DNA of 64,000 bases, from contig CAMQVH010000008.1 in NCBI GenBank assembly GCA_947038155.1, forward strand, positions 50,925-114,924. The letters run 5' to 3'. This DNA is from an uncultured Bacteroides sp. (GTDB taxonomy: Bacteria; Bacteroidota; Bacteroidia; Bacteroidales; Bacteroidaceae). Shown piece after piece: positions 1 to 64,000 of the stretch. How positions within the stretch are numbered: position 1 is the stretch's first letter; every line of letters begins with the position of its first letter. The notes beneath the pieces are model-generated. The model searched no databases. It worked only from the letters and a program-made list of their open reading frames with translations, and was not told the origin of the DNA. The translations under genes and the position numbers were made by a program.

Positions 1-453
1 TTGGGGAAAATGGGAATTGAAACTTTTGTTCCGGTTCAACAGGAGATTCATCAATGGAGTGATCGTCGTAAATTAGTTGAGGCTGTTCTTTTACCAATGA
101 TGGTATTTATTCATGCTGATCAGAAAGAACGAATGGCAGCTTTGACCATTTCTACGGTAAGTCGTTATATGGTCTTACGTGGTGAGGGAAAGCCTGCTGT
201 AATTCCTGACGAACAAATGGCACGTTTTCGTTTTATGCTTGACTATTCAGAAGAGGCAATTTCTATGAACTGCTCTCCTTTGGCTCGTGGTGAGAGGGTC
301 AGAGTAGTTAAAGGACCTTTAACTGGATTGATTGGCGAACTAGTCACATTAGATGGGAAAAGCAAAGTCGCTGTTCGTTTGGACAAGTTGGGGTGTGCTT
401 GTGTTGATATGCCTGTTGGCTATGTTGAACGTCTTGGTGAGAAAACTAATTGA
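1..453 (+). CDS. upxY: UpxY-type NusG-like transcription antiterminator of a CPS locus (5' end cut by window)
   Basis: NusG-like 'GIETFVPVQQEIHQWSDRRKLVEAVLLPMMVFI' and KOW-like C-terminus 'GERVRVVKGPLTGLIGELV'; followed by UpxZ and CPS genes; first codon is ttg at the window edge, so the true start lies upstream. Confidence 0.88.
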   Translation: MGKMGIETFVPVQQEIHQWSDRRKLVEAVLLPMMVFIHADQKERMAALTISTVSRYMVLRGEGKPAVIPDEQMARFRFMLDYSEEAISMNCSPLARGERVRVVKGPLTGLIGELVTLDGKSKVAVRLDKLGCACVDMPVGYVERLGEKTN

Positions 454-455
454 CA

Positions 456-812
456 ATGGAAGTTTTGTGTTTAGAGGAAAAAATAGATAAACTTCAGAGT
501 ATAGCTTGCACATTACTCCGTATGGGTCAGAATAGAAGATATATATATGCTGATGATCTTTTCCTGTTCAATAATGAAATTAATGAACTAATCAATGACT
601 TGTATCCCTACCGAGGTATAACAATAGAACAAGAATTTGCTTTATGTTTGGCTCTTTTGCGTGGATATAGTGTTTCTATTAATGCCAATCCAAATGATGA
701 AGAGAAGAAACGTAATGTTTTGGCTCGTACTCGAATTGTTCTGAGAAATTTGTCTTCTTCAAGTTTGAAAGAACAGTTGCTTTCAGTTTATAATGAGTTA
801 AGGGTTATATGA
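456..812 (+). CDS. upxZ: UpxZ-like antagonist of UpxY antitermination
   Basis: About 118 aa ORF directly after upxY, 'RYIYADDLFLFNNEINELINDLYPYRGITIEQEFALCLALLRGYSVS'; ATG at 456 preferred over the TTG at 450. Confidence 0.8.
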   Translation: MEVLCLEEKIDKLQSIACTLLRMGQNRRYIYADDLFLFNNEINELINDLYPYRGITIEQEFALCLALLRGYSVSINANPNDEEKKRNVLARTRIVLRNLSSSSLKEQLLSVYNELRVI

Positions 813-839
813 ATTCAGTTGAAATTTTCAAAATAAATA

Positions 840-1010
840 ATGATACACACAGGCTTAATAGCATATTTCTATTTACTATATTCTGGTATTCGCTTAATCT
901 TTTTTGGCAATGTTCCTACTATTCAAATCAATAATCGTGCGCGAAGTTCTTCGATTTGGCACATATGCTCTTTTTCTACCATTCTTTTATGCCAGGTATG
1001 TTTTTATTAG
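840..1010 (+). other. Small 56-aa ORF with hydrophobic N-terminus, possible gene remnant
   Basis: ATG at 840, TAG at 1008-1010; MIHTGLIAYFYLLYSGIRLIFFGNVPTIQINNRARSSSIWHICSFSTILLCQVCFY; below the ORF-track length cut-off. Confidence 0.35.
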
Positions 1011-1103
1011 AATAACATACAAAGGGTATTTACTAAACTAATTTATTTATTAATCAAGAAGATAACTCAATGTTATGCTATTGAGTAGTTACAAGAAAAA
1101 AAG

Positions 1104-3047
1104 ATGAATTTACGTTATTATCGCTGGCGTTTGGCGTTTGGTCGCTTAGTTAATTTGCAGTATATCAACCGCTGGATTATATTCTGCTCGGATCTCTTTG
1201 TATCCTTGTGTGTATCCTTAATAGGAGTGTTAGGTCTATTTTCCATTTTACATGTGCATGTGGGAGGAATGGATGTTTTGAAAGTGGGATGTAGCTCGTT
1301 TGTTGCAAGCGTACTTTCGTTTTTGGTTTTCAAGGTTTATCATGGAGTCATTCGGCATTCGACATTGCGTGGGTTGTGGCGAATTGGTGGTGTTGGTATT
1401 CTTAAATCTATCTTGATGTATTTGATACTTGTTGCATTACGAACAGATTTCAGTCTCTCGGTTTATTTGGTAGGTGGAATTGCGGATTGTACGTTGACAA
1501 TTGTCATGTTGGTGGCTTTACGCGTTTTCGTTATTAATGTATATAATAGTGTCTTGTCTCAGTTAGGTAAAAAACAGGAACGCGTTCTTGTCTTTGATAC
1601 GGGTGAAGAGAGTGTGATGATTGCTACATCACCCAATCGGCATGTGTTTATGCAAAATTATAGTGTTGTCGGTTTCCTGACATTTGGGAATTCTAAGAGG
1701 AATCTTCGGATAGCAGAACTACCGGTTTATCAAATAGCTGAGATGGATGATTTATTGCGCTTAATCCCGAGAAATAATTTGGATGGTGTTCTTTTTCCGA
1801 ACATAAAAGCCGTACAACGTGAACGTGATCGTTTAGTTCGTTATTGTGAGCAAGGTTCATTGAGGATTCTGGTTGTTCCGGATATGGAGGAGGTACATGG
1901 TGGTGAGGTAAAACATTCCATACGTGAGATTCGTATTGAAGACTTGTTGGGAAGAGAGGAAAACAAGGTCAATTTGGATAAGATTGGAAATTTGCTGATG
2001 GGAAAGACTATTTTGGTAACAGGAGCTGCTGGAAGTATAGGTAGTGAGATATGTCGCCAGTTGGCACATTTCCCGATTCGTCAACTGGTTTGTTTGGATT
2101 CCGCTGAAACTCCCATGCATAATCTTCGTCTGGAACTGGAGAGGAAGTTCAGTGACTTGAATTTTGTTCCGGTAATAGGTGATATTCGTAATTTAGATCG
2201 TGTTGACTATGTGTTCCGCAATTGGCGCCCGCAGGTCGTATTTCATGCAGCTGCTTACAAACATGTTCCGCTAATGGAAGAGAATCCTTGTGAGGCGGTA
2301 CGTACGAATGTATTTGGTACTCGCGTGATAGCAGATGCAGCAGTGAATTACGGCGTTGAGAAGTTTGTGATGATCAGTACAGATAAGGCTGTCAATCCAA
2401 CGAATATTATGGGTTGTAGTAAGCGCCTGGCAGAGATTTACGTCCAAAGTTTGAACATGGCGATTGAAAAGGGAGAGGTTAAGGGTGAAACGAAATTCAT
2501 TACAACTCGTTTTGGTAATGTGTTGGGTAGTAATGGTTCAGTGATTCCCCGTTTTCGTGAGCAGATCGCGAATGGAGGTCCTGTCACTGTTACGCATAAA
2601 GATATTATTCGTTATTTCATGACGATTCCGGAAGCTTGCTGGTTAGTGCTGGAAGCTGGTACGATTGGTCAAGGTGGAGAGATCTTTGTCTTCGATATGG
2701 GACAGCCTGTAAAGATTGCAGATTTGGCTAAGCGTATGATAGAATTGTCTGGTCTGCAAGTTGATAAGGATATCGAAATAAAATATACTGGTCTCCGTCC
2801 CGGAGAGAAATTGTATGAGGAACTCTTAAACTGCAAGGAAAATACAAAGGAGACTTCACATGAAAAGATTCGTGTAGCATCAGTTCGTGAGTATGTATAT
2901 AAAGATGTTGTCGAACATATTCAAACTTTGGGCGAAATGTCACTTCATGTACAAATCCTTCCGATGGTTAGGGAGATGAAGACATTTGTACCAGAGTTTA
3001 AAAGTCAGAATTCTCAATTTGAGAAATTAGATAAAGAAAAGGTGTAA
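1104..3047 (+). CDS. Membrane-bound nucleoside-diphosphate-sugar 4,6-dehydratase/epimerase (CapD/FlaA1-like)
   Basis: N-terminal TM helices, then Rossmann 'GKTILVTGAAGSIGSEICRQL' and 'KFVMISTDKAVNPTNIMGCSKRLAE'. Confidence 0.92.
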   Translation: MNLRYYRWRLAFGRLVNLQYINRWIIFCSDLFVSLCVSLIGVLGLFSILHVHVGGMDVLKVGCSSFVASVLSFLVFKVYHGVIRHSTLRGLWRIGGVGILKSILMYLILVALRTDFSLSVYLVGGIADCTLTIVMLVALRVFVINVYNSVLSQLGKKQERVLVFDTGEESVMIATSPNRHVFMQNYSVVGFLTFGNSKRNLRIAELPVYQIAEMDDLLRLIPRNNLDGVLFPNIKAVQRERDRLVRYCEQGSLRILVVPDMEEVHGGEVKHSIREIRIEDLLGREENKVNLDKIGNLLMGKTILVTGAAGSIGSEICRQLAHFPIRQLVCLDSAETPMHNLRLELERKFSDLNFVPVIGDIRNLDRVDYVFRNWRPQVVFHAAAYKHVPLMEENPCEAVRTNVFGTRVIADAAVNYGVEKFVMISTDKAVNPTNIMGCSKRLAEIYVQSLNMAIEKGEVKGETKFITTRFGNVLGSNGSVIPRFREQIANGGPVTVTHKDIIRYFMTIPEACWLVLEAGTIGQGGEIFVFDMGQPVKIADLAKRMIELSGLQVDKDIEIKYTGLRPGEKLYEELLNCKENTKETSHEKIRVASVREYVYKDVVEHIQTLGEMSLHVQILPMVREMKTFVPEFKSQNSQFEKLDKEKV

Positions 3048-3066
3048 ATAATAAAAAATAAGAATC

Positions 3067-3495
3067 GTGATCATAGCGGTAGACTTCGATGGTACAATTG
3101 TCGAGCATAAATATCCGATGATTGGGAAAGAGCTTCCATTTGCCATCGAGACATTAAAGAAGATAAGAGATGAACGCCATAAACTGATTTTGTGGACAGT
3201 TCGTGAGGGACATTTGTTAGAGGAAGCTTTGGCTTTCTGTCGTGAGCGTGGCTTAGAGTTCTACGCCGTGAACCGTGATTATCCGGAAGAGGAGAAGGGT
3301 AAGAATAACCATTTTTCTCGCAAGTTAAAGGCGGATATTTTCATAGATGACCGTAATCTAGGGGGGCTTCCAGACTGGGGGACAATTTATGAGATGATAA
3401 ACCAAAAATTGTCTTTTGAGGATTTGATGAAAAAATATGAGTCTGAATATAAACCGGCAAGATCTAAAAGCTTTTTCTCTCGTTTTTTTAGATAA
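3067..3495 (+). CDS. HAD-like hydrolase
   Basis: 'IIAVDFDGTIVEHKYP' motif I and 'ADIFIDDRNLGG'; GTG start. Confidence 0.8.
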   Translation: MIIAVDFDGTIVEHKYPMIGKELPFAIETLKKIRDERHKLILWTVREGHLLEEALAFCRERGLEFYAVNRDYPEEEKGKNNHFSRKLKADIFIDDRNLGGLPDWGTIYEMINQKLSFEDLMKKYESEYKPARSKSFFSRFFR

Positions 3496-3512
3496 TAAAT
3501 TAAGATATATAT

Positions 3513-4310
3513 ATGAAGTTTAAAAAGAATCTATTACTGCTGGCACTGGCTTTGTCAATAGCTGGTTGTACCTCCTATAAAAATGTTCCTTATTTTCAGA
3601 ATCCGGAGGTTGTGAATAATTCTAGTGAGTTTTTTCCTCTGTATGACGCAAAGATCATGCCGAAGGATTTGTTGAGTATCACTATAAATACGACAGACCC
3701 TCAAGCTGCTACTCCATTCAATTTAACTGTGCAAACCCCATTGAATGCAGCATTGACTAATATTAATACTGCTACTCAGCCATCATTACAGCAATACTTG
3801 GTAAATAATGCTGGTGAGATTGATTTTCCAGTACTCGGAACATTGAAAGTAGGAGGACTGACAAAAGACGAGGCAGAGGCTCTTATTCGGGAAAAATTAA
3901 AGCCATATTTAAAAGAGGATCCGATAGTGACGGTACGCATGGCGAATTATAAAATATCTGTATTGGGTGAGGTTGCCCGTCCGGGTAGTTTTACAATCAG
4001 CAATGAGAAAGTCAATGTATTGGAAGCTTTGGCGATGGCAGGTGACATGACAATTTACGGTGTACGTGACGATGTGAAGTTGATACGTGAAGATATCAAT
4101 GGCAAGCGTAGTATCATTAATTTAAGCTTAAATGATGCTAGTATCGTTACATCTCCATTTTATTACTTGAAACAAAACGATATTATATATGTAACTCCGA
4201 ACAAAACGAAAGCGAAGAATTCAGATATAGGTAATAGTACGACTTTGTGGGTTAGTGCCACGTCCATTCTTGTTTCTATAGCAAGTTTGTTAGTGAACAT
4301 CCTTAAATAA
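3513..4310 (+). CDS. Polysaccharide export lipoprotein (Wza-like, SLBB)
   Basis: Lipobox 'LSIAGCTS'; 'GEIDFPVLGTLKVGGLTKDEAEALIREKLKPYL'; 'VLGEVARPGSFTISNEKVNVLEALAMAGD'. Confidence 0.93.
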   Translation: MKFKKNLLLLALALSIAGCTSYKNVPYFQNPEVVNNSSEFFPLYDAKIMPKDLLSITINTTDPQAATPFNLTVQTPLNAALTNINTATQPSLQQYLVNNAGEIDFPVLGTLKVGGLTKDEAEALIREKLKPYLKEDPIVTVRMANYKISVLGEVARPGSFTISNEKVNVLEALAMAGDMTIYGVRDDVKLIREDINGKRSIINLSLNDASIVTSPFYYLKQNDIIYVTPNKTKAKNSDIGNSTTLWVSATSILVSIASLLVNILK

Positions 4311-4326
4311 TTAGATAGCTAGACAA

Positions 4327-6780
4327 ATGACAGACGAAAGAAATATTTCTACCGACAACATTGAAGCGGAACAGGAGATTGATTTAATAGCACTTTTTTT
4401 TAAATACTTTTTTTATTGGCGTTGGTTTGTTACTGGCGTATTAGTATGTTGTATAGTAACCTACCTGTTTCTACGTTATCAAACGCCAGTATATAAAATC
4501 ACCAGTTCGGTACTGATTAAAGAAGAAGACAAACGTGGTGGATCTGTAGCTAATCCATTAGCCGCCATCCAAGATTTAGGTATGTTTTCTATGACGAACA
4601 ATTTTAATAATGAAGTAGAGATATTAAAATCTCGTTCATTAATAAAGAAAGTAGTGAATGATTTAGGACTATACATCCGAACATCAGAAAAACGTCCGTT
4701 CGGCTATGCGATTCCACTTTATCAAAATACTCCGGTGAGGGTTTATATGACTCCTGAGGAAGCAGAAAATCTGAAAGAATCGATAAAACTAGATATCACT
4801 TACACGAAATCCGGTAAGCTATCAGCTAAGGTTGAATATGCATTGAATGATGAGAAACAAGAGGTAGAGCAATCTTTTGATCAATTACCAGCTGTATTCC
4901 CGACTCCAGTGGGCGTGTTAAGTTTTACACAAGGGGATTCTTTATATATGAAGAATAATGAGGTCAATTTGATTGCAACAATTAACACACCTACTGAAAC
5001 CACTGAGACTTATATGAAGGACCTGAGTGTAACGGCATCGTCTCAAACAACAACTATCGCAAAGATTAGTGTTAAAAATACGGTGAAAGAACGAGGTGTG
5101 GATTTCATTAATTGTCTAGTAGCTATCTATAATCAAGATGCTAATGATGAAAAAAATGAAGTGGCGCAAAAGACGGCAGAATTTATTGAAGAGCGGATAG
5201 GCATCATTAATCATGAATTAGGTAGTGCAGAAAGTGAACTGGCAGATTTCAAACAGCGATCTGGTTTAACGGATTTGACGAGTGATGCTCGCTTGGCTTT
5301 ACAAGAGAGTTCAAAATATGAGCAACAGAGCACGGAGAGCGCTACTCAGATTCGTCTGGTGCAATTCTTGCGTACTTATATTAATGATCCTGCAAATCAA
5401 GATGAGGTAATTCCTGCAAACGTAGGTTTACAGGATCCGAATCTAACGCGGGTAATTGAGCAATACAATACAATGATCATCGAACGAAAGCGGCTGTTGC
5501 GGACTTCGTCAGATAGTAATCCAGCGGTAATTAATATGAATACGGGGATTGAGGCAATGCGACGTAATGTTCAGACAACTGTGAACAGTGTCTTACGTGG
5601 CTTACAGATTACACAAACGGATATTGAACGACAAGCAAGCAAATTTGAGAGCCGGATCAGTAATGTTCCAAAACAGGAGAAAGAGTTTATGACAATCTCC
5701 CGGCAACAAGAGATTAAAGCGACACTGTATATTATGTTATTACAGAAACGGGAGGAAAATGCGATAACTCTCGCTTCTACGGCTAATAACGGTCGAATTA
5801 TTGAGGAACCATTAGCTGCTAAAGATCCGGTTGCTCCGAGAAAGTTATTCTTTTTTCTAGCAGCTTTGGTAATCGGTTTGTTTATTCCTGTCGTTATAAT
5901 CTTCGTTGTAGAGTTGTTGAAATATAAAATAGAAAACCGGGGTGATGTGGAGCTACTAACAGATGTGTCCATTCTGGGTGAGCTACCATTAAGTGACGTG
6001 CATTCGGGAAAAGGAGCTATTGTGGTACGTGAGAATAAGAATGATATTATGGAAGAAACTTTTCGGGGACTACGTACTAATCTGCTCTTTATGCTGAATA
6101 AGGATCAAAAAGTGATTTTATTTTCCTCTACACAACCAGGTGAGGGGAAATCTTTTGTGACAGGTAATCTTGCAGTCAGTTTGGCCTATCTGGGAAAAAA
6201 GGTTGTTGTGGTAGGTATGGATATCCGGAAACCAGGTTTGAATAAAGTGTTCGACCTATCTAAAAAGTCAGAGGGTATCTCTAATTATTTAATGGATCCG
6301 GAAGGTATTAATCTTTTTAATTTGGTAAGAAGTTCTGGCATTAGCCCGAATTTGGACATTCTTCCTGGTGGATCAATCCCTCCAAACCCGACAGAACTAG
6401 TGGCTCGTGATGCATTGGAGAAAGCTATTGATTTATTAAAAGCACGTTATGATTATATACTATTAGATACTGCACCGATTGGTATGGTGACTGATACGGC
6501 AATTATCGGTAGAGTAGCAGATATGTGTGTCTATGTTTGTCGAGCAGATGTAACCTCAAAAGCTGGTTTCTCTTATATCAATGTTTTGCGTGATGAAAAG
6601 AAGTTTGATAAACTGGCGATAGTGATCAATGGAATTGACCTGAACAAGCGCAAAAATACTTATGGATATGGCTATGGTAAAAAATATGGTTACGGCTATG
6701 GCAAGAAATATGGTTATAGATATGGCTATGGGTATGGATATGGTTATGGTTTCGAAGCAGAGATTAAGAAAAAGAAATAG
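4327..6780 (+). CDS. Wzc-like chain-length/tyrosine-kinase protein
   Basis: Wzz-type N-terminus; BY-kinase 'SSTQPGEGKSFVTGNLAVSLAYLGKKVVVVGMDIRKPGL' and 'YDYILLDTAPIG'; Tyr/Gly-rich C-terminal tail. Confidence 0.95.
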   Translation: MTDERNISTDNIEAEQEIDLIALFFKYFFYWRWFVTGVLVCCIVTYLFLRYQTPVYKITSSVLIKEEDKRGGSVANPLAAIQDLGMFSMTNNFNNEVEILKSRSLIKKVVNDLGLYIRTSEKRPFGYAIPLYQNTPVRVYMTPEEAENLKESIKLDITYTKSGKLSAKVEYALNDEKQEVEQSFDQLPAVFPTPVGVLSFTQGDSLYMKNNEVNLIATINTPTETTETYMKDLSVTASSQTTTIAKISVKNTVKERGVDFINCLVAIYNQDANDEKNEVAQKTAEFIEERIGIINHELGSAESELADFKQRSGLTDLTSDARLALQESSKYEQQSTESATQIRLVQFLRTYINDPANQDEVIPANVGLQDPNLTRVIEQYNTMIIERKRLLRTSSDSNPAVINMNTGIEAMRRNVQTTVNSVLRGLQITQTDIERQASKFESRISNVPKQEKEFMTISRQQEIKATLYIMLLQKREENAITLASTANNGRIIEEPLAAKDPVAPRKLFFFLAALVIGLFIPVVIIFVVELLKYKIENRGDVELLTDVSILGELPLSDVHSGKGAIVVRENKNDIMEETFRGLRTNLLFMLNKDQKVILFSSTQPGEGKSFVTGNLAVSLAYLGKKVVVVGMDIRKPGLNKVFDLSKKSEGISNYLMDPEGINLFNLVRSSGISPNLDILPGGSIPPNPTELVARDALEKAIDLLKARYDYILLDTAPIGMVTDTAIIGRVADMCVYVCRADVTSKAGFSYINVLRDEKKFDKLAIVINGIDLNKRKNTYGYGYGKKYGYGYGKKYGYRYGYGYGYGYGFEAEIKKKK

Positions 6781-6781
6781 T

Positions 6782-7984
6782 ATGAGAAATATTTTATTTA
6801 GTCCTCCTGATATTACGGAGGTAGAAATTAACGAAGTAGTTGACGCATTGAAGTCTGGTTGGATTACAACAGGACCTAAGACTAAAGAATTGGAACGAAT
6901 GGTTGCAGAATGTTGTCATACATCAAAGGCTGTTTGTTTAAATTCAAATACAGCATGTGCTGAGATGACTTTACGAATATTAGGTGTGGGGGCAGGGGAT
7001 GAAGTGATAGTTCCGGCTTACACATATACAGCTTCTGCCAGTGTTATAGAACACGTTGGAGCGACTCTTGTAATGGTTGATTGTGAACCGGGAAAATTTA
7101 CAATGGATTATGAAAGATTGGAAGCTGTAATTACTGAGAGAACTAAAGTTATAATTCCTGTAGATTTATTTGGAATTCCATGTGATTATGATAGGATTTT
7201 TGATATTGTAGAGCGGAAGAAAGGATTATTTAATCCAAGTGATAATAGCATTCAACAGGCTATAGGAAGAGTGATAGTTATGGCCGATGCAGCCCATTCT
7301 TTTGGTGCTTTTTATAAAAAACGTCCTATAGGGTCGATTGCGGATTTTACTAATTTTTCTTTTCATGCAGTTAAGAATCTTACAACTGCAGAAGGAGGAG
7401 CTGTAGTTTGGAGGGATATTTGTAATATTGATAATAATGAGTTATATCATAAATATATGCTGTTGAGTCTGCATGGTCAAAGTAAAGATGCGTTGGCAAA
7501 AACAAAATTAGGAGTATGGGAATATGATATCTTAGGACCATGGTATAAGTGTAATATGACGGATGTATGTGCGGGAATAGGTTTAGGACAGATGAGAAGA
7601 TATAATCAGATTTTAACTCGCCGGAAAGAAATAATTAATCGTTATAATACGGCTTTCGCTGATCTTCCTCTTTCTGCAGTGACACATTATACAGATAGCT
7701 ATACATCTTCAGGACACTTGTACATTGTGAAATTAGATGGATGTGGAGCGGAACAAAGAGATAAGTTTATAGAAAACATGGCGGAGCTTGGTGTGGCTAC
7801 AAATGTTCATTATAAACCTCTCCCTATGCATACTGGATATCAGAAACTTGGGTTTAGAATAGAAGATTATCCAATGGCTTATGAACAGTTTAAAAATGTG
7901 GTAACATTACCTTTACATACTTGCTTATCAGATGAGGATGTGGACTATGTGATAGAATGTGTGGGAAAATGTTTAGAACAATGA
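6782..7984 (+). CDS. DegT/DnrJ/EryC1/StrS PLP-dependent sugar aminotransferase
   Basis: 'VCLNSNTACAEMTLRILGVGAGDEVIVPAYTYTASASVIEHVGATLVMVDCE', 'FTNFSFHAVKNLTTAEGGAV'; start MRNILFSPPD at 6782. Confidence 0.93.
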   Translation: MRNILFSPPDITEVEINEVVDALKSGWITTGPKTKELERMVAECCHTSKAVCLNSNTACAEMTLRILGVGAGDEVIVPAYTYTASASVIEHVGATLVMVDCEPGKFTMDYERLEAVITERTKVIIPVDLFGIPCDYDRIFDIVERKKGLFNPSDNSIQQAIGRVIVMADAAHSFGAFYKKRPIGSIADFTNFSFHAVKNLTTAEGGAVVWRDICNIDNNELYHKYMLLSLHGQSKDALAKTKLGVWEYDILGPWYKCNMTDVCAGIGLGQMRRYNQILTRRKEIINRYNTAFADLPLSAVTHYTDSYTSSGHLYIVKLDGCGAEQRDKFIENMAELGVATNVHYKPLPMHTGYQKLGFRIEDYPMAYEQFKNVVTLPLHTCLSDEDVDYVIECVGKCLEQ

Positions 7985-8628
7985 AAAATGTTTTGTACAA
8001 GAAATATATAAAGCGGTGCTTGGATTTTATTCTCGCATTAATAATCTTACCATTTGTTTTGCTTTTAATCATTGTCATGACTCCTATTATTTATATCTCC
8101 GATCCTGGTCCGATATTCTATCGTGGATTGAGAAGAGGTATTGGTGGAAAAGCCTTTAAAATGTTTAAATTCCGTTCTATGTATGTCAACTCGCCTGATA
8201 TAAGGAATCAGGATGGATCGACGTTCAATGGTGATAATGATCCAAGAGTAACAAAAGTTGGTAAGTTTATGAGAAAGACCTCTATAGATGAGATTCCGCA
8301 ACTGCTAAACGTTTTGATAGGAGATATGAGCTTTGTAGGTCCGAGACCTACTTTGGCATCAAAATCATTTGATGAAGTTGAGATGGAGAGAAAGAAGCGA
8401 TATGATGTGAGACCTGGTATTACAGGTTATGCACAAGCTTATTATAGAAATTCTATCTCACAGAAAGATAAGTTTATTTATGATTTACATTATGTAGATC
8501 ATGTTTCGTTTCTGCTGGATTTTAGAATAATATTAAAAACAGCTTTATCAGTGTTGAAGCATGAAAATATTTATGTTTCCAAAGAAAAAACTATGATTGG
8601 AGGTAATGCTAAGGGAGGAGACTTATAG
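7969..8628 (+). CDS. Initiating sugar-phosphate (polyprenyl-phosphate) transferase
   Basis: 'KRCLDFILALIILPFVLLL', 'FKFRSMYV', 'GKFMRKTSIDEIPQLLNVLIGDMSFVGPRP'; start 7969 or 7981. Confidence 0.93.
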   Translation: MFRTMKNVLYKKYIKRCLDFILALIILPFVLLLIIVMTPIIYISDPGPIFYRGLRRGIGGKAFKMFKFRSMYVNSPDIRNQDGSTFNGDNDPRVTKVGKFMRKTSIDEIPQLLNVLIGDMSFVGPRPTLASKSFDEVEMERKKRYDVRPGITGYAQAYYRNSISQKDKFIYDLHYVDHVSFLLDFRIILKTALSVLKHENIYVSKEKTMIGGNAKGGDL

Positions 8629-9807
8629 ATGAAAAGATTATTAATTATTGGAGCGTCTATTCTTCAATTACCAGCTATTTTAAAAGCCAAAGAGTTAGGG
8701 TTATATGTGGGTGTAGCAGATTTTAATCCGGAAGCAATGGGGATTTCTTATGCTGACGAATATTTCAATGTAAGTACGATAGACGAATTTGGTGTTTACC
8801 AAGTAGCGAAAGAGTTTAAGGCTGATGGCATCATGACACTTGCTACTGATATGCCGATGCGGGCTGTTGCTTACGCTACACAAAAATTGGGCCTTGTAGG
8901 AATTACTTATGATACTGCAGTTAAGGCAACTGATAAAGGAGAGATGATAAAAGCGTTTGAATCTTCAGGCGTGGAGCATCCATGGTATTATATACTTCAA
9001 ACGCCGGAAGAATTGGGTACGGTAATTCAAAAGATCACATATCCTTGTATCAGTAAACCCGTAGATAATGCAGGTAGTAGGGGAGTCATGTTGGTTGAAA
9101 GCAGTAAAGAATTAGAGAACGCAGTTCGATATAGTTCATCAAATGGACGGAATGGAGAAGTAATTATTGAGGAGTATCTGCAAGGTGATGAAGTAAGTGT
9201 TGAGATCATGGTTATTGATGGTGATGTCCATGTGTTGCAGGTTACGGATAAACTGACAACGGGAGCACCTCATTTTGTGGAGATGGGACACAGCCAGCCG
9301 AGTCGTTTAGGCGATGAAAATGTGGAGGTAATTAAGGATTTGGCTATAAGAGCGGTGAAGGCTGTTGGTATTGATAGGGGACCTGCTCATGTTGAAATTA
9401 TGTTGACTTCCAAAGGGCCGAGAATGATTGAACTGGGGGCTAGAATGGGAGGAGATTGCATTACCACTCACCTTGTTCCACTATCTACGGGGATTGATAT
9501 GGTAAAAGCAACAATACAAATAGCGTTGGGAGAAAAACCTAATATTGTGCCGGAGTTTGAAAAAGGAGCCGCGATACGCTATTTAAAGGAGAAATATGGT
9601 ATTATTAAAGGTATTTCGGGTATTGATATTGCAGAAAAAATTGATGGTGTTAAACAAATAACACTTGTTAAAACATTAGGAGATAAGGTTGGGGAAATTG
9701 GCAGTAGCATTGATCGTATGGGGTATGTGATTACTCAGGCAAGTACTGTAGACGATGCTGTTATCTGTTGTGAGAATGCAATAAAACAAATAGTCATTAC
9801 TATTTAA
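8629..9807 (+). CDS. ATP-grasp carboxylate-amine ligase
   Basis: 'YPCISKPVDNAGSRGVMLVESSKELENAV', 'VIIEEYLQGDEVSVEIMV', 'GPAHVEIMLTSKGPRMIELGARMGGDCITTHLVPLSTGIDMVK'. Confidence 0.9.
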   Translation: MKRLLIIGASILQLPAILKAKELGLYVGVADFNPEAMGISYADEYFNVSTIDEFGVYQVAKEFKADGIMTLATDMPMRAVAYATQKLGLVGITYDTAVKATDKGEMIKAFESSGVEHPWYYILQTPEELGTVIQKITYPCISKPVDNAGSRGVMLVESSKELENAVRYSSSNGRNGEVIIEEYLQGDEVSVEIMVIDGDVHVLQVTDKLTTGAPHFVEMGHSQPSRLGDENVEVIKDLAIRAVKAVGIDRGPAHVEIMLTSKGPRMIELGARMGGDCITTHLVPLSTGIDMVKATIQIALGEKPNIVPEFEKGAAIRYLKEKYGIIKGISGIDIAEKIDGVKQITLVKTLGDKVGEIGSSIDRMGYVITQASTVDDAVICCENAIKQIVITI

Positions 9808-9856
9808 GAGTTTTGATTATTTGATTTGAGAATATGATATAAAAAGGAGTATTATC

Positions 9857-11128
9857 ATGAATTTGAGAGGAAAACGTCTTTTGTATATTGGAGGTAGTGC
9901 ATCAGTAACTGATATTGCAAGTTATACAAAAGCAAATGGAATCAAATTGCTGACGGCTGGAAAAGTGATTTCTGATGAAATGATAGCTTTAACAGATGAA
10001 CAGTATGTGGTTGACATTTCTGATAGGGAATGTCTGAAAAAGATTGCGGTAGAGCAAAAAGTTGATGGTATATTAGTTATAGGTAATGAGGATATCATTA
10101 CTTGTGTGATTGATGTTGCAGAGAACATCGGACTTCAGTTCTATGTAAATAGAGAACAATGGACAGAGTTACAGGATAAGAGAAATTTCAAGAAGAACTG
10201 TATAAAACATGGCATTTCAGTAGTGGAGACATATGAATTGGCGGATAGCTGTGATACGGTACTAATTCCAATGAATGCCTATCCTGTAGTTTTGAAGCCT
10301 GCCGATAGTTGCGGATCAAAAGGTATTTCAATCTGTAATTCTAGCGAAGAAGTGAAACAGGCTATGCAGAAAGCAGAATCGTTTTCCAGGACAAAACGCT
10401 TTTTGTGTGAGAAGTATATGGACTGCCCCGAGATCACTATTAAATATTTATTTGATCGTGGTAGTATATATCTTTGGGAAGTAAATGATCGGTATGTTAA
10501 TCGAGAACAGAAAAACGTAGGTGCAATTGCTAATTGTACCGTATATCCATCGAAATATACAAAACTGTATTTGGATACTATGCATTCAAAAATGGTTGAA
10601 ATCTTTAATGAGTTTAACTTCTATAATGGAACGATGTTCATTCAGGCATTTGTGGATGGAGATGTTATTCGTCCCTATGATCCGGGTATTAGATTTTCCG
10701 GTGGATTATCGTACTTTATAACAGAATATGTTTTTGGTGTTAATCCTTTAGAGTTTATGATAAATGCAGCTCTTGTAGGGCAGATGTACTTGGGTGAAGA
10801 GAACCCTCTTGAGAAGATAAATGTGGATATGGACGGTAGATACATAGCGAATTATTCTGTTTTGGCAAAGGCTGGCATCATTTCAGAAATATATGGTATG
10901 GACACTGTCATGCAGATGCCGGAAGTTTTTAAATCATTGCAATTACTTAACATTGGTGATGAAGTGAGAATGGTAGGTACTTTGCAACAGGTATTTGCAA
11001 GATTTCAAATAGAAGCTAGAAGTAGAAAAGAACTGAATGAAGTAATAGTTACAATATATAATACCATTCAACTTAGAGGAGTAGATGGGGAAGATATGAA
11101 GCTTTATCAGAAAATCAATATTCTGTAA
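9857..11128 (+). CDS. Second, divergent ATP-grasp ligase
   Basis: 'YPVVLKPADSCGSKGISICNSSEEVKQAMQKA', 'FLCEKYMDCPEITIKYLFDRG'; AAGGAG upstream. Confidence 0.85.
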   Translation: MNLRGKRLLYIGGSASVTDIASYTKANGIKLLTAGKVISDEMIALTDEQYVVDISDRECLKKIAVEQKVDGILVIGNEDIITCVIDVAENIGLQFYVNREQWTELQDKRNFKKNCIKHGISVVETYELADSCDTVLIPMNAYPVVLKPADSCGSKGISICNSSEEVKQAMQKAESFSRTKRFLCEKYMDCPEITIKYLFDRGSIYLWEVNDRYVNREQKNVGAIANCTVYPSKYTKLYLDTMHSKMVEIFNEFNFYNGTMFIQAFVDGDVIRPYDPGIRFSGGLSYFITEYVFGVNPLEFMINAALVGQMYLGEENPLEKINVDMDGRYIANYSVLAKAGIISEIYGMDTVMQMPEVFKSLQLLNIGDEVRMVGTLQQVFARFQIEARSRKELNEVIVTIYNTIQLRGVDGEDMKLYQKINIL

Positions 11129-11141
11129 GGTATAGAAGATT

Positions 11142-12524
11142 ATGGAGAACTATACAAAAGCATTAGTGGATTTTGCTGCGGAAATCGAATATAGGGATCT
11201 GTCTCATAGTGTTATTGAGCAAACTAAAATGTTCATTGCAGATTATTATGCGGCGAGTCTGGCGGGGTATCGGGTTAATGGAAAGTTTAACTCAGTGGTA
11301 ATGGCTGTTCTGAAAGAAGAAGGAGGTACTGAGCAAGCATCCATATTGTTTGAAGAAAAGAAATATCCAATAAGTAATGCAGCTTTTATGAATGCAGTTT
11401 ATGCGCATGGTGCGGATATGGATGATGGTAATCGAAAATCTGGAGGACACATAGGAACACACATAATGTCTTCTGTCTTTGCATTAAGTGAAAAGTTGGA
11501 TGTGACTTGGAAGGATGTTATTGTTGCAATTAATATCGGGTATGATTTTTTCAACAGGGTAGCTGGGGCTGCACAACCAGGGCTTTATAGTAAGGGTTTT
11601 CATTCAACAGGAATTGCGGGTGCGATAGCTAGTGGAGCAGCCTGTGCCAAACTAATGGGGTTGGATAGAAATGGAATTTATAATAGCGTTTCTTTAGCTG
11701 CATTTCAGTCAAGTGGGTTAATTATTATAGATGAAAGTGGGCAAGGTTGTAAGCCTGTGAATCCTGCGAATGCAGCAAGAACAGGTGTAATTTCTGCTAT
11801 GATGGCTGAAAAAGGTCTGGTAACTCCTCGGAATCCATTGGAGAGTAAAAAAGGCTGGTTTCATGCTTTTACAGATCAAGTTAATGAAACGGTTCTTTTG
11901 GATGGTCTTGGTATAGATTTTACAATTTGTGAGAGTTATCTAAAACTATATCCAACTTGTCGTCATACGCATAGTTGCATTGACGCTGCTATAGAGATCA
12001 GGAAACAAATTTATGAAAGTAATTACCTCTTATATGATATAGAAAAAGTCTATGTTTTCGTGTATCCGAGTGCGATTAAGTCAGCAGGGACAATTAGCAA
12101 CCCACAATCACAAGAGGAAGCCAAGTTTTCGATTCATTATGCTGTGGCAACTGCCTTTAGTAAAGGCAACTTTTCCTTGGAGGATCTTGATACAGAAAAC
12201 CAAGATCATACCATAATAGATAATTTATCGAAAAAGATAGAGTTGATAATTGATGATTCAATGGAGAATAGAGAGAAAGGAATTCGAGGAGCTAGAGTGA
12301 AAGTAATTTTTTGTAATGGAAGAATTTTTGAGAAAACTATACTAATCCCAAAAGGTGAAGGGATCAATTCACTTAATTGGGATGATATACAAATGAAAAT
12401 GCAGGCATGCTCGCAAGGAATTGTTGAAGCAGAACAGGCAAGACTATTTGTAGAAAAGTGTCGATGTATTAATGATGATGATCGTTTTACTCCGATATTA
12501 TCATTTTTAACCAAAATAAAATAA
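11142..12524 (+). CDS. MmgE/PrpD family protein (2-methylcitrate dehydratase/aconitate decarboxylase-like)
   Basis: 'FIADYYAASLAGYRVNGKFNS', 'FMNAVYAHGADMDDGNRKSGGHIGTHIMSSVFALSEK', 'FHSTGIAGAIASGAACAKLMGLD', 'YPTCRHTHSCIDAAIEI'. Confidence 0.9.
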   Translation: MENYTKALVDFAAEIEYRDLSHSVIEQTKMFIADYYAASLAGYRVNGKFNSVVMAVLKEEGGTEQASILFEEKKYPISNAAFMNAVYAHGADMDDGNRKSGGHIGTHIMSSVFALSEKLDVTWKDVIVAINIGYDFFNRVAGAAQPGLYSKGFHSTGIAGAIASGAACAKLMGLDRNGIYNSVSLAAFQSSGLIIIDESGQGCKPVNPANAARTGVISAMMAEKGLVTPRNPLESKKGWFHAFTDQVNETVLLDGLGIDFTICESYLKLYPTCRHTHSCIDAAIEIRKQIYESNYLLYDIEKVYVFVYPSAIKSAGTISNPQSQEEAKFSIHYAVATAFSKGNFSLEDLDTENQDHTIIDNLSKKIELIIDDSMENREKGIRGARVKVIFCNGRIFEKTILIPKGEGINSLNWDDIQMKMQACSQGIVEAEQARLFVEKCRCINDDDRFTPILSFLTKIK

Positions 12525-12543
12525 CAAGGAAGGAGCAAAATCA

Positions 12544-13527
12544 ATGAAAGAAAATATAAAACTAATCCTCGGAACAATGACTTTCGGGGAACAAGTATTT
12601 GGTGAGGATGTAAAATGTATGGTTCAGAGTTATCTGAATCACGGTTATAAGGAATTGGATACAGCCTACGTATATAATGAAGGAGAGTGTGAGCGTTTGT
12701 TGGGGACAGCTTTGAAAGAATTGGATAGAGATACGTATAAAGTTGCAACAAAAGCAAACCCAAGGATTACCGGACGATTGGATAAGGAGGCAGTAATATC
12801 ACAGTTGAATGAATCATTGCAAAGGCTTAAAGTAAACTATGTAGATACCTTATATCTACATTTTCCAGATCCGGCAACACCTGTGAAATCTGTATTGGAG
12901 GGTTGTGCACAGCTTTATGAAGAAGGGAAATTTTTGGAACTGGGACTGAGTAATTTTCCCGCATGGCTGGTAGCCGAAGTTTGGCATATTTGTAAATCTC
13001 ATGGTTGGATGTTGCCCAAAGTATATGAGGGACTTTATAATCCGTTAAGTAGGCATGCAGAGCGGGAATTGGATAGAGCATTAAATAATTACGGTATGCG
13101 CTTTTATGCTTATAATCCTTTAGCTGGAGGAATGTTGACAAATAAATATTCCAGTCAAGACAAAACAATAAAAGCTGGTAGATTTATAAATCGGCCAAAT
13201 TATCAAAAACGTTATTGGAAAGATTCGTTCTTTGAAGCGATCGATCGCATAAAAGAAGTTTGTGCTGAACATAATATGAATATTGTAGAAGCGGTTTATC
13301 GATGGTTGGCATACCATTCAATGCTAAAAGTAGAGCGTGGAGATGGAATTATTATAGGTGCGTCGAGATTAGTTCAATTGGAGCAGAATATGGCAACGGT
13401 GGAAAAAGGTTCTTTGCCGGATGAGATAGTCGAGATTATTAATGATGCATGGGAAATAAGTAAAATGGATGCACCGGAATATTTTACATATTATGTCCCA
13501 AAAAGTAAAAACACAAAAGAAGTTTAA
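12544..13527 (+). CDS. Aldo/keto reductase (AKR7-like)
   Basis: 'LILGTMTFGEQVFGE', 'GYKELDTAYVYNEGECERLLGTAL', 'VDTLYLHFPDPATPV', 'ELGLSNFPAW'. Confidence 0.9.
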   Translation: MKENIKLILGTMTFGEQVFGEDVKCMVQSYLNHGYKELDTAYVYNEGECERLLGTALKELDRDTYKVATKANPRITGRLDKEAVISQLNESLQRLKVNYVDTLYLHFPDPATPVKSVLEGCAQLYEEGKFLELGLSNFPAWLVAEVWHICKSHGWMLPKVYEGLYNPLSRHAERELDRALNNYGMRFYAYNPLAGGMLTNKYSSQDKTIKAGRFINRPNYQKRYWKDSFFEAIDRIKEVCAEHNMNIVEAVYRWLAYHSMLKVERGDGIIIGASRLVQLEQNMATVEKGSLPDEIVEIINDAWEISKMDAPEYFTYYVPKSKNTKEV

Positions 13528-13531
13528 GAAT

Positions 13532-14665
13532 ATGATTAATCAAGAAATCTTTTTGCATACACTGCAGTTGGAAGGTGTGGAATTCTTCACCGGAGTACCA
13601 GATTCCTATTTGAATGGATTTTGTGACTATTTGTTAAGGAATATATCACAGGAAAAGAATGTTATAGCGGCTAATGAAGGAAATGCAATTGCCATAGCTG
13701 CCGGTCATTTTCTTGCTACTCAGGAGATTCCCCTTGTTTATATGCAGAACTCCGGATTGGGCAATACTATAAATCCTCTTGTTTCACTTGCTGATAAACA
13801 GGTTTATGCGATTCCTATGATTCTGTTGGTAGGTTGGAGGGGGCAACCGGGCACTGGAGATTGGGCACAACATGAACTTCAGGGAGAGATTACCCCCGGA
13901 TTATTGGATTTGATGCATATTCCGTATGATATCTTACCGGATGACAATGATAAAGTGACAGGCATTTTAAAACAGGCTGTTTCGCTGGCAAGGAGCAATC
14001 GGAAGCCTTATGCATTAATTGCTCCTAAAGGAGTGATGGCAGGAGAAAAAATGAATAACAAAGATCAAACATATCCTATGAGTCGTGAAGAGGCAATAGA
14101 GGTAGTACTTGATCATATGCCTGCTGATACGATTTATAGTGCAACAACAGGGCGTGCAACACGGGAATTATTCTTTTTGCGAGAAAAAAGAAATGAGAGT
14201 AAAAAAACAGATTTTTTGAATATTGGTTCTATGGGGCATGCTTCGTCAGTAGCTTTTGGTATTGCTTTGGCAAAACCTCAAAGGAAGGTGGTCTGCCTTG
14301 ACGGAGATGCTGCCGCAATGATGCATTTGGGAGCTATGACAATGTTGCATAAGTATAATGTACCGAACTATCTGCATATTATATTGAATAATGGAGCGCA
14401 CGAGTCTGTAGGTGGACAACCTTCAGCGGGACATTTGATTGACTTTACAAAAATAGCGGAATCTTGTGGATACAAGACTATAGGGCATCCCGTAACGACT
14501 CGGGAGGAACTGACTCAAGCTATTGAAATATTGGCTAAAGAGCCTTTTGCAGCATTCATTGATGTGCGGATTCATAAAGGGATGAGGGGAAAACTTCCAC
14601 CACTTGATTTTTCGCATAGAGAAGCCATTGATAACTTAATAAAAGAATTAAATAAGAAAGACTGA
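13532..14665 (+). CDS. Phosphonopyruvate decarboxylase-like ThDP-dependent enzyme
   Basis: 'GVEFFTGVPDSYLNGFCDYLL', 'ANEGNAIAIAAGHFLAT', 'GWRGQPGTGDWAQHELQGEIT', ThDP motif 'VVCLDGDAAAMMHLGAMTMLHKYNVPNYLHIILNNGAHESVGGQPSAG'; start MINQEIF at 13532. Confidence 0.88.
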   Translation: MINQEIFLHTLQLEGVEFFTGVPDSYLNGFCDYLLRNISQEKNVIAANEGNAIAIAAGHFLATQEIPLVYMQNSGLGNTINPLVSLADKQVYAIPMILLVGWRGQPGTGDWAQHELQGEITPGLLDLMHIPYDILPDDNDKVTGILKQAVSLARSNRKPYALIAPKGVMAGEKMNNKDQTYPMSREEAIEVVLDHMPADTIYSATTGRATRELFFLREKRNESKKTDFLNIGSMGHASSVAFGIALAKPQRKVVCLDGDAAAMMHLGAMTMLHKYNVPNYLHIILNNGAHESVGGQPSAGHLIDFTKIAESCGYKTIGHPVTTREELTQAIEILAKEPFAAFIDVRIHKGMRGKLPPLDFSHREAIDNLIKELNKKD

Positions 14666-14680
14666 AAGGTCAGGGAGGAT

Positions 14681-15592
14681 ATGAAAGTGAATAATAGTAT
14701 GGAACAAACAAGGGCCTTTTTGAAATCAATAGGTTTGCCGGAAGGTGATGCTTACAATTTGCCGACATCCATAAAGAGATTTGAAGATGGAGGTCAATAC
14801 CGTTTTGAAGTGCCTGGTATCCAGGGACCTAAAGTTATGCAAGCGTTGCTTGAAGCAATGGATGACTATGGAATCTGTCTGCATCGCGTAACACAGACAC
14901 AAGGTATCATGCGTTTGACTGATGATGAGATTGTTAGAATGGTAGAGTTGGCACACCAATGGAGTACAGACTTGATTTTGGCTATTGGTCCTCGTGCAAC
15001 TACCGATACTAGTGCGTCTGTCAATACTCCTGAAGGAGTCCGTATGGGGTATCGTCTTCGTGGTCAGGAGCAGATTGTACGCGCTGTAGAAGATGTGAAA
15101 CGTGCAGCCCGTTTGGGTTGTCGTTCTTTCCTTATTTATGATGAGGGGTGTTTGTGGCTGCTTAATGAAATGCGTAAAGCAGGAGAAATTCCGGAGGAAT
15201 GTCATTTTAAAGTTTCAGCACATGCCGGTCACGGTAATCCATGTTCTGCTAAGGTTTTGGAGAAGATTGGTGCAAACTCTATAAATCCGGTTCGTGATAT
15301 TCAGTTACAAATGCTGTCTGCAATGCGTCAGGCAGTAGATTGTCCTATTGATATTCATACGGAAAATCCAAAGTCGACAGGAGGCTTCATACGCCATTAT
15401 GAGGTTCCGGAGATGATTCGTATTGCAGCTCCGATTTATCTTAAGACCGGTGGATCGGTTGCGCAAACACATAGTTGGGATAGTACACAGGATGATGCAA
15501 GGAAGCGTGCGAAACAGGTTGCATTAGTTAAGAGAATAATTGACGAATACTATCCTGAAGCACTTTTGTCACCGAAAGGAAGCATTCGATAA
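14681..15592 (+). CDS. TIM-barrel protein, possibly U32-peptidase-like
   Basis: Repeating alpha/beta pattern: 'FLIYDEGCLWLLNEMRKAGEIP', 'HFKVSAHAGHGNPCSAKVLEKIGANSINPVRDIQLQMLSAMRQAVDCPIDIHTENP'; family call is from memory. GTG at 14687 is an alternative start with better SD spacing. Confidence 0.5.
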   Translation: MKVNNSMEQTRAFLKSIGLPEGDAYNLPTSIKRFEDGGQYRFEVPGIQGPKVMQALLEAMDDYGICLHRVTQTQGIMRLTDDEIVRMVELAHQWSTDLILAIGPRATTDTSASVNTPEGVRMGYRLRGQEQIVRAVEDVKRAARLGCRSFLIYDEGCLWLLNEMRKAGEIPEECHFKVSAHAGHGNPCSAKVLEKIGANSINPVRDIQLQMLSAMRQAVDCPIDIHTENPKSTGGFIRHYEVPEMIRIAAPIYLKTGGSVAQTHSWDSTQDDARKRAKQVALVKRIIDEYYPEALLSPKGSIR

Positions 15593-15620
15593 AAGAAATA
15601 TAAATAAAAGCAAAGAAGAA

Positions 15621-16760
15621 ATGAGACACCATAAATATAATCCGAATTTTGAGTTTATTGTAAAACCGGAAGAGTTTAACAAGTATTCGGATAAGGAAAT
15701 ACTCCAATATTGTCTTGGAGCGACCATGTATATGCCGGGGACAAAAGATTTTTCTCAAAAAATATTGGATAATGAAATACCGGGCTTAACTTCCATGGTA
15801 TTTTGTTTTGAGGATGCATGCCCAGAGAGCCAGGTAGAAGAAGCGGAAAGAAATGTAATTCATGTACTGGATGTACTTTCTACAGCTCTTGATAATGGAA
15901 AACTTACTTATGATAATTTACCACTTATTTTCTGTCGTGTCAGAAATCAGGAGCAGTTTATTCGATTTGCAGGGCAGCTCACAAAACACCATGTGAAGGC
16001 TTTAACAGGTATTAATTTCCCGAAATTCAATGCTCATAACGGAAACGTATATATGTTTTATTTGAAGCAACTAAATGAGAGGTTAGGGGATATCATCTAT
16101 GGAATGCCGATTATAGAAGACTCTGAAGTCGCATTTAGAGAGACGAGAATGACGGAATTGATTGGCATCAGAGAAATACTGGATAATTATAAGGATATAG
16201 TTTTGCAAGTACGAGTTGGTGCTACTGATTTTTCTTCTTGCTTTGGAGTACGTAGAGGAGTAGATTATTCTATTTACGATGTATTGACAGTCAGGGAAAT
16301 TTTATCTGATATTATTAATGTATTTGGAAGAAATAATGACTATGTGATCTCTGGTCCTGTATGGGAATATTTTCGTGTGAGTAAACAAATGATGTTCGAA
16401 CAACTTCCCAATTATGATATTGAAGACTGTCTGTTAAAAAGGATTCCTATTGTAAATACCGAAATTGACGGATTGTTGAGAGAGGTCGTTTTAGACAAGG
16501 CGAATGGTTTTGTAGGAAGAACTGTCATTCATCCATCTCACATTAAATATGTTAATGCGATGCAGGCTGTGACAAAGGAAGAATATCAAGATGCGATGAA
16601 TATTCTTAATAGTGACAAAGGAGGTGTTTTTAAAGGTGAAAGTGGTAATAAAATGAATGAAGTAAAACCTCATACAAACTGGGCGACCAAGGTGTATATG
16701 AAATCCCGAGCTTATGGGGTGATCGATAACGAAAATAGCTATATTAAGCTGTTCTCATAA
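15621..16760 (+). CDS. HpcH/HpaI-CitE-like C-C bond lyase (TIM barrel)
   Basis: 'GLTSMVFCFEDACPESQVEEAERN', 'VLQVRVGATDFSSCFGVRRGVDYSIYDVLTVREIL', 'GFVGRTVIHPSHIKYVNA'; start MRHHKYNPNF at 15621. Confidence 0.8.
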   Translation: MRHHKYNPNFEFIVKPEEFNKYSDKEILQYCLGATMYMPGTKDFSQKILDNEIPGLTSMVFCFEDACPESQVEEAERNVIHVLDVLSTALDNGKLTYDNLPLIFCRVRNQEQFIRFAGQLTKHHVKALTGINFPKFNAHNGNVYMFYLKQLNERLGDIIYGMPIIEDSEVAFRETRMTELIGIREILDNYKDIVLQVRVGATDFSSCFGVRRGVDYSIYDVLTVREILSDIINVFGRNNDYVISGPVWEYFRVSKQMMFEQLPNYDIEDCLLKRIPIVNTEIDGLLREVVLDKANGFVGRTVIHPSHIKYVNAMQAVTKEEYQDAMNILNSDKGGVFKGESGNKMNEVKPHTNWATKVYMKSRAYGVIDNENSYIKLFS

Positions 16761-16774
16761 ACGAAGGAGAAGCA

Positions 16775-17278
16775 ATGAAGACAATAACGACACCAATTTC
16801 AGAAGAAATGGCTAGTGATTTGCATGTTGGAGATATGGTTCTGATAACAGGTAAGATATACTGTGGACGTGATGCTGTACTCCCGAAAATTTGCAAGTTG
16901 ATAGAAAATGAAACTTTAGGTGAATACGATATTGATTTGCGGGGGAGTGTTATTTTTCATACAGCTGTTAGTCCGGCAGGAGTTGGGCCAACTTCCAGCA
17001 ATAAGTTGGAGATAGAGGAAAGTTTTCCCTTGCTTTCTAAAGCAGGAGTGAAAATGCATTTGGGAAAAGGAGTAATTGGGAAAAATACGATTACTGCACT
17101 TGATGAATATAATTCCGTTTTTGCAGTGATCCCCCCAGTCACGGCATTGCTTGGGGAGAACATGCTCTCGCAAAGACTGGTTGCTTTCCCTGAGTTAGGA
17201 ATGGAGGCATTTTATGAGTTGGAGGTAAAAGATTATCCAGCGATCATTGGCGCTGCACATAATGAAAGTATTTATTGA
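16775..17278 (+). CDS. Class-I fumarase / L-tartrate dehydratase beta-subunit-like protein
   Basis: 'DLHVGDMVLITGKIYCGRDAVLPKI', 'IFHTAVSPAGVGPTSSNKLEIE', 'HLGKGVIGKNTITAL'; AAGGAG upstream. Confidence 0.9.
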   Translation: MKTITTPISEEMASDLHVGDMVLITGKIYCGRDAVLPKICKLIENETLGEYDIDLRGSVIFHTAVSPAGVGPTSSNKLEIEESFPLLSKAGVKMHLGKGVIGKNTITALDEYNSVFAVIPPVTALLGENMLSQRLVAFPELGMEAFYELEVKDYPAIIGAAHNESIY

Positions 17279-17290
17279 GGAGGACAAGGC

Positions 17291-18145
17291 ATGAGGTATG
17301 ATGAAAGAATTGTAAATAGAGTATGCGAAACATTGGTTAGTTCCGGTTCGACTTTCCTTCCGGATAAAATAAGAGCATATGAGAAAGCAATCCAGAGCGA
17401 AACTAATGAACAGGCAAAGTGGGCGATGAAAGCTATTTGGGAGAATGCATTGGTTGCAAAAAAGAATAGAAGCCCTCTTTGTGACGATACGGGCATACCG
17501 CATCTGATATTAGAAGTAGGACCTGATAGGGTAGTGACTGGCAATATGCTGGAATCTATAAAAGAAGGAATAAGGCAAGGATTAAGAACATTACCAGGAC
17601 GCCCTATGGCAGTGAAAGGTGATGATAGCCACAGAATTGATCAGTCATTGGGGCTGGATGAGGATCCTGCCGCTTTGGAAGCAGCACCAATTTTGATTCG
17701 AAATATTGAAGATAATGTAATAAAACTTCATATTTTAATGTTTGGTGGTGGTCCTGCTATCAGAGGAAAAACTTATCGTGTTTTTCATAAGCATAATGTG
17801 CAAACAGTATTGGATGAGATTATATCATGGGCAACGGAAGGAACAACTATGCTCGGATGCACCCCATGTACTTTGGCTGTAGGTGTCGGTCGCTCTCATT
17901 ATGAGGCTTCGTCAATGATGCTTCAGGCTTTGGTTGATGGGACCTATGACAAACAGAACGACATGGAGAAAGAAATAACAGCTAGAGTAAATGCGGTTGG
18001 TGTAGGGCCTTTGGGATTAGGTGGCAATACTACTGTACTTGCTACTTTTATGAAAGTCGGTCCGCAAAGAGCCAGTGGTGTTCGTGTGGTGTGTATGCGC
18101 CCATGCTGTTGTGTTGAACCGAGAATTGCAATGGTGGAATTGTAA
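17291..18145 (+). CDS. Class-I fumarase / L-tartrate dehydratase alpha-subunit-like protein
   Basis: 'SPLCDDTGIPHLILEVG', 'MFGGGPAIRGKTYRVFHK', 'TTMLGCTPCTLAVGVGRSHYEAS', 'NAVGVGPLGLGGNTTVLATFMK'; GAGGAGG upstream. Confidence 0.92.
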   Translation: MRYDERIVNRVCETLVSSGSTFLPDKIRAYEKAIQSETNEQAKWAMKAIWENALVAKKNRSPLCDDTGIPHLILEVGPDRVVTGNMLESIKEGIRQGLRTLPGRPMAVKGDDSHRIDQSLGLDEDPAALEAAPILIRNIEDNVIKLHILMFGGGPAIRGKTYRVFHKHNVQTVLDEIISWATEGTTMLGCTPCTLAVGVGRSHYEASSMMLQALVDGTYDKQNDMEKEITARVNAVGVGPLGLGGNTTVLATFMKVGPQRASGVRVVCMRPCCCVEPRIAMVEL

Positions 18146-18200
18146 ATAAAATACAACGAATGCATGCGTAAGAAAATGTCAAACTATAAAATAGATAGGA

Positions 18201-19208
18201 ATGCCAAAAGTATCGATTATTGTTCCTGTATATAACGCTGAGAAAACACTTTGTAAATGCCTTGATAGTTTGGTGGGGCAAACATACAGGGATATCGAAA
18301 TACTGCTTATAAATGATGGATCTTCTGATAATAGTCAGAAGATATGTGAGTCATATGCAAATAGATTTTCGGAGGTGCTATTAATCAATCAGAATAACTC
18401 AGGGCCGGCAACGGCACGTAACACCGGAATAAATCGTGCGAGAGGCAAATACTTGTCTTTTGTAGATGCTGACGATTATGTTGAGAGTAATATGATTGAA
18501 GAGATGATTAGTGTTGCGGAAGATAATCATGCAGAAATGGTTATTTGCGGGTATTATCAGGAGTTTTCAGAAACGATCAAAAAACACGAATTCTCTTATG
18601 CTCCTAGATTATATGTAGGAGATGAGTCAAGAAAAATAGCAAAAGAATTAATAAGTGATGTCTCTAATACCAGAATCCCGCCTTACTCTTGGATAAGGAT
18701 GGTTTTGAAAACTTCATTAGATAAGCCTGAAATACGATATGCCGCAGGAATGATACGAAGTGAGGATTATTATTTTTTTGTTCAACTTCATTTTCGCATA
18801 AATCGTTTGTTTTTGCTTACGGACAAACCGCTTTATCATTATATGGAGATAGATAGCTCCATAACTCATAGATATGTGCCTAAATATTGGAATTCTGTGA
18901 AAGAAATATACTTTGGGTTGAGGGATAGGCTTCCAAAAGACGAAGACATAACGAAGAGGCTGGATGTGATGCTTATTCAGCGTTCCCTGATAGCACTTAA
19001 TAATTCGGCAAGATGTAATAATAAGGATGTATTCAGAAAAGAAGTATATGAAATTGTCAGTGATGATGATCTTAAATCAGTTATATGCCGGATGAGAATA
19101 TCGGAAGGTGTCAGAAAATTCCGGGCTTATTATTTTTTAATGCGAATGGGTATGTATGTCGCTGTGTATTGGAGATTTCTGTTGAAATATAATAGAGAAA
19201 TGAAATAA
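18201..19208 (+). CDS. Glycosyltransferase family 2
   Basis: 'KVSIIVPVYNAEKTLCKCLDSLVGQTYRDIEILLINDGSSDNS', 'FVDADDYVE'. Confidence 0.95.
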   Translation: MPKVSIIVPVYNAEKTLCKCLDSLVGQTYRDIEILLINDGSSDNSQKICESYANRFSEVLLINQNNSGPATARNTGINRARGKYLSFVDADDYVESNMIEEMISVAEDNHAEMVICGYYQEFSETIKKHEFSYAPRLYVGDESRKIAKELISDVSNTRIPPYSWIRMVLKTSLDKPEIRYAAGMIRSEDYYFFVQLHFRINRLFLLTDKPLYHYMEIDSSITHRYVPKYWNSVKEIYFGLRDRLPKDEDITKRLDVMLIQRSLIALNNSARCNNKDVFRKEVYEIVSDDDLKSVICRMRISEGVRKFRAYYFLMRMGMYVAVYWRFLLKYNREMK

Positions 19209-19239
19209 GCGGTTGTTTGAGATAACAGGAGAATTCTAA

Positions 19240-20706
19240 ATGTTTAAAATAGATAAGAAAACTTTTAATTATATATTGTATTTTGGGGTAGCCTTTGGTG
19301 TGTGCGGAAGTTATATTCTGCTTACAGAAAGCTATTCATTACTAATTATCCTTCCATGTATCATTTTCTGCTTAGGGATGAAATATGCCTTAAGAGATTT
19401 TTACAATAATATTTTCTTGTTTTCGTTTCTGGTTTGTTTCTTTACCTTTTTATTAGGTGGTCAGGTTCTTAATAAAATTATGCATGTGTATGGTTATGAT
19501 TTTCCAGAAAAGATTGAGATACATACAGATTTTGTTTTATTGATAAGCTTAGTTGGATTACTATTAGGGTATATACTTGTTGATAAGACGAAGACGAAAA
19601 AGAAAAAAACTGTAAATCTTATTGATTATGATAGTGGTTATTACAAAAACGTGAGGAAAATAAGTAAATACTATTTTTATGCAACGTATTTTCTGTGGAT
19701 TCTAATTCTGTTAGATATTGTTCTTTATGTAGTACAGTATGGATATATTAATTACTATTTGTCATATTCGAGCAGAATACCTGCGGTTATGAGGGAAATA
19801 GGATATATGGCTCCAGCAGCATTGTTCATATATTTGGCTACAATGCCGAAAAAGAAAGAAGCAAAAATTCCAATAATTATGTACTCTATCTATCTACTTT
19901 TGTCGTTGGGGACAGGGAGACGTATTTATTTTATGACTGGCTTACTAGTAATTTTTGCTTATATGATGTTGCGGAATGTTATTCATCCGGAGGCAAAACC
20001 TTGGATCAGTAAAAAGAATATCATCAGGATTTGTATTGTAGTACCATTTTTGTTGATATTGATGTATTTGTTTGAATATATACGATCAGAAAATTATGTG
20101 GGGACTGCATCACAATACTCACCTTTATTCGGTTTTTTTGTTCGCCAGGGAACCTCAATTAATGTTATAAAATATACAGAACTATTTGAACTGAGGCTTA
20201 ATCCGGATGCTTATTATTCATTGTATAATACCTTGAGATGGCTACAAGACAGTTGGATTGACAAACTCTTGAATTTAGATATGTCATTTGCATTTGGAAG
20301 ACAATCACCGGAGACAGCAACAACAGGAACATATCTGGCAGATTTTGTTTCATATAATGCAAACTCCAATATTTACTTGGATGGAATGGGATACGGTTCT
20401 TGCTATATTGAGGAATTATATGTTGATTTTGGTTACATAGGAGTCTTTTTGGGTAATATGCTATATGGTATTTTATTATGCAGACTTTTGAAAAACTCAA
20501 TGCGAAAAGGTAATATATGGCTGATGGCGGTTGGATTGTTTATAATAGATGCGATATTTAAAGCACCTCGTGCCACTTATGATTCATTTTTTGGTCAGTT
20601 TCTATATTTTAATTCTTGGGGACCATTTTTGGTGGTTTTTCTTTTCGTCAATTTATATAGCAGACACGGTATAAGAAGTAACAAGTCTAATTGTGTTAAT
20701 GTTTGA
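19240..20706 (+). CDS. Oligosaccharide repeat-unit polymerase (Wzy-like)
   Basis: Multi-TM protein next to Wzx and GT; 'GMGYGSCYIEELYVDFGYIGVFLGNMLYG'; AGGAG upstream. Confidence 0.85.
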   Translation: MFKIDKKTFNYILYFGVAFGVCGSYILLTESYSLLIILPCIIFCLGMKYALRDFYNNIFLFSFLVCFFTFLLGGQVLNKIMHVYGYDFPEKIEIHTDFVLLISLVGLLLGYILVDKTKTKKKKTVNLIDYDSGYYKNVRKISKYYFYATYFLWILILLDIVLYVVQYGYINYYLSYSSRIPAVMREIGYMAPAALFIYLATMPKKKEAKIPIIMYSIYLLLSLGTGRRIYFMTGLLVIFAYMMLRNVIHPEAKPWISKKNIIRICIVVPFLLILMYLFEYIRSENYVGTASQYSPLFGFFVRQGTSINVIKYTELFELRLNPDAYYSLYNTLRWLQDSWIDKLLNLDMSFAFGRQSPETATTGTYLADFVSYNANSNIYLDGMGYGSCYIEELYVDFGYIGVFLGNMLYGILLCRLLKNSMRKGNIWLMAVGLFIIDAIFKAPRATYDSFFGQFLYFNSWGPFLVVFLFVNLYSRHGIRSNKSNCVNV

Positions 20707-20738
20707 TTATCAATAGTAGAAGATAGCAGAAAGCGATC

Positions 20739-22190
20739 ATGACTAAAAATAAATCGTTAGGTGTAAATGCTTTATTGAACGGGATACGAACAGTACTTAA
20801 TTTACTTTTTCCGATCATAACCTTTCCTTATGTGTCACGTGTTCTTCAAGTAGAGAATATAGGTAAGTATAATTTTGCATTGTCACTGAATCAATATTTT
20901 CTATTGATTGCTGCTCTGGGAATTACAACATATGCGATAAGAGAGGGAACAAAATATAGAGACCAGAGAAAAGAATTTGATCAGTTTGCCAGCGAGATTT
21001 TCTCTATCAATTTAGTGTCAACTATTGTAGCATATTTGCTTATGGTTATTTGTCTTATAACCGTTCCAAAGTTTTATAGTTACAGATTGATCATATTGAT
21101 ATTTAGTATTGAACTCATATTTACAACTATAGGTACCGAATGGATCTTCTCGATTTTTGAAGAGTATGCATATATTACGATTCGCAGTATTGTATTTAAG
21201 GTCGTTTCCATCATTCTATTGCTGGTTTTAGTAAGGAAACCAGAAGATTATATTATTTATGCAGGAATTACAGTTTTTGCGAATGCAGGATCAAATATCT
21301 TGAATTTTATTCATGCCAAAAAGTACTGTCAATTAAGAATTACATTAGATTGTAATTGGAGAAAACATATAGCTCCAATTCTGGTTATATTCGCATCAAC
21401 TATGGCTACCTCCATTTATGTGAATTCGGATATGACAATGTTGGGCTTCATGGCTACAAATTATGAGGTGGGCATATATTCTGTGTCATCTAAAGTTTAT
21501 AGGATAGTAAAAATGATGCTTTCATCAGTTCTTGTCGTGTCTATACCTCGATTGGCATTGTTAATGGGACAGAATCGTATGGGAGAGTATAAGAAAACTC
21601 TCATGCGGATATTTAATGTATTGACTATTTTGGTTCTGCCGGCTGTTGTTGGATTGTATTTACTAAGTAAAGAGATTGTTTTATTGATTTCGGATGCTAC
21701 ATATATTCAAGCAGTAACTTCTTTGCAATTGCTTAGCATTGCGCTTGCTTTTTGTATATTCGGGTGGATTTTTAATCAGTGTGTATTGATTCCGGCAAAA
21801 AAAGAGAAAATAGTCTTAATAGCAACGATTGTTAGTGCAATTGCAAATATTGTTATTAACTTCGTATTGATTCCGGTTTGGAAAGAAAATGCAGCAGCAT
21901 TTTCAACGGTTGTAGCAGAGGCTATTATGATGATTATTTGTTTATACTATGGATTGAAAGTTGTGAGACTGAATTCTGATGTAGTAAATAACATTGTGAC
22001 AGTTGCTTTGGGATGTATAGTGGTTTCACTTATCTGCATTCTAATTCGACAGCTTGGCATGCCTGATATTTTCACACTATGTATAAGCGTTTTTGCATCT
22101 GTTTTAGGATATAGCTTTTCACTAATTCTATTTAGGAATAGAATTGCATTAGAGTTCACAAAAAAGGTTTTTATAAGACTAAAAAAATAA
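20739..22190 (+). CDS. Wzx-like flippase
   Basis: 'LNGIRTVLNLLFPIITFPYVSRVLQVENIGKYNFALSLNQYFLLIAALGITTYAIREG'; polytopic. Confidence 0.93.
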   Translation: MTKNKSLGVNALLNGIRTVLNLLFPIITFPYVSRVLQVENIGKYNFALSLNQYFLLIAALGITTYAIREGTKYRDQRKEFDQFASEIFSINLVSTIVAYLLMVICLITVPKFYSYRLIILIFSIELIFTTIGTEWIFSIFEEYAYITIRSIVFKVVSIILLLVLVRKPEDYIIYAGITVFANAGSNILNFIHAKKYCQLRITLDCNWRKHIAPILVIFASTMATSIYVNSDMTMLGFMATNYEVGIYSVSSKVYRIVKMMLSSVLVVSIPRLALLMGQNRMGEYKKTLMRIFNVLTILVLPAVVGLYLLSKEIVLLISDATYIQAVTSLQLLSIALAFCIFGWIFNQCVLIPAKKEKIVLIATIVSAIANIVINFVLIPVWKENAAAFSTVVAEAIMMIICLYYGLKVVRLNSDVVNNIVTVALGCIVVSLICILIRQLGMPDIFTLCISVFASVLGYSFSLILFRNRIALEFTKKVFIRLKK

Positions 22191-22251
22191 GAAACAGCTG
22201 GATTTTTACCGCTAAAAGAAAATAAGCATGATCATTTGTTTTCATAAATGC

Positions 22252-22286
22252 AAAAATAAAGGTGGTTGAAAACCACCTTTATTTTT
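22252..22286. terminator. Bidirectional rho-independent terminator between convergent genes
   Basis: Perfect 16-bp stem AAAAATAAAGGTGGTT-gaa-AACCACCTTTATTTTT. Confidence 0.9.
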
Positions 22287-22304
22287 AATACCTATAAAAG
22301 ACTT

Positions 22305-22739
22305 TTATAAATTCTCATACTCCTTCCTCGCATCAAAACAAGGACACGTTTTATGAATACTCGCACTTAACTGATAATGCCCCACAATCTTTGCCTCGGG
22401 ATAAAGCTGTTTCAATTCTCCCAATACCCGCCGAAGCGTTTCTTTCTGTAAAGGCGTCCGTGTATCGGTCGGCTTTCCCTGTTCGTCCAGTCCGCCTTCA
22501 TAGCAGATGGCAAGACTATGCAGGTTAAAACCTATTGCATGAGCACCGATCTGTGCCATGGGACGGGTATGGTGAAGTATTCCATCCTTGGTGACATAAA
22601 AATGATAACCGATGCCTTTAAAGCCGCGTTGCAGATGACATTGAAGCAGTTGTTCTTCTGTGAAAGGAATATTGACGCGGGTGGCGCTGCAATGTACTAC
22701 GATGTACTGAATGCTTCGTGCTAAATATTCCTCTTTCAT
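22305..22739 (-). CDS. N-acetylmuramoyl-L-alanine amidase
   Basis: 'SIQYIVVHCSATR', 'GYHFYVTKDGILHHTRPMAQIGAHAIGFNLHSLAICYEGG', 'IVGHYQLSASIHKTCPCFD'; start MKEEYLARS at 22739. Confidence 0.93.
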   Translation of the reverse strand: MKEEYLARSIQYIVVHCSATRVNIPFTEEQLLQCHLQRGFKGIGYHFYVTKDGILHHTRPMAQIGAHAIGFNLHSLAICYEGGLDEQGKPTDTRTPLQKETLRRVLGELKQLYPEAKIVGHYQLSASIHKTCPCFDARKEYENL

Positions 22740-22828
22740 ATACATGAGGTCACACCCAGGGCGGACACGATAGAAGTAGCTACTGTGATGATGATTTGAA
22801 GAATCTGTTTCCAAATTGATTTTTTCAT
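22736..22828 (-). CDS. 30-aa 'smalltalk'-type small protein
   Basis: ORF MKKSIWKQILQIIITVATSIVSALGVTSCI; stop overlaps the amidase start (ATGA); lies between HU-like and amidase genes. Confidence 0.8.
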   Translation of the reverse strand: MKKSIWKQILQIIITVATSIVSALGVTSCI

Positions 22829-22851
22829 GATTTTTGAATTTTATGTTAGAA

Positions 22852-23337
22852 TTATACTGTCGGGTCCGGTGCTTCTTCGTCACCTCCTCCGGGATTAGGG
22901 TTAGGATTCGGATCGACAACATCGTCGTCGTCACCTTCTTCCTTACCCGCTTTAATCAGCGAATATTTCATCGCCTTACACATATCCATAAGCATAGAGC
23001 CGGGATGGAAGCGTACGCGGGAAATTTTGATACAGCTGGAAGCCTTGAACTCCTTGGCTGTTTCGGTGGCAGTGCCGGTGACAATCGTCACACGGAAGCG
23101 TCCCAAATCACCGAGAATGACGATATTCCCCAATTCCAACTGATTCTTGATTTCTAACAGAAACTCAGTGATGCAGCCTTTCAATTCACCGATGGAATAA
23201 GAAGAACGTTCGGAGATACGCTTGATGACTTCGTCCGTATCCACCTTGCGGTTACTGTGAGCCGTTGCATAGAACTTCGCTGTCTCTAATGGTTTAAGCG
23301 GATTCTTCCGCGCTACTAATACATACTTTTGTGACAT
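22852..23337 (-). CDS. HU/IHF-family DNA-binding protein with acidic Pro/Asn/Gly tail
   Basis: 'KFYATAHSNRKVDTDEVIKRISERSSYSIGELKGCITEFLLEIKNQLELGNIVILGDLGRFRVTI'; tail 'GDDDDVVDPNPNPNPGGGDEEAPDPTV'. Confidence 0.88.
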   Translation of the reverse strand: MSQKYVLVARKNPLKPLETAKFYATAHSNRKVDTDEVIKRISERSSYSIGELKGCITEFLLEIKNQLELGNIVILGDLGRFRVTIVTGTATETAKEFKASSCIKISRVRFHPGSMLMDMCKAMKYSLIKAGKEEGDDDDVVDPNPNPNPGGGDEEAPDPTV

Positions 23338-23555
23338 ACTTTAATTTACAATTTAATGGTTACTTTTTTAATTGATTGTTCTCAAGTCAGGATCCTTTTC
23401 TCATTGATTACTCTGCAAAGATACAACACAAGGGAAAGAGAACGGACGACAGTGAACGGTACTAAACTATGGTTAATATATTTGACTAAATATTTGATAT
23501 TCTACAGAAAAAGCAGTATCTTTATATCATTAAACAACATACAAATCCAAACAAA

Positions 23556-23831
23556 ATGGAAGATATTAAATTCAGTGTGAGATGTTATGATAAAGTAGAG
23601 TTGGCGAAAATGTATTTCCCGAAGCTTAGTAATCCGGTATCCGTAGCAAAGCTGCGCCGGTGGATGCGCAATTGCATGCCACTGATGGAAGAACTGACGG
23701 CAGGAGATTTTCATCCGAAGTTGAAAATGTTCAGCGCACGGGAGGTCCGCCTGATTGTACGTTTCCTGGGAGAACCGGACGGATACACAACAGCCTCGGA
23801 AGAGAATCGGAATTATCGACCGTTCAATTAA
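23556..23831 (+). CDS. DUF4248-like small protein
   Basis: 'KVELAKMYFPKLSNPVSVAKLRRWMRNCMPLMEEL'; characteristic position between HU-like and VirE-like genes. Confidence 0.75.
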   Translation: MEDIKFSVRCYDKVELAKMYFPKLSNPVSVAKLRRWMRNCMPLMEELTAGDFHPKLKMFSAREVRLIVRFLGEPDGYTTASEENRNYRPFN

Positions 23832-23948
23832 ACTGAATCAACCGCTCGATCAGACTAAAATGACCGTTCGATTGAACAAAGATGACCGCTTGATTTACTC
23901 CACTCAACCGTATCTTTGTATCAGAACGACCGCTCGTTTTCACTTAAT
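23817..23948. repeat. Six tandem degenerate repeats with exact 22-bp period (core ACCGYTCGATT)
   Basis: ACCG at 23819, 23841, 23863, 23885, 23907 and 23929. Confidence 0.85.
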
Positions 23949-23963
23949 TGAGCGGTCGTTTTT
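23925..23963 (+). terminator. Hairpin/terminator built from the last repeat
   Basis: AACGACCGCTC ... GAGCGGTCGTT followed by TTT; 11-bp perfect stem. Confidence 0.75.
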
Positions 23964-24154
23964 CATGCCAATATAGGACGTGGGTAAAGGGACGGGTGAC
24001 AAAATGACAAAGCATAAAAGGAGTAAAAGACTATATATAGGAAAATAATTAAATATCTATTTTTATTTTTTCTGTATTCTATTAATTATTTATTTTTCCT
24101 ATATATGTCAGAAAACAGAGTTTATTTTTGCCACTTTGTCACCCATCTACTTAT

Positions 24155-26221
24155 TTAGAAAAAGATATCAGGACCATCTGTCTCTTCTTTTGAAGGAGTA
24201 TAGCGCTGGTTTTCAGCAATTTCTTTATTGGTAAGCTCTATGACCAGAAATCCCCGGAGTTTTTTGGTACGTGCCTGGCGAAACCCGAATTTCTCCAAAG
24301 CCTGACGGGTTTTCGTGTGCGAAAGTACATACTTAGTTCCCAGGCTGACAGTCGTCATGATTCTGGTAACGGACAGTAACACCGGCTTTTCTCCCGGTAG
24401 GGGAAGGCGGTAATGTTCCAGAATCAATTCTTCTTCAATGCTGGGTTCCTTAAACCATTCATTGTGCTCTTTGACATCTTGTGCTTCATCTCCCTCAAAC
24501 CAGTAGCAGAAACCGGAACTGTAGAGCGACCAAGCCTGAGCATACATACCATCGTAAGGAAGGGAGTTCAGCGCCGAAGCATTGATGTTGAGCACATATA
24601 TGGAGAGCCATCGGCGATTGTACCCATCCGGCAGGTAATACCGGTTGTTGCCTGTGGCACAGAAAGAACTGCAGTGTGACAGGTATTCTCTGTTGTGGGC
24701 ATACGCGGCACGGGTATTGACTTCGGGCAGCGTCACGCTTGCCTTGATCCGGTTCATTTTCGACATACTCATGCTGTCGATCTCTTCCAGACAGATGATC
24801 AGGCTCTCGGCAATCTCCAGCAGATCGTCTTTGGTAAATGCACCGGTGCTGACTTTCGGACAGAAATATTTTTGCAATTCCGGTGGAATCAGTTTTTTGA
24901 TGAAAGTGGTCTTATAGACTCCTTCTTCGCCAATGAGTGTCAGTATCTCATGGTTGATGACTTCCGGAACGAGATTGGATGCCACATACGCAACGAACCA
25001 TTTTTTGAAAACATGCTGGAAATAACGGCGGTCGGTTGTCTCAACCAGATCGGCTACCTGAGAAATGTAATCGGTTACTCCGTCCCACTTCGACAGTCCC
25101 TCGACATACGTCTGAAATGGATGAAAGTTGCCTATAAATTCCGAATTCAGGATGCTTGAGAAAATCCTATAGGAAGTATATAATCCTTTTTTCTGAGCGC
25201 GCAGCCAAAGAGTGTTTTCATCACTATCCGTCAATGGCCGGAATTTTGTTTCTTCCGCCATGCAGATTTCCCGGCGATGGTTGAAGACATTAATACGAAC
25301 CTCTGTCTGAGTATTGATAAAATCCTCTAGTTCCTCTATTGTAGCGTAGTTAAATTCGGGAGTATCTTTGCGTTTTCGGGAAGGGTGGGGAAGTGGCCGG
25401 CTACCATGTTCTTCGGTATGCTGGTAGACCGAATGACAGATGGAGGCGATGACGGAGGAGTTATAATCCTCGAAATGATTCACCGCCCAGTCACAGGCAT
25501 CTTCTTCGGGTACTCCGAAACCGTTCATCAGATAAAGGGCGCAAGATACATATTCATTGTAGCGTCCTTCCGTATACGCCTTGCCTTGTTGTGCGAGTAT
25601 ATCCAAAACGGCGGGTTCGGCAAGTCCGACATCGGTACTGTGTATCTTGCGTGGGCGACCCGGTTTCTTTTTCGTCTTTTTTTCTTCGGAAGGGATTTCA
25701 ATATGCATCCTCTCTGCCTCCGGATTGAAATAGGCATGCTTGTGCTCGCACAATACACTGCATCGGGTAGCATCCTTGCACTTCGGATCGGCTTTGAACG
25801 AAAGAAGGCGTGCGTAATGTTCGTTGCCTTGGGAATAAGCATGCGGATGACAGGCTATGTCCGTCACGTCTGTCCGGTAGATGATGCGCAGCCCTGCGTT
25901 GGAAATGGTAATGTAGGCAAGCACCACATAAGGATCATCGGCAAGCAACTCCAGGGCATGGAGAAGTTTCTTCATAGGCTGATCGTCAAAATCGACCATG
26001 CAGCGACCGGTGTAGGCAGTTACATGCTTTTGGGCGTGTCCTCCTTTGCAGGTCACACTGGGAGTGAAGCACAATGCTTTCGTTTTCTCCTTGTCGGCAT
26101 CTGTATGGAGACCGACAGAAGTGAAGTAACGAAATTTCTCGGTAGAATCGTGAAGAGAATCACCGGTTATAAGACGATGGAGTTCCTCCATCGTGACGGG
26201 TACGGGAGCTTTGTCCCGCAT
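24155..26221 (-). CDS. VirE-like protein (BT4734/VirE N-terminal domain plus P-loop helicase-like domain)
   Basis: 'FRYFTSVGLHTDADKEKTKALCFTPSVTCKGG', 'LTLIGEEGVYKTTFIKKLIPPEL' P-loop-like, 'FCATGNNRYYLPDGYNRRWLSI'. Confidence 0.85.
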   Translation of the reverse strand: MRDKAPVPVTMEELHRLITGDSLHDSTEKFRYFTSVGLHTDADKEKTKALCFTPSVTCKGGHAQKHVTAYTGRCMVDFDDQPMKKLLHALELLADDPYVVLAYITISNAGLRIIYRTDVTDIACHPHAYSQGNEHYARLLSFKADPKCKDATRCSVLCEHKHAYFNPEAERMHIEIPSEEKKTKKKPGRPRKIHSTDVGLAEPAVLDILAQQGKAYTEGRYNEYVSCALYLMNGFGVPEEDACDWAVNHFEDYNSSVIASICHSVYQHTEEHGSRPLPHPSRKRKDTPEFNYATIEELEDFINTQTEVRINVFNHRREICMAEETKFRPLTDSDENTLWLRAQKKGLYTSYRIFSSILNSEFIGNFHPFQTYVEGLSKWDGVTDYISQVADLVETTDRRYFQHVFKKWFVAYVASNLVPEVINHEILTLIGEEGVYKTTFIKKLIPPELQKYFCPKVSTGAFTKDDLLEIAESLIICLEEIDSMSMSKMNRIKASVTLPEVNTRAAYAHNREYLSHCSSFCATGNNRYYLPDGYNRRWLSIYVLNINASALNSLPYDGMYAQAWSLYSSGFCYWFEGDEAQDVKEHNEWFKEPSIEEELILEHYRLPLPGEKPVLLSVTRIMTTVSLGTKYVLSHTKTRQALEKFGFRQARTKKLRGFLVIELTNKEIAENQRYTPSKEETDGPDIFF

Positions 26222-26424
26222 ACCCTTAAATAAACTAGCTTCTTCGTTGAGCTCAGGTTTATCTATGTTTATAGAGTTTATAATGAATTGAGATGGAACT
26301 GGATTTTCCAGCTCTGCGGTGGCAAAATTAGATTGAAAAAAATAGTCTTTGCTCCCGTTTTCGGGAACAAAAAGAAAATAATTTTTATAAGTAAAATAGA
26401 AATAGGTATACTAAAAAGTTTGAT

Positions 26425-26772
26425 ATGGAAAATAATGAAGAGACTTTACTGGAAAGAGTAAGAAGAATTGAGAAAATGTTGCAGGGAAAAGGAAAAGGCC
26501 ATATAACTTTCCGTGCGATAAGGGAAGAACTTTCGTGCGGATCGGGAAAGGCAAATGCTATGACACATGGGAAAGATTGCAAACTGATGAGTTATTCGGA
26601 GCTCTTTTCTTTTCTGTTCGACTGTCGGAACATGAAAATAGAAACTTCTCTAGCTTTGGACATGGTGGAAGAAGCGATAAAAAACAAAGAAGAAATCGCC
26701 ATTGTCCGATTGGATAAACGTACGCATCAGGTGGTGGGGGAACTAGAAATTATCATGAAACAAGAGGGGTAA
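26425..26772 (+). CDS. Hypothetical protein (115 aa), possible helix-turn-helix
   Basis: 'ITFRAIREELSCGSGKANAMTHGKDCKLMSYSELFSFLFDCRNMKIETSLALDMVEEAIKNKEEIAIVRLDKR'. Confidence 0.55.
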   Translation: MENNEETLLERVRRIEKMLQGKGKGHITFRAIREELSCGSGKANAMTHGKDCKLMSYSELFSFLFDCRNMKIETSLALDMVEEAIKNKEEIAIVRLDKRTHQVVGELEIIMKQEG

Positions 26773-26828
26773 TTGCTAAAAAATAAATTTTTTACGCATG
26801 CTTTGTGTTGAAACGAGGAAATTTTACC

Positions 26829-26850
26829 TATTTTTGTCTGTCTATTTTTG
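26829..26850 (+). promoter_or_regulatory. Two tandem Bacteroides -7-like boxes (TATTTTTG) upstream of the GNAT-IbrAB operon
   Basis: TATTTTTG at 26829-26836 and 26843-26850; both match TAnnTTTG. Confidence 0.5.
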
Positions 26851-26856
26851 AATGCT

Positions 26857-27264
26857 ATGATACAGGTAATACAATTAAAAGGAAAAGACAAACATTTATA
26901 TCAGCTTTTGGCGCCTCTAGTAATGGATCCGGATGTAATACGTGCAAATAATAACTATCCGTTCAAAACAAGCGAAGATTTCGTTTGGTACATTGCGATT
27001 GATAACAGAGATGTGATAGGCTTTATCCCGATTGAACAGAAAAGCGGGAAAAAGGCTGTCATTAATAATTATTATGTAGCTGCGGTGGACGAGAAACGAA
27101 AAGAGATCTTGTCGCTTCTGCTATCTTCTGTAGTCACGGCATTTATACCTGCGGGTTGGACGCTTAACTCTGTCACGCTGATACAAGATCAGGAAACTTT
27201 TGAGAAATTCGAGTTTGCATCTATGGACAAGAAGTGGACACGCTATGTAAAAATGAACAGATGA
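26857..27264 (+). CDS. GNAT-like N-acetyltransferase
   Basis: 'DRDVIGFIPIEQKSGKKAVINNYYVAAVDEKRKEILSLLLSSV'; ATG at 26857. Confidence 0.55.
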   Translation: MIQVIQLKGKDKHLYQLLAPLVMDPDVIRANNNYPFKTSEDFVWYIAIDNRDVIGFIPIEQKSGKKAVINNYYVAAVDEKRKEILSLLLSSVVTAFIPAGWTLNSVTLIQDQETFEKFEFASMDKKWTRYVKMNR

Positions 27265-27267
27265 ATT

Positions 27268-28572
27268 ATGGGAAAAAAAACAATCACAGGAACAAAAAAT
27301 GTATATGAATTAGCACAAGAGCGACTGAAGGTAATATTTAACGAGTTTGATAATATTTATGTATCTTTCTCGGGGGGAAAGGATAGTGGGGTACTGCTGA
27401 ATATGTGTATCGACTATATCAGGCGGAATAATCTGAAAATACGTTTGGGAGTATTTCACATGGACTATGAGATTCAATACAAGATGACCATCGACTATGT
27501 GGACAGAATACTGGAGGCGAACAAGGACATCCTGGATGTATACCGGGTGTGCGTGCCTTTCCGGGTATCTACGTGTACATCCATGTATCAGTCTTTCTGG
27601 CGCCCTTGGGAGGATAACAAGAAAGATATCTGGGTACGCTCCATGCCTAAGAAGGCCATGAAGAAGGAGGATTTTCCTTTTTATAATACGACCATGTGGG
27701 ATTATGAATTCCAGATGCGTTTTGCGCAGTGGCTCCATCAGAAAAAGGATGCAGTGCGCACTTGCTGTCTGATCGGCATCCGTACGCAGGAAAGTTTTAA
27801 CCGCTGGCGCTGTATCTACATGAGCCGTAAATTCCAGATGTATCATAAATATAGATGGACTTCAAAGGTAGGAAACGACATCTATAATGCCTATCCCATC
27901 TTCGACTGGAAGACGACGGATGTGTGGACGGCGAATGGAAAATTCCAGTGGGACTATAATATCCTGTATGACCTGTATTATCGTGCCGGTGTGAATCTGG
28001 AACGTCAGCGGGTGGCAAGCCCGTTCATCAATGAAGCGCAGGAAAGTCTGGCGCTCTACCGGGTACTCGACCCTAACACCTGGGGAAAGATGATAGGACG
28101 GGTGAATGGTGTGAATTTCACCGGTATGTATGGCGGTACGCACGCCATGGGATGGCAGATGGTCAAACTTCCGGAAGGGTATACCTGGAGGGAGTTTATG
28201 TACTTCCTGCTCTCTACCTTGCCTGAACGGGCACGAAAGGGATATCTTCGCAAACTGTCTGTCAGCGTACACTTCTGGCGAACCAAAGGAGGTTGTCTGA
28301 GCGATTCGACCATTCAGAAACTGATTGATGCCAAAGTGCCGATTATCGTGATGGATAACAGCAACTATAAGACATTGAAGAAGCCGGTACGCATGGAATA
28401 TCAGGATGATATCGATATTCCGGAATTCAGGGAAATACCGACTTACAAACGTATGTGTATCTGTATCCTCAAGAATGACCATGCCTGCAAATATATGGGA
28501 TTCTCGCCTACAAAGGAGGAGATGAGTAAGAGAAGTCAAGTAATGGAACAATATAGAATCATAGTATCATGA
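27268..28572 (+). CDS. PAPS-reductase-family protein with DUF3440-like region (IbrA-like)
   Basis: PP-loop 'IYVSFSGGKDSGVLLNM'; 'TCCLIGIRTQESFNRWRCI'; followed by a ParB-like partner. Confidence 0.85.
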   Translation: MGKKTITGTKNVYELAQERLKVIFNEFDNIYVSFSGGKDSGVLLNMCIDYIRRNNLKIRLGVFHMDYEIQYKMTIDYVDRILEANKDILDVYRVCVPFRVSTCTSMYQSFWRPWEDNKKDIWVRSMPKKAMKKEDFPFYNTTMWDYEFQMRFAQWLHQKKDAVRTCCLIGIRTQESFNRWRCIYMSRKFQMYHKYRWTSKVGNDIYNAYPIFDWKTTDVWTANGKFQWDYNILYDLYYRAGVNLERQRVASPFINEAQESLALYRVLDPNTWGKMIGRVNGVNFTGMYGGTHAMGWQMVKLPEGYTWREFMYFLLSTLPERARKGYLRKLSVSVHFWRTKGGCLSDSTIQKLIDAKVPIIVMDNSNYKTLKKPVRMEYQDDIDIPEFREIPTYKRMCICILKNDHACKYMGFSPTKEEMSKRSQVMEQYRIIVS

Positions 28573-29111
28573 GTGTAGATAAAAGTCCGGTCTACGAGGT
28601 GAAAGCAGTGCCCGTAGAAAAAGTATTAGCGAACGATTATAACCCGAATGTTGTAGCTCCTCCCGAAATGAAGTTACTGGAGCTTTCGATCTGGGAAGAC
28701 GGTTTTACGATGCCTTGCGTGTGTTATTACAATAAAGAGGAAGATAATTATATCCTCGTAGATGGTTATCACCGGTATACGGTATTGAAGACATCGAAAC
28801 GAATTTATAAGCGTGAGAACGGATTGCTTCCGATCGTAGTAATCGATAAGGATTTGTCCAATCGCATGAGTTCTACCATTCGCCACAACCGTGCCCGTGG
28901 GATGCATAATATCGAGCTGATGTGTAACATCGTGGCGGAACTGGACAGAGCCGGTATGTCCGACCAGTGGATCATGAAAAATATCGGAATGGACCGGGAT
29001 GAACTGCTGCGTCTGAAGCAGATTTCGGGACTGGCGGATTTGTTTGCCAACAGGGAGTTCAGCATACCCGATGAAGTAGCGCCTACAGAGACGGAACGGA
29101 AATCTCTCTAA
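28569..29111 (+). CDS. ParB N-terminal-like protein (IbrB-like)
   Basis: 'VPVEKVLANDYNPNVVAPPEMKLLELSIWEDGFTMPCVCYY...ILVDGYHRYTVL'; ATGA overlap with IbrA-like. Confidence 0.85.
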   Translation: MSVDKSPVYEVKAVPVEKVLANDYNPNVVAPPEMKLLELSIWEDGFTMPCVCYYNKEEDNYILVDGYHRYTVLKTSKRIYKRENGLLPIVVIDKDLSNRMSSTIRHNRARGMHNIELMCNIVAELDRAGMSDQWIMKNIGMDRDELLRLKQISGLADLFANREFSIPDEVAPTETERKSL

Positions 29112-29140
29112 TTCTCCGACTGAATATACAAACAGATATA

Positions 29141-29174
29141 AAAGCCTTTGAATGAACTCATTCAGAGGCTTTTT
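29141..29174 (+). terminator. Rho-independent terminator after the IbrAB-like operon
   Basis: AAAGCCTTTGAATGA-ac-TCATTCAGAGGCTTTTT. Confidence 0.85.
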
Positions 29175-29461
29175 CAGATATATAACAGGGTTCGTGTAGT
29201 TTCGAAAAACGAACCTTGTTGATTCTTTTAGATTCTTATTTCGAAAAAGTGTGCCTTTTCTGTATTTTTGATTTTCGAAATTCGCAATCATGTTTCTTAA
29301 TAATCTCATTATTAGCCTTTCTGCTGAACTTTCGTTGTCTATATGAGAAATGAATGGAATTCATCGTTCCGTAGAATATACCGAATTTTGCAGGGTGAAA
29401 TTTGGAAGATATCAACTATTGGTAAAGACGTATCTTTTTATAAAATGTAAAACTTGGAAAT

Positions 29462-29830
29462 TTGGAACAACTGATTCATTTAAAACAGAGAATAGTAATT
29501 GCTGCCGGAGATATACTGAAGTATATGCCTGCTGATAGTATGAACGCAAACGGTGATGAAATGAACTGTTTTTGCCTTACCGGGCAAATTGAAGATGGTG
29601 ATGATGACCCTAAAAACTGGATAAGATTGTGTCCTTCTTCAATGACCGGACAAGAAATGACAGACCGCATTATTGTGGAAGACGGGAAGATATTCATCGA
29701 GGTACTGCCTAACCCGACTTCCGAATCCAGAACAGGTATTGTACATTTGGCAACAGTCGCGACTTCCCCGTATACAGGAAGTAATACGGTGAAACGGATT
29801 AAGATAAGCATCATGCAACTGGGACAGTAA
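29462..29830 (+). pseudogene. Possible remnant of a fimbrial/BACON-like surface protein
   Basis: TTG start only; C-terminal 'IVEDGKIFIEVLPNPTSESRTGIVHLATVATSPYTGSNTVKRIKISIMQLGQ' resembles the C-terminus of 33111-34832; leader duplicated from the fimbrial operon. Confidence 0.4.
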
Positions 29831-29844
29831 ATTATAGCTGTGAG

Positions 29845-29890
29845 ATAAATAAAAGCCCTTGAATAATTCCATTCAAGGGCTTTTATTTAT
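29845..29890. terminator. Bidirectional terminator hairpin
   Basis: Perfect 20-bp stem ATAAATAAAAGCCCTTGAAT-aattcc-ATTCAAGGGCTTTTATTTAT. Confidence 0.9.
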
Positions 29891-30170
29891 AATGAGTTTA
29901 TATATACTATTATAGTAATTTAATTTCGAAATTCGAAACTTTATGCTCTTATTTTTTCTTGTTGTGTAATAAATTGTTTTATGTATTGGTTTGTTCCATA
30001 ATATGTAATTCTATTTTTTGATAATACGAATAATAGTCTTATTCTGCGACTCTTATTGTCTGTATGAGAACTGAATGTAATTCTTCCTTTCATGGAATAT
30101 CCCGAAATTTGCATTATGAGATTTTAGACTATTACAAGAGCCAGTTGGAAAAAGGAATGTTTGATAGAGA

Positions 30171-33095
30171 ATGGAGAAAATTAGAAGTATATATATTAAG
30201 GGCTTGTTCAATTTATTATTGATGTTGATTTTTTCATCTTGTATTGATGAAACTTTCACAGACAATAGCACAAGCAATAGCTCATATATTATGATAGGAG
30301 GAACGACGACGCGGGCTGCAACGAACCCGGGAGATACTCCTGATGATTATGTTATTAAATCACTTCGTGTTTTGGCGTTTGAACAAGCCAATGGAAAATG
30401 TGTATCTAACAAGCTGTATACTGCTGCTAACGGGGATATTATAAAACATCCCATTAATCCCGGAGATTACGATTTTGTCTTTTTGGCCAATGAACCGCCC
30501 AATACGCTTATTATAAGTGGGTTGGATGGAATAAAGGAATATACTGATCTGGATGGAATAGCATATCCTGAACGCTATTTTTCGTCCGAACAGATTATTC
30601 CGATGATGCAGGAGATTAAAGGCGTGGAAGTTCTGCCGGGTGGACGGGGAGCTGTATTGAGTGATAATTCAACTGTGAATCCATTGCAACTGGGGCTTGA
30701 CAGACTAGCTGTGCGGATAGATGTTGTATTGGAGTCGGAAGATGATCTGGAGGATATTTTCTCAGGACTTACATTTGAGAACATTCCGGATGCGGTGCCT
30801 CTTACTTCTAATTATCAAGGTACGATCGGACAGGATAATGTGCGCATTCTCACCAGAGCAGATAATGAAAGTTATTTCTCAGATGCAACTCCGAGCAGTG
30901 GAAGAGTATGGGCGAAGAAAATAAGCAGAATTATATTACCTGCTAAGGAACTGAAGACAAAAGAAGATAAAACGAAGGCAGTGGTTCTTACGTTGGATAT
31001 GGGAAACCATTATAGTCCTTCTTGTGAGCTGAAGATAGCTTCGAACCCGGTGGATTACAGTTTGCCTATTAATACAATGCTGGATTTTCATGGTGTTGTC
31101 AAGGAACCACTGGAGGTAAATATAAAGGCTTCCAAGTGGGTGGATGAAGATAACGATTGGGATATAGATAATCAGCGTATATTGAGAATTTCGCATACGG
31201 ATGCTTCGATAACAGACTTTAACGGTGCACGGATTTCATTCTCGTCAAATATGCCTGTAGTCAAAGTGTTGCCCAAAGCGTACAATGTAACTACTGGTGT
31301 GCCTGTGGAGGTAGAGACCAATCGTATTTTCAACAGCCTTGCGTTCCAGACCACTGCAAACGGTACTAATGCTCCCGAACGGTTTATGTATACAGTTCAA
31401 AATGATGGCGGACAATTGTCGGGTACAGGATATATGGATCTGTTGGCTGATGGATGGGTTGAGAATGATTATTGGGGAAGTGGGGAAAATGATTATTATA
31501 GTATGGCAAAAGATGTAAGCGGTACATATAAAATTACCTTGTCGGCAGAGAATGAAGATGGTAGTAATGCTTTGCAAAGGGAGATCACTGTGAAGATTGA
31601 ACAAAATGGTAAACGTCTTCAATTCTATCATCCTGCCGCTTATCAGGCAAATGGTGCGACTGGTTATACCGGCGCTTTCTGGAAGGATAATCAGTATGGA
31701 GAACGTATTATTATGGGACAACATGCCAGAGCCGGAGCAGATGCTGAGATACTTCCGGATTGGAATGCATGGGTAGATGATGACCCTTATAATATGGTTA
31801 TATTGAGTACGACGCCTAGCCTTGATCCTAATGTCGGAACATCTAATCCGGGAAATGCTGAGAATTTCCGGGTAACGGCCAATCTCCTGAAAGGAGAGGA
31901 TGGCAGGAGTGTAAATGGAAAGGGACGTATTTATTTTCGTATTGGATTGACAGGTGCGAATACTAGGAGCACCCCAAGATATGCAACAGTAAAATTGAGA
32001 TATAGATTGTGGGGATGGCATTATGAAGAAGCTACAATTTACTTGAGACAGGGCGAAAAACCGGATTATTTATATTCCGGACGAAAAGGATCGAGAGCAT
32101 TTGCAGTTTATAATATGACTCATAGCAGTTTTCTAACTGCTCCTGCAACAAGTCCTTTTAGTGTGGTAGTTAATAAAGGAAATGCTTCGGAAGTCGATTT
32201 CCCGACAAAAGCGGGAGCGCATTTCCAATGGGCAAGACTGAAACCTGGATCATACGGTAATTACTCCGAAGGATTGGAATTGGACACAGACTATGATAAT
32301 TTTGGTTATAGAGCACTGAATCCGCGTCCAGATATGAATGCTATCAATCTTACAGGGTGGGGATGGAGCTATTATAAATATAATCAGTATCTGATATGGG
32401 ATAATGGAAATGCATCCGATAGTTATAGTAACGATTTTGAAATCTGCCCTACCGGTTATCATCGGCCGAATGACGGAAGTATATCCGGAGGGGCTTCACA
32501 TAACAGTACACTTGCGGAAGCGAATGCGTCAGAATGGAGAGCGTCCATATTTGCGGAACCAATGACAGGGGATGGGAATGAAATGTATGATCCTGCTAAT
32601 CTGTATTATAATTCGAATCCTCCAAATGATGGACAAGTAGGTACTGCGCCCTCATATTATAAACCTGTACCTCTTCCCGACAATATGACATTCGGTTTTT
32701 ATGCAGACGGATATTTTGACAGACGTCCGATAGAACAGAATTTTCTCCCGGAAAACAAAGTACAATATGGAGTTGGAATACATAGTGCAGACCCCGCATA
32801 CTGGGGGTGTCTCTTCTTTAATGGTAGCAAGTCTTTGTTCTTCCCTGCTGCGGGTAGACGGAATTATGGTGCAGGAACAGAAACAATAGCCGGAAAAGAG
32901 AGAGCAGGCATATTGGAACATCCGAGTGGTGGGTTTTATATGACGGCATCGGCTGCCGATATACCCGAAAAACCTGGTACAGTATGGGCTGATTGGAGTT
33001 CTATATGGAACATGGAATTAAGCTATATAGAACCAGCACCTATAAGCACCTCGTTTAAGCATGGGGTGTCTTTAAGATGTGTGAAAAATGAATGA
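30171..33095 (+). CDS. Large fimbrial/tip-type lipoprotein with FISUMP-like C-terminus
   Basis: Lipobox 'LLMLIFSSCIDE'; 'LRVLAFEQANGKC'; C-terminal 'FEICPTGYHRPNDGS' and 'HGVSLRCVKNE'. Confidence 0.7.
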   Translation: MEKIRSIYIKGLFNLLLMLIFSSCIDETFTDNSTSNSSYIMIGGTTTRAATNPGDTPDDYVIKSLRVLAFEQANGKCVSNKLYTAANGDIIKHPINPGDYDFVFLANEPPNTLIISGLDGIKEYTDLDGIAYPERYFSSEQIIPMMQEIKGVEVLPGGRGAVLSDNSTVNPLQLGLDRLAVRIDVVLESEDDLEDIFSGLTFENIPDAVPLTSNYQGTIGQDNVRILTRADNESYFSDATPSSGRVWAKKISRIILPAKELKTKEDKTKAVVLTLDMGNHYSPSCELKIASNPVDYSLPINTMLDFHGVVKEPLEVNIKASKWVDEDNDWDIDNQRILRISHTDASITDFNGARISFSSNMPVVKVLPKAYNVTTGVPVEVETNRIFNSLAFQTTANGTNAPERFMYTVQNDGGQLSGTGYMDLLADGWVENDYWGSGENDYYSMAKDVSGTYKITLSAENEDGSNALQREITVKIEQNGKRLQFYHPAAYQANGATGYTGAFWKDNQYGERIIMGQHARAGADAEILPDWNAWVDDDPYNMVILSTTPSLDPNVGTSNPGNAENFRVTANLLKGEDGRSVNGKGRIYFRIGLTGANTRSTPRYATVKLRYRLWGWHYEEATIYLRQGEKPDYLYSGRKGSRAFAVYNMTHSSFLTAPATSPFSVVVNKGNASEVDFPTKAGAHFQWARLKPGSYGNYSEGLELDTDYDNFGYRALNPRPDMNAINLTGWGWSYYKYNQYLIWDNGNASDSYSNDFEICPTGYHRPNDGSISGGASHNSTLAEANASEWRASIFAEPMTGDGNEMYDPANLYYNSNPPNDGQVGTAPSYYKPVPLPDNMTFGFYADGYFDRRPIEQNFLPENKVQYGVGIHSADPAYWGCLFFNGSKSLFFPAAGRRNYGAGTETIAGKERAGILEHPSGGFYMTASAADIPEKPGTVWADWSSIWNMELSYIEPAPISTSFKHGVSLRCVKNE

Positions 33096-33110
33096 ATTAA
33101 TGAGTAAAGA

Positions 33111-34832
33111 ATGAGATTGCAGATTAAAACATATATGCTCTTTTGGTTACTTCTATGCATGGTATCATGCGTACAGGAGGAGGTGGCTTCTTTGGTTCCT
33201 GCTGAAGAAGTAGACCAAGTCAGCATCGAGCTGTTTACAAGGCTAAGATCATATGATACTCCCGTGTCCAGAGCGGAAGCGGAGGAAGATGAAGTGTCCA
33301 AAGATCCTTGGATTCTTGTATTCACAGATGTTGGTGGGGGCGTATCTGATAATGCGGTATTTGCAGAAGCGGCACAGGCAAACATTAATGTCGGTAACAA
33401 AAGTTATGTGTTGCTTAAGCCACAGAATGTTACCTCATGGATTCTGATATTGGCCAATCCACAGGAAAAGTTCTATATTGGCAATATGGCTTATGACTTT
33501 TCGATTGATAATTTCAATAATCGTTTTACAGGTCAGACGCTTGCCAGTGTGACTTCTCAGATTTCGGCTATACCGATGAGTACTGTAAATGAGCCTCCAT
33601 TTGTCGGAAAAACACTGCCGATGAGCTACCTGTATGAGGCTACAGGAGGGATTAATGTAAATACGAAAATAGGTACGTCTGACGTTCCATTGGAACTGAC
33701 GCGTGCGGTAGCCAAGATCGTTGTGAAAAGTAATACTGCTGACTTCACTTTGTTGGGAGTGCATTCGGTATACAATATGAACAAAAATACGGTGCTGCAT
33801 AATCTTTCCGGCGTTCCGGAAACGGCAACAAATGTGCTTGATTATATCAAAAGTGACACCGATGAAGATTTTGTCTTTGCAACTATTAATATAGCAGATC
33901 CTATATATGTATATGAAGCAGAGGCGAATAGTAATACTTACATGATCATACATGGACTCTATAAAGGAACTGAATATTATTATAAAATGGCTATAGCTGA
34001 TAGTGATTTTAATTATATGGATATAAAGCGTAATCACGAATATGAGTTCACGATAGTATCTGCTAATTCTCCGGGATTTGCGACTTACGCTGATGCGCTT
34101 TTGTCGAAGCCTAATAACATGAACTTGAAGCATGAGGTTAAAATAACAGATCTTGCTTCTTATGAGATTAAAGCCAACAGTGAATATTTTCTTGCTGTAA
34201 GTAACCGGCTTTGTATCATATATGACGATACGGAGAGTTCGGGAAATCAGTATATTGCTTTTACGCTGACAACGGATTGTACTTATGCGCATCAATTCTC
34301 GGATAAAAGCAACTATCTGAAAGTGTCGAATGGTGCGATGAGTATCGTTTCTCCCACACCTGCAAGAATTCCTTCTGCCGCGAATGCAAATTCTCCGGTC
34401 ACGACAGAAGTGATAGTAAAGCTTCCTGCCGGCAGTGCCGATAAATCAAGTATTAATATCAAGCTTGGTAATATCGAACAGACAGTCAACGTGGTAAGAA
34501 AATCTATTATTCCGGTTGGAGGAGCGGTGGTAAACTATTATACGGAAAATGCCGGCGCATATGATTTTGAATATTATCTTCTTACAGCAAAAGTAGATAA
34601 TAGTGCCAATGTGCCATGGATTACAATGAAGAACAAATACGGTGTGACCAGTGCCGATCCTAATAGTATTATGGTAGAGGATGGAGTAATTGATATCCAT
34701 GTGGCTTCCACCTCTGTTGCAAGAAATACGGTGATCTATCTGACAACTATAAGAAATCCGAATAAACCCTTGGAGGATGACAAAGATATGCCGAGACGAA
34801 TCAAAGCGTATTTATATCAAAAAGGATCTTGA
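33111..34832 (+). CDS. Fimbria-associated lipoprotein (minor/tip component)
   Basis: Lipobox 'LLLCMVSCVQEE'; 'DPWILVFTDVGGGVSDNAVFAEA'; within the fimbrial operon. Confidence 0.65.
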   Translation: MRLQIKTYMLFWLLLCMVSCVQEEVASLVPAEEVDQVSIELFTRLRSYDTPVSRAEAEEDEVSKDPWILVFTDVGGGVSDNAVFAEAAQANINVGNKSYVLLKPQNVTSWILILANPQEKFYIGNMAYDFSIDNFNNRFTGQTLASVTSQISAIPMSTVNEPPFVGKTLPMSYLYEATGGINVNTKIGTSDVPLELTRAVAKIVVKSNTADFTLLGVHSVYNMNKNTVLHNLSGVPETATNVLDYIKSDTDEDFVFATINIADPIYVYEAEANSNTYMIIHGLYKGTEYYYKMAIADSDFNYMDIKRNHEYEFTIVSANSPGFATYADALLSKPNNMNLKHEVKITDLASYEIKANSEYFLAVSNRLCIIYDDTESSGNQYIAFTLTTDCTYAHQFSDKSNYLKVSNGAMSIVSPTPARIPSAANANSPVTTEVIVKLPAGSADKSSINIKLGNIEQTVNVVRKSIIPVGGAVVNYYTENAGAYDFEYYLLTAKVDNSANVPWITMKNKYGVTSADPNSIMVEDGVIDIHVASTSVARNTVIYLTTIRNPNKPLEDDKDMPRRIKAYLYQKGS

Positions 34833-34859
34833 TAATAGAAAAAAATAAAAAACTGATAA

Positions 34860-35432
34860 ATGAAGAAAGTATTCATACTCATATTAGTCATGCTCTGCAC
34901 ATTTGCAGTGAACAGTAAAGCGCAGAAAGTTGCCGTCAAAAGTAATCTTCTTTATGATGCTACTACTACCATGAATCTCGGACTGGAGGTTGGGGTGGCA
35001 CGTAAATGGACGCTTGATGTACCATTCAACTATAATCCTTGGAAGTTTAATGACGGAGCCAGACTCCGGCATTGGGGAGTCCAGCCGGAAATCCGTTACT
35101 GGTTCTGCGAAAGCTTCAGACGTACCTTCATTGGAGTGCACGGACATTATGCCGATTTCAATGTCGGAGGATTCCCCGACTGGTCGTTTATCAGTGAGAA
35201 TATGCAGAACAGCCGTTATCAGGGGCATCTGTATGGCGGAGGTATTTCTGTCGGTCATTCATGGATATTGAAGAAACGGTGGAGTATAGAGGCATCTGTG
35301 GGAGTAGGATATGCGCACATTGTATATGAAAAGTATCCATGTAAAGCTTGTGGTACCAAACTGAAAGATACCAGCAAGAATTATTTCGGTCCTACGAAAG
35401 CGAGTGTATCACTTATTTATGTAATTAAATAA
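34860..35432 (+). CDS. DUF3575-like outer-membrane protein
   Basis: 'KVAVKSNLLYDATTTMNLGLEVGVARKWTLDVPFNYNPW', 'YGGGISVGHSWILKKRWSIEASVGVGYAHI'. Confidence 0.85.
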   Translation: MKKVFILILVMLCTFAVNSKAQKVAVKSNLLYDATTTMNLGLEVGVARKWTLDVPFNYNPWKFNDGARLRHWGVQPEIRYWFCESFRRTFIGVHGHYADFNVGGFPDWSFISENMQNSRYQGHLYGGGISVGHSWILKKRWSIEASVGVGYAHIVYEKYPCKACGTKLKDTSKNYFGPTKASVSLIYVIK

Positions 35433-35443
35433 AAGAGAATAGA

Positions 35444-36961
35444 ATGATGAAAAGAAATATACAGTTCATCGTATGTGTGTTGGCTGTTTTATGTCAGAAT
35501 ATAGGTTCGGCTACCGCCCAGACACGCTCTTATGACGGAACCATTTCTGTGGCACCAGTACAACTGGAGCAGCGTGGTAAAGTAGTTCATATAGACATTG
35601 ATTTTATTCTGGATGATGTAAAGGTGAAGTCGGCACATGGAGTAGATTTCATTCCACAGCTGGTGGCTCCGGTGCGTACTCTTGCTCTTCCGAAAGTGTC
35701 CTTCAAAGGTCATAATGAATATCTGGCTTATGAACGCTGGCTTTCGTTGATGAGTGCCAAGGAAAAGAATAGCTACGAGCAACCGTATGTCGTAGAGAAG
35801 GTGAATAAGAGAAGAAGTGGTACGATTCAATATAGATATATATTGCCATACGAAACGTGGATGGATGATGCACGTGTAGACGTGCAGCGTGACGAATGCG
35901 GTTGTGGTGAAACTGCACTGATGGGGGTGGATCCCCTTGGACCGATTAATCTGGAACGCGTACTGGAACCATATGTAGTGATGCCCTACTTTGCTTATTT
36001 TCAGCCTGCTGCCGAAGAAGTGAAAAGTCGCGATATACAGGCGGAATGTTTCCTTGATTTCGAGGTGAATAAAGTTAATATTCGTCCCGAATACATGAAT
36101 AATCCGAAAGAACTGGCGAAGATTCGTACAATGATCGATGAATTGAAGTCTGATCCCAGCATAAAGGTGAACCGCCTGGATATTGTAGGATATGCTTCAC
36201 CTGAAGGTTCATTGGCCAACAATAAGCGATTGTCCGAAGGACGTGCGATGGCATTGCGTGATTATCTGGCATCCAAATATGACTTCTCACGAAATCAGTA
36301 CTACATCATCTTTGGCGGTGAAAACTGGGACGGTTTGGTGAAAGCGCTGGATACGATCGATATAGATTATAAGAATGAAGTGATGGACATCATCACCAAC
36401 ATTCCTATAGAGAAAGGAAGGGAAGCGAAGCTGATGCAGCTTCGTGGAGGAGTACCTTACAGATATTTATTGAAGTATATATTCCCAAGTCTACGTGTGG
36501 CTATTTGTAAAGTAAATTATGAAATTAAGAATTTCAATGTGGACGAAGCGAAAGAAATGATAAAGACGCGTCCTCAGAATCTGAGCTTGAATGAGATGTT
36601 CCTGGTAGCTAATACCTATCCGAAGGGCTCTCAGGAGTTCATCGATGTATTCGAGACGGCAGTCCGGATGTATCCTAAGGATGAAATCGCTAATATCAAT
36701 GCTGCTACAGCAGCTCTTTCACGCAATGACTTGGTGTCTGCGGAACGCTATTTGAATATGGTAAATGCTAATAAGCAGCTACCGGAATATAGCAATGCTA
36801 TGGGTGTATTAATGTTATTAAAAGGAGAGTATGAAAATGCGGAAAAATGTTTGAAAGCCGCTGCCGAATCGGGTCTGGAAGCTGCCGGACACAATCTGGA
36901 GGAACTGGCAAAGAAAAAAACGAATGCAGCTGAAATAGAGAAAAAAAATAGAGATAAATAA
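35444..36961 (+). CDS. DUF3868-like protein with OmpA-like region
   Basis: 'VVHIDIDFILDDVKVKSAHGVDFIPQL', 'LDIVGYASPEGSLANNKRLSEGRAMALRDYL'; next to DUF3575-like gene. Confidence 0.82.
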   Translation: MMKRNIQFIVCVLAVLCQNIGSATAQTRSYDGTISVAPVQLEQRGKVVHIDIDFILDDVKVKSAHGVDFIPQLVAPVRTLALPKVSFKGHNEYLAYERWLSLMSAKEKNSYEQPYVVEKVNKRRSGTIQYRYILPYETWMDDARVDVQRDECGCGETALMGVDPLGPINLERVLEPYVVMPYFAYFQPAAEEVKSRDIQAECFLDFEVNKVNIRPEYMNNPKELAKIRTMIDELKSDPSIKVNRLDIVGYASPEGSLANNKRLSEGRAMALRDYLASKYDFSRNQYYIIFGGENWDGLVKALDTIDIDYKNEVMDIITNIPIEKGREAKLMQLRGGVPYRYLLKYIFPSLRVAICKVNYEIKNFNVDEAKEMIKTRPQNLSLNEMFLVANTYPKGSQEFIDVFETAVRMYPKDEIANINAATAALSRNDLVSAERYLNMVNANKQLPEYSNAMGVLMLLKGEYENAEKCLKAAAESGLEAAGHNLEELAKKKTNAAEIEKKNRDK

Positions 36962-36998
36962 ACTAGTTAGAAACGCTTTTATTAATTTGTACAAAACA

Positions 36999-38726
36999 AT
37001 GAAGAAAAAGAACTTTTTTATGTTAGCGCTTGCTGCTATGGCATTTGCTGCATGTAGTAATGAAGACTTGGTACCGACGGATAATCCGGGTGGAGATAAT
37101 CAACTGGTGACAGACCCGACTGGAGATGCGTGGGTGGCTTTAGCAGTAAAGACTCCGCAGACTCGTGCATTACATGACCCGAATCAGGAGCCTGCAACTG
37201 AGGCTGAGTCAAAAATCACGAAAGTACGTGCTATTTTCTTTACAGCAAACGATGCTAATGAAGATGCCGCTACTGTTACTGCTGATATCACATTGACTAA
37301 TGACCAAGCTGGTCTTGGTAGCAATGGTATACCTTCGGGGGCCGGTAAAGCTTTTAAAGTTCCTGCAACTTCTAAACGAATATTGATTATTGCGAATCCG
37401 TCTGCAAAGTTTGAAGCTAAGACTGCTTCTACGGATGGTAAATGGCCTGCTGGAACTACTACCTATGCAACAGTAAATGCTGCTCTGGATGATACTGCAG
37501 GTGATTTGAGTACTGCAGGTAGTTTTATGATGTCTAACTCTAAGGGATCCTTGGAACCTTCAAATGAGGATGAAAATCATGCGACTTTGAATTTAGGAGA
37601 TCCGATTGATTTGAGTCTTTATAAAACAGAAGCGGCTGCAAATAGTAATCCACTGTCAATTAGAATAGACCGTGTTGTTGCAAAAGTTCGTGTTTATATA
37701 ACTACAACTTCAGAAGCTAAAGCTACTATTTCTGATGCAGGATGGATATTAAATGCTACTAATAAGACATACTTCCCTATATCTAAGAGAACATTGACTT
37801 GGAATGAAAAGCCTGAAAATAAAAATGCAGGTATTGGTAATGCAGGTCGTGGAACATGTATTACTCCGTTTGACCAGTATAAGATAGGTTCATATAGAAT
37901 TGACCCTAATTATGATACTCAGGTATTAACTAACTATAATGCGTATGATAGTAACAGTGATGTAAGTCTGATAAATTGGAACCTTGATAAAGCTAGCGAG
38001 TATTGTCTCGAAAATACTCAAACAGCTGAACATAACATGCACGCTTATACTACACATGTTTTGTTGAAGGCCAGATTTATTCCATCTGAATATGGTTTGC
38101 CTAATGACGGTAAATCTACTGATCAGGAAGGTGAAAGTGATCCGGCAGGTACACCGGGTAAAGGTGACTGGATGTTAATCAGTGGTGGTTTTTATACTTA
38201 TACTACACTAATGGTATGGATTGAAGCAGAATTGACTGAAAAGTATACAGATAAGGAACCTGCTACTTTCCCGACAACCCGGACTACCGCATTGAACAGA
38301 TATTTAGATGCTGTTGGTGTTGGAGCAGTTTCTCTGCCTGCTAAAGTTGATGACCCGGCTAATATTCCAACTGTTGTTGCTGGTCTTATACAGGATTTTG
38401 AGGATAAGAAGCTTCTTTTATTAGCTAAGACTGATAAGGAAAGGGCTATCTCTGTAGTGGGTCTTACTTATTATGTGAACGCTGTTAGTTACTACAAAAT
38501 TATGATCAAACATGATGATACAAGTGCTGCAGTAAATGAATTGGGTGAATTTGGTGTAGTACGTAACTCTGTTTATGATATTAATGTTACGAAGTTCAAT
38601 AATCCGGGATATCCTGGTATTCCAGATCCGGAAAAAGAGACTCCGGATGAAAATGACGAAGGTTGGTTGTCTATTGAAATTAAGACTAATCCTTGGACTT
38701 GGTACACTCAGACTGAAGAATTCTAA
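36999..38726 (+). CDS. Mfa1-family fimbria major subunit
   Basis: Lipobox 'LAAMAFAACSNEDLVP'; 'VWIEAEL', 'GVVRNSVYDINVTKFNNPGYPGIPDPEKETPDENDEGWLSIEIKTNPWTWYTQTEEF'. Confidence 0.88.
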   Translation: MKKKNFFMLALAAMAFAACSNEDLVPTDNPGGDNQLVTDPTGDAWVALAVKTPQTRALHDPNQEPATEAESKITKVRAIFFTANDANEDAATVTADITLTNDQAGLGSNGIPSGAGKAFKVPATSKRILIIANPSAKFEAKTASTDGKWPAGTTTYATVNAALDDTAGDLSTAGSFMMSNSKGSLEPSNEDENHATLNLGDPIDLSLYKTEAAANSNPLSIRIDRVVAKVRVYITTTSEAKATISDAGWILNATNKTYFPISKRTLTWNEKPENKNAGIGNAGRGTCITPFDQYKIGSYRIDPNYDTQVLTNYNAYDSNSDVSLINWNLDKASEYCLENTQTAEHNMHAYTTHVLLKARFIPSEYGLPNDGKSTDQEGESDPAGTPGKGDWMLISGGFYTYTTLMVWIEAELTEKYTDKEPATFPTTRTTALNRYLDAVGVGAVSLPAKVDDPANIPTVVAGLIQDFEDKKLLLLAKTDKERAISVVGLTYYVNAVSYYKIMIKHDDTSAAVNELGEFGVVRNSVYDINVTKFNNPGYPGIPDPEKETPDENDEGWLSIEIKTNPWTWYTQTEEF

Positions 38727-38762
38727 TTTTGAATCAGTAATTTGAATTCAATTTCTTTAAAT

Positions 38763-38828
38763 AAGTTGTGGGAGAGTATCTCCCGCAACTTTACTCTCAA
38801 CTCAATAAAAAGTTTCCGGAAACTTTTT
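38763..38828 (+). terminator. Tandem hairpin and palindrome between Mfa1-like and Mfa2-like genes (attenuator candidate)
   Basis: AAGTTGTGGGAGA-gta-TCTCCCGCAACTT, then 22-bp palindrome AAAAAGTTTCCGGAAACTTTTT (38807-38828). Confidence 0.65.
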
Positions 38829-38946
38829 GCAAAACTTCGGGATATTACTTTTAGACGGAATCAATGGTTATTCTGTCCCTTCATTTGGAAATAACGAGAA
38901 AAGAAATGTTTCTTTTCCTCTATATATAATTGAAAAAAAGGAAAAT

Positions 38947-39900
38947 ATGAATCTAAAAAGCTTTATATGTCACATTACTCTGGGAGTTCTTTTATTAGCC
39001 TCCGGAATAATGACTTCATGCGACAGCTTCAACGAAGACCTGCCGGAATGCCGCTTGTTGGTCAAATTTAAGTATGACTACAATATGCTTTTTACAGATG
39101 CTTTTCATACTCAGGTGGATAAAGTAGAGCTTTATGTATTTGATAAAGACGGAAAGTACCTGTTTAAACAAGCAGAAGAGGGGAGTACATTATCGACCGG
39201 CAACTATCAGATGGAGGTCGAACTTCCTGTCGGGCAGTATCAGTTTATGGCATGGGCTGGTGCACGTGATTCATACGATATAACTGCATTGACTCCGGGC
39301 GTTTCTACTATTTCAGACTTAAAGCTAAAATTGAAACGTGAAACATCTCTTGTCATTGATAAAAAGATAGAGACACTTTGGTATGGTGAAATTATCGATG
39401 TGAATTTTACCGGCACTGAACATCAGACCGAGACTATCAATCTTATCAGAGATACAAAAATGGTGAGATTCGGCTTTCAGGCTTATACAGGCAACTGGAC
39501 ATTAGATATGAATGATTATGACTATGAGATTATAGAATCCAATGGACATTTGGGATATGATAATTCATTGTTGAATGATGATGTATTGAGCTTCCGGCCT
39601 TATTATATGGAACAAAAGGATCCGGCTACCGCTTTTGTTGATTTAAACACAATGAGGTTAATGGAAGATCGGGAAACCCGTCTGGTCGTGACTGAAAAAG
39701 CAACAGGGAAAAAAGTGTTTGATATCAATTTGATTGCCTACCTTGCTATGACTAAAATGGAAGGGTATAATATTGGTGTACAAGAATATTTTGATCGTCA
39801 AAGTGAATATCATATCATCTTTTTCATGTCTGAGTCATGGCTTGCCGTTCAGATTGTAGTCAATGGATGGGTGCATCGTATTCAGGAAGAAAATCAATAA
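38947..39900 (+). CDS. FimB/Mfa2-family fimbrial anchor lipoprotein
   Basis: Lipobox 'ASGIMTSCDSFNEDLPEC'; 'VDKVELYVFDKDGKYLFK', 'LPVGQYQFMAWAGA'. Confidence 0.88.
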   Translation: MNLKSFICHITLGVLLLASGIMTSCDSFNEDLPECRLLVKFKYDYNMLFTDAFHTQVDKVELYVFDKDGKYLFKQAEEGSTLSTGNYQMEVELPVGQYQFMAWAGARDSYDITALTPGVSTISDLKLKLKRETSLVIDKKIETLWYGEIIDVNFTGTEHQTETINLIRDTKMVRFGFQAYTGNWTLDMNDYDYEIIESNGHLGYDNSLLNDDVLSFRPYYMEQKDPATAFVDLNTMRLMEDRETRLVVTEKATGKKVFDINLIAYLAMTKMEGYNIGVQEYFDRQSEYHIIFFMSESWLAVQIVVNGWVHRIQEENQ

Positions 39901-39968
39901 GATATAAAGAAATATAATAGTGGGGAACTATTATTAGTGGGACAGGATGAATAATCCTGAAAAGGGAA

Positions 39969-40007
39969 GGCAGACCAGATCGTTATCAATCTGGTCTGCC
40001 TGTTTTT
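39969..40007. terminator. Terminator between convergent genes
   Basis: GGCAGACCAGAT-cgttatca-ATCTGGTCTGCC followed by TGTTTTTT. Confidence 0.85.
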
Positions 40008-40966
40008 TACAGCGTATCGATGATAGCCTGCTGTTTTTGCAGGAACTCGATACGTTGGGCTTCTCCACTTTCTGAAATCAGTGTAGAGTGGCGTTTCAGT
40101 GACTGGATCCAGTTCCGCTGTATCTGACAGATTTGCGGACTTTGCGAATCCATTGAATTGATAGAATACACCCGGAGCAGACTGACTTGGTAGTCTTTTT
40201 TCTCTATGTAGGTGTAAGTGGCCTCAAAATCGATGTTAGAGAGGTAGAAAGATACTTTATGTCCTTCGCTGAATTCTCCCTTGATCGACAGCATTTCCAT
40301 GACTGCAAGTAGCTGATAAAGCTCTTCTTTCAGATGAGCTACATCCTCCTCCGTAATTAGATTCAGACTGGCGAAATACTTGATTTCTTTGATGAATGAA
40401 AGAAAGATGTTGCTATCCCAGATAAAGTAGGTCTTCGGACATTGCTTTACGCTTTCGCTCAGTTTCTTATGTGCATTTACAATCTTTTCATCAACCTGCA
40501 TCTCCGCCAGTGAATTGGGAGTCTTCATCTGTCCGTTCTGATAAATCCATCGGCAGAGACGGAACTTGGACATGTATTCAAAAGACGAATAAAGGGTGAA
40601 GGGGAGAAGATTGGAAGCTGTATATACTTCCGTGGTTTCGTCTCCTTTCACATATTCGAATATCTTCTGATAACGATTAATAATCTCATAATAACTGTCT
40701 AAGGTGTTAGGTGAATTAAGCAGGTTCATGTCAAAAGTAACTCTGTTAGATAGATGGTTACCTATAATTTGATCAATAGAAATACCGAGCTTTTTGGATA
40801 GCAGTGCTACTTCATCGATAGTGAAGGCTACTTCGCCCCGAAGCCTGCGATAGACAGCTTCTTTTCCCATATACAAAATGTCTGCCAGAGAATTGGCTAG
40901 ATTTTGTCCTTTAGGGATACGCTCTTTCATTGCAATAATCAACTCGTTTACAATACCATTTTTCAT
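40007..40966 (-). CDS. Helix-turn-helix regulator, paralogue 1
   Basis: 'NLANSLADILYMGKEAVYRRLRGEVAFTIDEVALLSKKLGISIDQI'. Confidence 0.75.
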   Translation of the reverse strand: MKNGIVNELIIAMKERIPKGQNLANSLADILYMGKEAVYRRLRGEVAFTIDEVALLSKKLGISIDQIIGNHLSNRVTFDMNLLNSPNTLDSYYEIINRYQKIFEYVKGDETTEVYTASNLLPFTLYSSFEYMSKFRLCRWIYQNGQMKTPNSLAEMQVDEKIVNAHKKLSESVKQCPKTYFIWDSNIFLSFIKEIKYFASLNLITEEDVAHLKEELYQLLAVMEMLSIKGEFSEGHKVSFYLSNIDFEATYTYIEKKDYQVSLLRVYSINSMDSQSPQICQIQRNWIQSLKRHSTLISESGEAQRIEFLQKQQAIIDTL

Positions 40967-41208
40967 TGTTTGTTCTCTTTTATATACGTTAATACTCTAT
41001 GTGATACATTCTATGCAAAATTACGGCATGTAAACGAGAGTTTTGTGTGGGAAAACAGCTTTGAGGGGTAAGGGATTTTTCTTATTTGATAGAATAGAGG
41101 TAGAAAGAGGACGTATAATGGAAAAAAGTAGGCAAGATGCTTGTCTACTTTCATGATTTGGAACTATAATTTTTAGTTAGTTTCGATTATCGAAAATGAG
41201 GAAAAAAA

Positions 41209-42168
41209 CTACAGAGCATCAATAATTTCCCGCTGTTGCTTGAAAAATTGAATGCGTTGCATCTCGCCGCTTTCCGAAATTAGTGTTGAGAATTTCTTTA
41301 GTGATTGAATCCATTCTTTCAGACTTTGGAACATCTGAACGTCCTGCGTAGTGAGTGAATTAATGGAATAAACACGTATCAGACTAAGTTGCAGTGTATT
41401 TGTCTCCAGATAACTGTAAGTTGCCTCGAAGTTGATCTGTGACACATAGATATGCACGTCGTTACCAAAGTCTGTCTTTCCTTTTATAGCAAGTTTTTCC
41501 AGCTCATCTGTAAGTATCAGCAGTTCTTCTTTCAGGTTTTGCTTCATTTCGTCTGAAATGAGATGAATATCAGAGAAATACTGTATGTCATTGATCAGAT
41601 GAAGAAACACCATACTGTCCCAGATGTAATCAGTAGAATGAATGTGATGAGAAAGCTTTGCGAAATCTTGTTGGGCATTGATTATCTTTTGAGGAATATC
41701 CAGTTCCTCGAAATGCTTACAGTTGATATGTTCATTCTGATACATCCACTTGAAGAAACGGAACTTGGCCAGAAGCTCATGTCTCAGATAGATCGTTTGG
41801 GGAATAACGTTGGAAGCAGTTCCCAGGGTAGCACTTGGGTCATCCCTCAATGTATGGAATAACTTGACGTGCTTGTTCAGGAAATCATAGTAGGTTTCGA
41901 AGGGCTCGCCATGATCTACTACATTGATATTGAACATCGCATTGTTGCTGAAGCTGACTCCTGCAATTCTGTCTAATGATATCCCCAGTTCTTTTGAAAT
42001 AATAGCTGCTTCCTGGAAAGTGAAGGGGACTTCGCCGCGCAGCCTCCGGTAGATAGCTTCTTTACCCATATAGAGGGTATCCATTAGTATATTTGCCAAT
42101 TGTCCTTTTGCAGGGAACTTTTCTTTGGCCGCTTCTATCAGGTTTGTATTAAGTTCATTCATTATCAT
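41209..42168 (-). CDS. Helix-turn-helix regulator, paralogue 2
   Basis: 'QLANILMDTLYMGKEAIYRRLRGEVPFTFQEAAIISKELGISLDRI'; same length and C-terminal 'SLKKFSTLISESGEMQRIQF' as paralogue 1. Confidence 0.75.
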   Translation of the reverse strand: MIMNELNTNLIEAAKEKFPAKGQLANILMDTLYMGKEAIYRRLRGEVPFTFQEAAIISKELGISLDRIAGVSFSNNAMFNINVVDHGEPFETYYDFLNKHVKLFHTLRDDPSATLGTASNVIPQTIYLRHELLAKFRFFKWMYQNEHINCKHFEELDIPQKIINAQQDFAKLSHHIHSTDYIWDSMVFLHLINDIQYFSDIHLISDEMKQNLKEELLILTDELEKLAIKGKTDFGNDVHIYVSQINFEATYSYLETNTLQLSLIRVYSINSLTTQDVQMFQSLKEWIQSLKKFSTLISESGEMQRIQFFKQQREIIDAL

Positions 42169-42305
42169 AATCCAATTGAATTAGTGGTTTGTTTCCATTA
42201 ATAACACTTGACACCGGGAAGTTGTTTCGGAAACTGAAACAATTTTATTTTTGCTTTTCTTAAAAAATATCCACCTCTAAAATTGTATATTATGAGCAAA
42301 TCGTT

Positions 42306-42313
42306 TACATTTG
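42306..42313 (+). promoter_or_regulatory. Bacteroides -7-like box (TACATTTG) upstream of the UDP-GlcA decarboxylase
   Basis: Matches TAnnTTTG. Confidence 0.5.
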
Positions 42314-42372
42314 CCTCTATAAACAAGACGGGGAAGTTATCTTCTCTGAAAAACAATAGTTAAAATTAGAAG

Positions 42373-43302
42373 ATGAAAAGAATATTGGTAAGTGGCGGGG
42401 CCGGATTTATTGGTTCGCATCTTTGTACTCGACTTGTAAATGAAGGACACGACGTTATATGTTTGGATAACTTCTTTACAGGTTCTAAAGACAATATTAA
42501 GCATTTGATGGGAAACCATCATTTTGAAGTTGTAAGGCACGACGTTACTTATCCTTATTCTGCCGAAGTGGATGAAATTTACAATCTGGCTTGTCCGGCA
42601 TCTCCGATTCATTATCAACATGATCCGATTCAAACTGCCAAAACATCTGTGATGGGTGCTATCAATATGCTCGGACTGGCGATGAGACTGGATGCCAAAA
42701 TACTGCAAGCCTCTACCAGTGAAGTGTATGGCGACCCGATCGTTCATCCCCAGCCGGAAAGTTATTGGGGAAATGTGAATCCGGTAGGCTACCGGTCGTG
42801 CTATGATGAAGGTAAAAGATGTGCTGAAACCTTGTTTATGGATTACTACCGTCAGAATCAGACTCGCATCAAGATCATCCGTATCTTTAATACTTATGGT
42901 CCGAGGATGCTTCCTAACGATGGTCGTGTGGTCTCGAACTTTATCATACAGGCGCTGAATAATGAAGATATCACGATATATGGTGATGGAAAACAAACAC
43001 GCAGTTTTCAGTATATCGATGACTTGATAGAAGGAATGGTGCGGATGATGGATACGGAGGATGACTTTACAGGTCCGGTGAACCTTGGAAATCCGAATGA
43101 GTTTCCGGTTCTTGAATTGGCGGAAAGAGTGATCCGGATGACCGGCTCTACTTCGAAGATAGTCTTTAAACCTCTGCCGACCGACGATCCGAAACAGCGT
43201 CAGCCGGATATAAAGCTGGCTAAGGAGAAACTGGGATGGCAGCCTACCGTTGAACTGGAAGACGGATTGAAGCGTATGATTGAGTATTTTAAAAATATCT
43301 GA
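42373..43302 (+). CDS. UDP-glucuronate decarboxylase / NAD-dependent sugar epimerase (UXS-like)
   Basis: '[40 protein letters not shown]', '[33 protein letters not shown]'. Confidence 0.93.
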
Positions 43303-43325
43303 TGTAATATAAAAAATAGAATGAT

Positions 43326-44459
43326 ATGAATGTGGAAATTAATCCTTCCGAATATAAGGTCCTTATTGTGGACGACGTAATTTCAAATGTCCTTCTGCTG
43401 AAGGTGCTTTTGACCAATGAGAAGTTCAATATTGTAACAGCAGGCAATGGTACCCAGGCTTTGGAACAGGTGAAGAAAGAAAAACCTGATCTTGTATTGC
43501 TGGATGTGATGATGCCGGATATCAGCGGTTTCGAAGTAGCACAGCAAATGAAGGCGGATGAGGAAATGAGCGAAATTCCTATTATTTTCCTCACTGCTTT
43601 GAATAGTACGGCGGATATCGTGAAAGGATTTCAAGTGGGCGGTAATGATTTTATTTCCAAACCGTTCAATAAAGAGGAATTGATTATTCGTGTAACGCAT
43701 CAGATATCATTAGTGGCGGCTAAACGAATTATCGTGGCACAAACAGAAGAGTTACGCAAGACTATTATGGGACGTGATAAACTCTATTCCGTGATTGCAC
43801 ACGACCTTCGTTCGCCTATGGGCTCTATCAAGATGGTACTCAATATGTTGATTCTGAATTTACCGAGTGAAACAATCGGCCCTGAAATGTATGAACTGCT
43901 GACGATGGCTAATCAGACAACAGAGGATGTATTCTCCTTGCTTGACAACTTATTGAAATGGACGAAGAGCCAGATTGGCAAGTTGAAGGTTGTTTACCAG
44001 AATATCGATATGGTAGAGGTCGTGGAAGGAGTGAGCGAGATCTTTACGATGGTAGCCGGACTGAAGAGTATCCACATCGCAATGGAAATACCTGAAGAAC
44101 GCATGGAAGTACGTGCGGATATCGATATGATTAAAACAGTTATCCGTAACCTGATAAGTAATGCTATTAAGTTCAGTAACGAGGGATCGGAAATTTTGGT
44201 ATCACTGAGAGAAGAGGATAACATGGCGATAGTGAGCGTGAAGGATAGTGGTTGTGGTATTGATGAAGAGAATCAGAAGAAATTGCTGCATACCGATACG
44301 CATTTCAGTACCTTCGGTACCAATAATGAAGAAGGTTCGGGACTCGGACTGTTGCTCTGCAAGGACTTTGTTACCAAGAACGGTGGTGAGCTTTGGTTCA
44401 CTTCGAAGAAGGGAGAAGGTTCTACGTTCAGTTTCTCGATTCCGTTGTTGGAAAGCTGA
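43326..44459 (+). CDS. Receiver domain-histidine kinase hybrid
   Basis: 'KVLIVDDVISNVLLLKVLL', 'PDLVLLDVMMPDISGFEV'; H-box 'SVIAHDLRSPMGSI'; 'NLISNAIKFSNEGSEI', 'GSGLGLLLCKDFV'. Confidence 0.95.
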   Translation: MNVEINPSEYKVLIVDDVISNVLLLKVLLTNEKFNIVTAGNGTQALEQVKKEKPDLVLLDVMMPDISGFEVAQQMKADEEMSEIPIIFLTALNSTADIVKGFQVGGNDFISKPFNKEELIIRVTHQISLVAAKRIIVAQTEELRKTIMGRDKLYSVIAHDLRSPMGSIKMVLNMLILNLPSETIGPEMYELLTMANQTTEDVFSLLDNLLKWTKSQIGKLKVVYQNIDMVEVVEGVSEIFTMVAGLKSIHIAMEIPEERMEVRADIDMIKTVIRNLISNAIKFSNEGSEILVSLREEDNMAIVSVKDSGCGIDEENQKKLLHTDTHFSTFGTNNEEGSGLGLLLCKDFVTKNGGELWFTSKKGEGSTFSFSIPLLES

Positions 44460-44479
44460 TATAAGCTCGATATAGGTTA

Positions 44480-44556
44480 ACAAAACTGTCCTGTTATTCT
44501 GAGTGGACATTACTTTAGAGAAGTGATGACAACTCAGAATAACAGGACAGTTTTGT
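44480..44556. repeat. 25-bp perfect inverted repeat, long hairpin between convergent genes
   Basis: ACAAAACTGTCCTGTTATTCTGAGT (44480-44504) and ACTCAGAATAACAGGACAGTTTTGT (44532-44556). Confidence 0.9.
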
Positions 44557-44586
44557 TTGATAGTTATAAATTATTCTTTCAGCATT

Positions 44587-47451
44587 TTATCGTTTGCAAA
44601 TGGCCTTAAAATCACAATAAGTACATTTCTTTGTATCTTCAGTCTGTGTGAAAGGCTCATTCTCATCGAATATTTCTTCTAACAGTCTTTGCAGGCGTTC
44701 GCGGAATTCATCTTCAAAAAAGGCAAAGTTGCTGACCGGAATTTTCGGCTGGCGTGGCTCTCCCATTTCAATGACGGGCGAATAGCTTTCAGAGGCTGCC
44801 CGATGGATGTAGAGAAGGGAAGGAGCTACTTTCAGAGATTGCTGCCGGCTCATAATGGCGGCATACAGGAAAGTCTGGAAGATATAGTTGGGACGCGTTT
44901 CCGACGGAGTAAACAATTGCTCGATGTTGGCAGGCGTCTTGGGGCTTCCTCCGGTCTTATAGTCTACGATACGTAGGGTGGTGTCTTTGGCATCCATACG
45001 GTCGATGGTTCCTCCCAATCGGAGGGTGATGGGACCTTGTCCGGTCTGAATCGTTATCTTCTCGGAAACAGTTTTTTCCATGGCAACCATTTCGAAGGGG
45101 GCGTATTGCAGGTCATTCCTCAGCAGTTGTTTCAGATAGGAGACGATCACTTTGGAGTTGATAAGCTGTACACCATTATATTCGGGCTTTTCGTCTGCCG
45201 GAACTTTGAAAAGCTCTTGCTTGAAAGCGAGGTCAACATAGTTTTGTAGTTTGACTTCGTTGCGCAGCAAGCGTTCCAAATCTTCTTTTTGTATTATTTT
45301 CCCGTTAGCGGTCAGGTCTGTATAAGCTAATTGGGCGGAGAGGTGGAAGATGGTTCCGAACAATGCGGAGTCGATTTCCGCACTGACTTCGTCCGGCGCT
45401 TTTAGTCTGGCTACATAACGGTAATAGAATTTCAGCCGGCAATCGAGATAGGCGTTGAGGGCTGAAGGAGAAAGTATATACGATTGGGAATTCGAACAAT
45501 CATAAGAACAGCGCAATCGTTCGAATACTTCCGAAGTTTTCTCTATGCTGATATCTGTTGTGCCTTGGGGAGATTGTCCGGCTTCGAGATATTCGCGGGT
45601 AATCTTGTGAGGTCCTTCTACAAGTAGTTGCAGCATGAAACGGGATTCTTCTCCACGGTTCAGCCCATTGGAGGAAGTGTTGTAAAGCAAGGTGATGTTT
45701 TCCGCCCGTTGTATCAGTCGATAGAAATAATAGGCATAGACCGCATTTTTGTGTTCGATGGTGGTCATACCGAAAGCTTTCCGGAGGTTATAGGGAATAA
45801 AGGAAGAATCTCCTCCTGATTTAGGCAATTGTCCTTCGTTGAGAGAGAGAAGGATGATATTGCGAAAATCAAGGTTACGGGTTTCCAGTACTCCCATGAC
45901 TTGCATACCAATGGCTGGTTCACCGTGGAAAGGAATGTTGGAGGCGGTCAGTACTTTGCTGATCAGACGTCTTAGTGTGTCGGTGCGTACATTCAGCTCT
46001 CCGGTTTCTATCAGGCTATAGAGACGGTTGATAGTGGTATAGCTCTTGAAGAGGGATTCCCGGTAAAGTTGGTTGAAGATATCGTTGTACTCGCTTTCTT
46101 CCCGATAAAGAAGGGAGATGTCTTTGATTAATTCGGTCAGGTAGTCGCATAGCTCCTTGATACCGTTTCGGGGGGTGAAGAGTTTGATCAGAAAATCATC
46201 CATTTTCAGTTCCGAAGGGAGCGGGTAGAAGCGGTTGGTCTTGGTCAGTTCCCGTTCCAGGGGTTCGGCGTTGATGGACAGCTGACGGGTATATGGGTGC
46301 TTCAGTATAGCGGATACGGTTTCGTAGGTGAAACGTCTGGTATCGGTACGATAGCCGTTAGTTTGTAATTCCATAGCGGCATTGATAAAGCTGTATACCG
46401 GAGTTTGTGCAAGCGGGAAACCCATCGTGATGTTGACGTTCTTCACTTCTTGCGGGATGGAGTGGAGTACGGGAAGCAGCAGGGCTTCGTTGCAGAGGAC
46501 TACAGCGTTCTCTTTTTCTTCGTTGGCAGTGGAAAGAGTACTTTGTACCCATTCCGGAAGAAAGCGGGCTTGCGCGTTCTCGGTAGAAGCAGAGATATAG
46601 CGTATGTTCTTCGGCTTCCGCAGAGTGTCAAAACAACTTTCGGGCAATTCATTCGGGAATCGTTTCAGATTACGGTTGATGAATTCTCCGGCTTCGTGTT
46701 TGGCTATTTGCTTGGTATAAAAGAGATCGTAATCCCAGTAGAACATGGCTTTATCCGCATCTTGTAATAGCTGGAAGAATTTGGTCTCTACTTTATTGAG
46801 CACGTTGAAGCCGACAAAGATGTATTTGTCATATTTCAGTCGGGTGGTATCGAGTTGCTCGATTACATTGCGATAGAGCATTCCTTCGTAGGCTATTCCG
46901 AGTTCCGCTAAGTTCTCACGGTAGCGGTGGTAGATAGTACCCAGTTTGTCCCAAAGGGAGATAAACTTCTCTTTGAGTACGGTACGACGCTCGATAGAGA
47001 AGTTTTGGAAGAACTGTTGGATCGCTTCTTCCTGCTCTTTATCAAGGAATTCGTAATCGTCCATCAGATTCTTCAGGTCTTGCAAGTTGCTGAAGAGTTT
47101 GTCCGCATCTACCAGGTTTTTATCTACATCGTCGAAATCGCTGATGAGCAGCTCGCCCCAAAAATAGAAGTCGTCCAGTGTTTCTTGGCTTTCTGTTTCT
47201 TCACGGAATACTTTATATAGCTCGCAGACCAACCGGATAGGGTCACCCGCTTTTTGCACAGATAACTTCCGGAACAGGTCGCTGATACTCATTGCGGCAG
47301 GAGACCAGATCGGTTGGTCGGATTCTCCTGCCAGATATTCGTTGAAGAATAAGTTGGCACGCTTGTTAGGGAAGACGAGTACTGTACGAGACAGATCGTT
47401 TCCTATCTTGGCATATAAATCATGAGCGACTAATTGGAGAAATGATTGCAT
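44587..47451 (-). CDS. AddB-like PD-(D/E)XK exonuclease/helicase subunit
   Basis: C-terminal nuclease 'LRIVDYKTGG', Fe-S-type cysteines 'DCRLKFYYRY...KKCTYCDFKAICKR'. Confidence 0.87.
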   Translation of the reverse strand: MQSFLQLVAHDLYAKIGNDLSRTVLVFPNKRANLFFNEYLAGESDQPIWSPAAMSISDLFRKLSVQKAGDPIRLVCELYKVFREETESQETLDDFYFWGELLISDFDDVDKNLVDADKLFSNLQDLKNLMDDYEFLDKEQEEAIQQFFQNFSIERRTVLKEKFISLWDKLGTIYHRYRENLAELGIAYEGMLYRNVIEQLDTTRLKYDKYIFVGFNVLNKVETKFFQLLQDADKAMFYWDYDLFYTKQIAKHEAGEFINRNLKRFPNELPESCFDTLRKPKNIRYISASTENAQARFLPEWVQSTLSTANEEKENAVVLCNEALLLPVLHSIPQEVKNVNITMGFPLAQTPVYSFINAAMELQTNGYRTDTRRFTYETVSAILKHPYTRQLSINAEPLERELTKTNRFYPLPSELKMDDFLIKLFTPRNGIKELCDYLTELIKDISLLYREESEYNDIFNQLYRESLFKSYTTINRLYSLIETGELNVRTDTLRRLISKVLTASNIPFHGEPAIGMQVMGVLETRNLDFRNIILLSLNEGQLPKSGGDSSFIPYNLRKAFGMTTIEHKNAVYAYYFYRLIQRAENITLLYNTSSNGLNRGEESRFMLQLLVEGPHKITREYLEAGQSPQGTTDISIEKTSEVFERLRCSYDCSNSQSYILSPSALNAYLDCRLKFYYRYVARLKAPDEVSAEIDSALFGTIFHLSAQLAYTDLTANGKIIQKEDLERLLRNEVKLQNYVDLAFKQELFKVPADEKPEYNGVQLINSKVIVSYLKQLLRNDLQYAPFEMVAMEKTVSEKITIQTGQGPITLRLGGTIDRMDAKDTTLRIVDYKTGGSPKTPANIEQLFTPSETRPNYIFQTFLYAAIMSRQQSLKVAPSLLYIHRAASESYSPVIEMGEPRQPKIPVSNFAFFEDEFRERLQRLLEEIFDENEPFTQTEDTKKCTYCDFKAICKR

Positions 47452-47484
47452 ATTTGTTCTATATTTTCTATCTTATATATTTGT

Positions 47485-48285
47485 TTATTGTTGCCTGAAC
47501 ATTACAGGGATCGTGAAGTGGACGGCAACTTTCGTTCCGTCATCCAGTTCTCCCGGTTTCCATTTAGGCATAAGACCGACAATACGTAATGCTTCTTTAT
47601 CTAAATATGGATCTACACTACGTACCACTTTAGGTTGAATAATATTCCCTTCTTTATCAACGATAAATCGAACAATGACGCGACCTTGTCCCATGTCTCC
47701 TTGGGCTATTTCGGGATATTCTATGTTTGCACTAATGAATTTCATTAGTTCTTGTGCTCCTCCCGGAAATTCGGGCATGACAGCAGCTACTTCTAATATG
47801 TCGGTAAGCGAGTCTTTTACTGTTATTATTTCACCTGATATAGGGGTAATCTCAATTAATCCCATGTTTTGGGGTGGTTCAGGTAATTCTTGTTTGTTTA
47901 CTGTATCTTTCTCTACCATAGGTATAGTATCCTCTACAGGAGTCGGGCATACTTCTCCAAACATTACACTTGCATTGGTAGAGTCACTGATAGTTTCCTG
48001 ATTAGTCCCTTTATTAGGGGAACTACTACATGAAGTCATCGGCGTCATTGCTACCAGTCCGGCAGATATCCCCAAAATAGTTACGACTTTTCCAGCCATC
48101 CGTTTACGTTCCAGCTGTTGTTCCAGATAACGTACTTCGGCTTCGCACTTGGGACAAGTGCCCAGACAATCACCTTGATATTGACACTCGGAAGTAATGA
48201 ATTTAATATCATTAGCTTCTGCTATTTGTCTGCGGATATCCTTCAATATCCTGCAGGTTTGTTTTCCTCGTTTCATGGCTGACAA
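47485..48285 (-). CDS. TonB C-terminal-domain protein with Cys-rich cytoplasmic N-terminus
   Basis: 'CQYQGDCLGTCPKCEAEVRYLEQQL', TM/lipobox-like 'MTPMTSCSSS', TonB 'EYPEIAQGDMGQGRVIVRFIVDKEGNIIQPKVVRSVDPYLDKEALRIVGLMPKWKPG'. Confidence 0.88.
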   Translation of the reverse strand: MSAMKRGKQTCRILKDIRRQIAEANDIKFITSECQYQGDCLGTCPKCEAEVRYLEQQLERKRMAGKVVTILGISAGLVAMTPMTSCSSSPNKGTNQETISDSTNASVMFGEVCPTPVEDTIPMVEKDTVNKQELPEPPQNMGLIEITPISGEIITVKDSLTDILEVAAVMPEFPGGAQELMKFISANIEYPEIAQGDMGQGRVIVRFIVDKEGNIIQPKVVRSVDPYLDKEALRIVGLMPKWKPGELDDGTKVAVHFTIPVMFRQQ

Positions 48286-48899
48286 TTGTTAGGTGTTTTA
48301 TAAGTAAACCGATCGAATTGGGTGATTCCCATTTCTTTCAGTAAACGGATGCTATAATCGACGTCGTTCTCTGTATTGTATGCGGGAATGACGGGGGTAC
48401 GAACAATGATTTGTTCGTTTTTTCCATGCTCAATCAAATATTGAAGATTATGCAGGACTTTTTCATTATCTTTTCCGGTGTACTTCTGGTATATGGCATT
48501 ATTAATGTCTTTGATGTCGATGATATAAGAATCAACAACAGGTACTAGTTTCTCTATATTCTCTTGTGCTACATTGAGTGACGTTTCTACGGAAAGCTGC
48601 CATTCCTGTCCACAGAGTTGACGGAATTCGTCAATGAAATCGCTCTGTAAACAAGGTTCTCCGCCTCCGAATGTAATGCCTCCGTGAGTAGCGAGAAAAT
48701 ATAATTCATCCTGTTTGACTTCCTCATAAAGCTGCCCGCAGTCATAGTTCTTCCATATACCTTCTGAGTGCAGAGATTGCGGATTGAGGCAATATTTGCA
48801 GCGCAGCGGGCAGCCATGGAAAGCCACCAGAGTAGTGACTCCCTCTCCATCAGTACTGAGCCGATGGCGGCTAATTCCTATGAGCGGTGCGGCTTTCAT
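48273..48899 (-). CDS. Radical SAM activase-like protein (glycyl-radical-activating type)
   Basis: CX3CX2C 'FHGCPLRCKYCLNPQSL'; 'GGITFGGGEPCLQSDFIDEF'. Confidence 0.88.
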   Translation of the reverse strand: MKAAPLIGISRHRLSTDGEGVTTLVAFHGCPLRCKYCLNPQSLHSEGIWKNYDCGQLYEEVKQDELYFLATHGGITFGGGEPCLQSDFIDEFRQLCGQEWQLSVETSLNVAQENIEKLVPVVDSYIIDIKDINNAIYQKYTGKDNEKVLHNLQYLIEHGKNEQIIVRTPVIPAYNTENDVDYSIRLLKEMGITQFDRFTYKTPNNCQP

Positions 48900-51800
48900 T
48901 ATTTCACTTTTACAATTAGCTCTTCATCTACGTACCACAGGTAGCCGGTGATATTTTTATATCCCATCTTAGTAAGCAGTTGCATATATCCTTTTACCTG
49001 TTTGTTATATTGGAGGTTCTCTTTTCCGAATTTGAAGTCAACTACAACTACTTGACCGTCTTTCATCATGACACGGTCGGGACGCCGGGTTTGCAACACC
49101 CCTTTTTCTTTGTAGATGATGGCACATTCGTTGAACAGGGTCCATTCCCCCGAATACCAGTCCTGAATCTCCGGGGAGGAGAATGCTTTTCGGGCTACTT
49201 CCCGTATTTCTTCAGCCTTTTCGCTGCTGGCGATGACTCCTTCGAAAATGAGGCGCTCAATAGCCGGATCAATATCTTCTGCTGTTTCTATGGCAGAAAA
49301 TAGTGTATGCAGCATACGTCCGCGATGAATGAAACGGTCATCCGATTCTTCTTCCTCGATCCCCTGAATGAAATCGGCGGAGCGGTTGGATTGACGGAAT
49401 TCAATCTCATGACGCATGGATTCCATGCGGACAGGCAACTTATCTGGCTTCTGAGTCAGTTTATTGGTCGAAGTTTTTGCTTTTTCTTCTTCCGAAGGAC
49501 AGAGTTCTCCTTGCTCATAGCAGTCCTCCTCCCAGTCGATGCCTTCTTTGAGGGCAACTACAGGCAGTGTATTGGCCAACAATTCGGACATGGTTCCTTT
49601 TTGTCCTTTCTTGCTCCAGATGATAAGATTCTTTCCGGCACGGGTGAAGGCTACATAAAGCAGATTGAGATTGTCCACCCACAGTTGAAGACGTTCCAGC
49701 AGATAATCGTTCCCATAGATGGATTCGGCCATTTGTGTCGAGTAATTGATGGGGAGGATATCCATGGCGTTGAACGGAGCTTCCTGAGGGGCACACCATA
49801 CCAGTTGGTTATTCGTTTCATTCTCCAGTTTCCAGTCGCAGAAGGGAAGGAGTACTGTATGAAATTCCAATCCTTTGGATTTGTGGATAGAGAAGATTCG
49901 GATACCTTCCACTTCACCGCTGGGAATGGTTTTGCTGCACAACGTCTCATCCCAGTAGCGGATAAAACTGTCGAGCTCCGAGGAGTTACTTTGCAAATAA
50001 TCCGTTACGGCATCGAAGAAGGCAAACAGATAGGCATCCTGTTCTTCAATGTGACTCATTTCGAAGATGCTGAATAGCTCTTCCAGCAATTCGTAGAGAG
50101 GCATGAGACGGAGTTCTTTCTGCTTTTCAAGAAATGCGGGCGGCAGATAGTTTTCTATCGGAAGGAGCAGAAGGGTGTTCCAGTCCAGATTCTTTTGCAG
50201 AACTTCGTTCTGATAGGCTATTGCCAGTTGGGCCCGTGCAATCTTATTGTTCTCGTCAGATAGAAATCGCAGTGCGTCTATCATCATGCAGATGGCAAGA
50301 GAGGCATCGAGGCGGAAGGCCTCGTCTGATACAATTTTATAATGTAACTCTTTGTCGAAGTAGTCCGCGATGCGGGGAATGCTTTTGTTCTTGCGTACAA
50401 GGATAGCTATGTCATTCAGCCGTACACCGGAAGAAAGCAGATGCTCTACTTCTTCACCGAGACTTATCAGTGTCTGTTCAGTATAGTCGTGCGCTTCGTC
50501 CGGTTCCAGAAAAGTGGCTTTGACATATCCTTTCTGTACACTTCTCGGAGATTCCTGTACCACATCGGCATAGGCTTTCTGAAGATCATCGCAATCTTTG
50601 CCCAACTGTTTTTTGTAGACTTCGTTCAAGTAATTTACAGCAGCAGTGAATATCTGATTGTTGAACCGGATAACATTGGTCTCACTTCTCCGGTTGGTGG
50701 CTAAGGTCTTTACCTTGATGGGGAAATGCTCGATGCGGTCGTTCAGACCGTTAAGGATTCCCCAGTCACCGTTTCGCCAGCGGTAGATGGACTGTTTGAC
50801 GTCTCCTACTATCAGGCTGTCTGCTCCTTGTGAAAGCCCTTCGAGCAGGAGTAGTTTGAAATTTCCCCATTGCATCCGGCTGGTGTCTTGAAACTCGTCG
50901 ATCATGACATTGCGGATGTTGGTTCCTATCTTTTCGAACACGAAAGAGGAATCTCCGTCCTTAACCAGTTGATGGAGCAGGGCATTGGTATCTGATAAAA
51001 GGAACCGGTTGTTCTCATGGTTCAACTGTCGTACTTCTTCGTCGATATTGGCGAGAAGCTGTACTTTGTTGAGATGCTGCAGGGAGAGCCGGCAACTATT
51101 TAGCAGGAGATTGTTTTTAGAACGCAGCTTCTCCGCATCCTCCAGTATCTGCATCAGGCTGGATTTCGCAAGGGCAATAATATCGGCAAACCGTGGAGAT
51201 GTTTTGGTAGCCCAGTGTTTGGCATCTTCTAGGCATTTCTCTACAGTGGCATTGCGGATGTCATTACTTAGAATGCCATTATTCAGCTTACGGAAATAGC
51301 TGCCGATTCCCCGTGAACCGTTTTTTAGTTCATCTGCGGTAAGGGCGTGTCCTTCCAGTTCTCCTTCAAACTGATCATAGAATCCTTTCATCTGCTCCAG
51401 GATTTCTGTTTCCAGCGCTTTCAGCTGCTTGCGGTATTCTTTGATGGTATCCGGATTGCGGAGGCGTTGGCGGAGACCTTCGCCTTTTTCTATATATCCT
51501 TCGTCGAAGATGTTGCGCCCGAAATTTTTGACTTCATCCGATACATTCCAGCGTTTGTCATCGGCTATTCGTTCGTTGATGTAATCTAACAGCCATGCGA
51601 GGACAGGAGAGGTGGGACCCAGCTTCTCAATCATGCTGTCCACCGCATCACTGAGTACTTCCGCATTGTTCAGTTCGATATTCAGATTCGGACTGAGTTC
51701 CAGTTCACGTGCCAGATTGCGCATGACGGACTGGAAAAAAGAATCGATGGTCTCTACACGGAAGCGACTATAGTCGTGCAGCATATATCCGAGGGCGATT

Positions 51801-52072
51801 CCTGCGGCTTCCCGTATTTCTTGTTCTGTTCTCTTTGTTTCTTCTTTGATGCGGTTCAGGTAGGCCTCGGAATCTTTGTCGCCGATCTGAATGCCATATA
51901 GCTGACTGAGGATACGTTCCTTCATTTCCGCTGTTGCCTTATTGGTAAAGGTAACGGCGAGAATCTGCCGATAGGCACGTGGATTCAGTATCAGCAACTT
52001 TATGTATTCCACTGCAAGGGTAAAGGTTTTGCCTGAACCTGCCGAGGCTTTATAGACTAGGAGTTCACTCAT
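48899..52072 (-). CDS. AddA-like UvrD-family helicase/exonuclease
   Basis: Walker A 'LLVYKASAGSGKTFTLAVEYIKLL', 'VMIDEFQDTSRMQW', 'RIFSIHKSKGLEF', nuclease 'VVVVDFKFGKEN'; start MSELLVYK at 52072. Confidence 0.92.
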   Translation of the reverse strand: MSELLVYKASAGSGKTFTLAVEYIKLLILNPRAYRQILAVTFTNKATAEMKERILSQLYGIQIGDKDSEAYLNRIKEETKRTEQEIREAAGIALGYMLHDYSRFRVETIDSFFQSVMRNLARELELSPNLNIELNNAEVLSDAVDSMIEKLGPTSPVLAWLLDYINERIADDKRWNVSDEVKNFGRNIFDEGYIEKGEGLRQRLRNPDTIKEYRKQLKALETEILEQMKGFYDQFEGELEGHALTADELKNGSRGIGSYFRKLNNGILSNDIRNATVEKCLEDAKHWATKTSPRFADIIALAKSSLMQILEDAEKLRSKNNLLLNSCRLSLQHLNKVQLLANIDEEVRQLNHENNRFLLSDTNALLHQLVKDGDSSFVFEKIGTNIRNVMIDEFQDTSRMQWGNFKLLLLEGLSQGADSLIVGDVKQSIYRWRNGDWGILNGLNDRIEHFPIKVKTLATNRRSETNVIRFNNQIFTAAVNYLNEVYKKQLGKDCDDLQKAYADVVQESPRSVQKGYVKATFLEPDEAHDYTEQTLISLGEEVEHLLSSGVRLNDIAILVRKNKSIPRIADYFDKELHYKIVSDEAFRLDASLAICMMIDALRFLSDENNKIARAQLAIAYQNEVLQKNLDWNTLLLLPIENYLPPAFLEKQKELRLMPLYELLEELFSIFEMSHIEEQDAYLFAFFDAVTDYLQSNSSELDSFIRYWDETLCSKTIPSGEVEGIRIFSIHKSKGLEFHTVLLPFCDWKLENETNNQLVWCAPQEAPFNAMDILPINYSTQMAESIYGNDYLLERLQLWVDNLNLLYVAFTRAGKNLIIWSKKGQKGTMSELLANTLPVVALKEGIDWEEDCYEQGELCPSEEEKAKTSTNKLTQKPDKLPVRMESMRHEIEFRQSNRSADFIQGIEEEESDDRFIHRGRMLHTLFSAIETAEDIDPAIERLIFEGVIASSEKAEEIREVARKAFSSPEIQDWYSGEWTLFNECAIIYKEKGVLQTRRPDRVMMKDGQVVVVDFKFGKENLQYNKQVKGYMQLLTKMGYKNITGYLWYVDEELIVKVK

Positions 52073-52091
52073 GCTTTTGATATGAATTGTT

Positions 52092-52700
52092 TCATGATTG
52101 TTTGAATATGTCAAGCCCGAAATAAAGAATAAATAAAGGCAAATAGTCTTTTAGGGCAATGCGTAATAGCTTTAAAGCCTGTCCGATACGATAGTTAACG
52201 GTTTGGGGAGAGACGTTCAGCTTTTCTGCAATTTCTTTATGAGTCATCCGGTGATTACGATTCATCTCATATGCTTCCCGATAATCTTTGGGAAGCTGCT
52301 TCAGAGCATTCTCATAGAGGCGGAACAACTCATTTTCCAGATAAAAGTCAGGATTGTCGAATTCTTTCTCGAATTTTTCTGTAATCTCCTGATGTACTTT
52401 TCGTCTGATCTCGAAATGGGAAATACGGTTCAGGGCTTTGTTTTTGACAATCGTAAAGAGAAGTGTTTTCAATGTAAGCTCTTCCATAAGGCTACAGCGA
52501 TTTTCCCATAACCACATCATCGTGTCCTGTACAATCTCCTCAATCTCCTCCTGCTCGCTGACATATTGCGAACAAAAGGCGCACAATCTACGGAAATAAT
52601 GCCTGTAGACAGCGTCGAATACATATTCTTCGCCTGCTTTCAAGGCAGTGATGATAGATTTATTATTGTTAATATCTAGGTATATAGGAGGTTGTTGCAT
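52092..52700 (-). CDS. ECF-type RNA polymerase sigma-70 factor
   Basis: 'AVYRHYFRRLCAFCSQYVSEQEEIEEIVQDTMMWLWENR', 'LPKDYREAYEMNRNHRMTHKEIAEKLNVSPQTVNYRIGQALKLLR'. Confidence 0.93.
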   Translation of the reverse strand: MQQPPIYLDINNNKSIITALKAGEEYVFDAVYRHYFRRLCAFCSQYVSEQEEIEEIVQDTMMWLWENRCSLMEELTLKTLLFTIVKNKALNRISHFEIRRKVHQEITEKFEKEFDNPDFYLENELFRLYENALKQLPKDYREAYEMNRNHRMTHKEIAEKLNVSPQTVNYRIGQALKLLRIALKDYLPLFILYFGLDIFKQS

Positions 52701-52793
52701 TCTTCATTATTTTTTATGCAGAGCAAAAATAATGAAAGCAATGAAAGAAACGAAATAAAACGGAAGAAAATATTTTTTTCTTTTTTAGTTTAG

Positions 52794-52801
52794 TATATTT
52801 G
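52794..52801 (+). promoter_or_regulatory. Bacteroides -7-like box (TATATTTG) upstream of FecR
   Basis: Matches TAnnTTTG. Confidence 0.45.
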
Positions 52802-52864
52802 CGCTGCCAACTGTATTAATAACAGAGGTATTATATTTTTTTTATAGTAAAAGGATGATTGAAC

Positions 52865-53857
52865 ATGGATGAATCTATCTTGATGAACTACCTGAGGGGA
52901 GGATGCAATGACGAAGAATGTCAGCAGGTAGAACTATGGTGTGAAGAAGCGCCAGAAAACCGACAAATACTAGAGCAGCTATATTATACCCTTTTTGTAG
53001 GCGACCGTATGGCAGTGATGGATGCTGTAGACACAGAAGCGTCACTGACGAAGTTTAAGTCGCTCGTACGTGAAAAGGAGAAAAAAGCCAAGCGAAGAAG
53101 TATATCGGTTCGATGGGGACGTTATGCGTCCGCGGCAGCCGCTTTTCTCGCAGGTCTTGTTTTCGCAGGCGGAATTGCGTGGGGACTGCTTTCCAATAAA
53201 CTTTCTGATTATACAGTGATGACTACCGGCGGACAGAGAGCGCAAACAGTACTTCCGGACGGTAGTAAGGTTTGGCTGAATGCATCTACGAAGCTCATTT
53301 ACCGTAACTCTTTCTGGAGTACGGATCGTCAGATTGATTTGTCGGGCGAGGCTTACTTTGAAGTGGCTCGTGACAAGCATGCTCCATTCATCGTAAATAC
53401 GAAGCATATTAAGACTTGTGTATTGGGTACAAAGTTTAATGTACGGGCACGTGAAGAAGAGGGCAGGGTAGTAACCACTCTGTTACAAGGTTCTGTACGA
53501 ATGGAATCTCCACGAACCGTCAATAATGGCTATCTGCTGAAACCGGGACAAACGTTGAACATTAATACAACGACCTATCAGGCTGAATTAATAGAATATG
53601 CCGAGCCGACCGAAGTTCTTCTGTGGATTAACGGAAAACTGAAATTCAAGCAACATTCATTGCTGGAGATTACAAATATTATGGAGAAACTGTATGACTT
53701 GAAGTTTGTGTATGATGACGAAAGTCTGAAGACCGAACGGTTCACCGGTGAATTCTCTACTGATAATCTTCCGGACGAAATATTGAATGTATTGATGCAT
53801 ACAAATCACTTCAGCTATAAGAAGGAAGGACGGATTATTCGATTGTCTAAAAAATAA
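52865..53857 (+). CDS. FecR-family anti-sigma factor
   Basis: 'TTGGQRAQTVLPDGSKVWLNASTKLIYRNSFWSTDRQIDLSGEAYFEVARDKHAPFIVNT'; ATG at 52865. Confidence 0.94.
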   Translation: MDESILMNYLRGGCNDEECQQVELWCEEAPENRQILEQLYYTLFVGDRMAVMDAVDTEASLTKFKSLVREKEKKAKRRSISVRWGRYASAAAAFLAGLVFAGGIAWGLLSNKLSDYTVMTTGGQRAQTVLPDGSKVWLNASTKLIYRNSFWSTDRQIDLSGEAYFEVARDKHAPFIVNTKHIKTCVLGTKFNVRAREEEGRVVTTLLQGSVRMESPRTVNNGYLLKPGQTLNINTTTYQAELIEYAEPTEVLLWINGKLKFKQHSLLEITNIMEKLYDLKFVYDDESLKTERFTGEFSTDNLPDEILNVLMHTNHFSYKKEGRIIRLSKK

Positions 53858-53880
53858 AGAGGATAAAGAGAATGTTTAAT

Positions 53881-53911
53881 AAAGGTATGTCGCCCAGCGA
53901 CATACCTTTTT
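53881..53911. terminator. Terminator between FecR and GH20 (convergent)
   Basis: AAAGGTATGTCGC-cca-GCGACATACCTTTTT. Confidence 0.9.
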
Positions 53912-53916
53912 AAGTT

Positions 53917-56238
53917 TTATTCCAGTCCTATTTCATCTACGAATATAAATGCCGGTCTTCCTTTACCCCAATGCCATGCCGGTATGTTATATTCCGGACG
54001 GGCTGTTATTTTCACATAACGTGCCTGCACTGTATCGAAAGAAAGTTCATGGGTATAGATGCCATTCTTATCTTCCTTACTGACGGCGGGGTAAACTTCG
54101 GATTTTACTTCTTTGTACACTTTCCCATCGTTTGATACGGCTACGGAAAGTTTGCGTAAATCAAGAATTTCTTCTCCTATTTCTACGTAGGTGCGTACCC
54201 ATGCTTTGCTTATCGGAGTCTCCTGTTGCAGGTCAATCACTGCTTCAAGATCGTTCTGATAGAAGGCAATCCATCGTCCGGTACGGTAATTTCTGCTTCC
54301 TGCTAGTCCGTCAATGAGTGTATTCTTTCCTTCGAATTTATACTTTTCATTAATGGGCTGCTGCATGGTGATCGGCTTCATGGTGGCTTTGTTGAATTTG
54401 ATATCCTCTTTCAACTCTGCACTACTGCCGTTGGGACGGATAGTGATTGCTTTCAGTGTGCAGCTTTGGCCGATTTTCAGTGTGTCCGTGTATATATTGG
54501 AACTGGCTGTAGGTTCACTGCCATCAAGTGTATAGTAGACCGGAGTATTATCAATAGTAGATAAGACAACATTCAATACGTTGGCTTCGGTATCAGGGAT
54601 ATATTGGGACTTTACCTGGAAGATATGTTTGGCATAGTTATATTGATTGATGTCATAGACAGCGATCAGTCCGGGTAATCGTTTCAGGAAATCCGCATAT
54701 TCCTTTTTCTCCGGCATAGTCCACTGTATTTCTGATAATGCGGCCATACGGGGTAGTTCCATATATTCTACCTGACTATAAGTAGGGATATATTCCGTCC
54801 ATAAGTTGGCTTGTACGCCTACGATATGCTTAGCTTCTTCGGGAGTGAGTATCTGAGGAACCGGTTCGTAGCTATATACCTTTTCTAAAGGTACATACCC
54901 TCCGATAGCAGGCGGTTCATTGTCTGTATCCATGGTCTGATAGTAATCGAAGTACAGGAATGAACTGGGTGTCATGATTGCGTCGTGTTTATGCTTCACT
55001 GCTTCAATTCCTCCTTCTATGCCTCTCCATGACATGACAGTGGCATTGGGTGCCAGTCCTCCTTCCAGTATTTCTTCCCAGCCAATGATCTGACGTCCTT
55101 TGCCGTTAAGAAACTGTTCCGCATAATTTATGATATAACTCTGAAGTCTTTGTTCGGCTGTGTGACCTTTATCGGCTTTTAGCCCCAGTTCCTTGATACG
55201 TGCCTGACATTTCGGGCATTTCTCCCAACGTACCTTCGGGCATTCATCACCACCGACATGAATATATTCGGATGGGAAAATATCTACAATTTCATTCAGG
55301 ACATCTTCTATAAATGTCAGTGTCTTGTCATTTCCTGCACAGAGCACATCTTCTGATACTCCCCACATTTTCCATACTTCATAGGGGCCGCCCGTGCAAC
55401 CCAGTTCGGGGTAAGCAGCAAGCGCAGCCTGCATATGTCCCGGAAGGTCAATTTCCGGTATTACTGTGATATGGCGTTCCTGTGCATATTTTACAATTTC
55501 CTTAGCTTCATCCTGTGTGTAAAAACCGCTATAGGGAATGCCGTCATATTCTCCGGAATTATGTCCGATGACTGTCTCCGAGCGTTTGGAACCGATAGTG
55601 GTCAACTCCGGACGTTTTTTGATTTCAATTCTCCATCCCTGGTCATCGGTCAGATGCCAGTGAAGACGGTTGATATTGTGTAAAGCCATCATATCAATAA
55701 AGCGTTTGACAGAGTCGGCCGGGAAGAAATGGCGTGAAACATCTAAATGTACTCCGCGATAGGAGAAACGTGGATAGTCGTTGATTTCGGCAGCAGGAAG
55801 GCTTATGTCTCCTTTGTTTGTAATTGGGAGTGACTTCCGCAAAGTCTGTATGCCATAAAAAGTTCCCGCTTCTGAAGTACTTGTGATGGTTACGTTGTCT
55901 TGGGTTACTTTTAGTTGATATGCTTCGGCATTGTCTGCATTCAGACCTGTTGCTAAGATTATTGCATTTGAAGTGACTGGCTCGTCAGTGACTTTCAGCT
56001 TTTTGCCGGACATCTGATGAATGTATTCCGCCAACAGATTTGCATTTTGCTGCATTTCCTTGTTATCTTTCGGATAGACGATGGAAGTACGGTCATTTAG
56101 TACAAAGTTTCCGGTCGTAATTTTGATTTCCTGAGGCAGAGGAATAACTTCGTAGTTTGCCTGCTGAATAACTCCTGAAGAACAGGAAAATAGTCCACTG
56201 CATAAAAGAATGGCTCCTAATAGATGATGTTTTTTCAT
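53917..56238 (-). CDS. GH20 beta-N-acetylhexosaminidase lipoprotein
   Basis: 'YRGVHLDVSRHFFPADSVKRFIDMMALHNINRLHWHLTDDQGWRIEIKKRPELT', 'EYIHVGGDECPKVRW'; C-terminal F5/8-like region. Confidence 0.95.
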   Translation of the reverse strand: MKKHHLLGAILLCSGLFSCSSGVIQQANYEVIPLPQEIKITTGNFVLNDRTSIVYPKDNKEMQQNANLLAEYIHQMSGKKLKVTDEPVTSNAIILATGLNADNAEAYQLKVTQDNVTITSTSEAGTFYGIQTLRKSLPITNKGDISLPAAEINDYPRFSYRGVHLDVSRHFFPADSVKRFIDMMALHNINRLHWHLTDDQGWRIEIKKRPELTTIGSKRSETVIGHNSGEYDGIPYSGFYTQDEAKEIVKYAQERHITVIPEIDLPGHMQAALAAYPELGCTGGPYEVWKMWGVSEDVLCAGNDKTLTFIEDVLNEIVDIFPSEYIHVGGDECPKVRWEKCPKCQARIKELGLKADKGHTAEQRLQSYIINYAEQFLNGKGRQIIGWEEILEGGLAPNATVMSWRGIEGGIEAVKHKHDAIMTPSSFLYFDYYQTMDTDNEPPAIGGYVPLEKVYSYEPVPQILTPEEAKHIVGVQANLWTEYIPTYSQVEYMELPRMAALSEIQWTMPEKKEYADFLKRLPGLIAVYDINQYNYAKHIFQVKSQYIPDTEANVLNVVLSTIDNTPVYYTLDGSEPTASSNIYTDTLKIGQSCTLKAITIRPNGSSAELKEDIKFNKATMKPITMQQPINEKYKFEGKNTLIDGLAGSRNYRTGRWIAFYQNDLEAVIDLQQETPISKAWVRTYVEIGEEILDLRKLSVAVSNDGKVYKEVKSEVYPAVSKEDKNGIYTHELSFDTVQARYVKITARPEYNIPAWHWGKGRPAFIFVDEIGLE

Positions 56239-56280
56239 TTTATCTAATTTATGTTTGCTAAAGGTGGATTGTAGCTCTAT

Positions 56281-56328
56281 ATAAAAACAAGAGCAAACTT
56301 ATACATTTTTCTTGTAAGTCTGCTCTTG
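56281..56328 (-). terminator. Minus-strand hairpin plus U-tract between SGBP-like and GH20 genes
   Basis: Minus strand CAAGAGCAGACTTA...TAAGTTTGCTCTTG-TTTTT. Confidence 0.75.
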
Positions 56329-56365
56329 TCCAGAATTTAATAGATGGAAAACCTATTCCATACGC

Positions 56366-57274
56366 TTATTCCCAAGAATATATATAGAATCTTGTAATAT
56401 CTACACGACCGGGAACAGTGATCATCTGATACTTCAGATAGCGTGTTTTGACACTTTCTTCAAAAGTGATAGTCTGAGTTCCTCCCTTTGTGGTCCATTG
56501 ACCGATGGATACCCATTTTTCGCCATCTTCAGATGTGAAAATCTCGACTTTCGTAGGAGCATATCCGGCTCCCCAATGTCTGGTTTGAATGCCTGTCAGA
56601 GTTTTCACTGTTTTTAGGTCAACAGTCAACCAGAAAGGTATTCCGTTGGTTGCAACATCACTGCTTCCTGTTCCTGCGACCGAGTTTGATTCAGGATTTT
56701 CTACTCCTTCCATAAAGGTGAAGATCCAGTCTTTAGCATTGGTGAGCAGTACATTCTCTTTTTTCCTTTCAGCGCTTTTAGAGATTTTCAGCACTATCTC
56801 CTGATAGTATGCTGCATTAGCAACATCTGTTGCTGTTGATTCTATACCTGTTATTTTTATTTTCAGAGTATAGTTTGCCTCTCCTTTGATACTTTCCAAC
56901 TCATCCCAGTCCGTAATACTTAAGGTAATAGGTTCTGAAGCTGTAGTATTTGCCTTTATTACGGCTGTTTTGGAAGTTAAGTTGATTTTATCTGCTGAGA
57001 TTCCATCACAGGTAGCGTCAATGTTTACATTTATATCCTGGGCGGCAGCTTTTTGTGTTGTAGCCATAAACTGAAACTCAACATTGCCTTCAATTCCTTC
57101 TTCTTCCACATGCTTCAGTGTAAACGAAGGAGTCGGTCTCAAATAATCTGCCGGCAATAAAGAAACATAGCTCATATCCCATTCGCTGACCGAATCATCA
57201 TCGCTGCAAGATGAGAAGAAAGGGATCATTGCACTCATGAGTGCAATGATTATTGGTTGAAATACTTTATTCAT
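56366..57274 (-). CDS. DUF1735-like plus F5/8 type C (discoidin) surface lipoprotein
   Basis: Lipobox 'IPFFSSCSDDDS'; 'WLTVDLKTVKTLTGIQTRHWGAGYAPTKVEIFTSEDGEKWVSIG'. Confidence 0.82.
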   Translation of the reverse strand: MNKVFQPIIIALMSAMIPFFSSCSDDDSVSEWDMSYVSLLPADYLRPTPSFTLKHVEEEGIEGNVEFQFMATTQKAAAQDINVNIDATCDGISADKINLTSKTAVIKANTTASEPITLSITDWDELESIKGEANYTLKIKITGIESTATDVANAAYYQEIVLKISKSAERKKENVLLTNAKDWIFTFMEGVENPESNSVAGTGSSDVATNGIPFWLTVDLKTVKTLTGIQTRHWGAGYAPTKVEIFTSEDGEKWVSIGQWTTKGGTQTITFEESVKTRYLKYQMITVPGRVDITRFYIYSWE

Positions 57275-57303
57275 AGTAACTATATTAAAATTGTGCCATC
57301 ATT

Positions 57304-58485
57304 TTATTTCCATGGAGTAGCTTCGTCGGTAGACAGAATCTTATCTATCCACACAGGAGTGACTGTTGTGGTAATAGTATGCCCTTTACCGGTAGCATCT
57401 TCAAATACATTACCTTTACCTTCATTGAATCTCCAATAAGCTTCTAATCCCGGAGATTTCGGACTTGTGATAGTCATGTTGTTCTGAATCTGAATTTCCG
57501 ACCGGCATACAGACCAGATACGGGCTTCACTTACCAAGATTTTACATCCGCTCCACCAGCTACCGCCACTGAACCAACTCATATTACCAAATATGCAAGG
57601 CCCACCGGCAACGTCTTTTGAACCTCCGTCTTTACCGTTAATATAGATACGATATTTAGAACCGTTGTATGTCACAGCAAGATGTTGCCACTTATTAGGT
57701 TCGAAAGAGTAGGTCGGGTTCAGATAGGTTTCATGAGTCTGAATCTGAACTAATGAGTGAGCTTTGTGGTCACTATTGTCGCTTTGCGGATCTTCGAAAC
57801 GCAATAACAAGCTCTTGCCGTCGCTACCGGATGTGCTGAATACTGCACGGTTACGATTGGCTGTATTGCTTACCTGGAAACGAACTTCGACAGTAAACTC
57901 GTTGTAGGTTTCAGGAGCTTCAGAGAATTTTTGGGCTACGAGTTCTGTACTTCCGACAAATTGCGGGGCGGAAAATTCCATGATACTATTGGCAAGAATC
58001 ACCAAGCTGCCAGTAACAGGCATTACATCAATACTACCTTGTTTTGCTACCAGGCGTACGGGTAAAGCATATGATTCACCGGATGCATTCATTTCTTCGG
58101 AGAATGCTTTGATATGTATGGAAATGGGATCTGCATTATAAGCGCCTGCCTTAATCGTTATATTGTCCGGAAGGGTGTAATGGGTTTCCGGCAATGCGAT
58201 ATAGTTTGTACCATTAGCCTTGTTGTATGCGTCAAGAGCAGCCTGATCTATTGCCAGACTATAGCTGTTGTCTTTCTGTTGTGTATTGCTGATATGCGCG
58301 TTCAGTGTGACATTGGTTTCACCGCTGCCCATAACAGTCACTTTGGTGCTTGTTGCAGTTAAAGCTTCTTCGAAGAAGACGTGTGTGTCCAATGTACTAT
58401 AATTCGCATCGTCACAGCCGATCCATGCACCGCCTGCGATAAGCGATATCAACAAGAAGTTTCTTATGTTTTTAATCTGTTTCAT
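57304..58485 (-). CDS. DUF1735-like plus LamG/concanavalin-like surface lipoprotein
   Basis: 'FTVEVRFQVSNTANRNRAVFSTSGSDGKSLLLRF', 'KWQHLAVTYNGSKYRIYINGKDGGS'. Confidence 0.82.
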   Translation of the reverse strand: MKQIKNIRNFLLISLIAGGAWIGCDDANYSTLDTHVFFEEALTATSTKVTVMGSGETNVTLNAHISNTQQKDNSYSLAIDQAALDAYNKANGTNYIALPETHYTLPDNITIKAGAYNADPISIHIKAFSEEMNASGESYALPVRLVAKQGSIDVMPVTGSLVILANSIMEFSAPQFVGSTELVAQKFSEAPETYNEFTVEVRFQVSNTANRNRAVFSTSGSDGKSLLLRFEDPQSDNSDHKAHSLVQIQTHETYLNPTYSFEPNKWQHLAVTYNGSKYRIYINGKDGGSKDVAGGPCIFGNMSWFSGGSWWSGCKILVSEARIWSVCRSEIQIQNNMTITSPKSPGLEAYWRFNEGKGNVFEDATGKGHTITTTVTPVWIDKILSTDEATPWK

Positions 58486-58491
58486 AGTGAA

Positions 58492-59619
58492 TTAATATTT
58501 AATTAACGGTTTGGTAGAAGGATTCATAATCTGGATGGCTTTGCGTAGATTCTTGTATTCCGGGTTTGTCGGATACTCCGCTTCCATATGATAGCTTCCT
58601 ACTCCGCCTTTACGGAAACCATTTTTCGGTTGCCAGCGTGCCATTCCTTCCAAAGATTTCATGCTGTTGCCATAACGGTCGGTATAAGGATATCCACCAT
58701 CCATAGCAGCATCTACAGCCTCAAAGTTTTCGGTCATGATGGTCATTTTTGTGATTTGCTCTTCGGACATTACGCTACCGTAAGTCTGAACGAGTCCCGG
58801 ACCTGCTACACCACCGTCTATCAGACGTTTATCCAGATTGTTGTCATTACCGGGTTTATAGGCCTGAATGATAAAGTAATCAAAGTAAGGGCCTACATCG
58901 GGTCTGTTCTTTATACTTTGCGGTTCGCCGTCAATGATCAATAACTTGCCGGTTCCCGATTTAGGACCGAAGTGTTTGCCAAGTTCGTCTACGAATATGA
59001 ACATTCTGTCATCGTCGTCCACAATGTTACCATTGTTTCCATAATTCGGTTCGTAGTCGATATCGAATCCGTCATAGCCGTATTTGTTGATCGTATCAGC
59101 GATAGCACTTGCATATTTGCGGATAGATGCTTCGACGGCTTCTTTATCAGATTCGTCCGAAGGCCAGCCCCAGAAATCATTAACGGCTTCCTGTTGGCTT
59201 GCAAATCCCATTGATTCCCAATTGTCATATATATGTTGCGGAGTGATCTGTGTACCTACCGAAGTGATGATAAAGCACATAGTGAAGCGAGTTCCTTTTA
59301 CTTCTTGACAGAACTTGAGATCTTTCTTTTGTGCTTCTGTAATATTCGACCAATTCCCCCAGATGGAAACGACATCCACGCTATCCGGTATTCCTGCCAT
59401 GCTGTTTACTAATGAAGCGCCTTCGCCTGTCCAGTTGCCGAACCATCCGAAAGCTTTGGGATGATCAGACTTTTTATATGCGCGCAGGGCCGCATAGTAT
59501 TCTTCTGAAGGACCTTCGAAGTAATCTTTTGCTTCTGATTCTGTCCAGTCATTACAGCTCACCCATATCGGGGTGCTTAACGCTAACAATAAAAAATATA
59601 GTAAATAATTCTTTTTCAT
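58492..59619 (-). CDS. GH18 endo-beta-N-acetylglucosaminidase-like lipoprotein
   Basis: Catalytic 'YGYDGFDIDYEPNYG'; lipobox 'PIWVSCNDW'. Confidence 0.9.
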   Translation of the reverse strand: MKKNYLLYFLLLALSTPIWVSCNDWTESEAKDYFEGPSEEYYAALRAYKKSDHPKAFGWFGNWTGEGASLVNSMAGIPDSVDVVSIWGNWSNITEAQKKDLKFCQEVKGTRFTMCFIITSVGTQITPQHIYDNWESMGFASQQEAVNDFWGWPSDESDKEAVEASIRKYASAIADTINKYGYDGFDIDYEPNYGNNGNIVDDDDRMFIFVDELGKHFGPKSGTGKLLIIDGEPQSIKNRPDVGPYFDYFIIQAYKPGNDNNLDKRLIDGGVAGPGLVQTYGSVMSEEQITKMTIMTENFEAVDAAMDGGYPYTDRYGNSMKSLEGMARWQPKNGFRKGGVGSYHMEAEYPTNPEYKNLRKAIQIMNPSTKPLIKY

Positions 59620-59643
59620 ATTAATTCTAGTTAGGAGGTTATA

Positions 59644-61188
59644 TTAATTAGTTTTTCCCCACGACAAATCTGTGGCCTCATTATCCGGACCACCATTTTT
59701 CAGATACGAAACACCTTGCTGATAATTGGAATGGTTGTTCTGTACTTCCGTGTAAGGGAATCTCAGACGACGCATACCACGCTTGCTGTCTACTCCTGAT
59801 GGAGACAGATTGTCGATACAAGGATAGAGTTCCGGATAACCGGTACGGCGATATTCAGCCCATGCTTCCAATCCCAACGGATAGTTGGCTATCCATTTCT
59901 GAGTAATGATACGCTGAAGATTTTCTTCTTCATTGTTGTCATTCCATGCAACGGCAACGGTGTTGGAGATGGTATATGCATGACCTCTGGGATCATTATT
60001 ATGTGATACTGTCGGTTTTTCCGTATTTGTCAGATAATTGTCGGGCATTGTTGTGCCGTATTGTTCCATGGAGAGTTTGATTCCATCTTCATAGTACTCT
60101 TTAGCCGATTTACTGCCTACAGACCAGTTTTTTAGCTTGCCTTCCGCACGCAGGAATGCTGTCTCAGCAGCGCAGAATACCAATAATTTGGAAGTACCTG
60201 TAATGGCCGGTATGGAATAACCTGCAACGTCACTTTTGGCAAAACCATCTTCTCCGGAGCGCATACCCACATATTCCTGAGTGTGACCGGTGAATGTTGA
60301 ATGGTTGAAATACTTAGACATACGCGGATCGTCGTATCCTTTCATGTAATCAACGATATTGGCATTGACACGCAAATCACCCCAGCTTACAGCTGCCAAT
60401 TGGTAAGGGTTTGTCTGAGAACCACAATCCATCATGGCATTGTCATTATTTGCTTCGATCAGTCCGGCTTCATGAGATGCGGCAGCTTCCGCATTTTCTT
60501 TTGCCATCTCCGGATATGCCGTACTGATGCGGATAGCCACTCTCAGTCGCATGGAATTTGCGAGTCTTGCCCAGTTGGCATAATTGCCGCTAAATACAGG
60601 ATCGTTGCTGGCGAGCGGTGCGTTACCATTGGTATCTTTATAATAGTTATAAAGTACGTTGGCAGCACTTGCAAAATCTTCCATTATATTCTTGTAGACT
60701 TGTTCTTCTGTGTCATAAGCTACATAGAAGTTACCTTTTTTCACTTGACTGTAGGGCATCGGACCGTAACAATCGGCAACACGCAACATGGTTATGGCCC
60801 GTATCATACGTGCAAAGGCATAATAGTGCCCGCTTTCATTGGTTGCTTCCTGTATTTGGAAGAAATTACCGTATATTTTCTCGAAATTGGTATTCCAGGG
60901 ACCTGCATTCCAGGCATCACTTTGATTGAATGTGCCGAAATTAGTGCCGCTCCATACATTCGCACACGTCAGATAGCCTCCTAACTGACCGACCATCTGA
61001 TCCATCATCTGCGAGTCATTCTGCTGAATGTTTACAATCGTCTCAATCATTGACTTCATCAAAGTAGAAGGGTCAGCTTCATGAATCTGGAATTGATTGG
61101 TGTTGTATTCTTCAAAATTACCAGTACAACTCCCGGCAACTAATACCAAAGCAGTACCGACTGTTATATTTCTTAGATATTTCTTCAT
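59644..61188 (-). CDS. SusD/RagB-family outer-membrane lipoprotein
   Basis: 'MLRVADCYGPMPYSQV', 'ANWARLANSMRLRVAIRIS', 'GLEAWAEYRRTGYPEL'; downstream of SusC. Confidence 0.93.
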   Translation of the reverse strand: MKKYLRNITVGTALVLVAGSCTGNFEEYNTNQFQIHEADPSTLMKSMIETIVNIQQNDSQMMDQMVGQLGGYLTCANVWSGTNFGTFNQSDAWNAGPWNTNFEKIYGNFFQIQEATNESGHYYAFARMIRAITMLRVADCYGPMPYSQVKKGNFYVAYDTEEQVYKNIMEDFASAANVLYNYYKDTNGNAPLASNDPVFSGNYANWARLANSMRLRVAIRISTAYPEMAKENAEAAASHEAGLIEANNDNAMMDCGSQTNPYQLAAVSWGDLRVNANIVDYMKGYDDPRMSKYFNHSTFTGHTQEYVGMRSGEDGFAKSDVAGYSIPAITGTSKLLVFCAAETAFLRAEGKLKNWSVGSKSAKEYYEDGIKLSMEQYGTTMPDNYLTNTEKPTVSHNNDPRGHAYTISNTVAVAWNDNNEEENLQRIITQKWIANYPLGLEAWAEYRRTGYPELYPCIDNLSPSGVDSKRGMRRLRFPYTEVQNNHSNYQQGVSYLKNGGPDNEATDLSWGKTN

Positions 61189-61206
61189 AATAATTTTCTC
61201 ATTAAT

Positions 61207-64000
61207 TTAGAATTGTACTTTTACATTAAATCCTATATTGCGCATGCTCGGTTGCATGAAGTAGTCCACATTCATATAGTAGTTACTGGATGTAGAAGCA
61301 GACAATTCAGGGTCAAACGGTGCTTTGCAATAGATCATCCACAGATTGCGTCCTACAAGTCCGAAAGTTACATTGGCTACATTGTTTAGCCATTTCTTGG
61401 GAAGTGTATAGCTAAGACTGAGTTCCTGAAGACGGACATTGGTGGCACTGTATAAATAGTATCTTCCGTAACCGCCTTCACCGGTACCGATGGTCTGATA
61501 GTATTTCTGTGTATCCACTTTTCCGTTATTCATCGGCACACCTTTATTGTCACGTGCATTTGCTGTGATACTTGACACACCATAGTAGTCTAGAACACCT
61601 TGCGTGGCTGAGTATGCCAGACCGCCTACACGTGCGGAAAGTACGACTCCCAGATTGATTCCTTTGTAAGTGAAATTGTTGGTCCAGCCTAAATTATAGT
61701 TAGCGTTCAAATTTCCGACTTTGGTAGGAGTCTCTGCCGTATGCATACTAAGTCCTCCGGTTTGAGAATCCACCTTTATATTTCCGTTATTATCTTTGGT
61801 TAATTCATTGTACACGTAGATGTCGGTCATTGTACCTCCTTCTGTCAAAATTACTCGGGGAGCTACATTCTCTTTACCAAGCCATCCTACAGGCATGTTT
61901 GGCATATCAATCAGTTCGCCCGTTACAGGGTTGGTGCTACCGCCTGCCAGACGTTTTACCTTGTTACGGTTCAGAGTGAAAGTAGCATTTGATGCCCATC
62001 TGAATCCTGCCCATTCGTCGGTGAAGCCGAGCGCCAGCTCGATTCCTTGGTTTTGTACATTACCAGTCTGAACGATTGCTTTATTATATCCGGAGGAAGA
62101 AGGAATATCTACCTTAAATGTCTGGTTTAAAGTATTGGAACGATAATAGGTTGCGTCCAGATTGAAGCGGTTTTCCCAGAACTTCAAGTTCAGACCGATT
62201 TCCCATGATTTGGTTTTCTCCGGTTTCAGATTGTCCATCGGGTAAACTGTCGGGTTTGCCCAGTTGTGAGTCTGGCTGTTATATTCGTATCCCGGGTTAG
62301 TCAGGTAACGGTCGAAAGAAGAGGCTACAACTGTGTAAGAACCACGTACTTTTGCATAAGATATGATTTTAGGCAGAGCGAACATTTCCGTCAGTACAGC
62401 CGATAAGCCGACAGAAGGGTAGAAATATGAAGACTGATTGGAGAAAGCCAGTTTGGAATCCCAGTCATTACGTCCGGTCAACGTGAGGTAAAGTTGACTT
62501 CTCCATCCTAATTCGACATTAGCGAATATACTTTGTACTTCGTCATCGTATCCGTCCGGCAGTGGTTTATAGTTTGCAGCGTAATTAATATTATTCAGTG
62601 CAAAGAAGTTAGGGATTATCAGGTCACCTGCAAAGCCGATTGTCTGCATGGATGTGTGATAAAGTGACATACCGATATTGGTATTCAGACGGAAATCTCC
62701 GAATGTTTTATCAACAGTAGCCATTAAATCGGTATATAAAGAACGTTCCTGACGCATAGCATCTTCGAAACCACCATTAACAGAGCAGAAAGTGGCAAGT
62801 GTTGAAGCGTATTTTTCTGTTTTGTTACGATAATCCGAATTGTCCAGATTGACACGTCCGGTGATATTTAACCAGTCTGTAACTTTCCATTTCAGAGAGG
62901 CATTCAGCATATAGCGTTTTTTGTCAGAGGTGCGTCTGATACGGTTTTGAGTCCAGTAAGGATTCTGCAAAGACAGTCCGCCGTCGCCATAAGGCCAGTA
63001 TTGTTTCATAAATCCGTAATTTGTATCGTAACGTTCGTACAGGCGGATTTCATCAAAATTATCTCCGCGTGGAAACAGATACAAAGCGGGTAGGGGATTG
63101 TAATATTGTCCCTGAGATACCATATTGGTATTATTCTGTATGATGTATTGCGCACCGATATCCAGTGTCAGCTTATCATTCAGGAAGTTAGTTGTATTGC
63201 GTGCGGTAAAGTTATAGCGGTTGTAGCTGTTATTTGGTAAAATACCATCTGAATTTGTCGTGGAAGCTGAGAAGTAAGTCTGATTTTTATCGCTTCCTGT
63301 CGATAATGTGATGGAGTTTATGATATTACTACCGGTATTGAAGAAGTCTTTCGGATCATATCTTTTATCTGTCAGATCTCCCCAACTGAACAAACCTGAA
63401 CTTGTCCCGTATCTGTTCTGCATCTCAGGCATAATATATGCCTTGGAGAAGGTCGTACTATTGGAAACTGTAAGTGATATCTTTTCTTTTTTTCCTTTCT
63501 TTGTGTTAACCAGTACCACTCCATTGGCAGCGGCAGAGCCATAAAGGGCAGCAGCTGATGGTCCGGTCATCATACTTATACTTTCTATATCGTCCGGGTT
63601 TAAGTCTGCTACTGCATCAGAACCACCCATTGATCCGTACTGACCGTCACCACCACTTGATCCGGTGTTAAACATAGGTACACCGTCAATCACATATAAA
63701 GCATTGTTATTCTTGGTCAATGACTTCATACCACGCATTACAACACGTGTAGCCCCACCGGCACCTGTAGCACCGCTGCTTATCTGCACACCGGCTACTT
63801 TACCTGCAAGCGAATTGATAAAGTTGGCATCTTTCACCGCTGTTAAAGCTTCTCCCTTTACTTGCTGTACATTATAACTCAATGCTTTTTGTTCACGTTT
63901 GATACCCAACGCAGTAACGACCACTTCGTCCAAGGTTTGAGTGTCCTCGCCCATTGTTATTTTCAATGGTTGGGCGTTAGCAAGCGTGATTGCTTGGGAG
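61207..64000 (-). CDS. SusC/RagA-family TonB-dependent receptor (N-terminus beyond window)
   Basis: 'LDEVVVTALGIKREQKALSYNVQQVKGE', 'DIESISMMTGPSAAALYGSAAANGVVLVNTKKGK'; frame stays open to the window end. Confidence 0.95.
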   Translation of the reverse strand, partial: SQAITLANAQPLKITMGEDTQTLDEVVVTALGIKREQKALSYNVQQVKGEALTAVKDANFINSLAGKVAGVQISSGATGAGGATRVVMRGMKSLTKNNNALYVIDGVPMFNTGSSGGDGQYGSMGGSDAVADLNPDDIESISMMTGPSAAALYGSAAANGVVLVNTKKGKKEKISLTVSNSTTFSKAYIMPEMQNRYGTSSGLFSWGDLTDKRYDPKDFFNTGSNIINSITLSTGSDKNQTYFSASTTNSDGILPNNSYNRYNFTARNTTNFLNDKLTLDIGAQYIIQNNTNMVSQGQYYNPLPALYLFPRGDNFDEIRLYERYDTNYGFMKQYWPYGDGGLSLQNPYWTQNRIRRTSDKKRYMLNASLKWKVTDWLNITGRVNLDNSDYRNKTEKYASTLATFCSVNGGFEDAMRQERSLYTDLMATVDKTFGDFRLNTNIGMSLYHTSMQTIGFAGDLIIPNFFALNNINYAANYKPLPDGYDDEVQSIFANVELGWRSQLYLTLTGRNDWDSKLAFSNQSSYFYPSVGLSAVLTEMFALPKIISYAKVRGSYTVVASSFDRYLTNPGYEYNSQTHNWANPTVYPMDNLKPEKTKSWEIGLNLKFWENRFNLDATYYRSNTLNQTFKVDIPSSSGYNKAIVQTGNVQNQGIELALGFTDEWAGFRWASNATFTLNRNKVKRLAGGSTNPVTGELIDMPNMPVGWLGKENVAPRVILTEGGTMTDIYVYNELTKDNNGNIKVDSQTGGLSMHTAETPTKVGNLNANYNLGWTNNFTYKGINLGVVLSARVGGLAYSATQGVLDYYGVSSITANARDNKGVPMNNGKVDTQKYYQTIGTGEGGYGRYYLYSATNVRLQELSLSYTLPKKWLNNVANVTFGLVGRNLWMIYCKAPFDPELSASTSSNYYMNVDYFMQPSMRNIGFNVKVQF

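Follow-up and report, generated by a model that had tools for sequence, protein, structure and literature searches.

Within a 64,000-nucleotide stretch of Bacteroides DNA (the window), we found nine genes for small-acid chemistry set into a Bacteroides-type capsule locus, and the acid they serve is probably an unusual small hydroxy acid, attached to a capsular amino sugar. Our tentative reading, to which we give close to an even chance, is that a short hydroxy-carboxylic acid, produced by the cassette, decorates the capsule repeat unit or is built into it, with the ATP-grasp ligase A1 linking the acid as an amide to AATGal. The literature searched contains no description of this enzyme combination, in agreement with an earlier sequence-only reading that knew of no described capsule with such a set.

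Gene content of the capsule locus

The cassette consists of nine intact, near-contiguous open reading frames at 8629-18145, consecutive on the + strand like all genes given here, and an ORF check of the window confirmed that they are flanked by the gene of the initiating sugar transferase and the only GT2 gene seen in the locus. Upstream, a PglF/WlaL-like, membrane-anchored UDP-GlcNAc 4,6-dehydratase of the CapD type (1104..3047; phmmer to WlaL/PglF 5bju, E 2.6e-90) is predicted to catalyse the first step to UDP-AATGal. A sugar aminotransferase of the WcfR/Spr1654 kind (6779..7984, with an inferred start; a longer ORF begins at 6662) very closely matches the AATGal synthase Spr1654 (6ewj, phmmer E 6.4e-155; PMC5936713). 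It adjoins the initiating phosphoglycosyl transferase (7957..8628; C-terminal domain of TIGR03025, 245 bits), for which we infer a WcfS-like role. Given this AATGal-type pair of dehydratase and aminotransferase, a free 4-amino group is probably present on the first sugar. Downstream of the cassette follow the GT2 glycosyltransferase (18201..19208; PF00535), the Wzy repeat-unit polymerase (19240..20706; TIGR04370 above cut-off) and a Wzx-type flippase (20739..22190), which was assigned by reading the sequence and is without an NCBIfam match at 1e-10.

Apart from the U32-like protein, the enzyme families named by the sequence-only reading were borne out by family matches and conserved catalytic residues. 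The first two genes encode ATP-grasp proteins: A1 (8629..9807; PF13535 and PF18603; L-amino acid ligase BL00235 3vot, E 4e-36), a carboxylate-amine ligase and the only one to combine the ATP-grasp fold domain with LAL_C2, which places it among the L-amino acid ligases, and the more divergent A2 (9857..11128; PF07478/PF13535, E 1e-9 to 5e-8). The MmgE/PrpD family enzyme (11142..12524; N- and C-terminal domains PF03972 and PF19305) finds IRG1 and the IDS epimerase as structure matches, and H89, H103, H154, K204 and K268 are conserved in the cassette alignment. Their spacing in the window matches the dicarboxylate-binding residues reported for the family (His88, Glu91, His102, His152, Lys202 and Lys266; PMC12290011), with Asp at the position of Glu91. 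The protein may be a dehydratase, epimerase or decarboxylase acting on a C4-dicarboxylate-type acid. In the aldo-keto reductase (AKR; 12544..13527; PF00248, E 3.6e-60), D39, Y44, K70 and H106 are conserved. The CitE/malyl-CoA-lyase-fold C-C bond lyase (CCL; PF15617, C-C_Bond_Lyase, 386 bits) most likely starts near 15618 and ends at 16760, a longer ORF overlapping the upstream gene; its best Foldseek matches are malyl-CoA lyases (4l9y and 4l80; target TM 0.6-0.7), and R107/R109, E167 and D204, invariant in relatives, are candidate counterparts of the catalytic Arg, Glu and Asp. CitE-fold lyases usually use CoA thioesters, and no CoA-activating gene is present with the cassette.

The last two genes provide both subunit domains of a class I fumarase-like hydratase, beta (16775..17278; PF05683, Fumerase_C; TIGR00723) and alpha (17291..18145; PF05681, Fumerase; fumarase 7xky, E 1.4e-22), and the Fe-S cysteines C64, C193 and C273/C274 of the alpha subunit are conserved across 71 rows. 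The equivalog level for fumarate or tartrate hydratase is not reached (PRK06246 110.6 bits against a cut-off of 276; PRK08230 68.8 against 365).

The Ppd-like ThDP 2-oxoacid decarboxylase, whose start is most likely near 13532 (end 14665; a longer ORF overlaps the upstream gene), scores 414 bits with the phosphonopyruvate decarboxylase model TIGR03297, above its cut-off of 312. Together with a PepM and Ppd pair on another contig of the genome, this score would fit a true phosphonopyruvate decarboxylase within a cassette making a tailored phosphonate, a reading that we regard as very improbable. No PEP mutase was found in the locus, and the single PepM detected in the genome lies on contig C32 beside its own Ppd, to which the Ppd of the window is 45% identical, compared with a median of 66% to the cassette Ppds. 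Only two of the 80 loci have PepM near the cassette: L010, which carries a second Ppd of its own, and L030. With PepM elsewhere and the cassette Ppd in a separate group, we rejected a phosphonate as the main explanation.

The orphan TIM-barrel protein

The hallmark of the cassette is an orphan protein (14681..15592) which is predicted by AF2 to form a TIM barrel (pLDDT 82). Sequence searches of Pfam, NCBIfam and the PDB gave no match for it, a PDB search with its profile likewise returned nothing credible, and a relative with 37% identity lacks a Pfam match as well. The sequence-only reading had called it a U32-like TIM barrel, of which the barrel stands by prediction; U32 membership was rejected, as there is no match to a U32 family model and the kinship is remote, the profile reaching a true U32 peptidase at 8e-6. 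In the U32 motif region, aligned by eye, the window has HTENPKSTGGF against VHGALCMSYSGQC in the U32 protein L098, and the U32 cysteines are not kept. Foldseek of the model lists the U32 structure 5d88 at rank 18 among many generic barrels with a TM near 0.5, which is not diagnostic, and class II aldolases at the top.

These aldolase-like folds of the TIM protein and the CCL, together with the ability of AKRs to reduce sugars, could also suit an aldol-type route to a branched or higher-carbon sugar component in place of an acyl substituent; the ATP-grasp proteins would then perform a separate modification. We consider this route improbable, as characterised MmgE/PrpD and class I fumarase-type enzymes use di- or tricarboxylates and the replacements of the reductase described below point to 2-oxo acids.

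Genomic contexts of the seven-gene core

To follow the cassette across genomes, 80 loci with the TIM gene were fetched (one scan found 251), and the neighbouring genes were clustered with conservation weighting. The TIM proteins of these loci show 82-90% identity, and no relatives were found among viral contigs. The core comprises seven genes (MmgE/PrpD, AKR, Ppd-like, TIM, CCL and the beta and alpha subunits of the fumarase-like enzyme), all contiguous with short gaps and in the exact order of the window in 37 of the 80 loci, mostly in Clostridia. This colinearity is far beyond chance, and of the nine genes these seven form the conserved unit. MmgE or CCL is missing nearby in five loci (L011-L013, L071, L078). 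Clostridia are very probably the source of the seven-gene module, whose nearest kin lie in Mediterraneibacter; there are no direct or inverted repeats of note at the cassette edges.

Two contexts recur around the core, and they overlap partly rather than being fully separate. Genes of the A1/A2 ATP-grasp cluster flank the cassette in 33 of the 80 loci, and polysaccharide genes are present in 34 of the 41 loci having any ATP-grasp gene and no permease. The smallest supported clade of the window is polysaccharide-associated, as are 16 rows of its 17-row starred clade, although this label is approximate and several permease loci adjoin polysaccharide genes too. In three loci (L049, L050, L054) an aminotransferase and a transferase like those of the window (50-59% and 31-58% identity) adjoin the cassette. 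The small-acid set therefore does recur with ATP-grasp ligases in surface-polysaccharide loci, but it is not specific to capsules, as the same seven genes also adjoin a DctM-like permease in 16 of the 80 loci, often alongside a LysR regulator, and at least two of these (L016, L068) have no obvious polysaccharide genes nearby.

The permease loci raise the possibility, which we judge unlikely, that an organic-acid utilisation operon of Clostridia entered the capsule locus as a unit and continues to break down some acid, either imported or internal, with the ligases as incidental neighbours. Distant TIM relatives indeed lie in acid-catabolic operons, either with a true fumarase, malic enzyme, MmgE, Ldh_2 and a transporter (L100-L102) or with CitE/CitF, Fe-ADH and GlcD (L104, L105). 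However, ATP-grasp genes of the A1/A2 cluster and the permease almost never share a locus (one overlap in 80), the window has neither permease nor regulator, and polysaccharide genes (NeuB, GLF, UDP-sugar dehydrogenase, TagF-like, epimerases) neighbour at least five of the permease loci as well. Moreover, the window genes sit inside the capsule operon between initiating transferase and GT2, and a second Bacteroidales genome carries the same set in shuffled order, again inside a capsule locus, which favours a function there. The alternative named by the sequence-only reading, a catabolic operon inserted into the locus, is partly true as regards the origin of the cassette.

The reductase slot holds Ppd and AKR in most loci, a D-2-hydroxyacid dehydrogenase in 12 (11 of them without Ppd) and Ldh_2 in three (L008, L014, L080). 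All these enzymes act on 2-oxo or 2-hydroxy acids. The replacement of Ppd and AKR by a hydroxyacid dehydrogenase in polysaccharide loci implies that the core handles a 2-oxo acid which is turned into a hydroxy acid.

A possible route to an acylated capsule sugar

For the reading that we favour, a hydroxy acid ligated to AATGal, we infer substrates, reaction order and direction, and the amide acceptor as follows. CCL, MmgE/PrpD, the fumarase-like enzyme and the TIM protein would build or remodel a small dicarboxylic acid by forming or cleaving C-C bonds, by dehydration or epimerisation, and by hydration, with a 2-oxo acid as end product. The Ppd-like enzyme would decarboxylate this to an aldehyde, which the AKR may reduce to the alcohol, giving an omega-hydroxy acid. 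AATGal would be made by the PglF-like dehydratase and the Spr1654/WcfR-like aminotransferase and loaded on the lipid carrier by the initiating transferase; A1 would activate the carboxyl group with ATP and form the amide to the 4-amino group. In support of the earlier proposal of an amide-linked acid on a capsular sugar, the AATGal-type genes of the locus would provide a free amine beside a ligase-type ATP-grasp protein. The permease/LysR contexts, the distant catabolic TIM relatives, the loci without MmgE or CCL and the lack of a CoA-activating gene speak against the model.

The closest relative is the AATGal-initiated PSA locus of B. fragilis, where formation of lipid-linked AATGal via dehydratase, WcfR and WcfS has been demonstrated (PMC13063421). 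The window shares with it the UpxY antiterminator, the UngD2/PglF-type 4,6-dehydratase, the WcfR/Spr1654-type aminotransferase, the initiating transferase and Wzx/Wzy. In contrast, the described PSA pathway has no acid cassette and no ATP-grasp ligase and needs several glycosyltransferases, whereas the window shows one GT2 and an amine that we propose to be capped. Known products also resemble the proposed capsule: the Flexibacter maritimus O-antigen bears a hydroxy-dicarboxylic acid, (S)-2-hydroxyglutarate, on the 4-amine of a 2,4-diamino-2,4,6-trideoxyhexose in a disaccharide repeat, the Flavobacterium psychrophilum O-antigen contains O-glycosylated, amide-linked malate, and 4-hydroxybutyramido sugars are known (PMC3210612). 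Malate and 2-hydroxyglutarate are near central metabolites, and no link between them and the enzyme set of the window was found. Itaconate/methylsuccinate degradation clusters likewise combine an MmgE/PrpD isomerase with a CitE-like citramalyl-CoA lyase for small dicarboxylates, but they are purely catabolic and have CoA transferase, hydratase and acyl-CoA dehydrogenase in place of fumarase, TIM, Ppd and AKR. The PepM-Ppd pathway to 2-aminoethylphosphonate also brings a Ppd-family decarboxylase to surface polysaccharide decoration, yet it requires the PEP mutase that the window locus lacks.

Our data suggest that the cassette, common in gut and rumen bacteria, may feed their surface glycans; at least 80 examined loci carry the seven-gene set with no assigned product, anchored by a protein without a Pfam or NCBIfam family. 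A bolder and rather doubtful extension is an undescribed pathway of gut and rumen Clostridia, sometimes captured by Bacteroidales, that runs through a new class of TIM-barrel enzyme and ends, by exchangeable steps, either in decarboxylation plus reduction or in direct reduction of a 2-oxo acid. Its acid would be new to glycans, amide-linked to AATGal, O-glycosylated in the backbone and capping a predicted zwitterionic capsule. Genome screens predict immune-modulating zwitterionic capsules by wcfR-type genes (PMC10167101), and such predictions would be wrong in loci where a ligated acid caps the AATGal amine. The 4-amine could also stay free, as in zwitterionic capsules, and A1 would then act elsewhere. 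Because the end steps can be exchanged, a few purified enzymes would suffice to test the chemistry directly.

Capsule locus and spread of the cassette

The window opens within a Bacteroides-type capsule operon, in which UpxY, a small UpxZ-like ORF, a PglF-like dehydratase, a BT0820-type HAD phosphatase and export and chain-length genes precede a sugar aminotransferase (6779-7984) and the initiating transferase (7957-8628). The nine genes follow (8629-18145), and after them come one GT2, one Wzy and one Wzx-like protein. All nine ORFs are open, tightly spaced and on one strand, and the families proposed for them by the sequence-only reading hold, except for the "U32-like" protein (TIM). No Pfam or NCBIfam model recognises this protein, which also lacks the U32 cysteines; its kinship to U32 is limited to a profile built from it that reaches a true U32 peptidase (E 8e-6). 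The protein is predicted to form a TIM barrel (AlphaFold2, pLDDT 82, pTM 0.83; remaining four models 57-67), for which Foldseek returned only generic TIM barrels, one U32 protein among them.

One genome scan found 251 loci, 80 of which were kept, mostly from Clostridia MAGs and some from Spirochaetales, Victivallales and Kiritimatiellae, with 82-90% identity of their TIM proteins to that of the window. MmgE-AKR-Ppd-TIM-CCL-FumB-FumA is contiguous and in window order in 37/80 loci, and the pairs AKR-Ppd, Ppd-TIM, TIM-CCL, CCL-FumB and FumB-FumA each recur 55-66 times (median gaps -11 to 34 bases). Locus L028 carries an extra gene of ~536 aa between Ppd and TIM (8144-10007) in an otherwise intact cassette. 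Among 394 genomes of the host's taxonomic order, a single other one has the TIM gene; it belongs to another family, and one of its capsule loci contains these genes in a different order (transferase, A1-like ligase, TIM, CCL, AKR, MmgE, Ppd, FumB, FumA, aminotransferase, dehydratase). Sampling the class to which a Lachnospiraceae host belongs gave matches in 12 of 342 genomes, two of them the remote U32 and carboxylase hits. Since the window clusters with Mediterraneibacter glycyrrhizinilyticus and two others in a TIM+CCL+FumA tree (support 95-100, quick method), horizontal transfer from Clostridia is likely.

Directly past the capsule locus, ARAGORN calls a 97-base tRNA-Glu of unusual length (22211-22307), which could mark a genuine insertion site or be spurious. 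Also past the locus, GNAT-type, PAPS-reductase-like and ParB-like genes (26848-29111) appear, by reading, to resemble IbrA/IbrB pairs of mobile elements.

Proposed sugar acceptor and locus context

The dehydratase matches PglF/WlaL (E 2.6e-90) and the aminotransferase Spr1654 (E 6.4e-155), an AATGal aminotransferase (PMC5936713). For B. fragilis PSA, equivalent enzymes produce UDP-AATGal, and WcfS puts AATGal onto lipid (PMC13063421). Similar aminotransferase and transferase genes lie beside the cassette in loci L049, L050 and L054, the last with an ATP-grasp protein 61% identical to A1 of the window. Because of these AATGal-type genes and the nearest match of A1, the L-amino acid ligase BL00235, the most economical use of A1 would be to join a carboxylic acid to the 4-amine of AATGal through an amide bond. 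Amides of amino-deoxy sugars with 2-hydroxyglutarate, malate or 4-hydroxybutyrate are known; the Bacteroidota cases include a malate that is itself O-glycosylated and a repeat unit that is a disaccharide (PMC3210612). A short repeat fits the single visible GT2 and would, speculatively, permit an acid inside the polymer backbone. That the cassette acid decorates a capsule sugar is a tentative model, to which we give slightly less than an even chance.

Across the 80 loci, ATP-grasp genes of the A1/A2 cluster occur in 33, a DctM-like permease in 16 and both in one (two when every ATP-grasp cluster is counted), and a LysR gene in 10. Recognised polysaccharide genes are present in 34 of the 41 loci having ATP-grasp without permease, and at least five permease loci border such genes. 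In L010, L027, L029, L057 and L061, polysaccharide genes are followed directly downstream by the permease and the cassette, and the permease may import a compound destined for the glycan, either the acid itself or a precursor of it. These contexts require at least eight changes on the TIM+CCL+FumA tree.

Core chemistry and distant relatives

The dicarboxylate-binding residues reported for the MmgE family are retained in MmgE, as are three cysteine positions in FumA; the fold of CCL is that of malyl-CoA lyases, and Ppd exceeds its family cut-off. Phosphonopyruvate is an unlikely Ppd substrate, because PepM of this genome is paired with another Ppd, on contig C32, and the Ppds of the cassettes group apart. 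At that PepM locus (L003, G000:C32:2487-3338 and neighbours), PepM is fused to a cytidylyltransferase-like domain and accompanied by this other Ppd and an NTP transferase; together they probably serve decoration with aminoethylphosphonate.

A separate group of loci without AKR and Ppd has a D-2-hydroxyacid dehydrogenase (12 loci, 11 without Ppd; L106 and L107 also belong here) or an Ldh_2-type dehydrogenase (L008, L014, L080) instead. As these enzymes stand where AKR and Ppd are missing, the simplest reading has the common core processing a 2-oxo acid, which is either decarboxylated and reduced by Ppd and AKR or directly reduced.

More distant TIM relatives lie in operons that look catabolic, and the core chemistry therefore probably began in dicarboxylate breakdown and was later recruited or reversed in glycan loci. 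In L100-L102 (54-59% identity), the relative occurs with fumarase, malic enzyme and MmgE; in L100, where this was tested, the fumarase alpha subunit exceeds the NCBIfam fumarate hydratase cut-off, and L100 also has Ldh_2 and, as read from the sequence, a tricarboxylate-type transporter. The L100-L102 operon is probably an undescribed acid-degradation pathway and could reveal the TIM reaction. L104 and L105 (74-77%) combine TIM with fumarase-like and CitE/CitF-type genes, and L104 additionally with Fe-ADH, MmgE and GlcD. The L103 relative (37%; 8908-9846) neighbours, as read from the sequence, PanB-like, FolD-like, formate-THF ligase-like and TRAP-type transporter genes, which suggests a catabolic role of this sister family tied to one-carbon metabolism.
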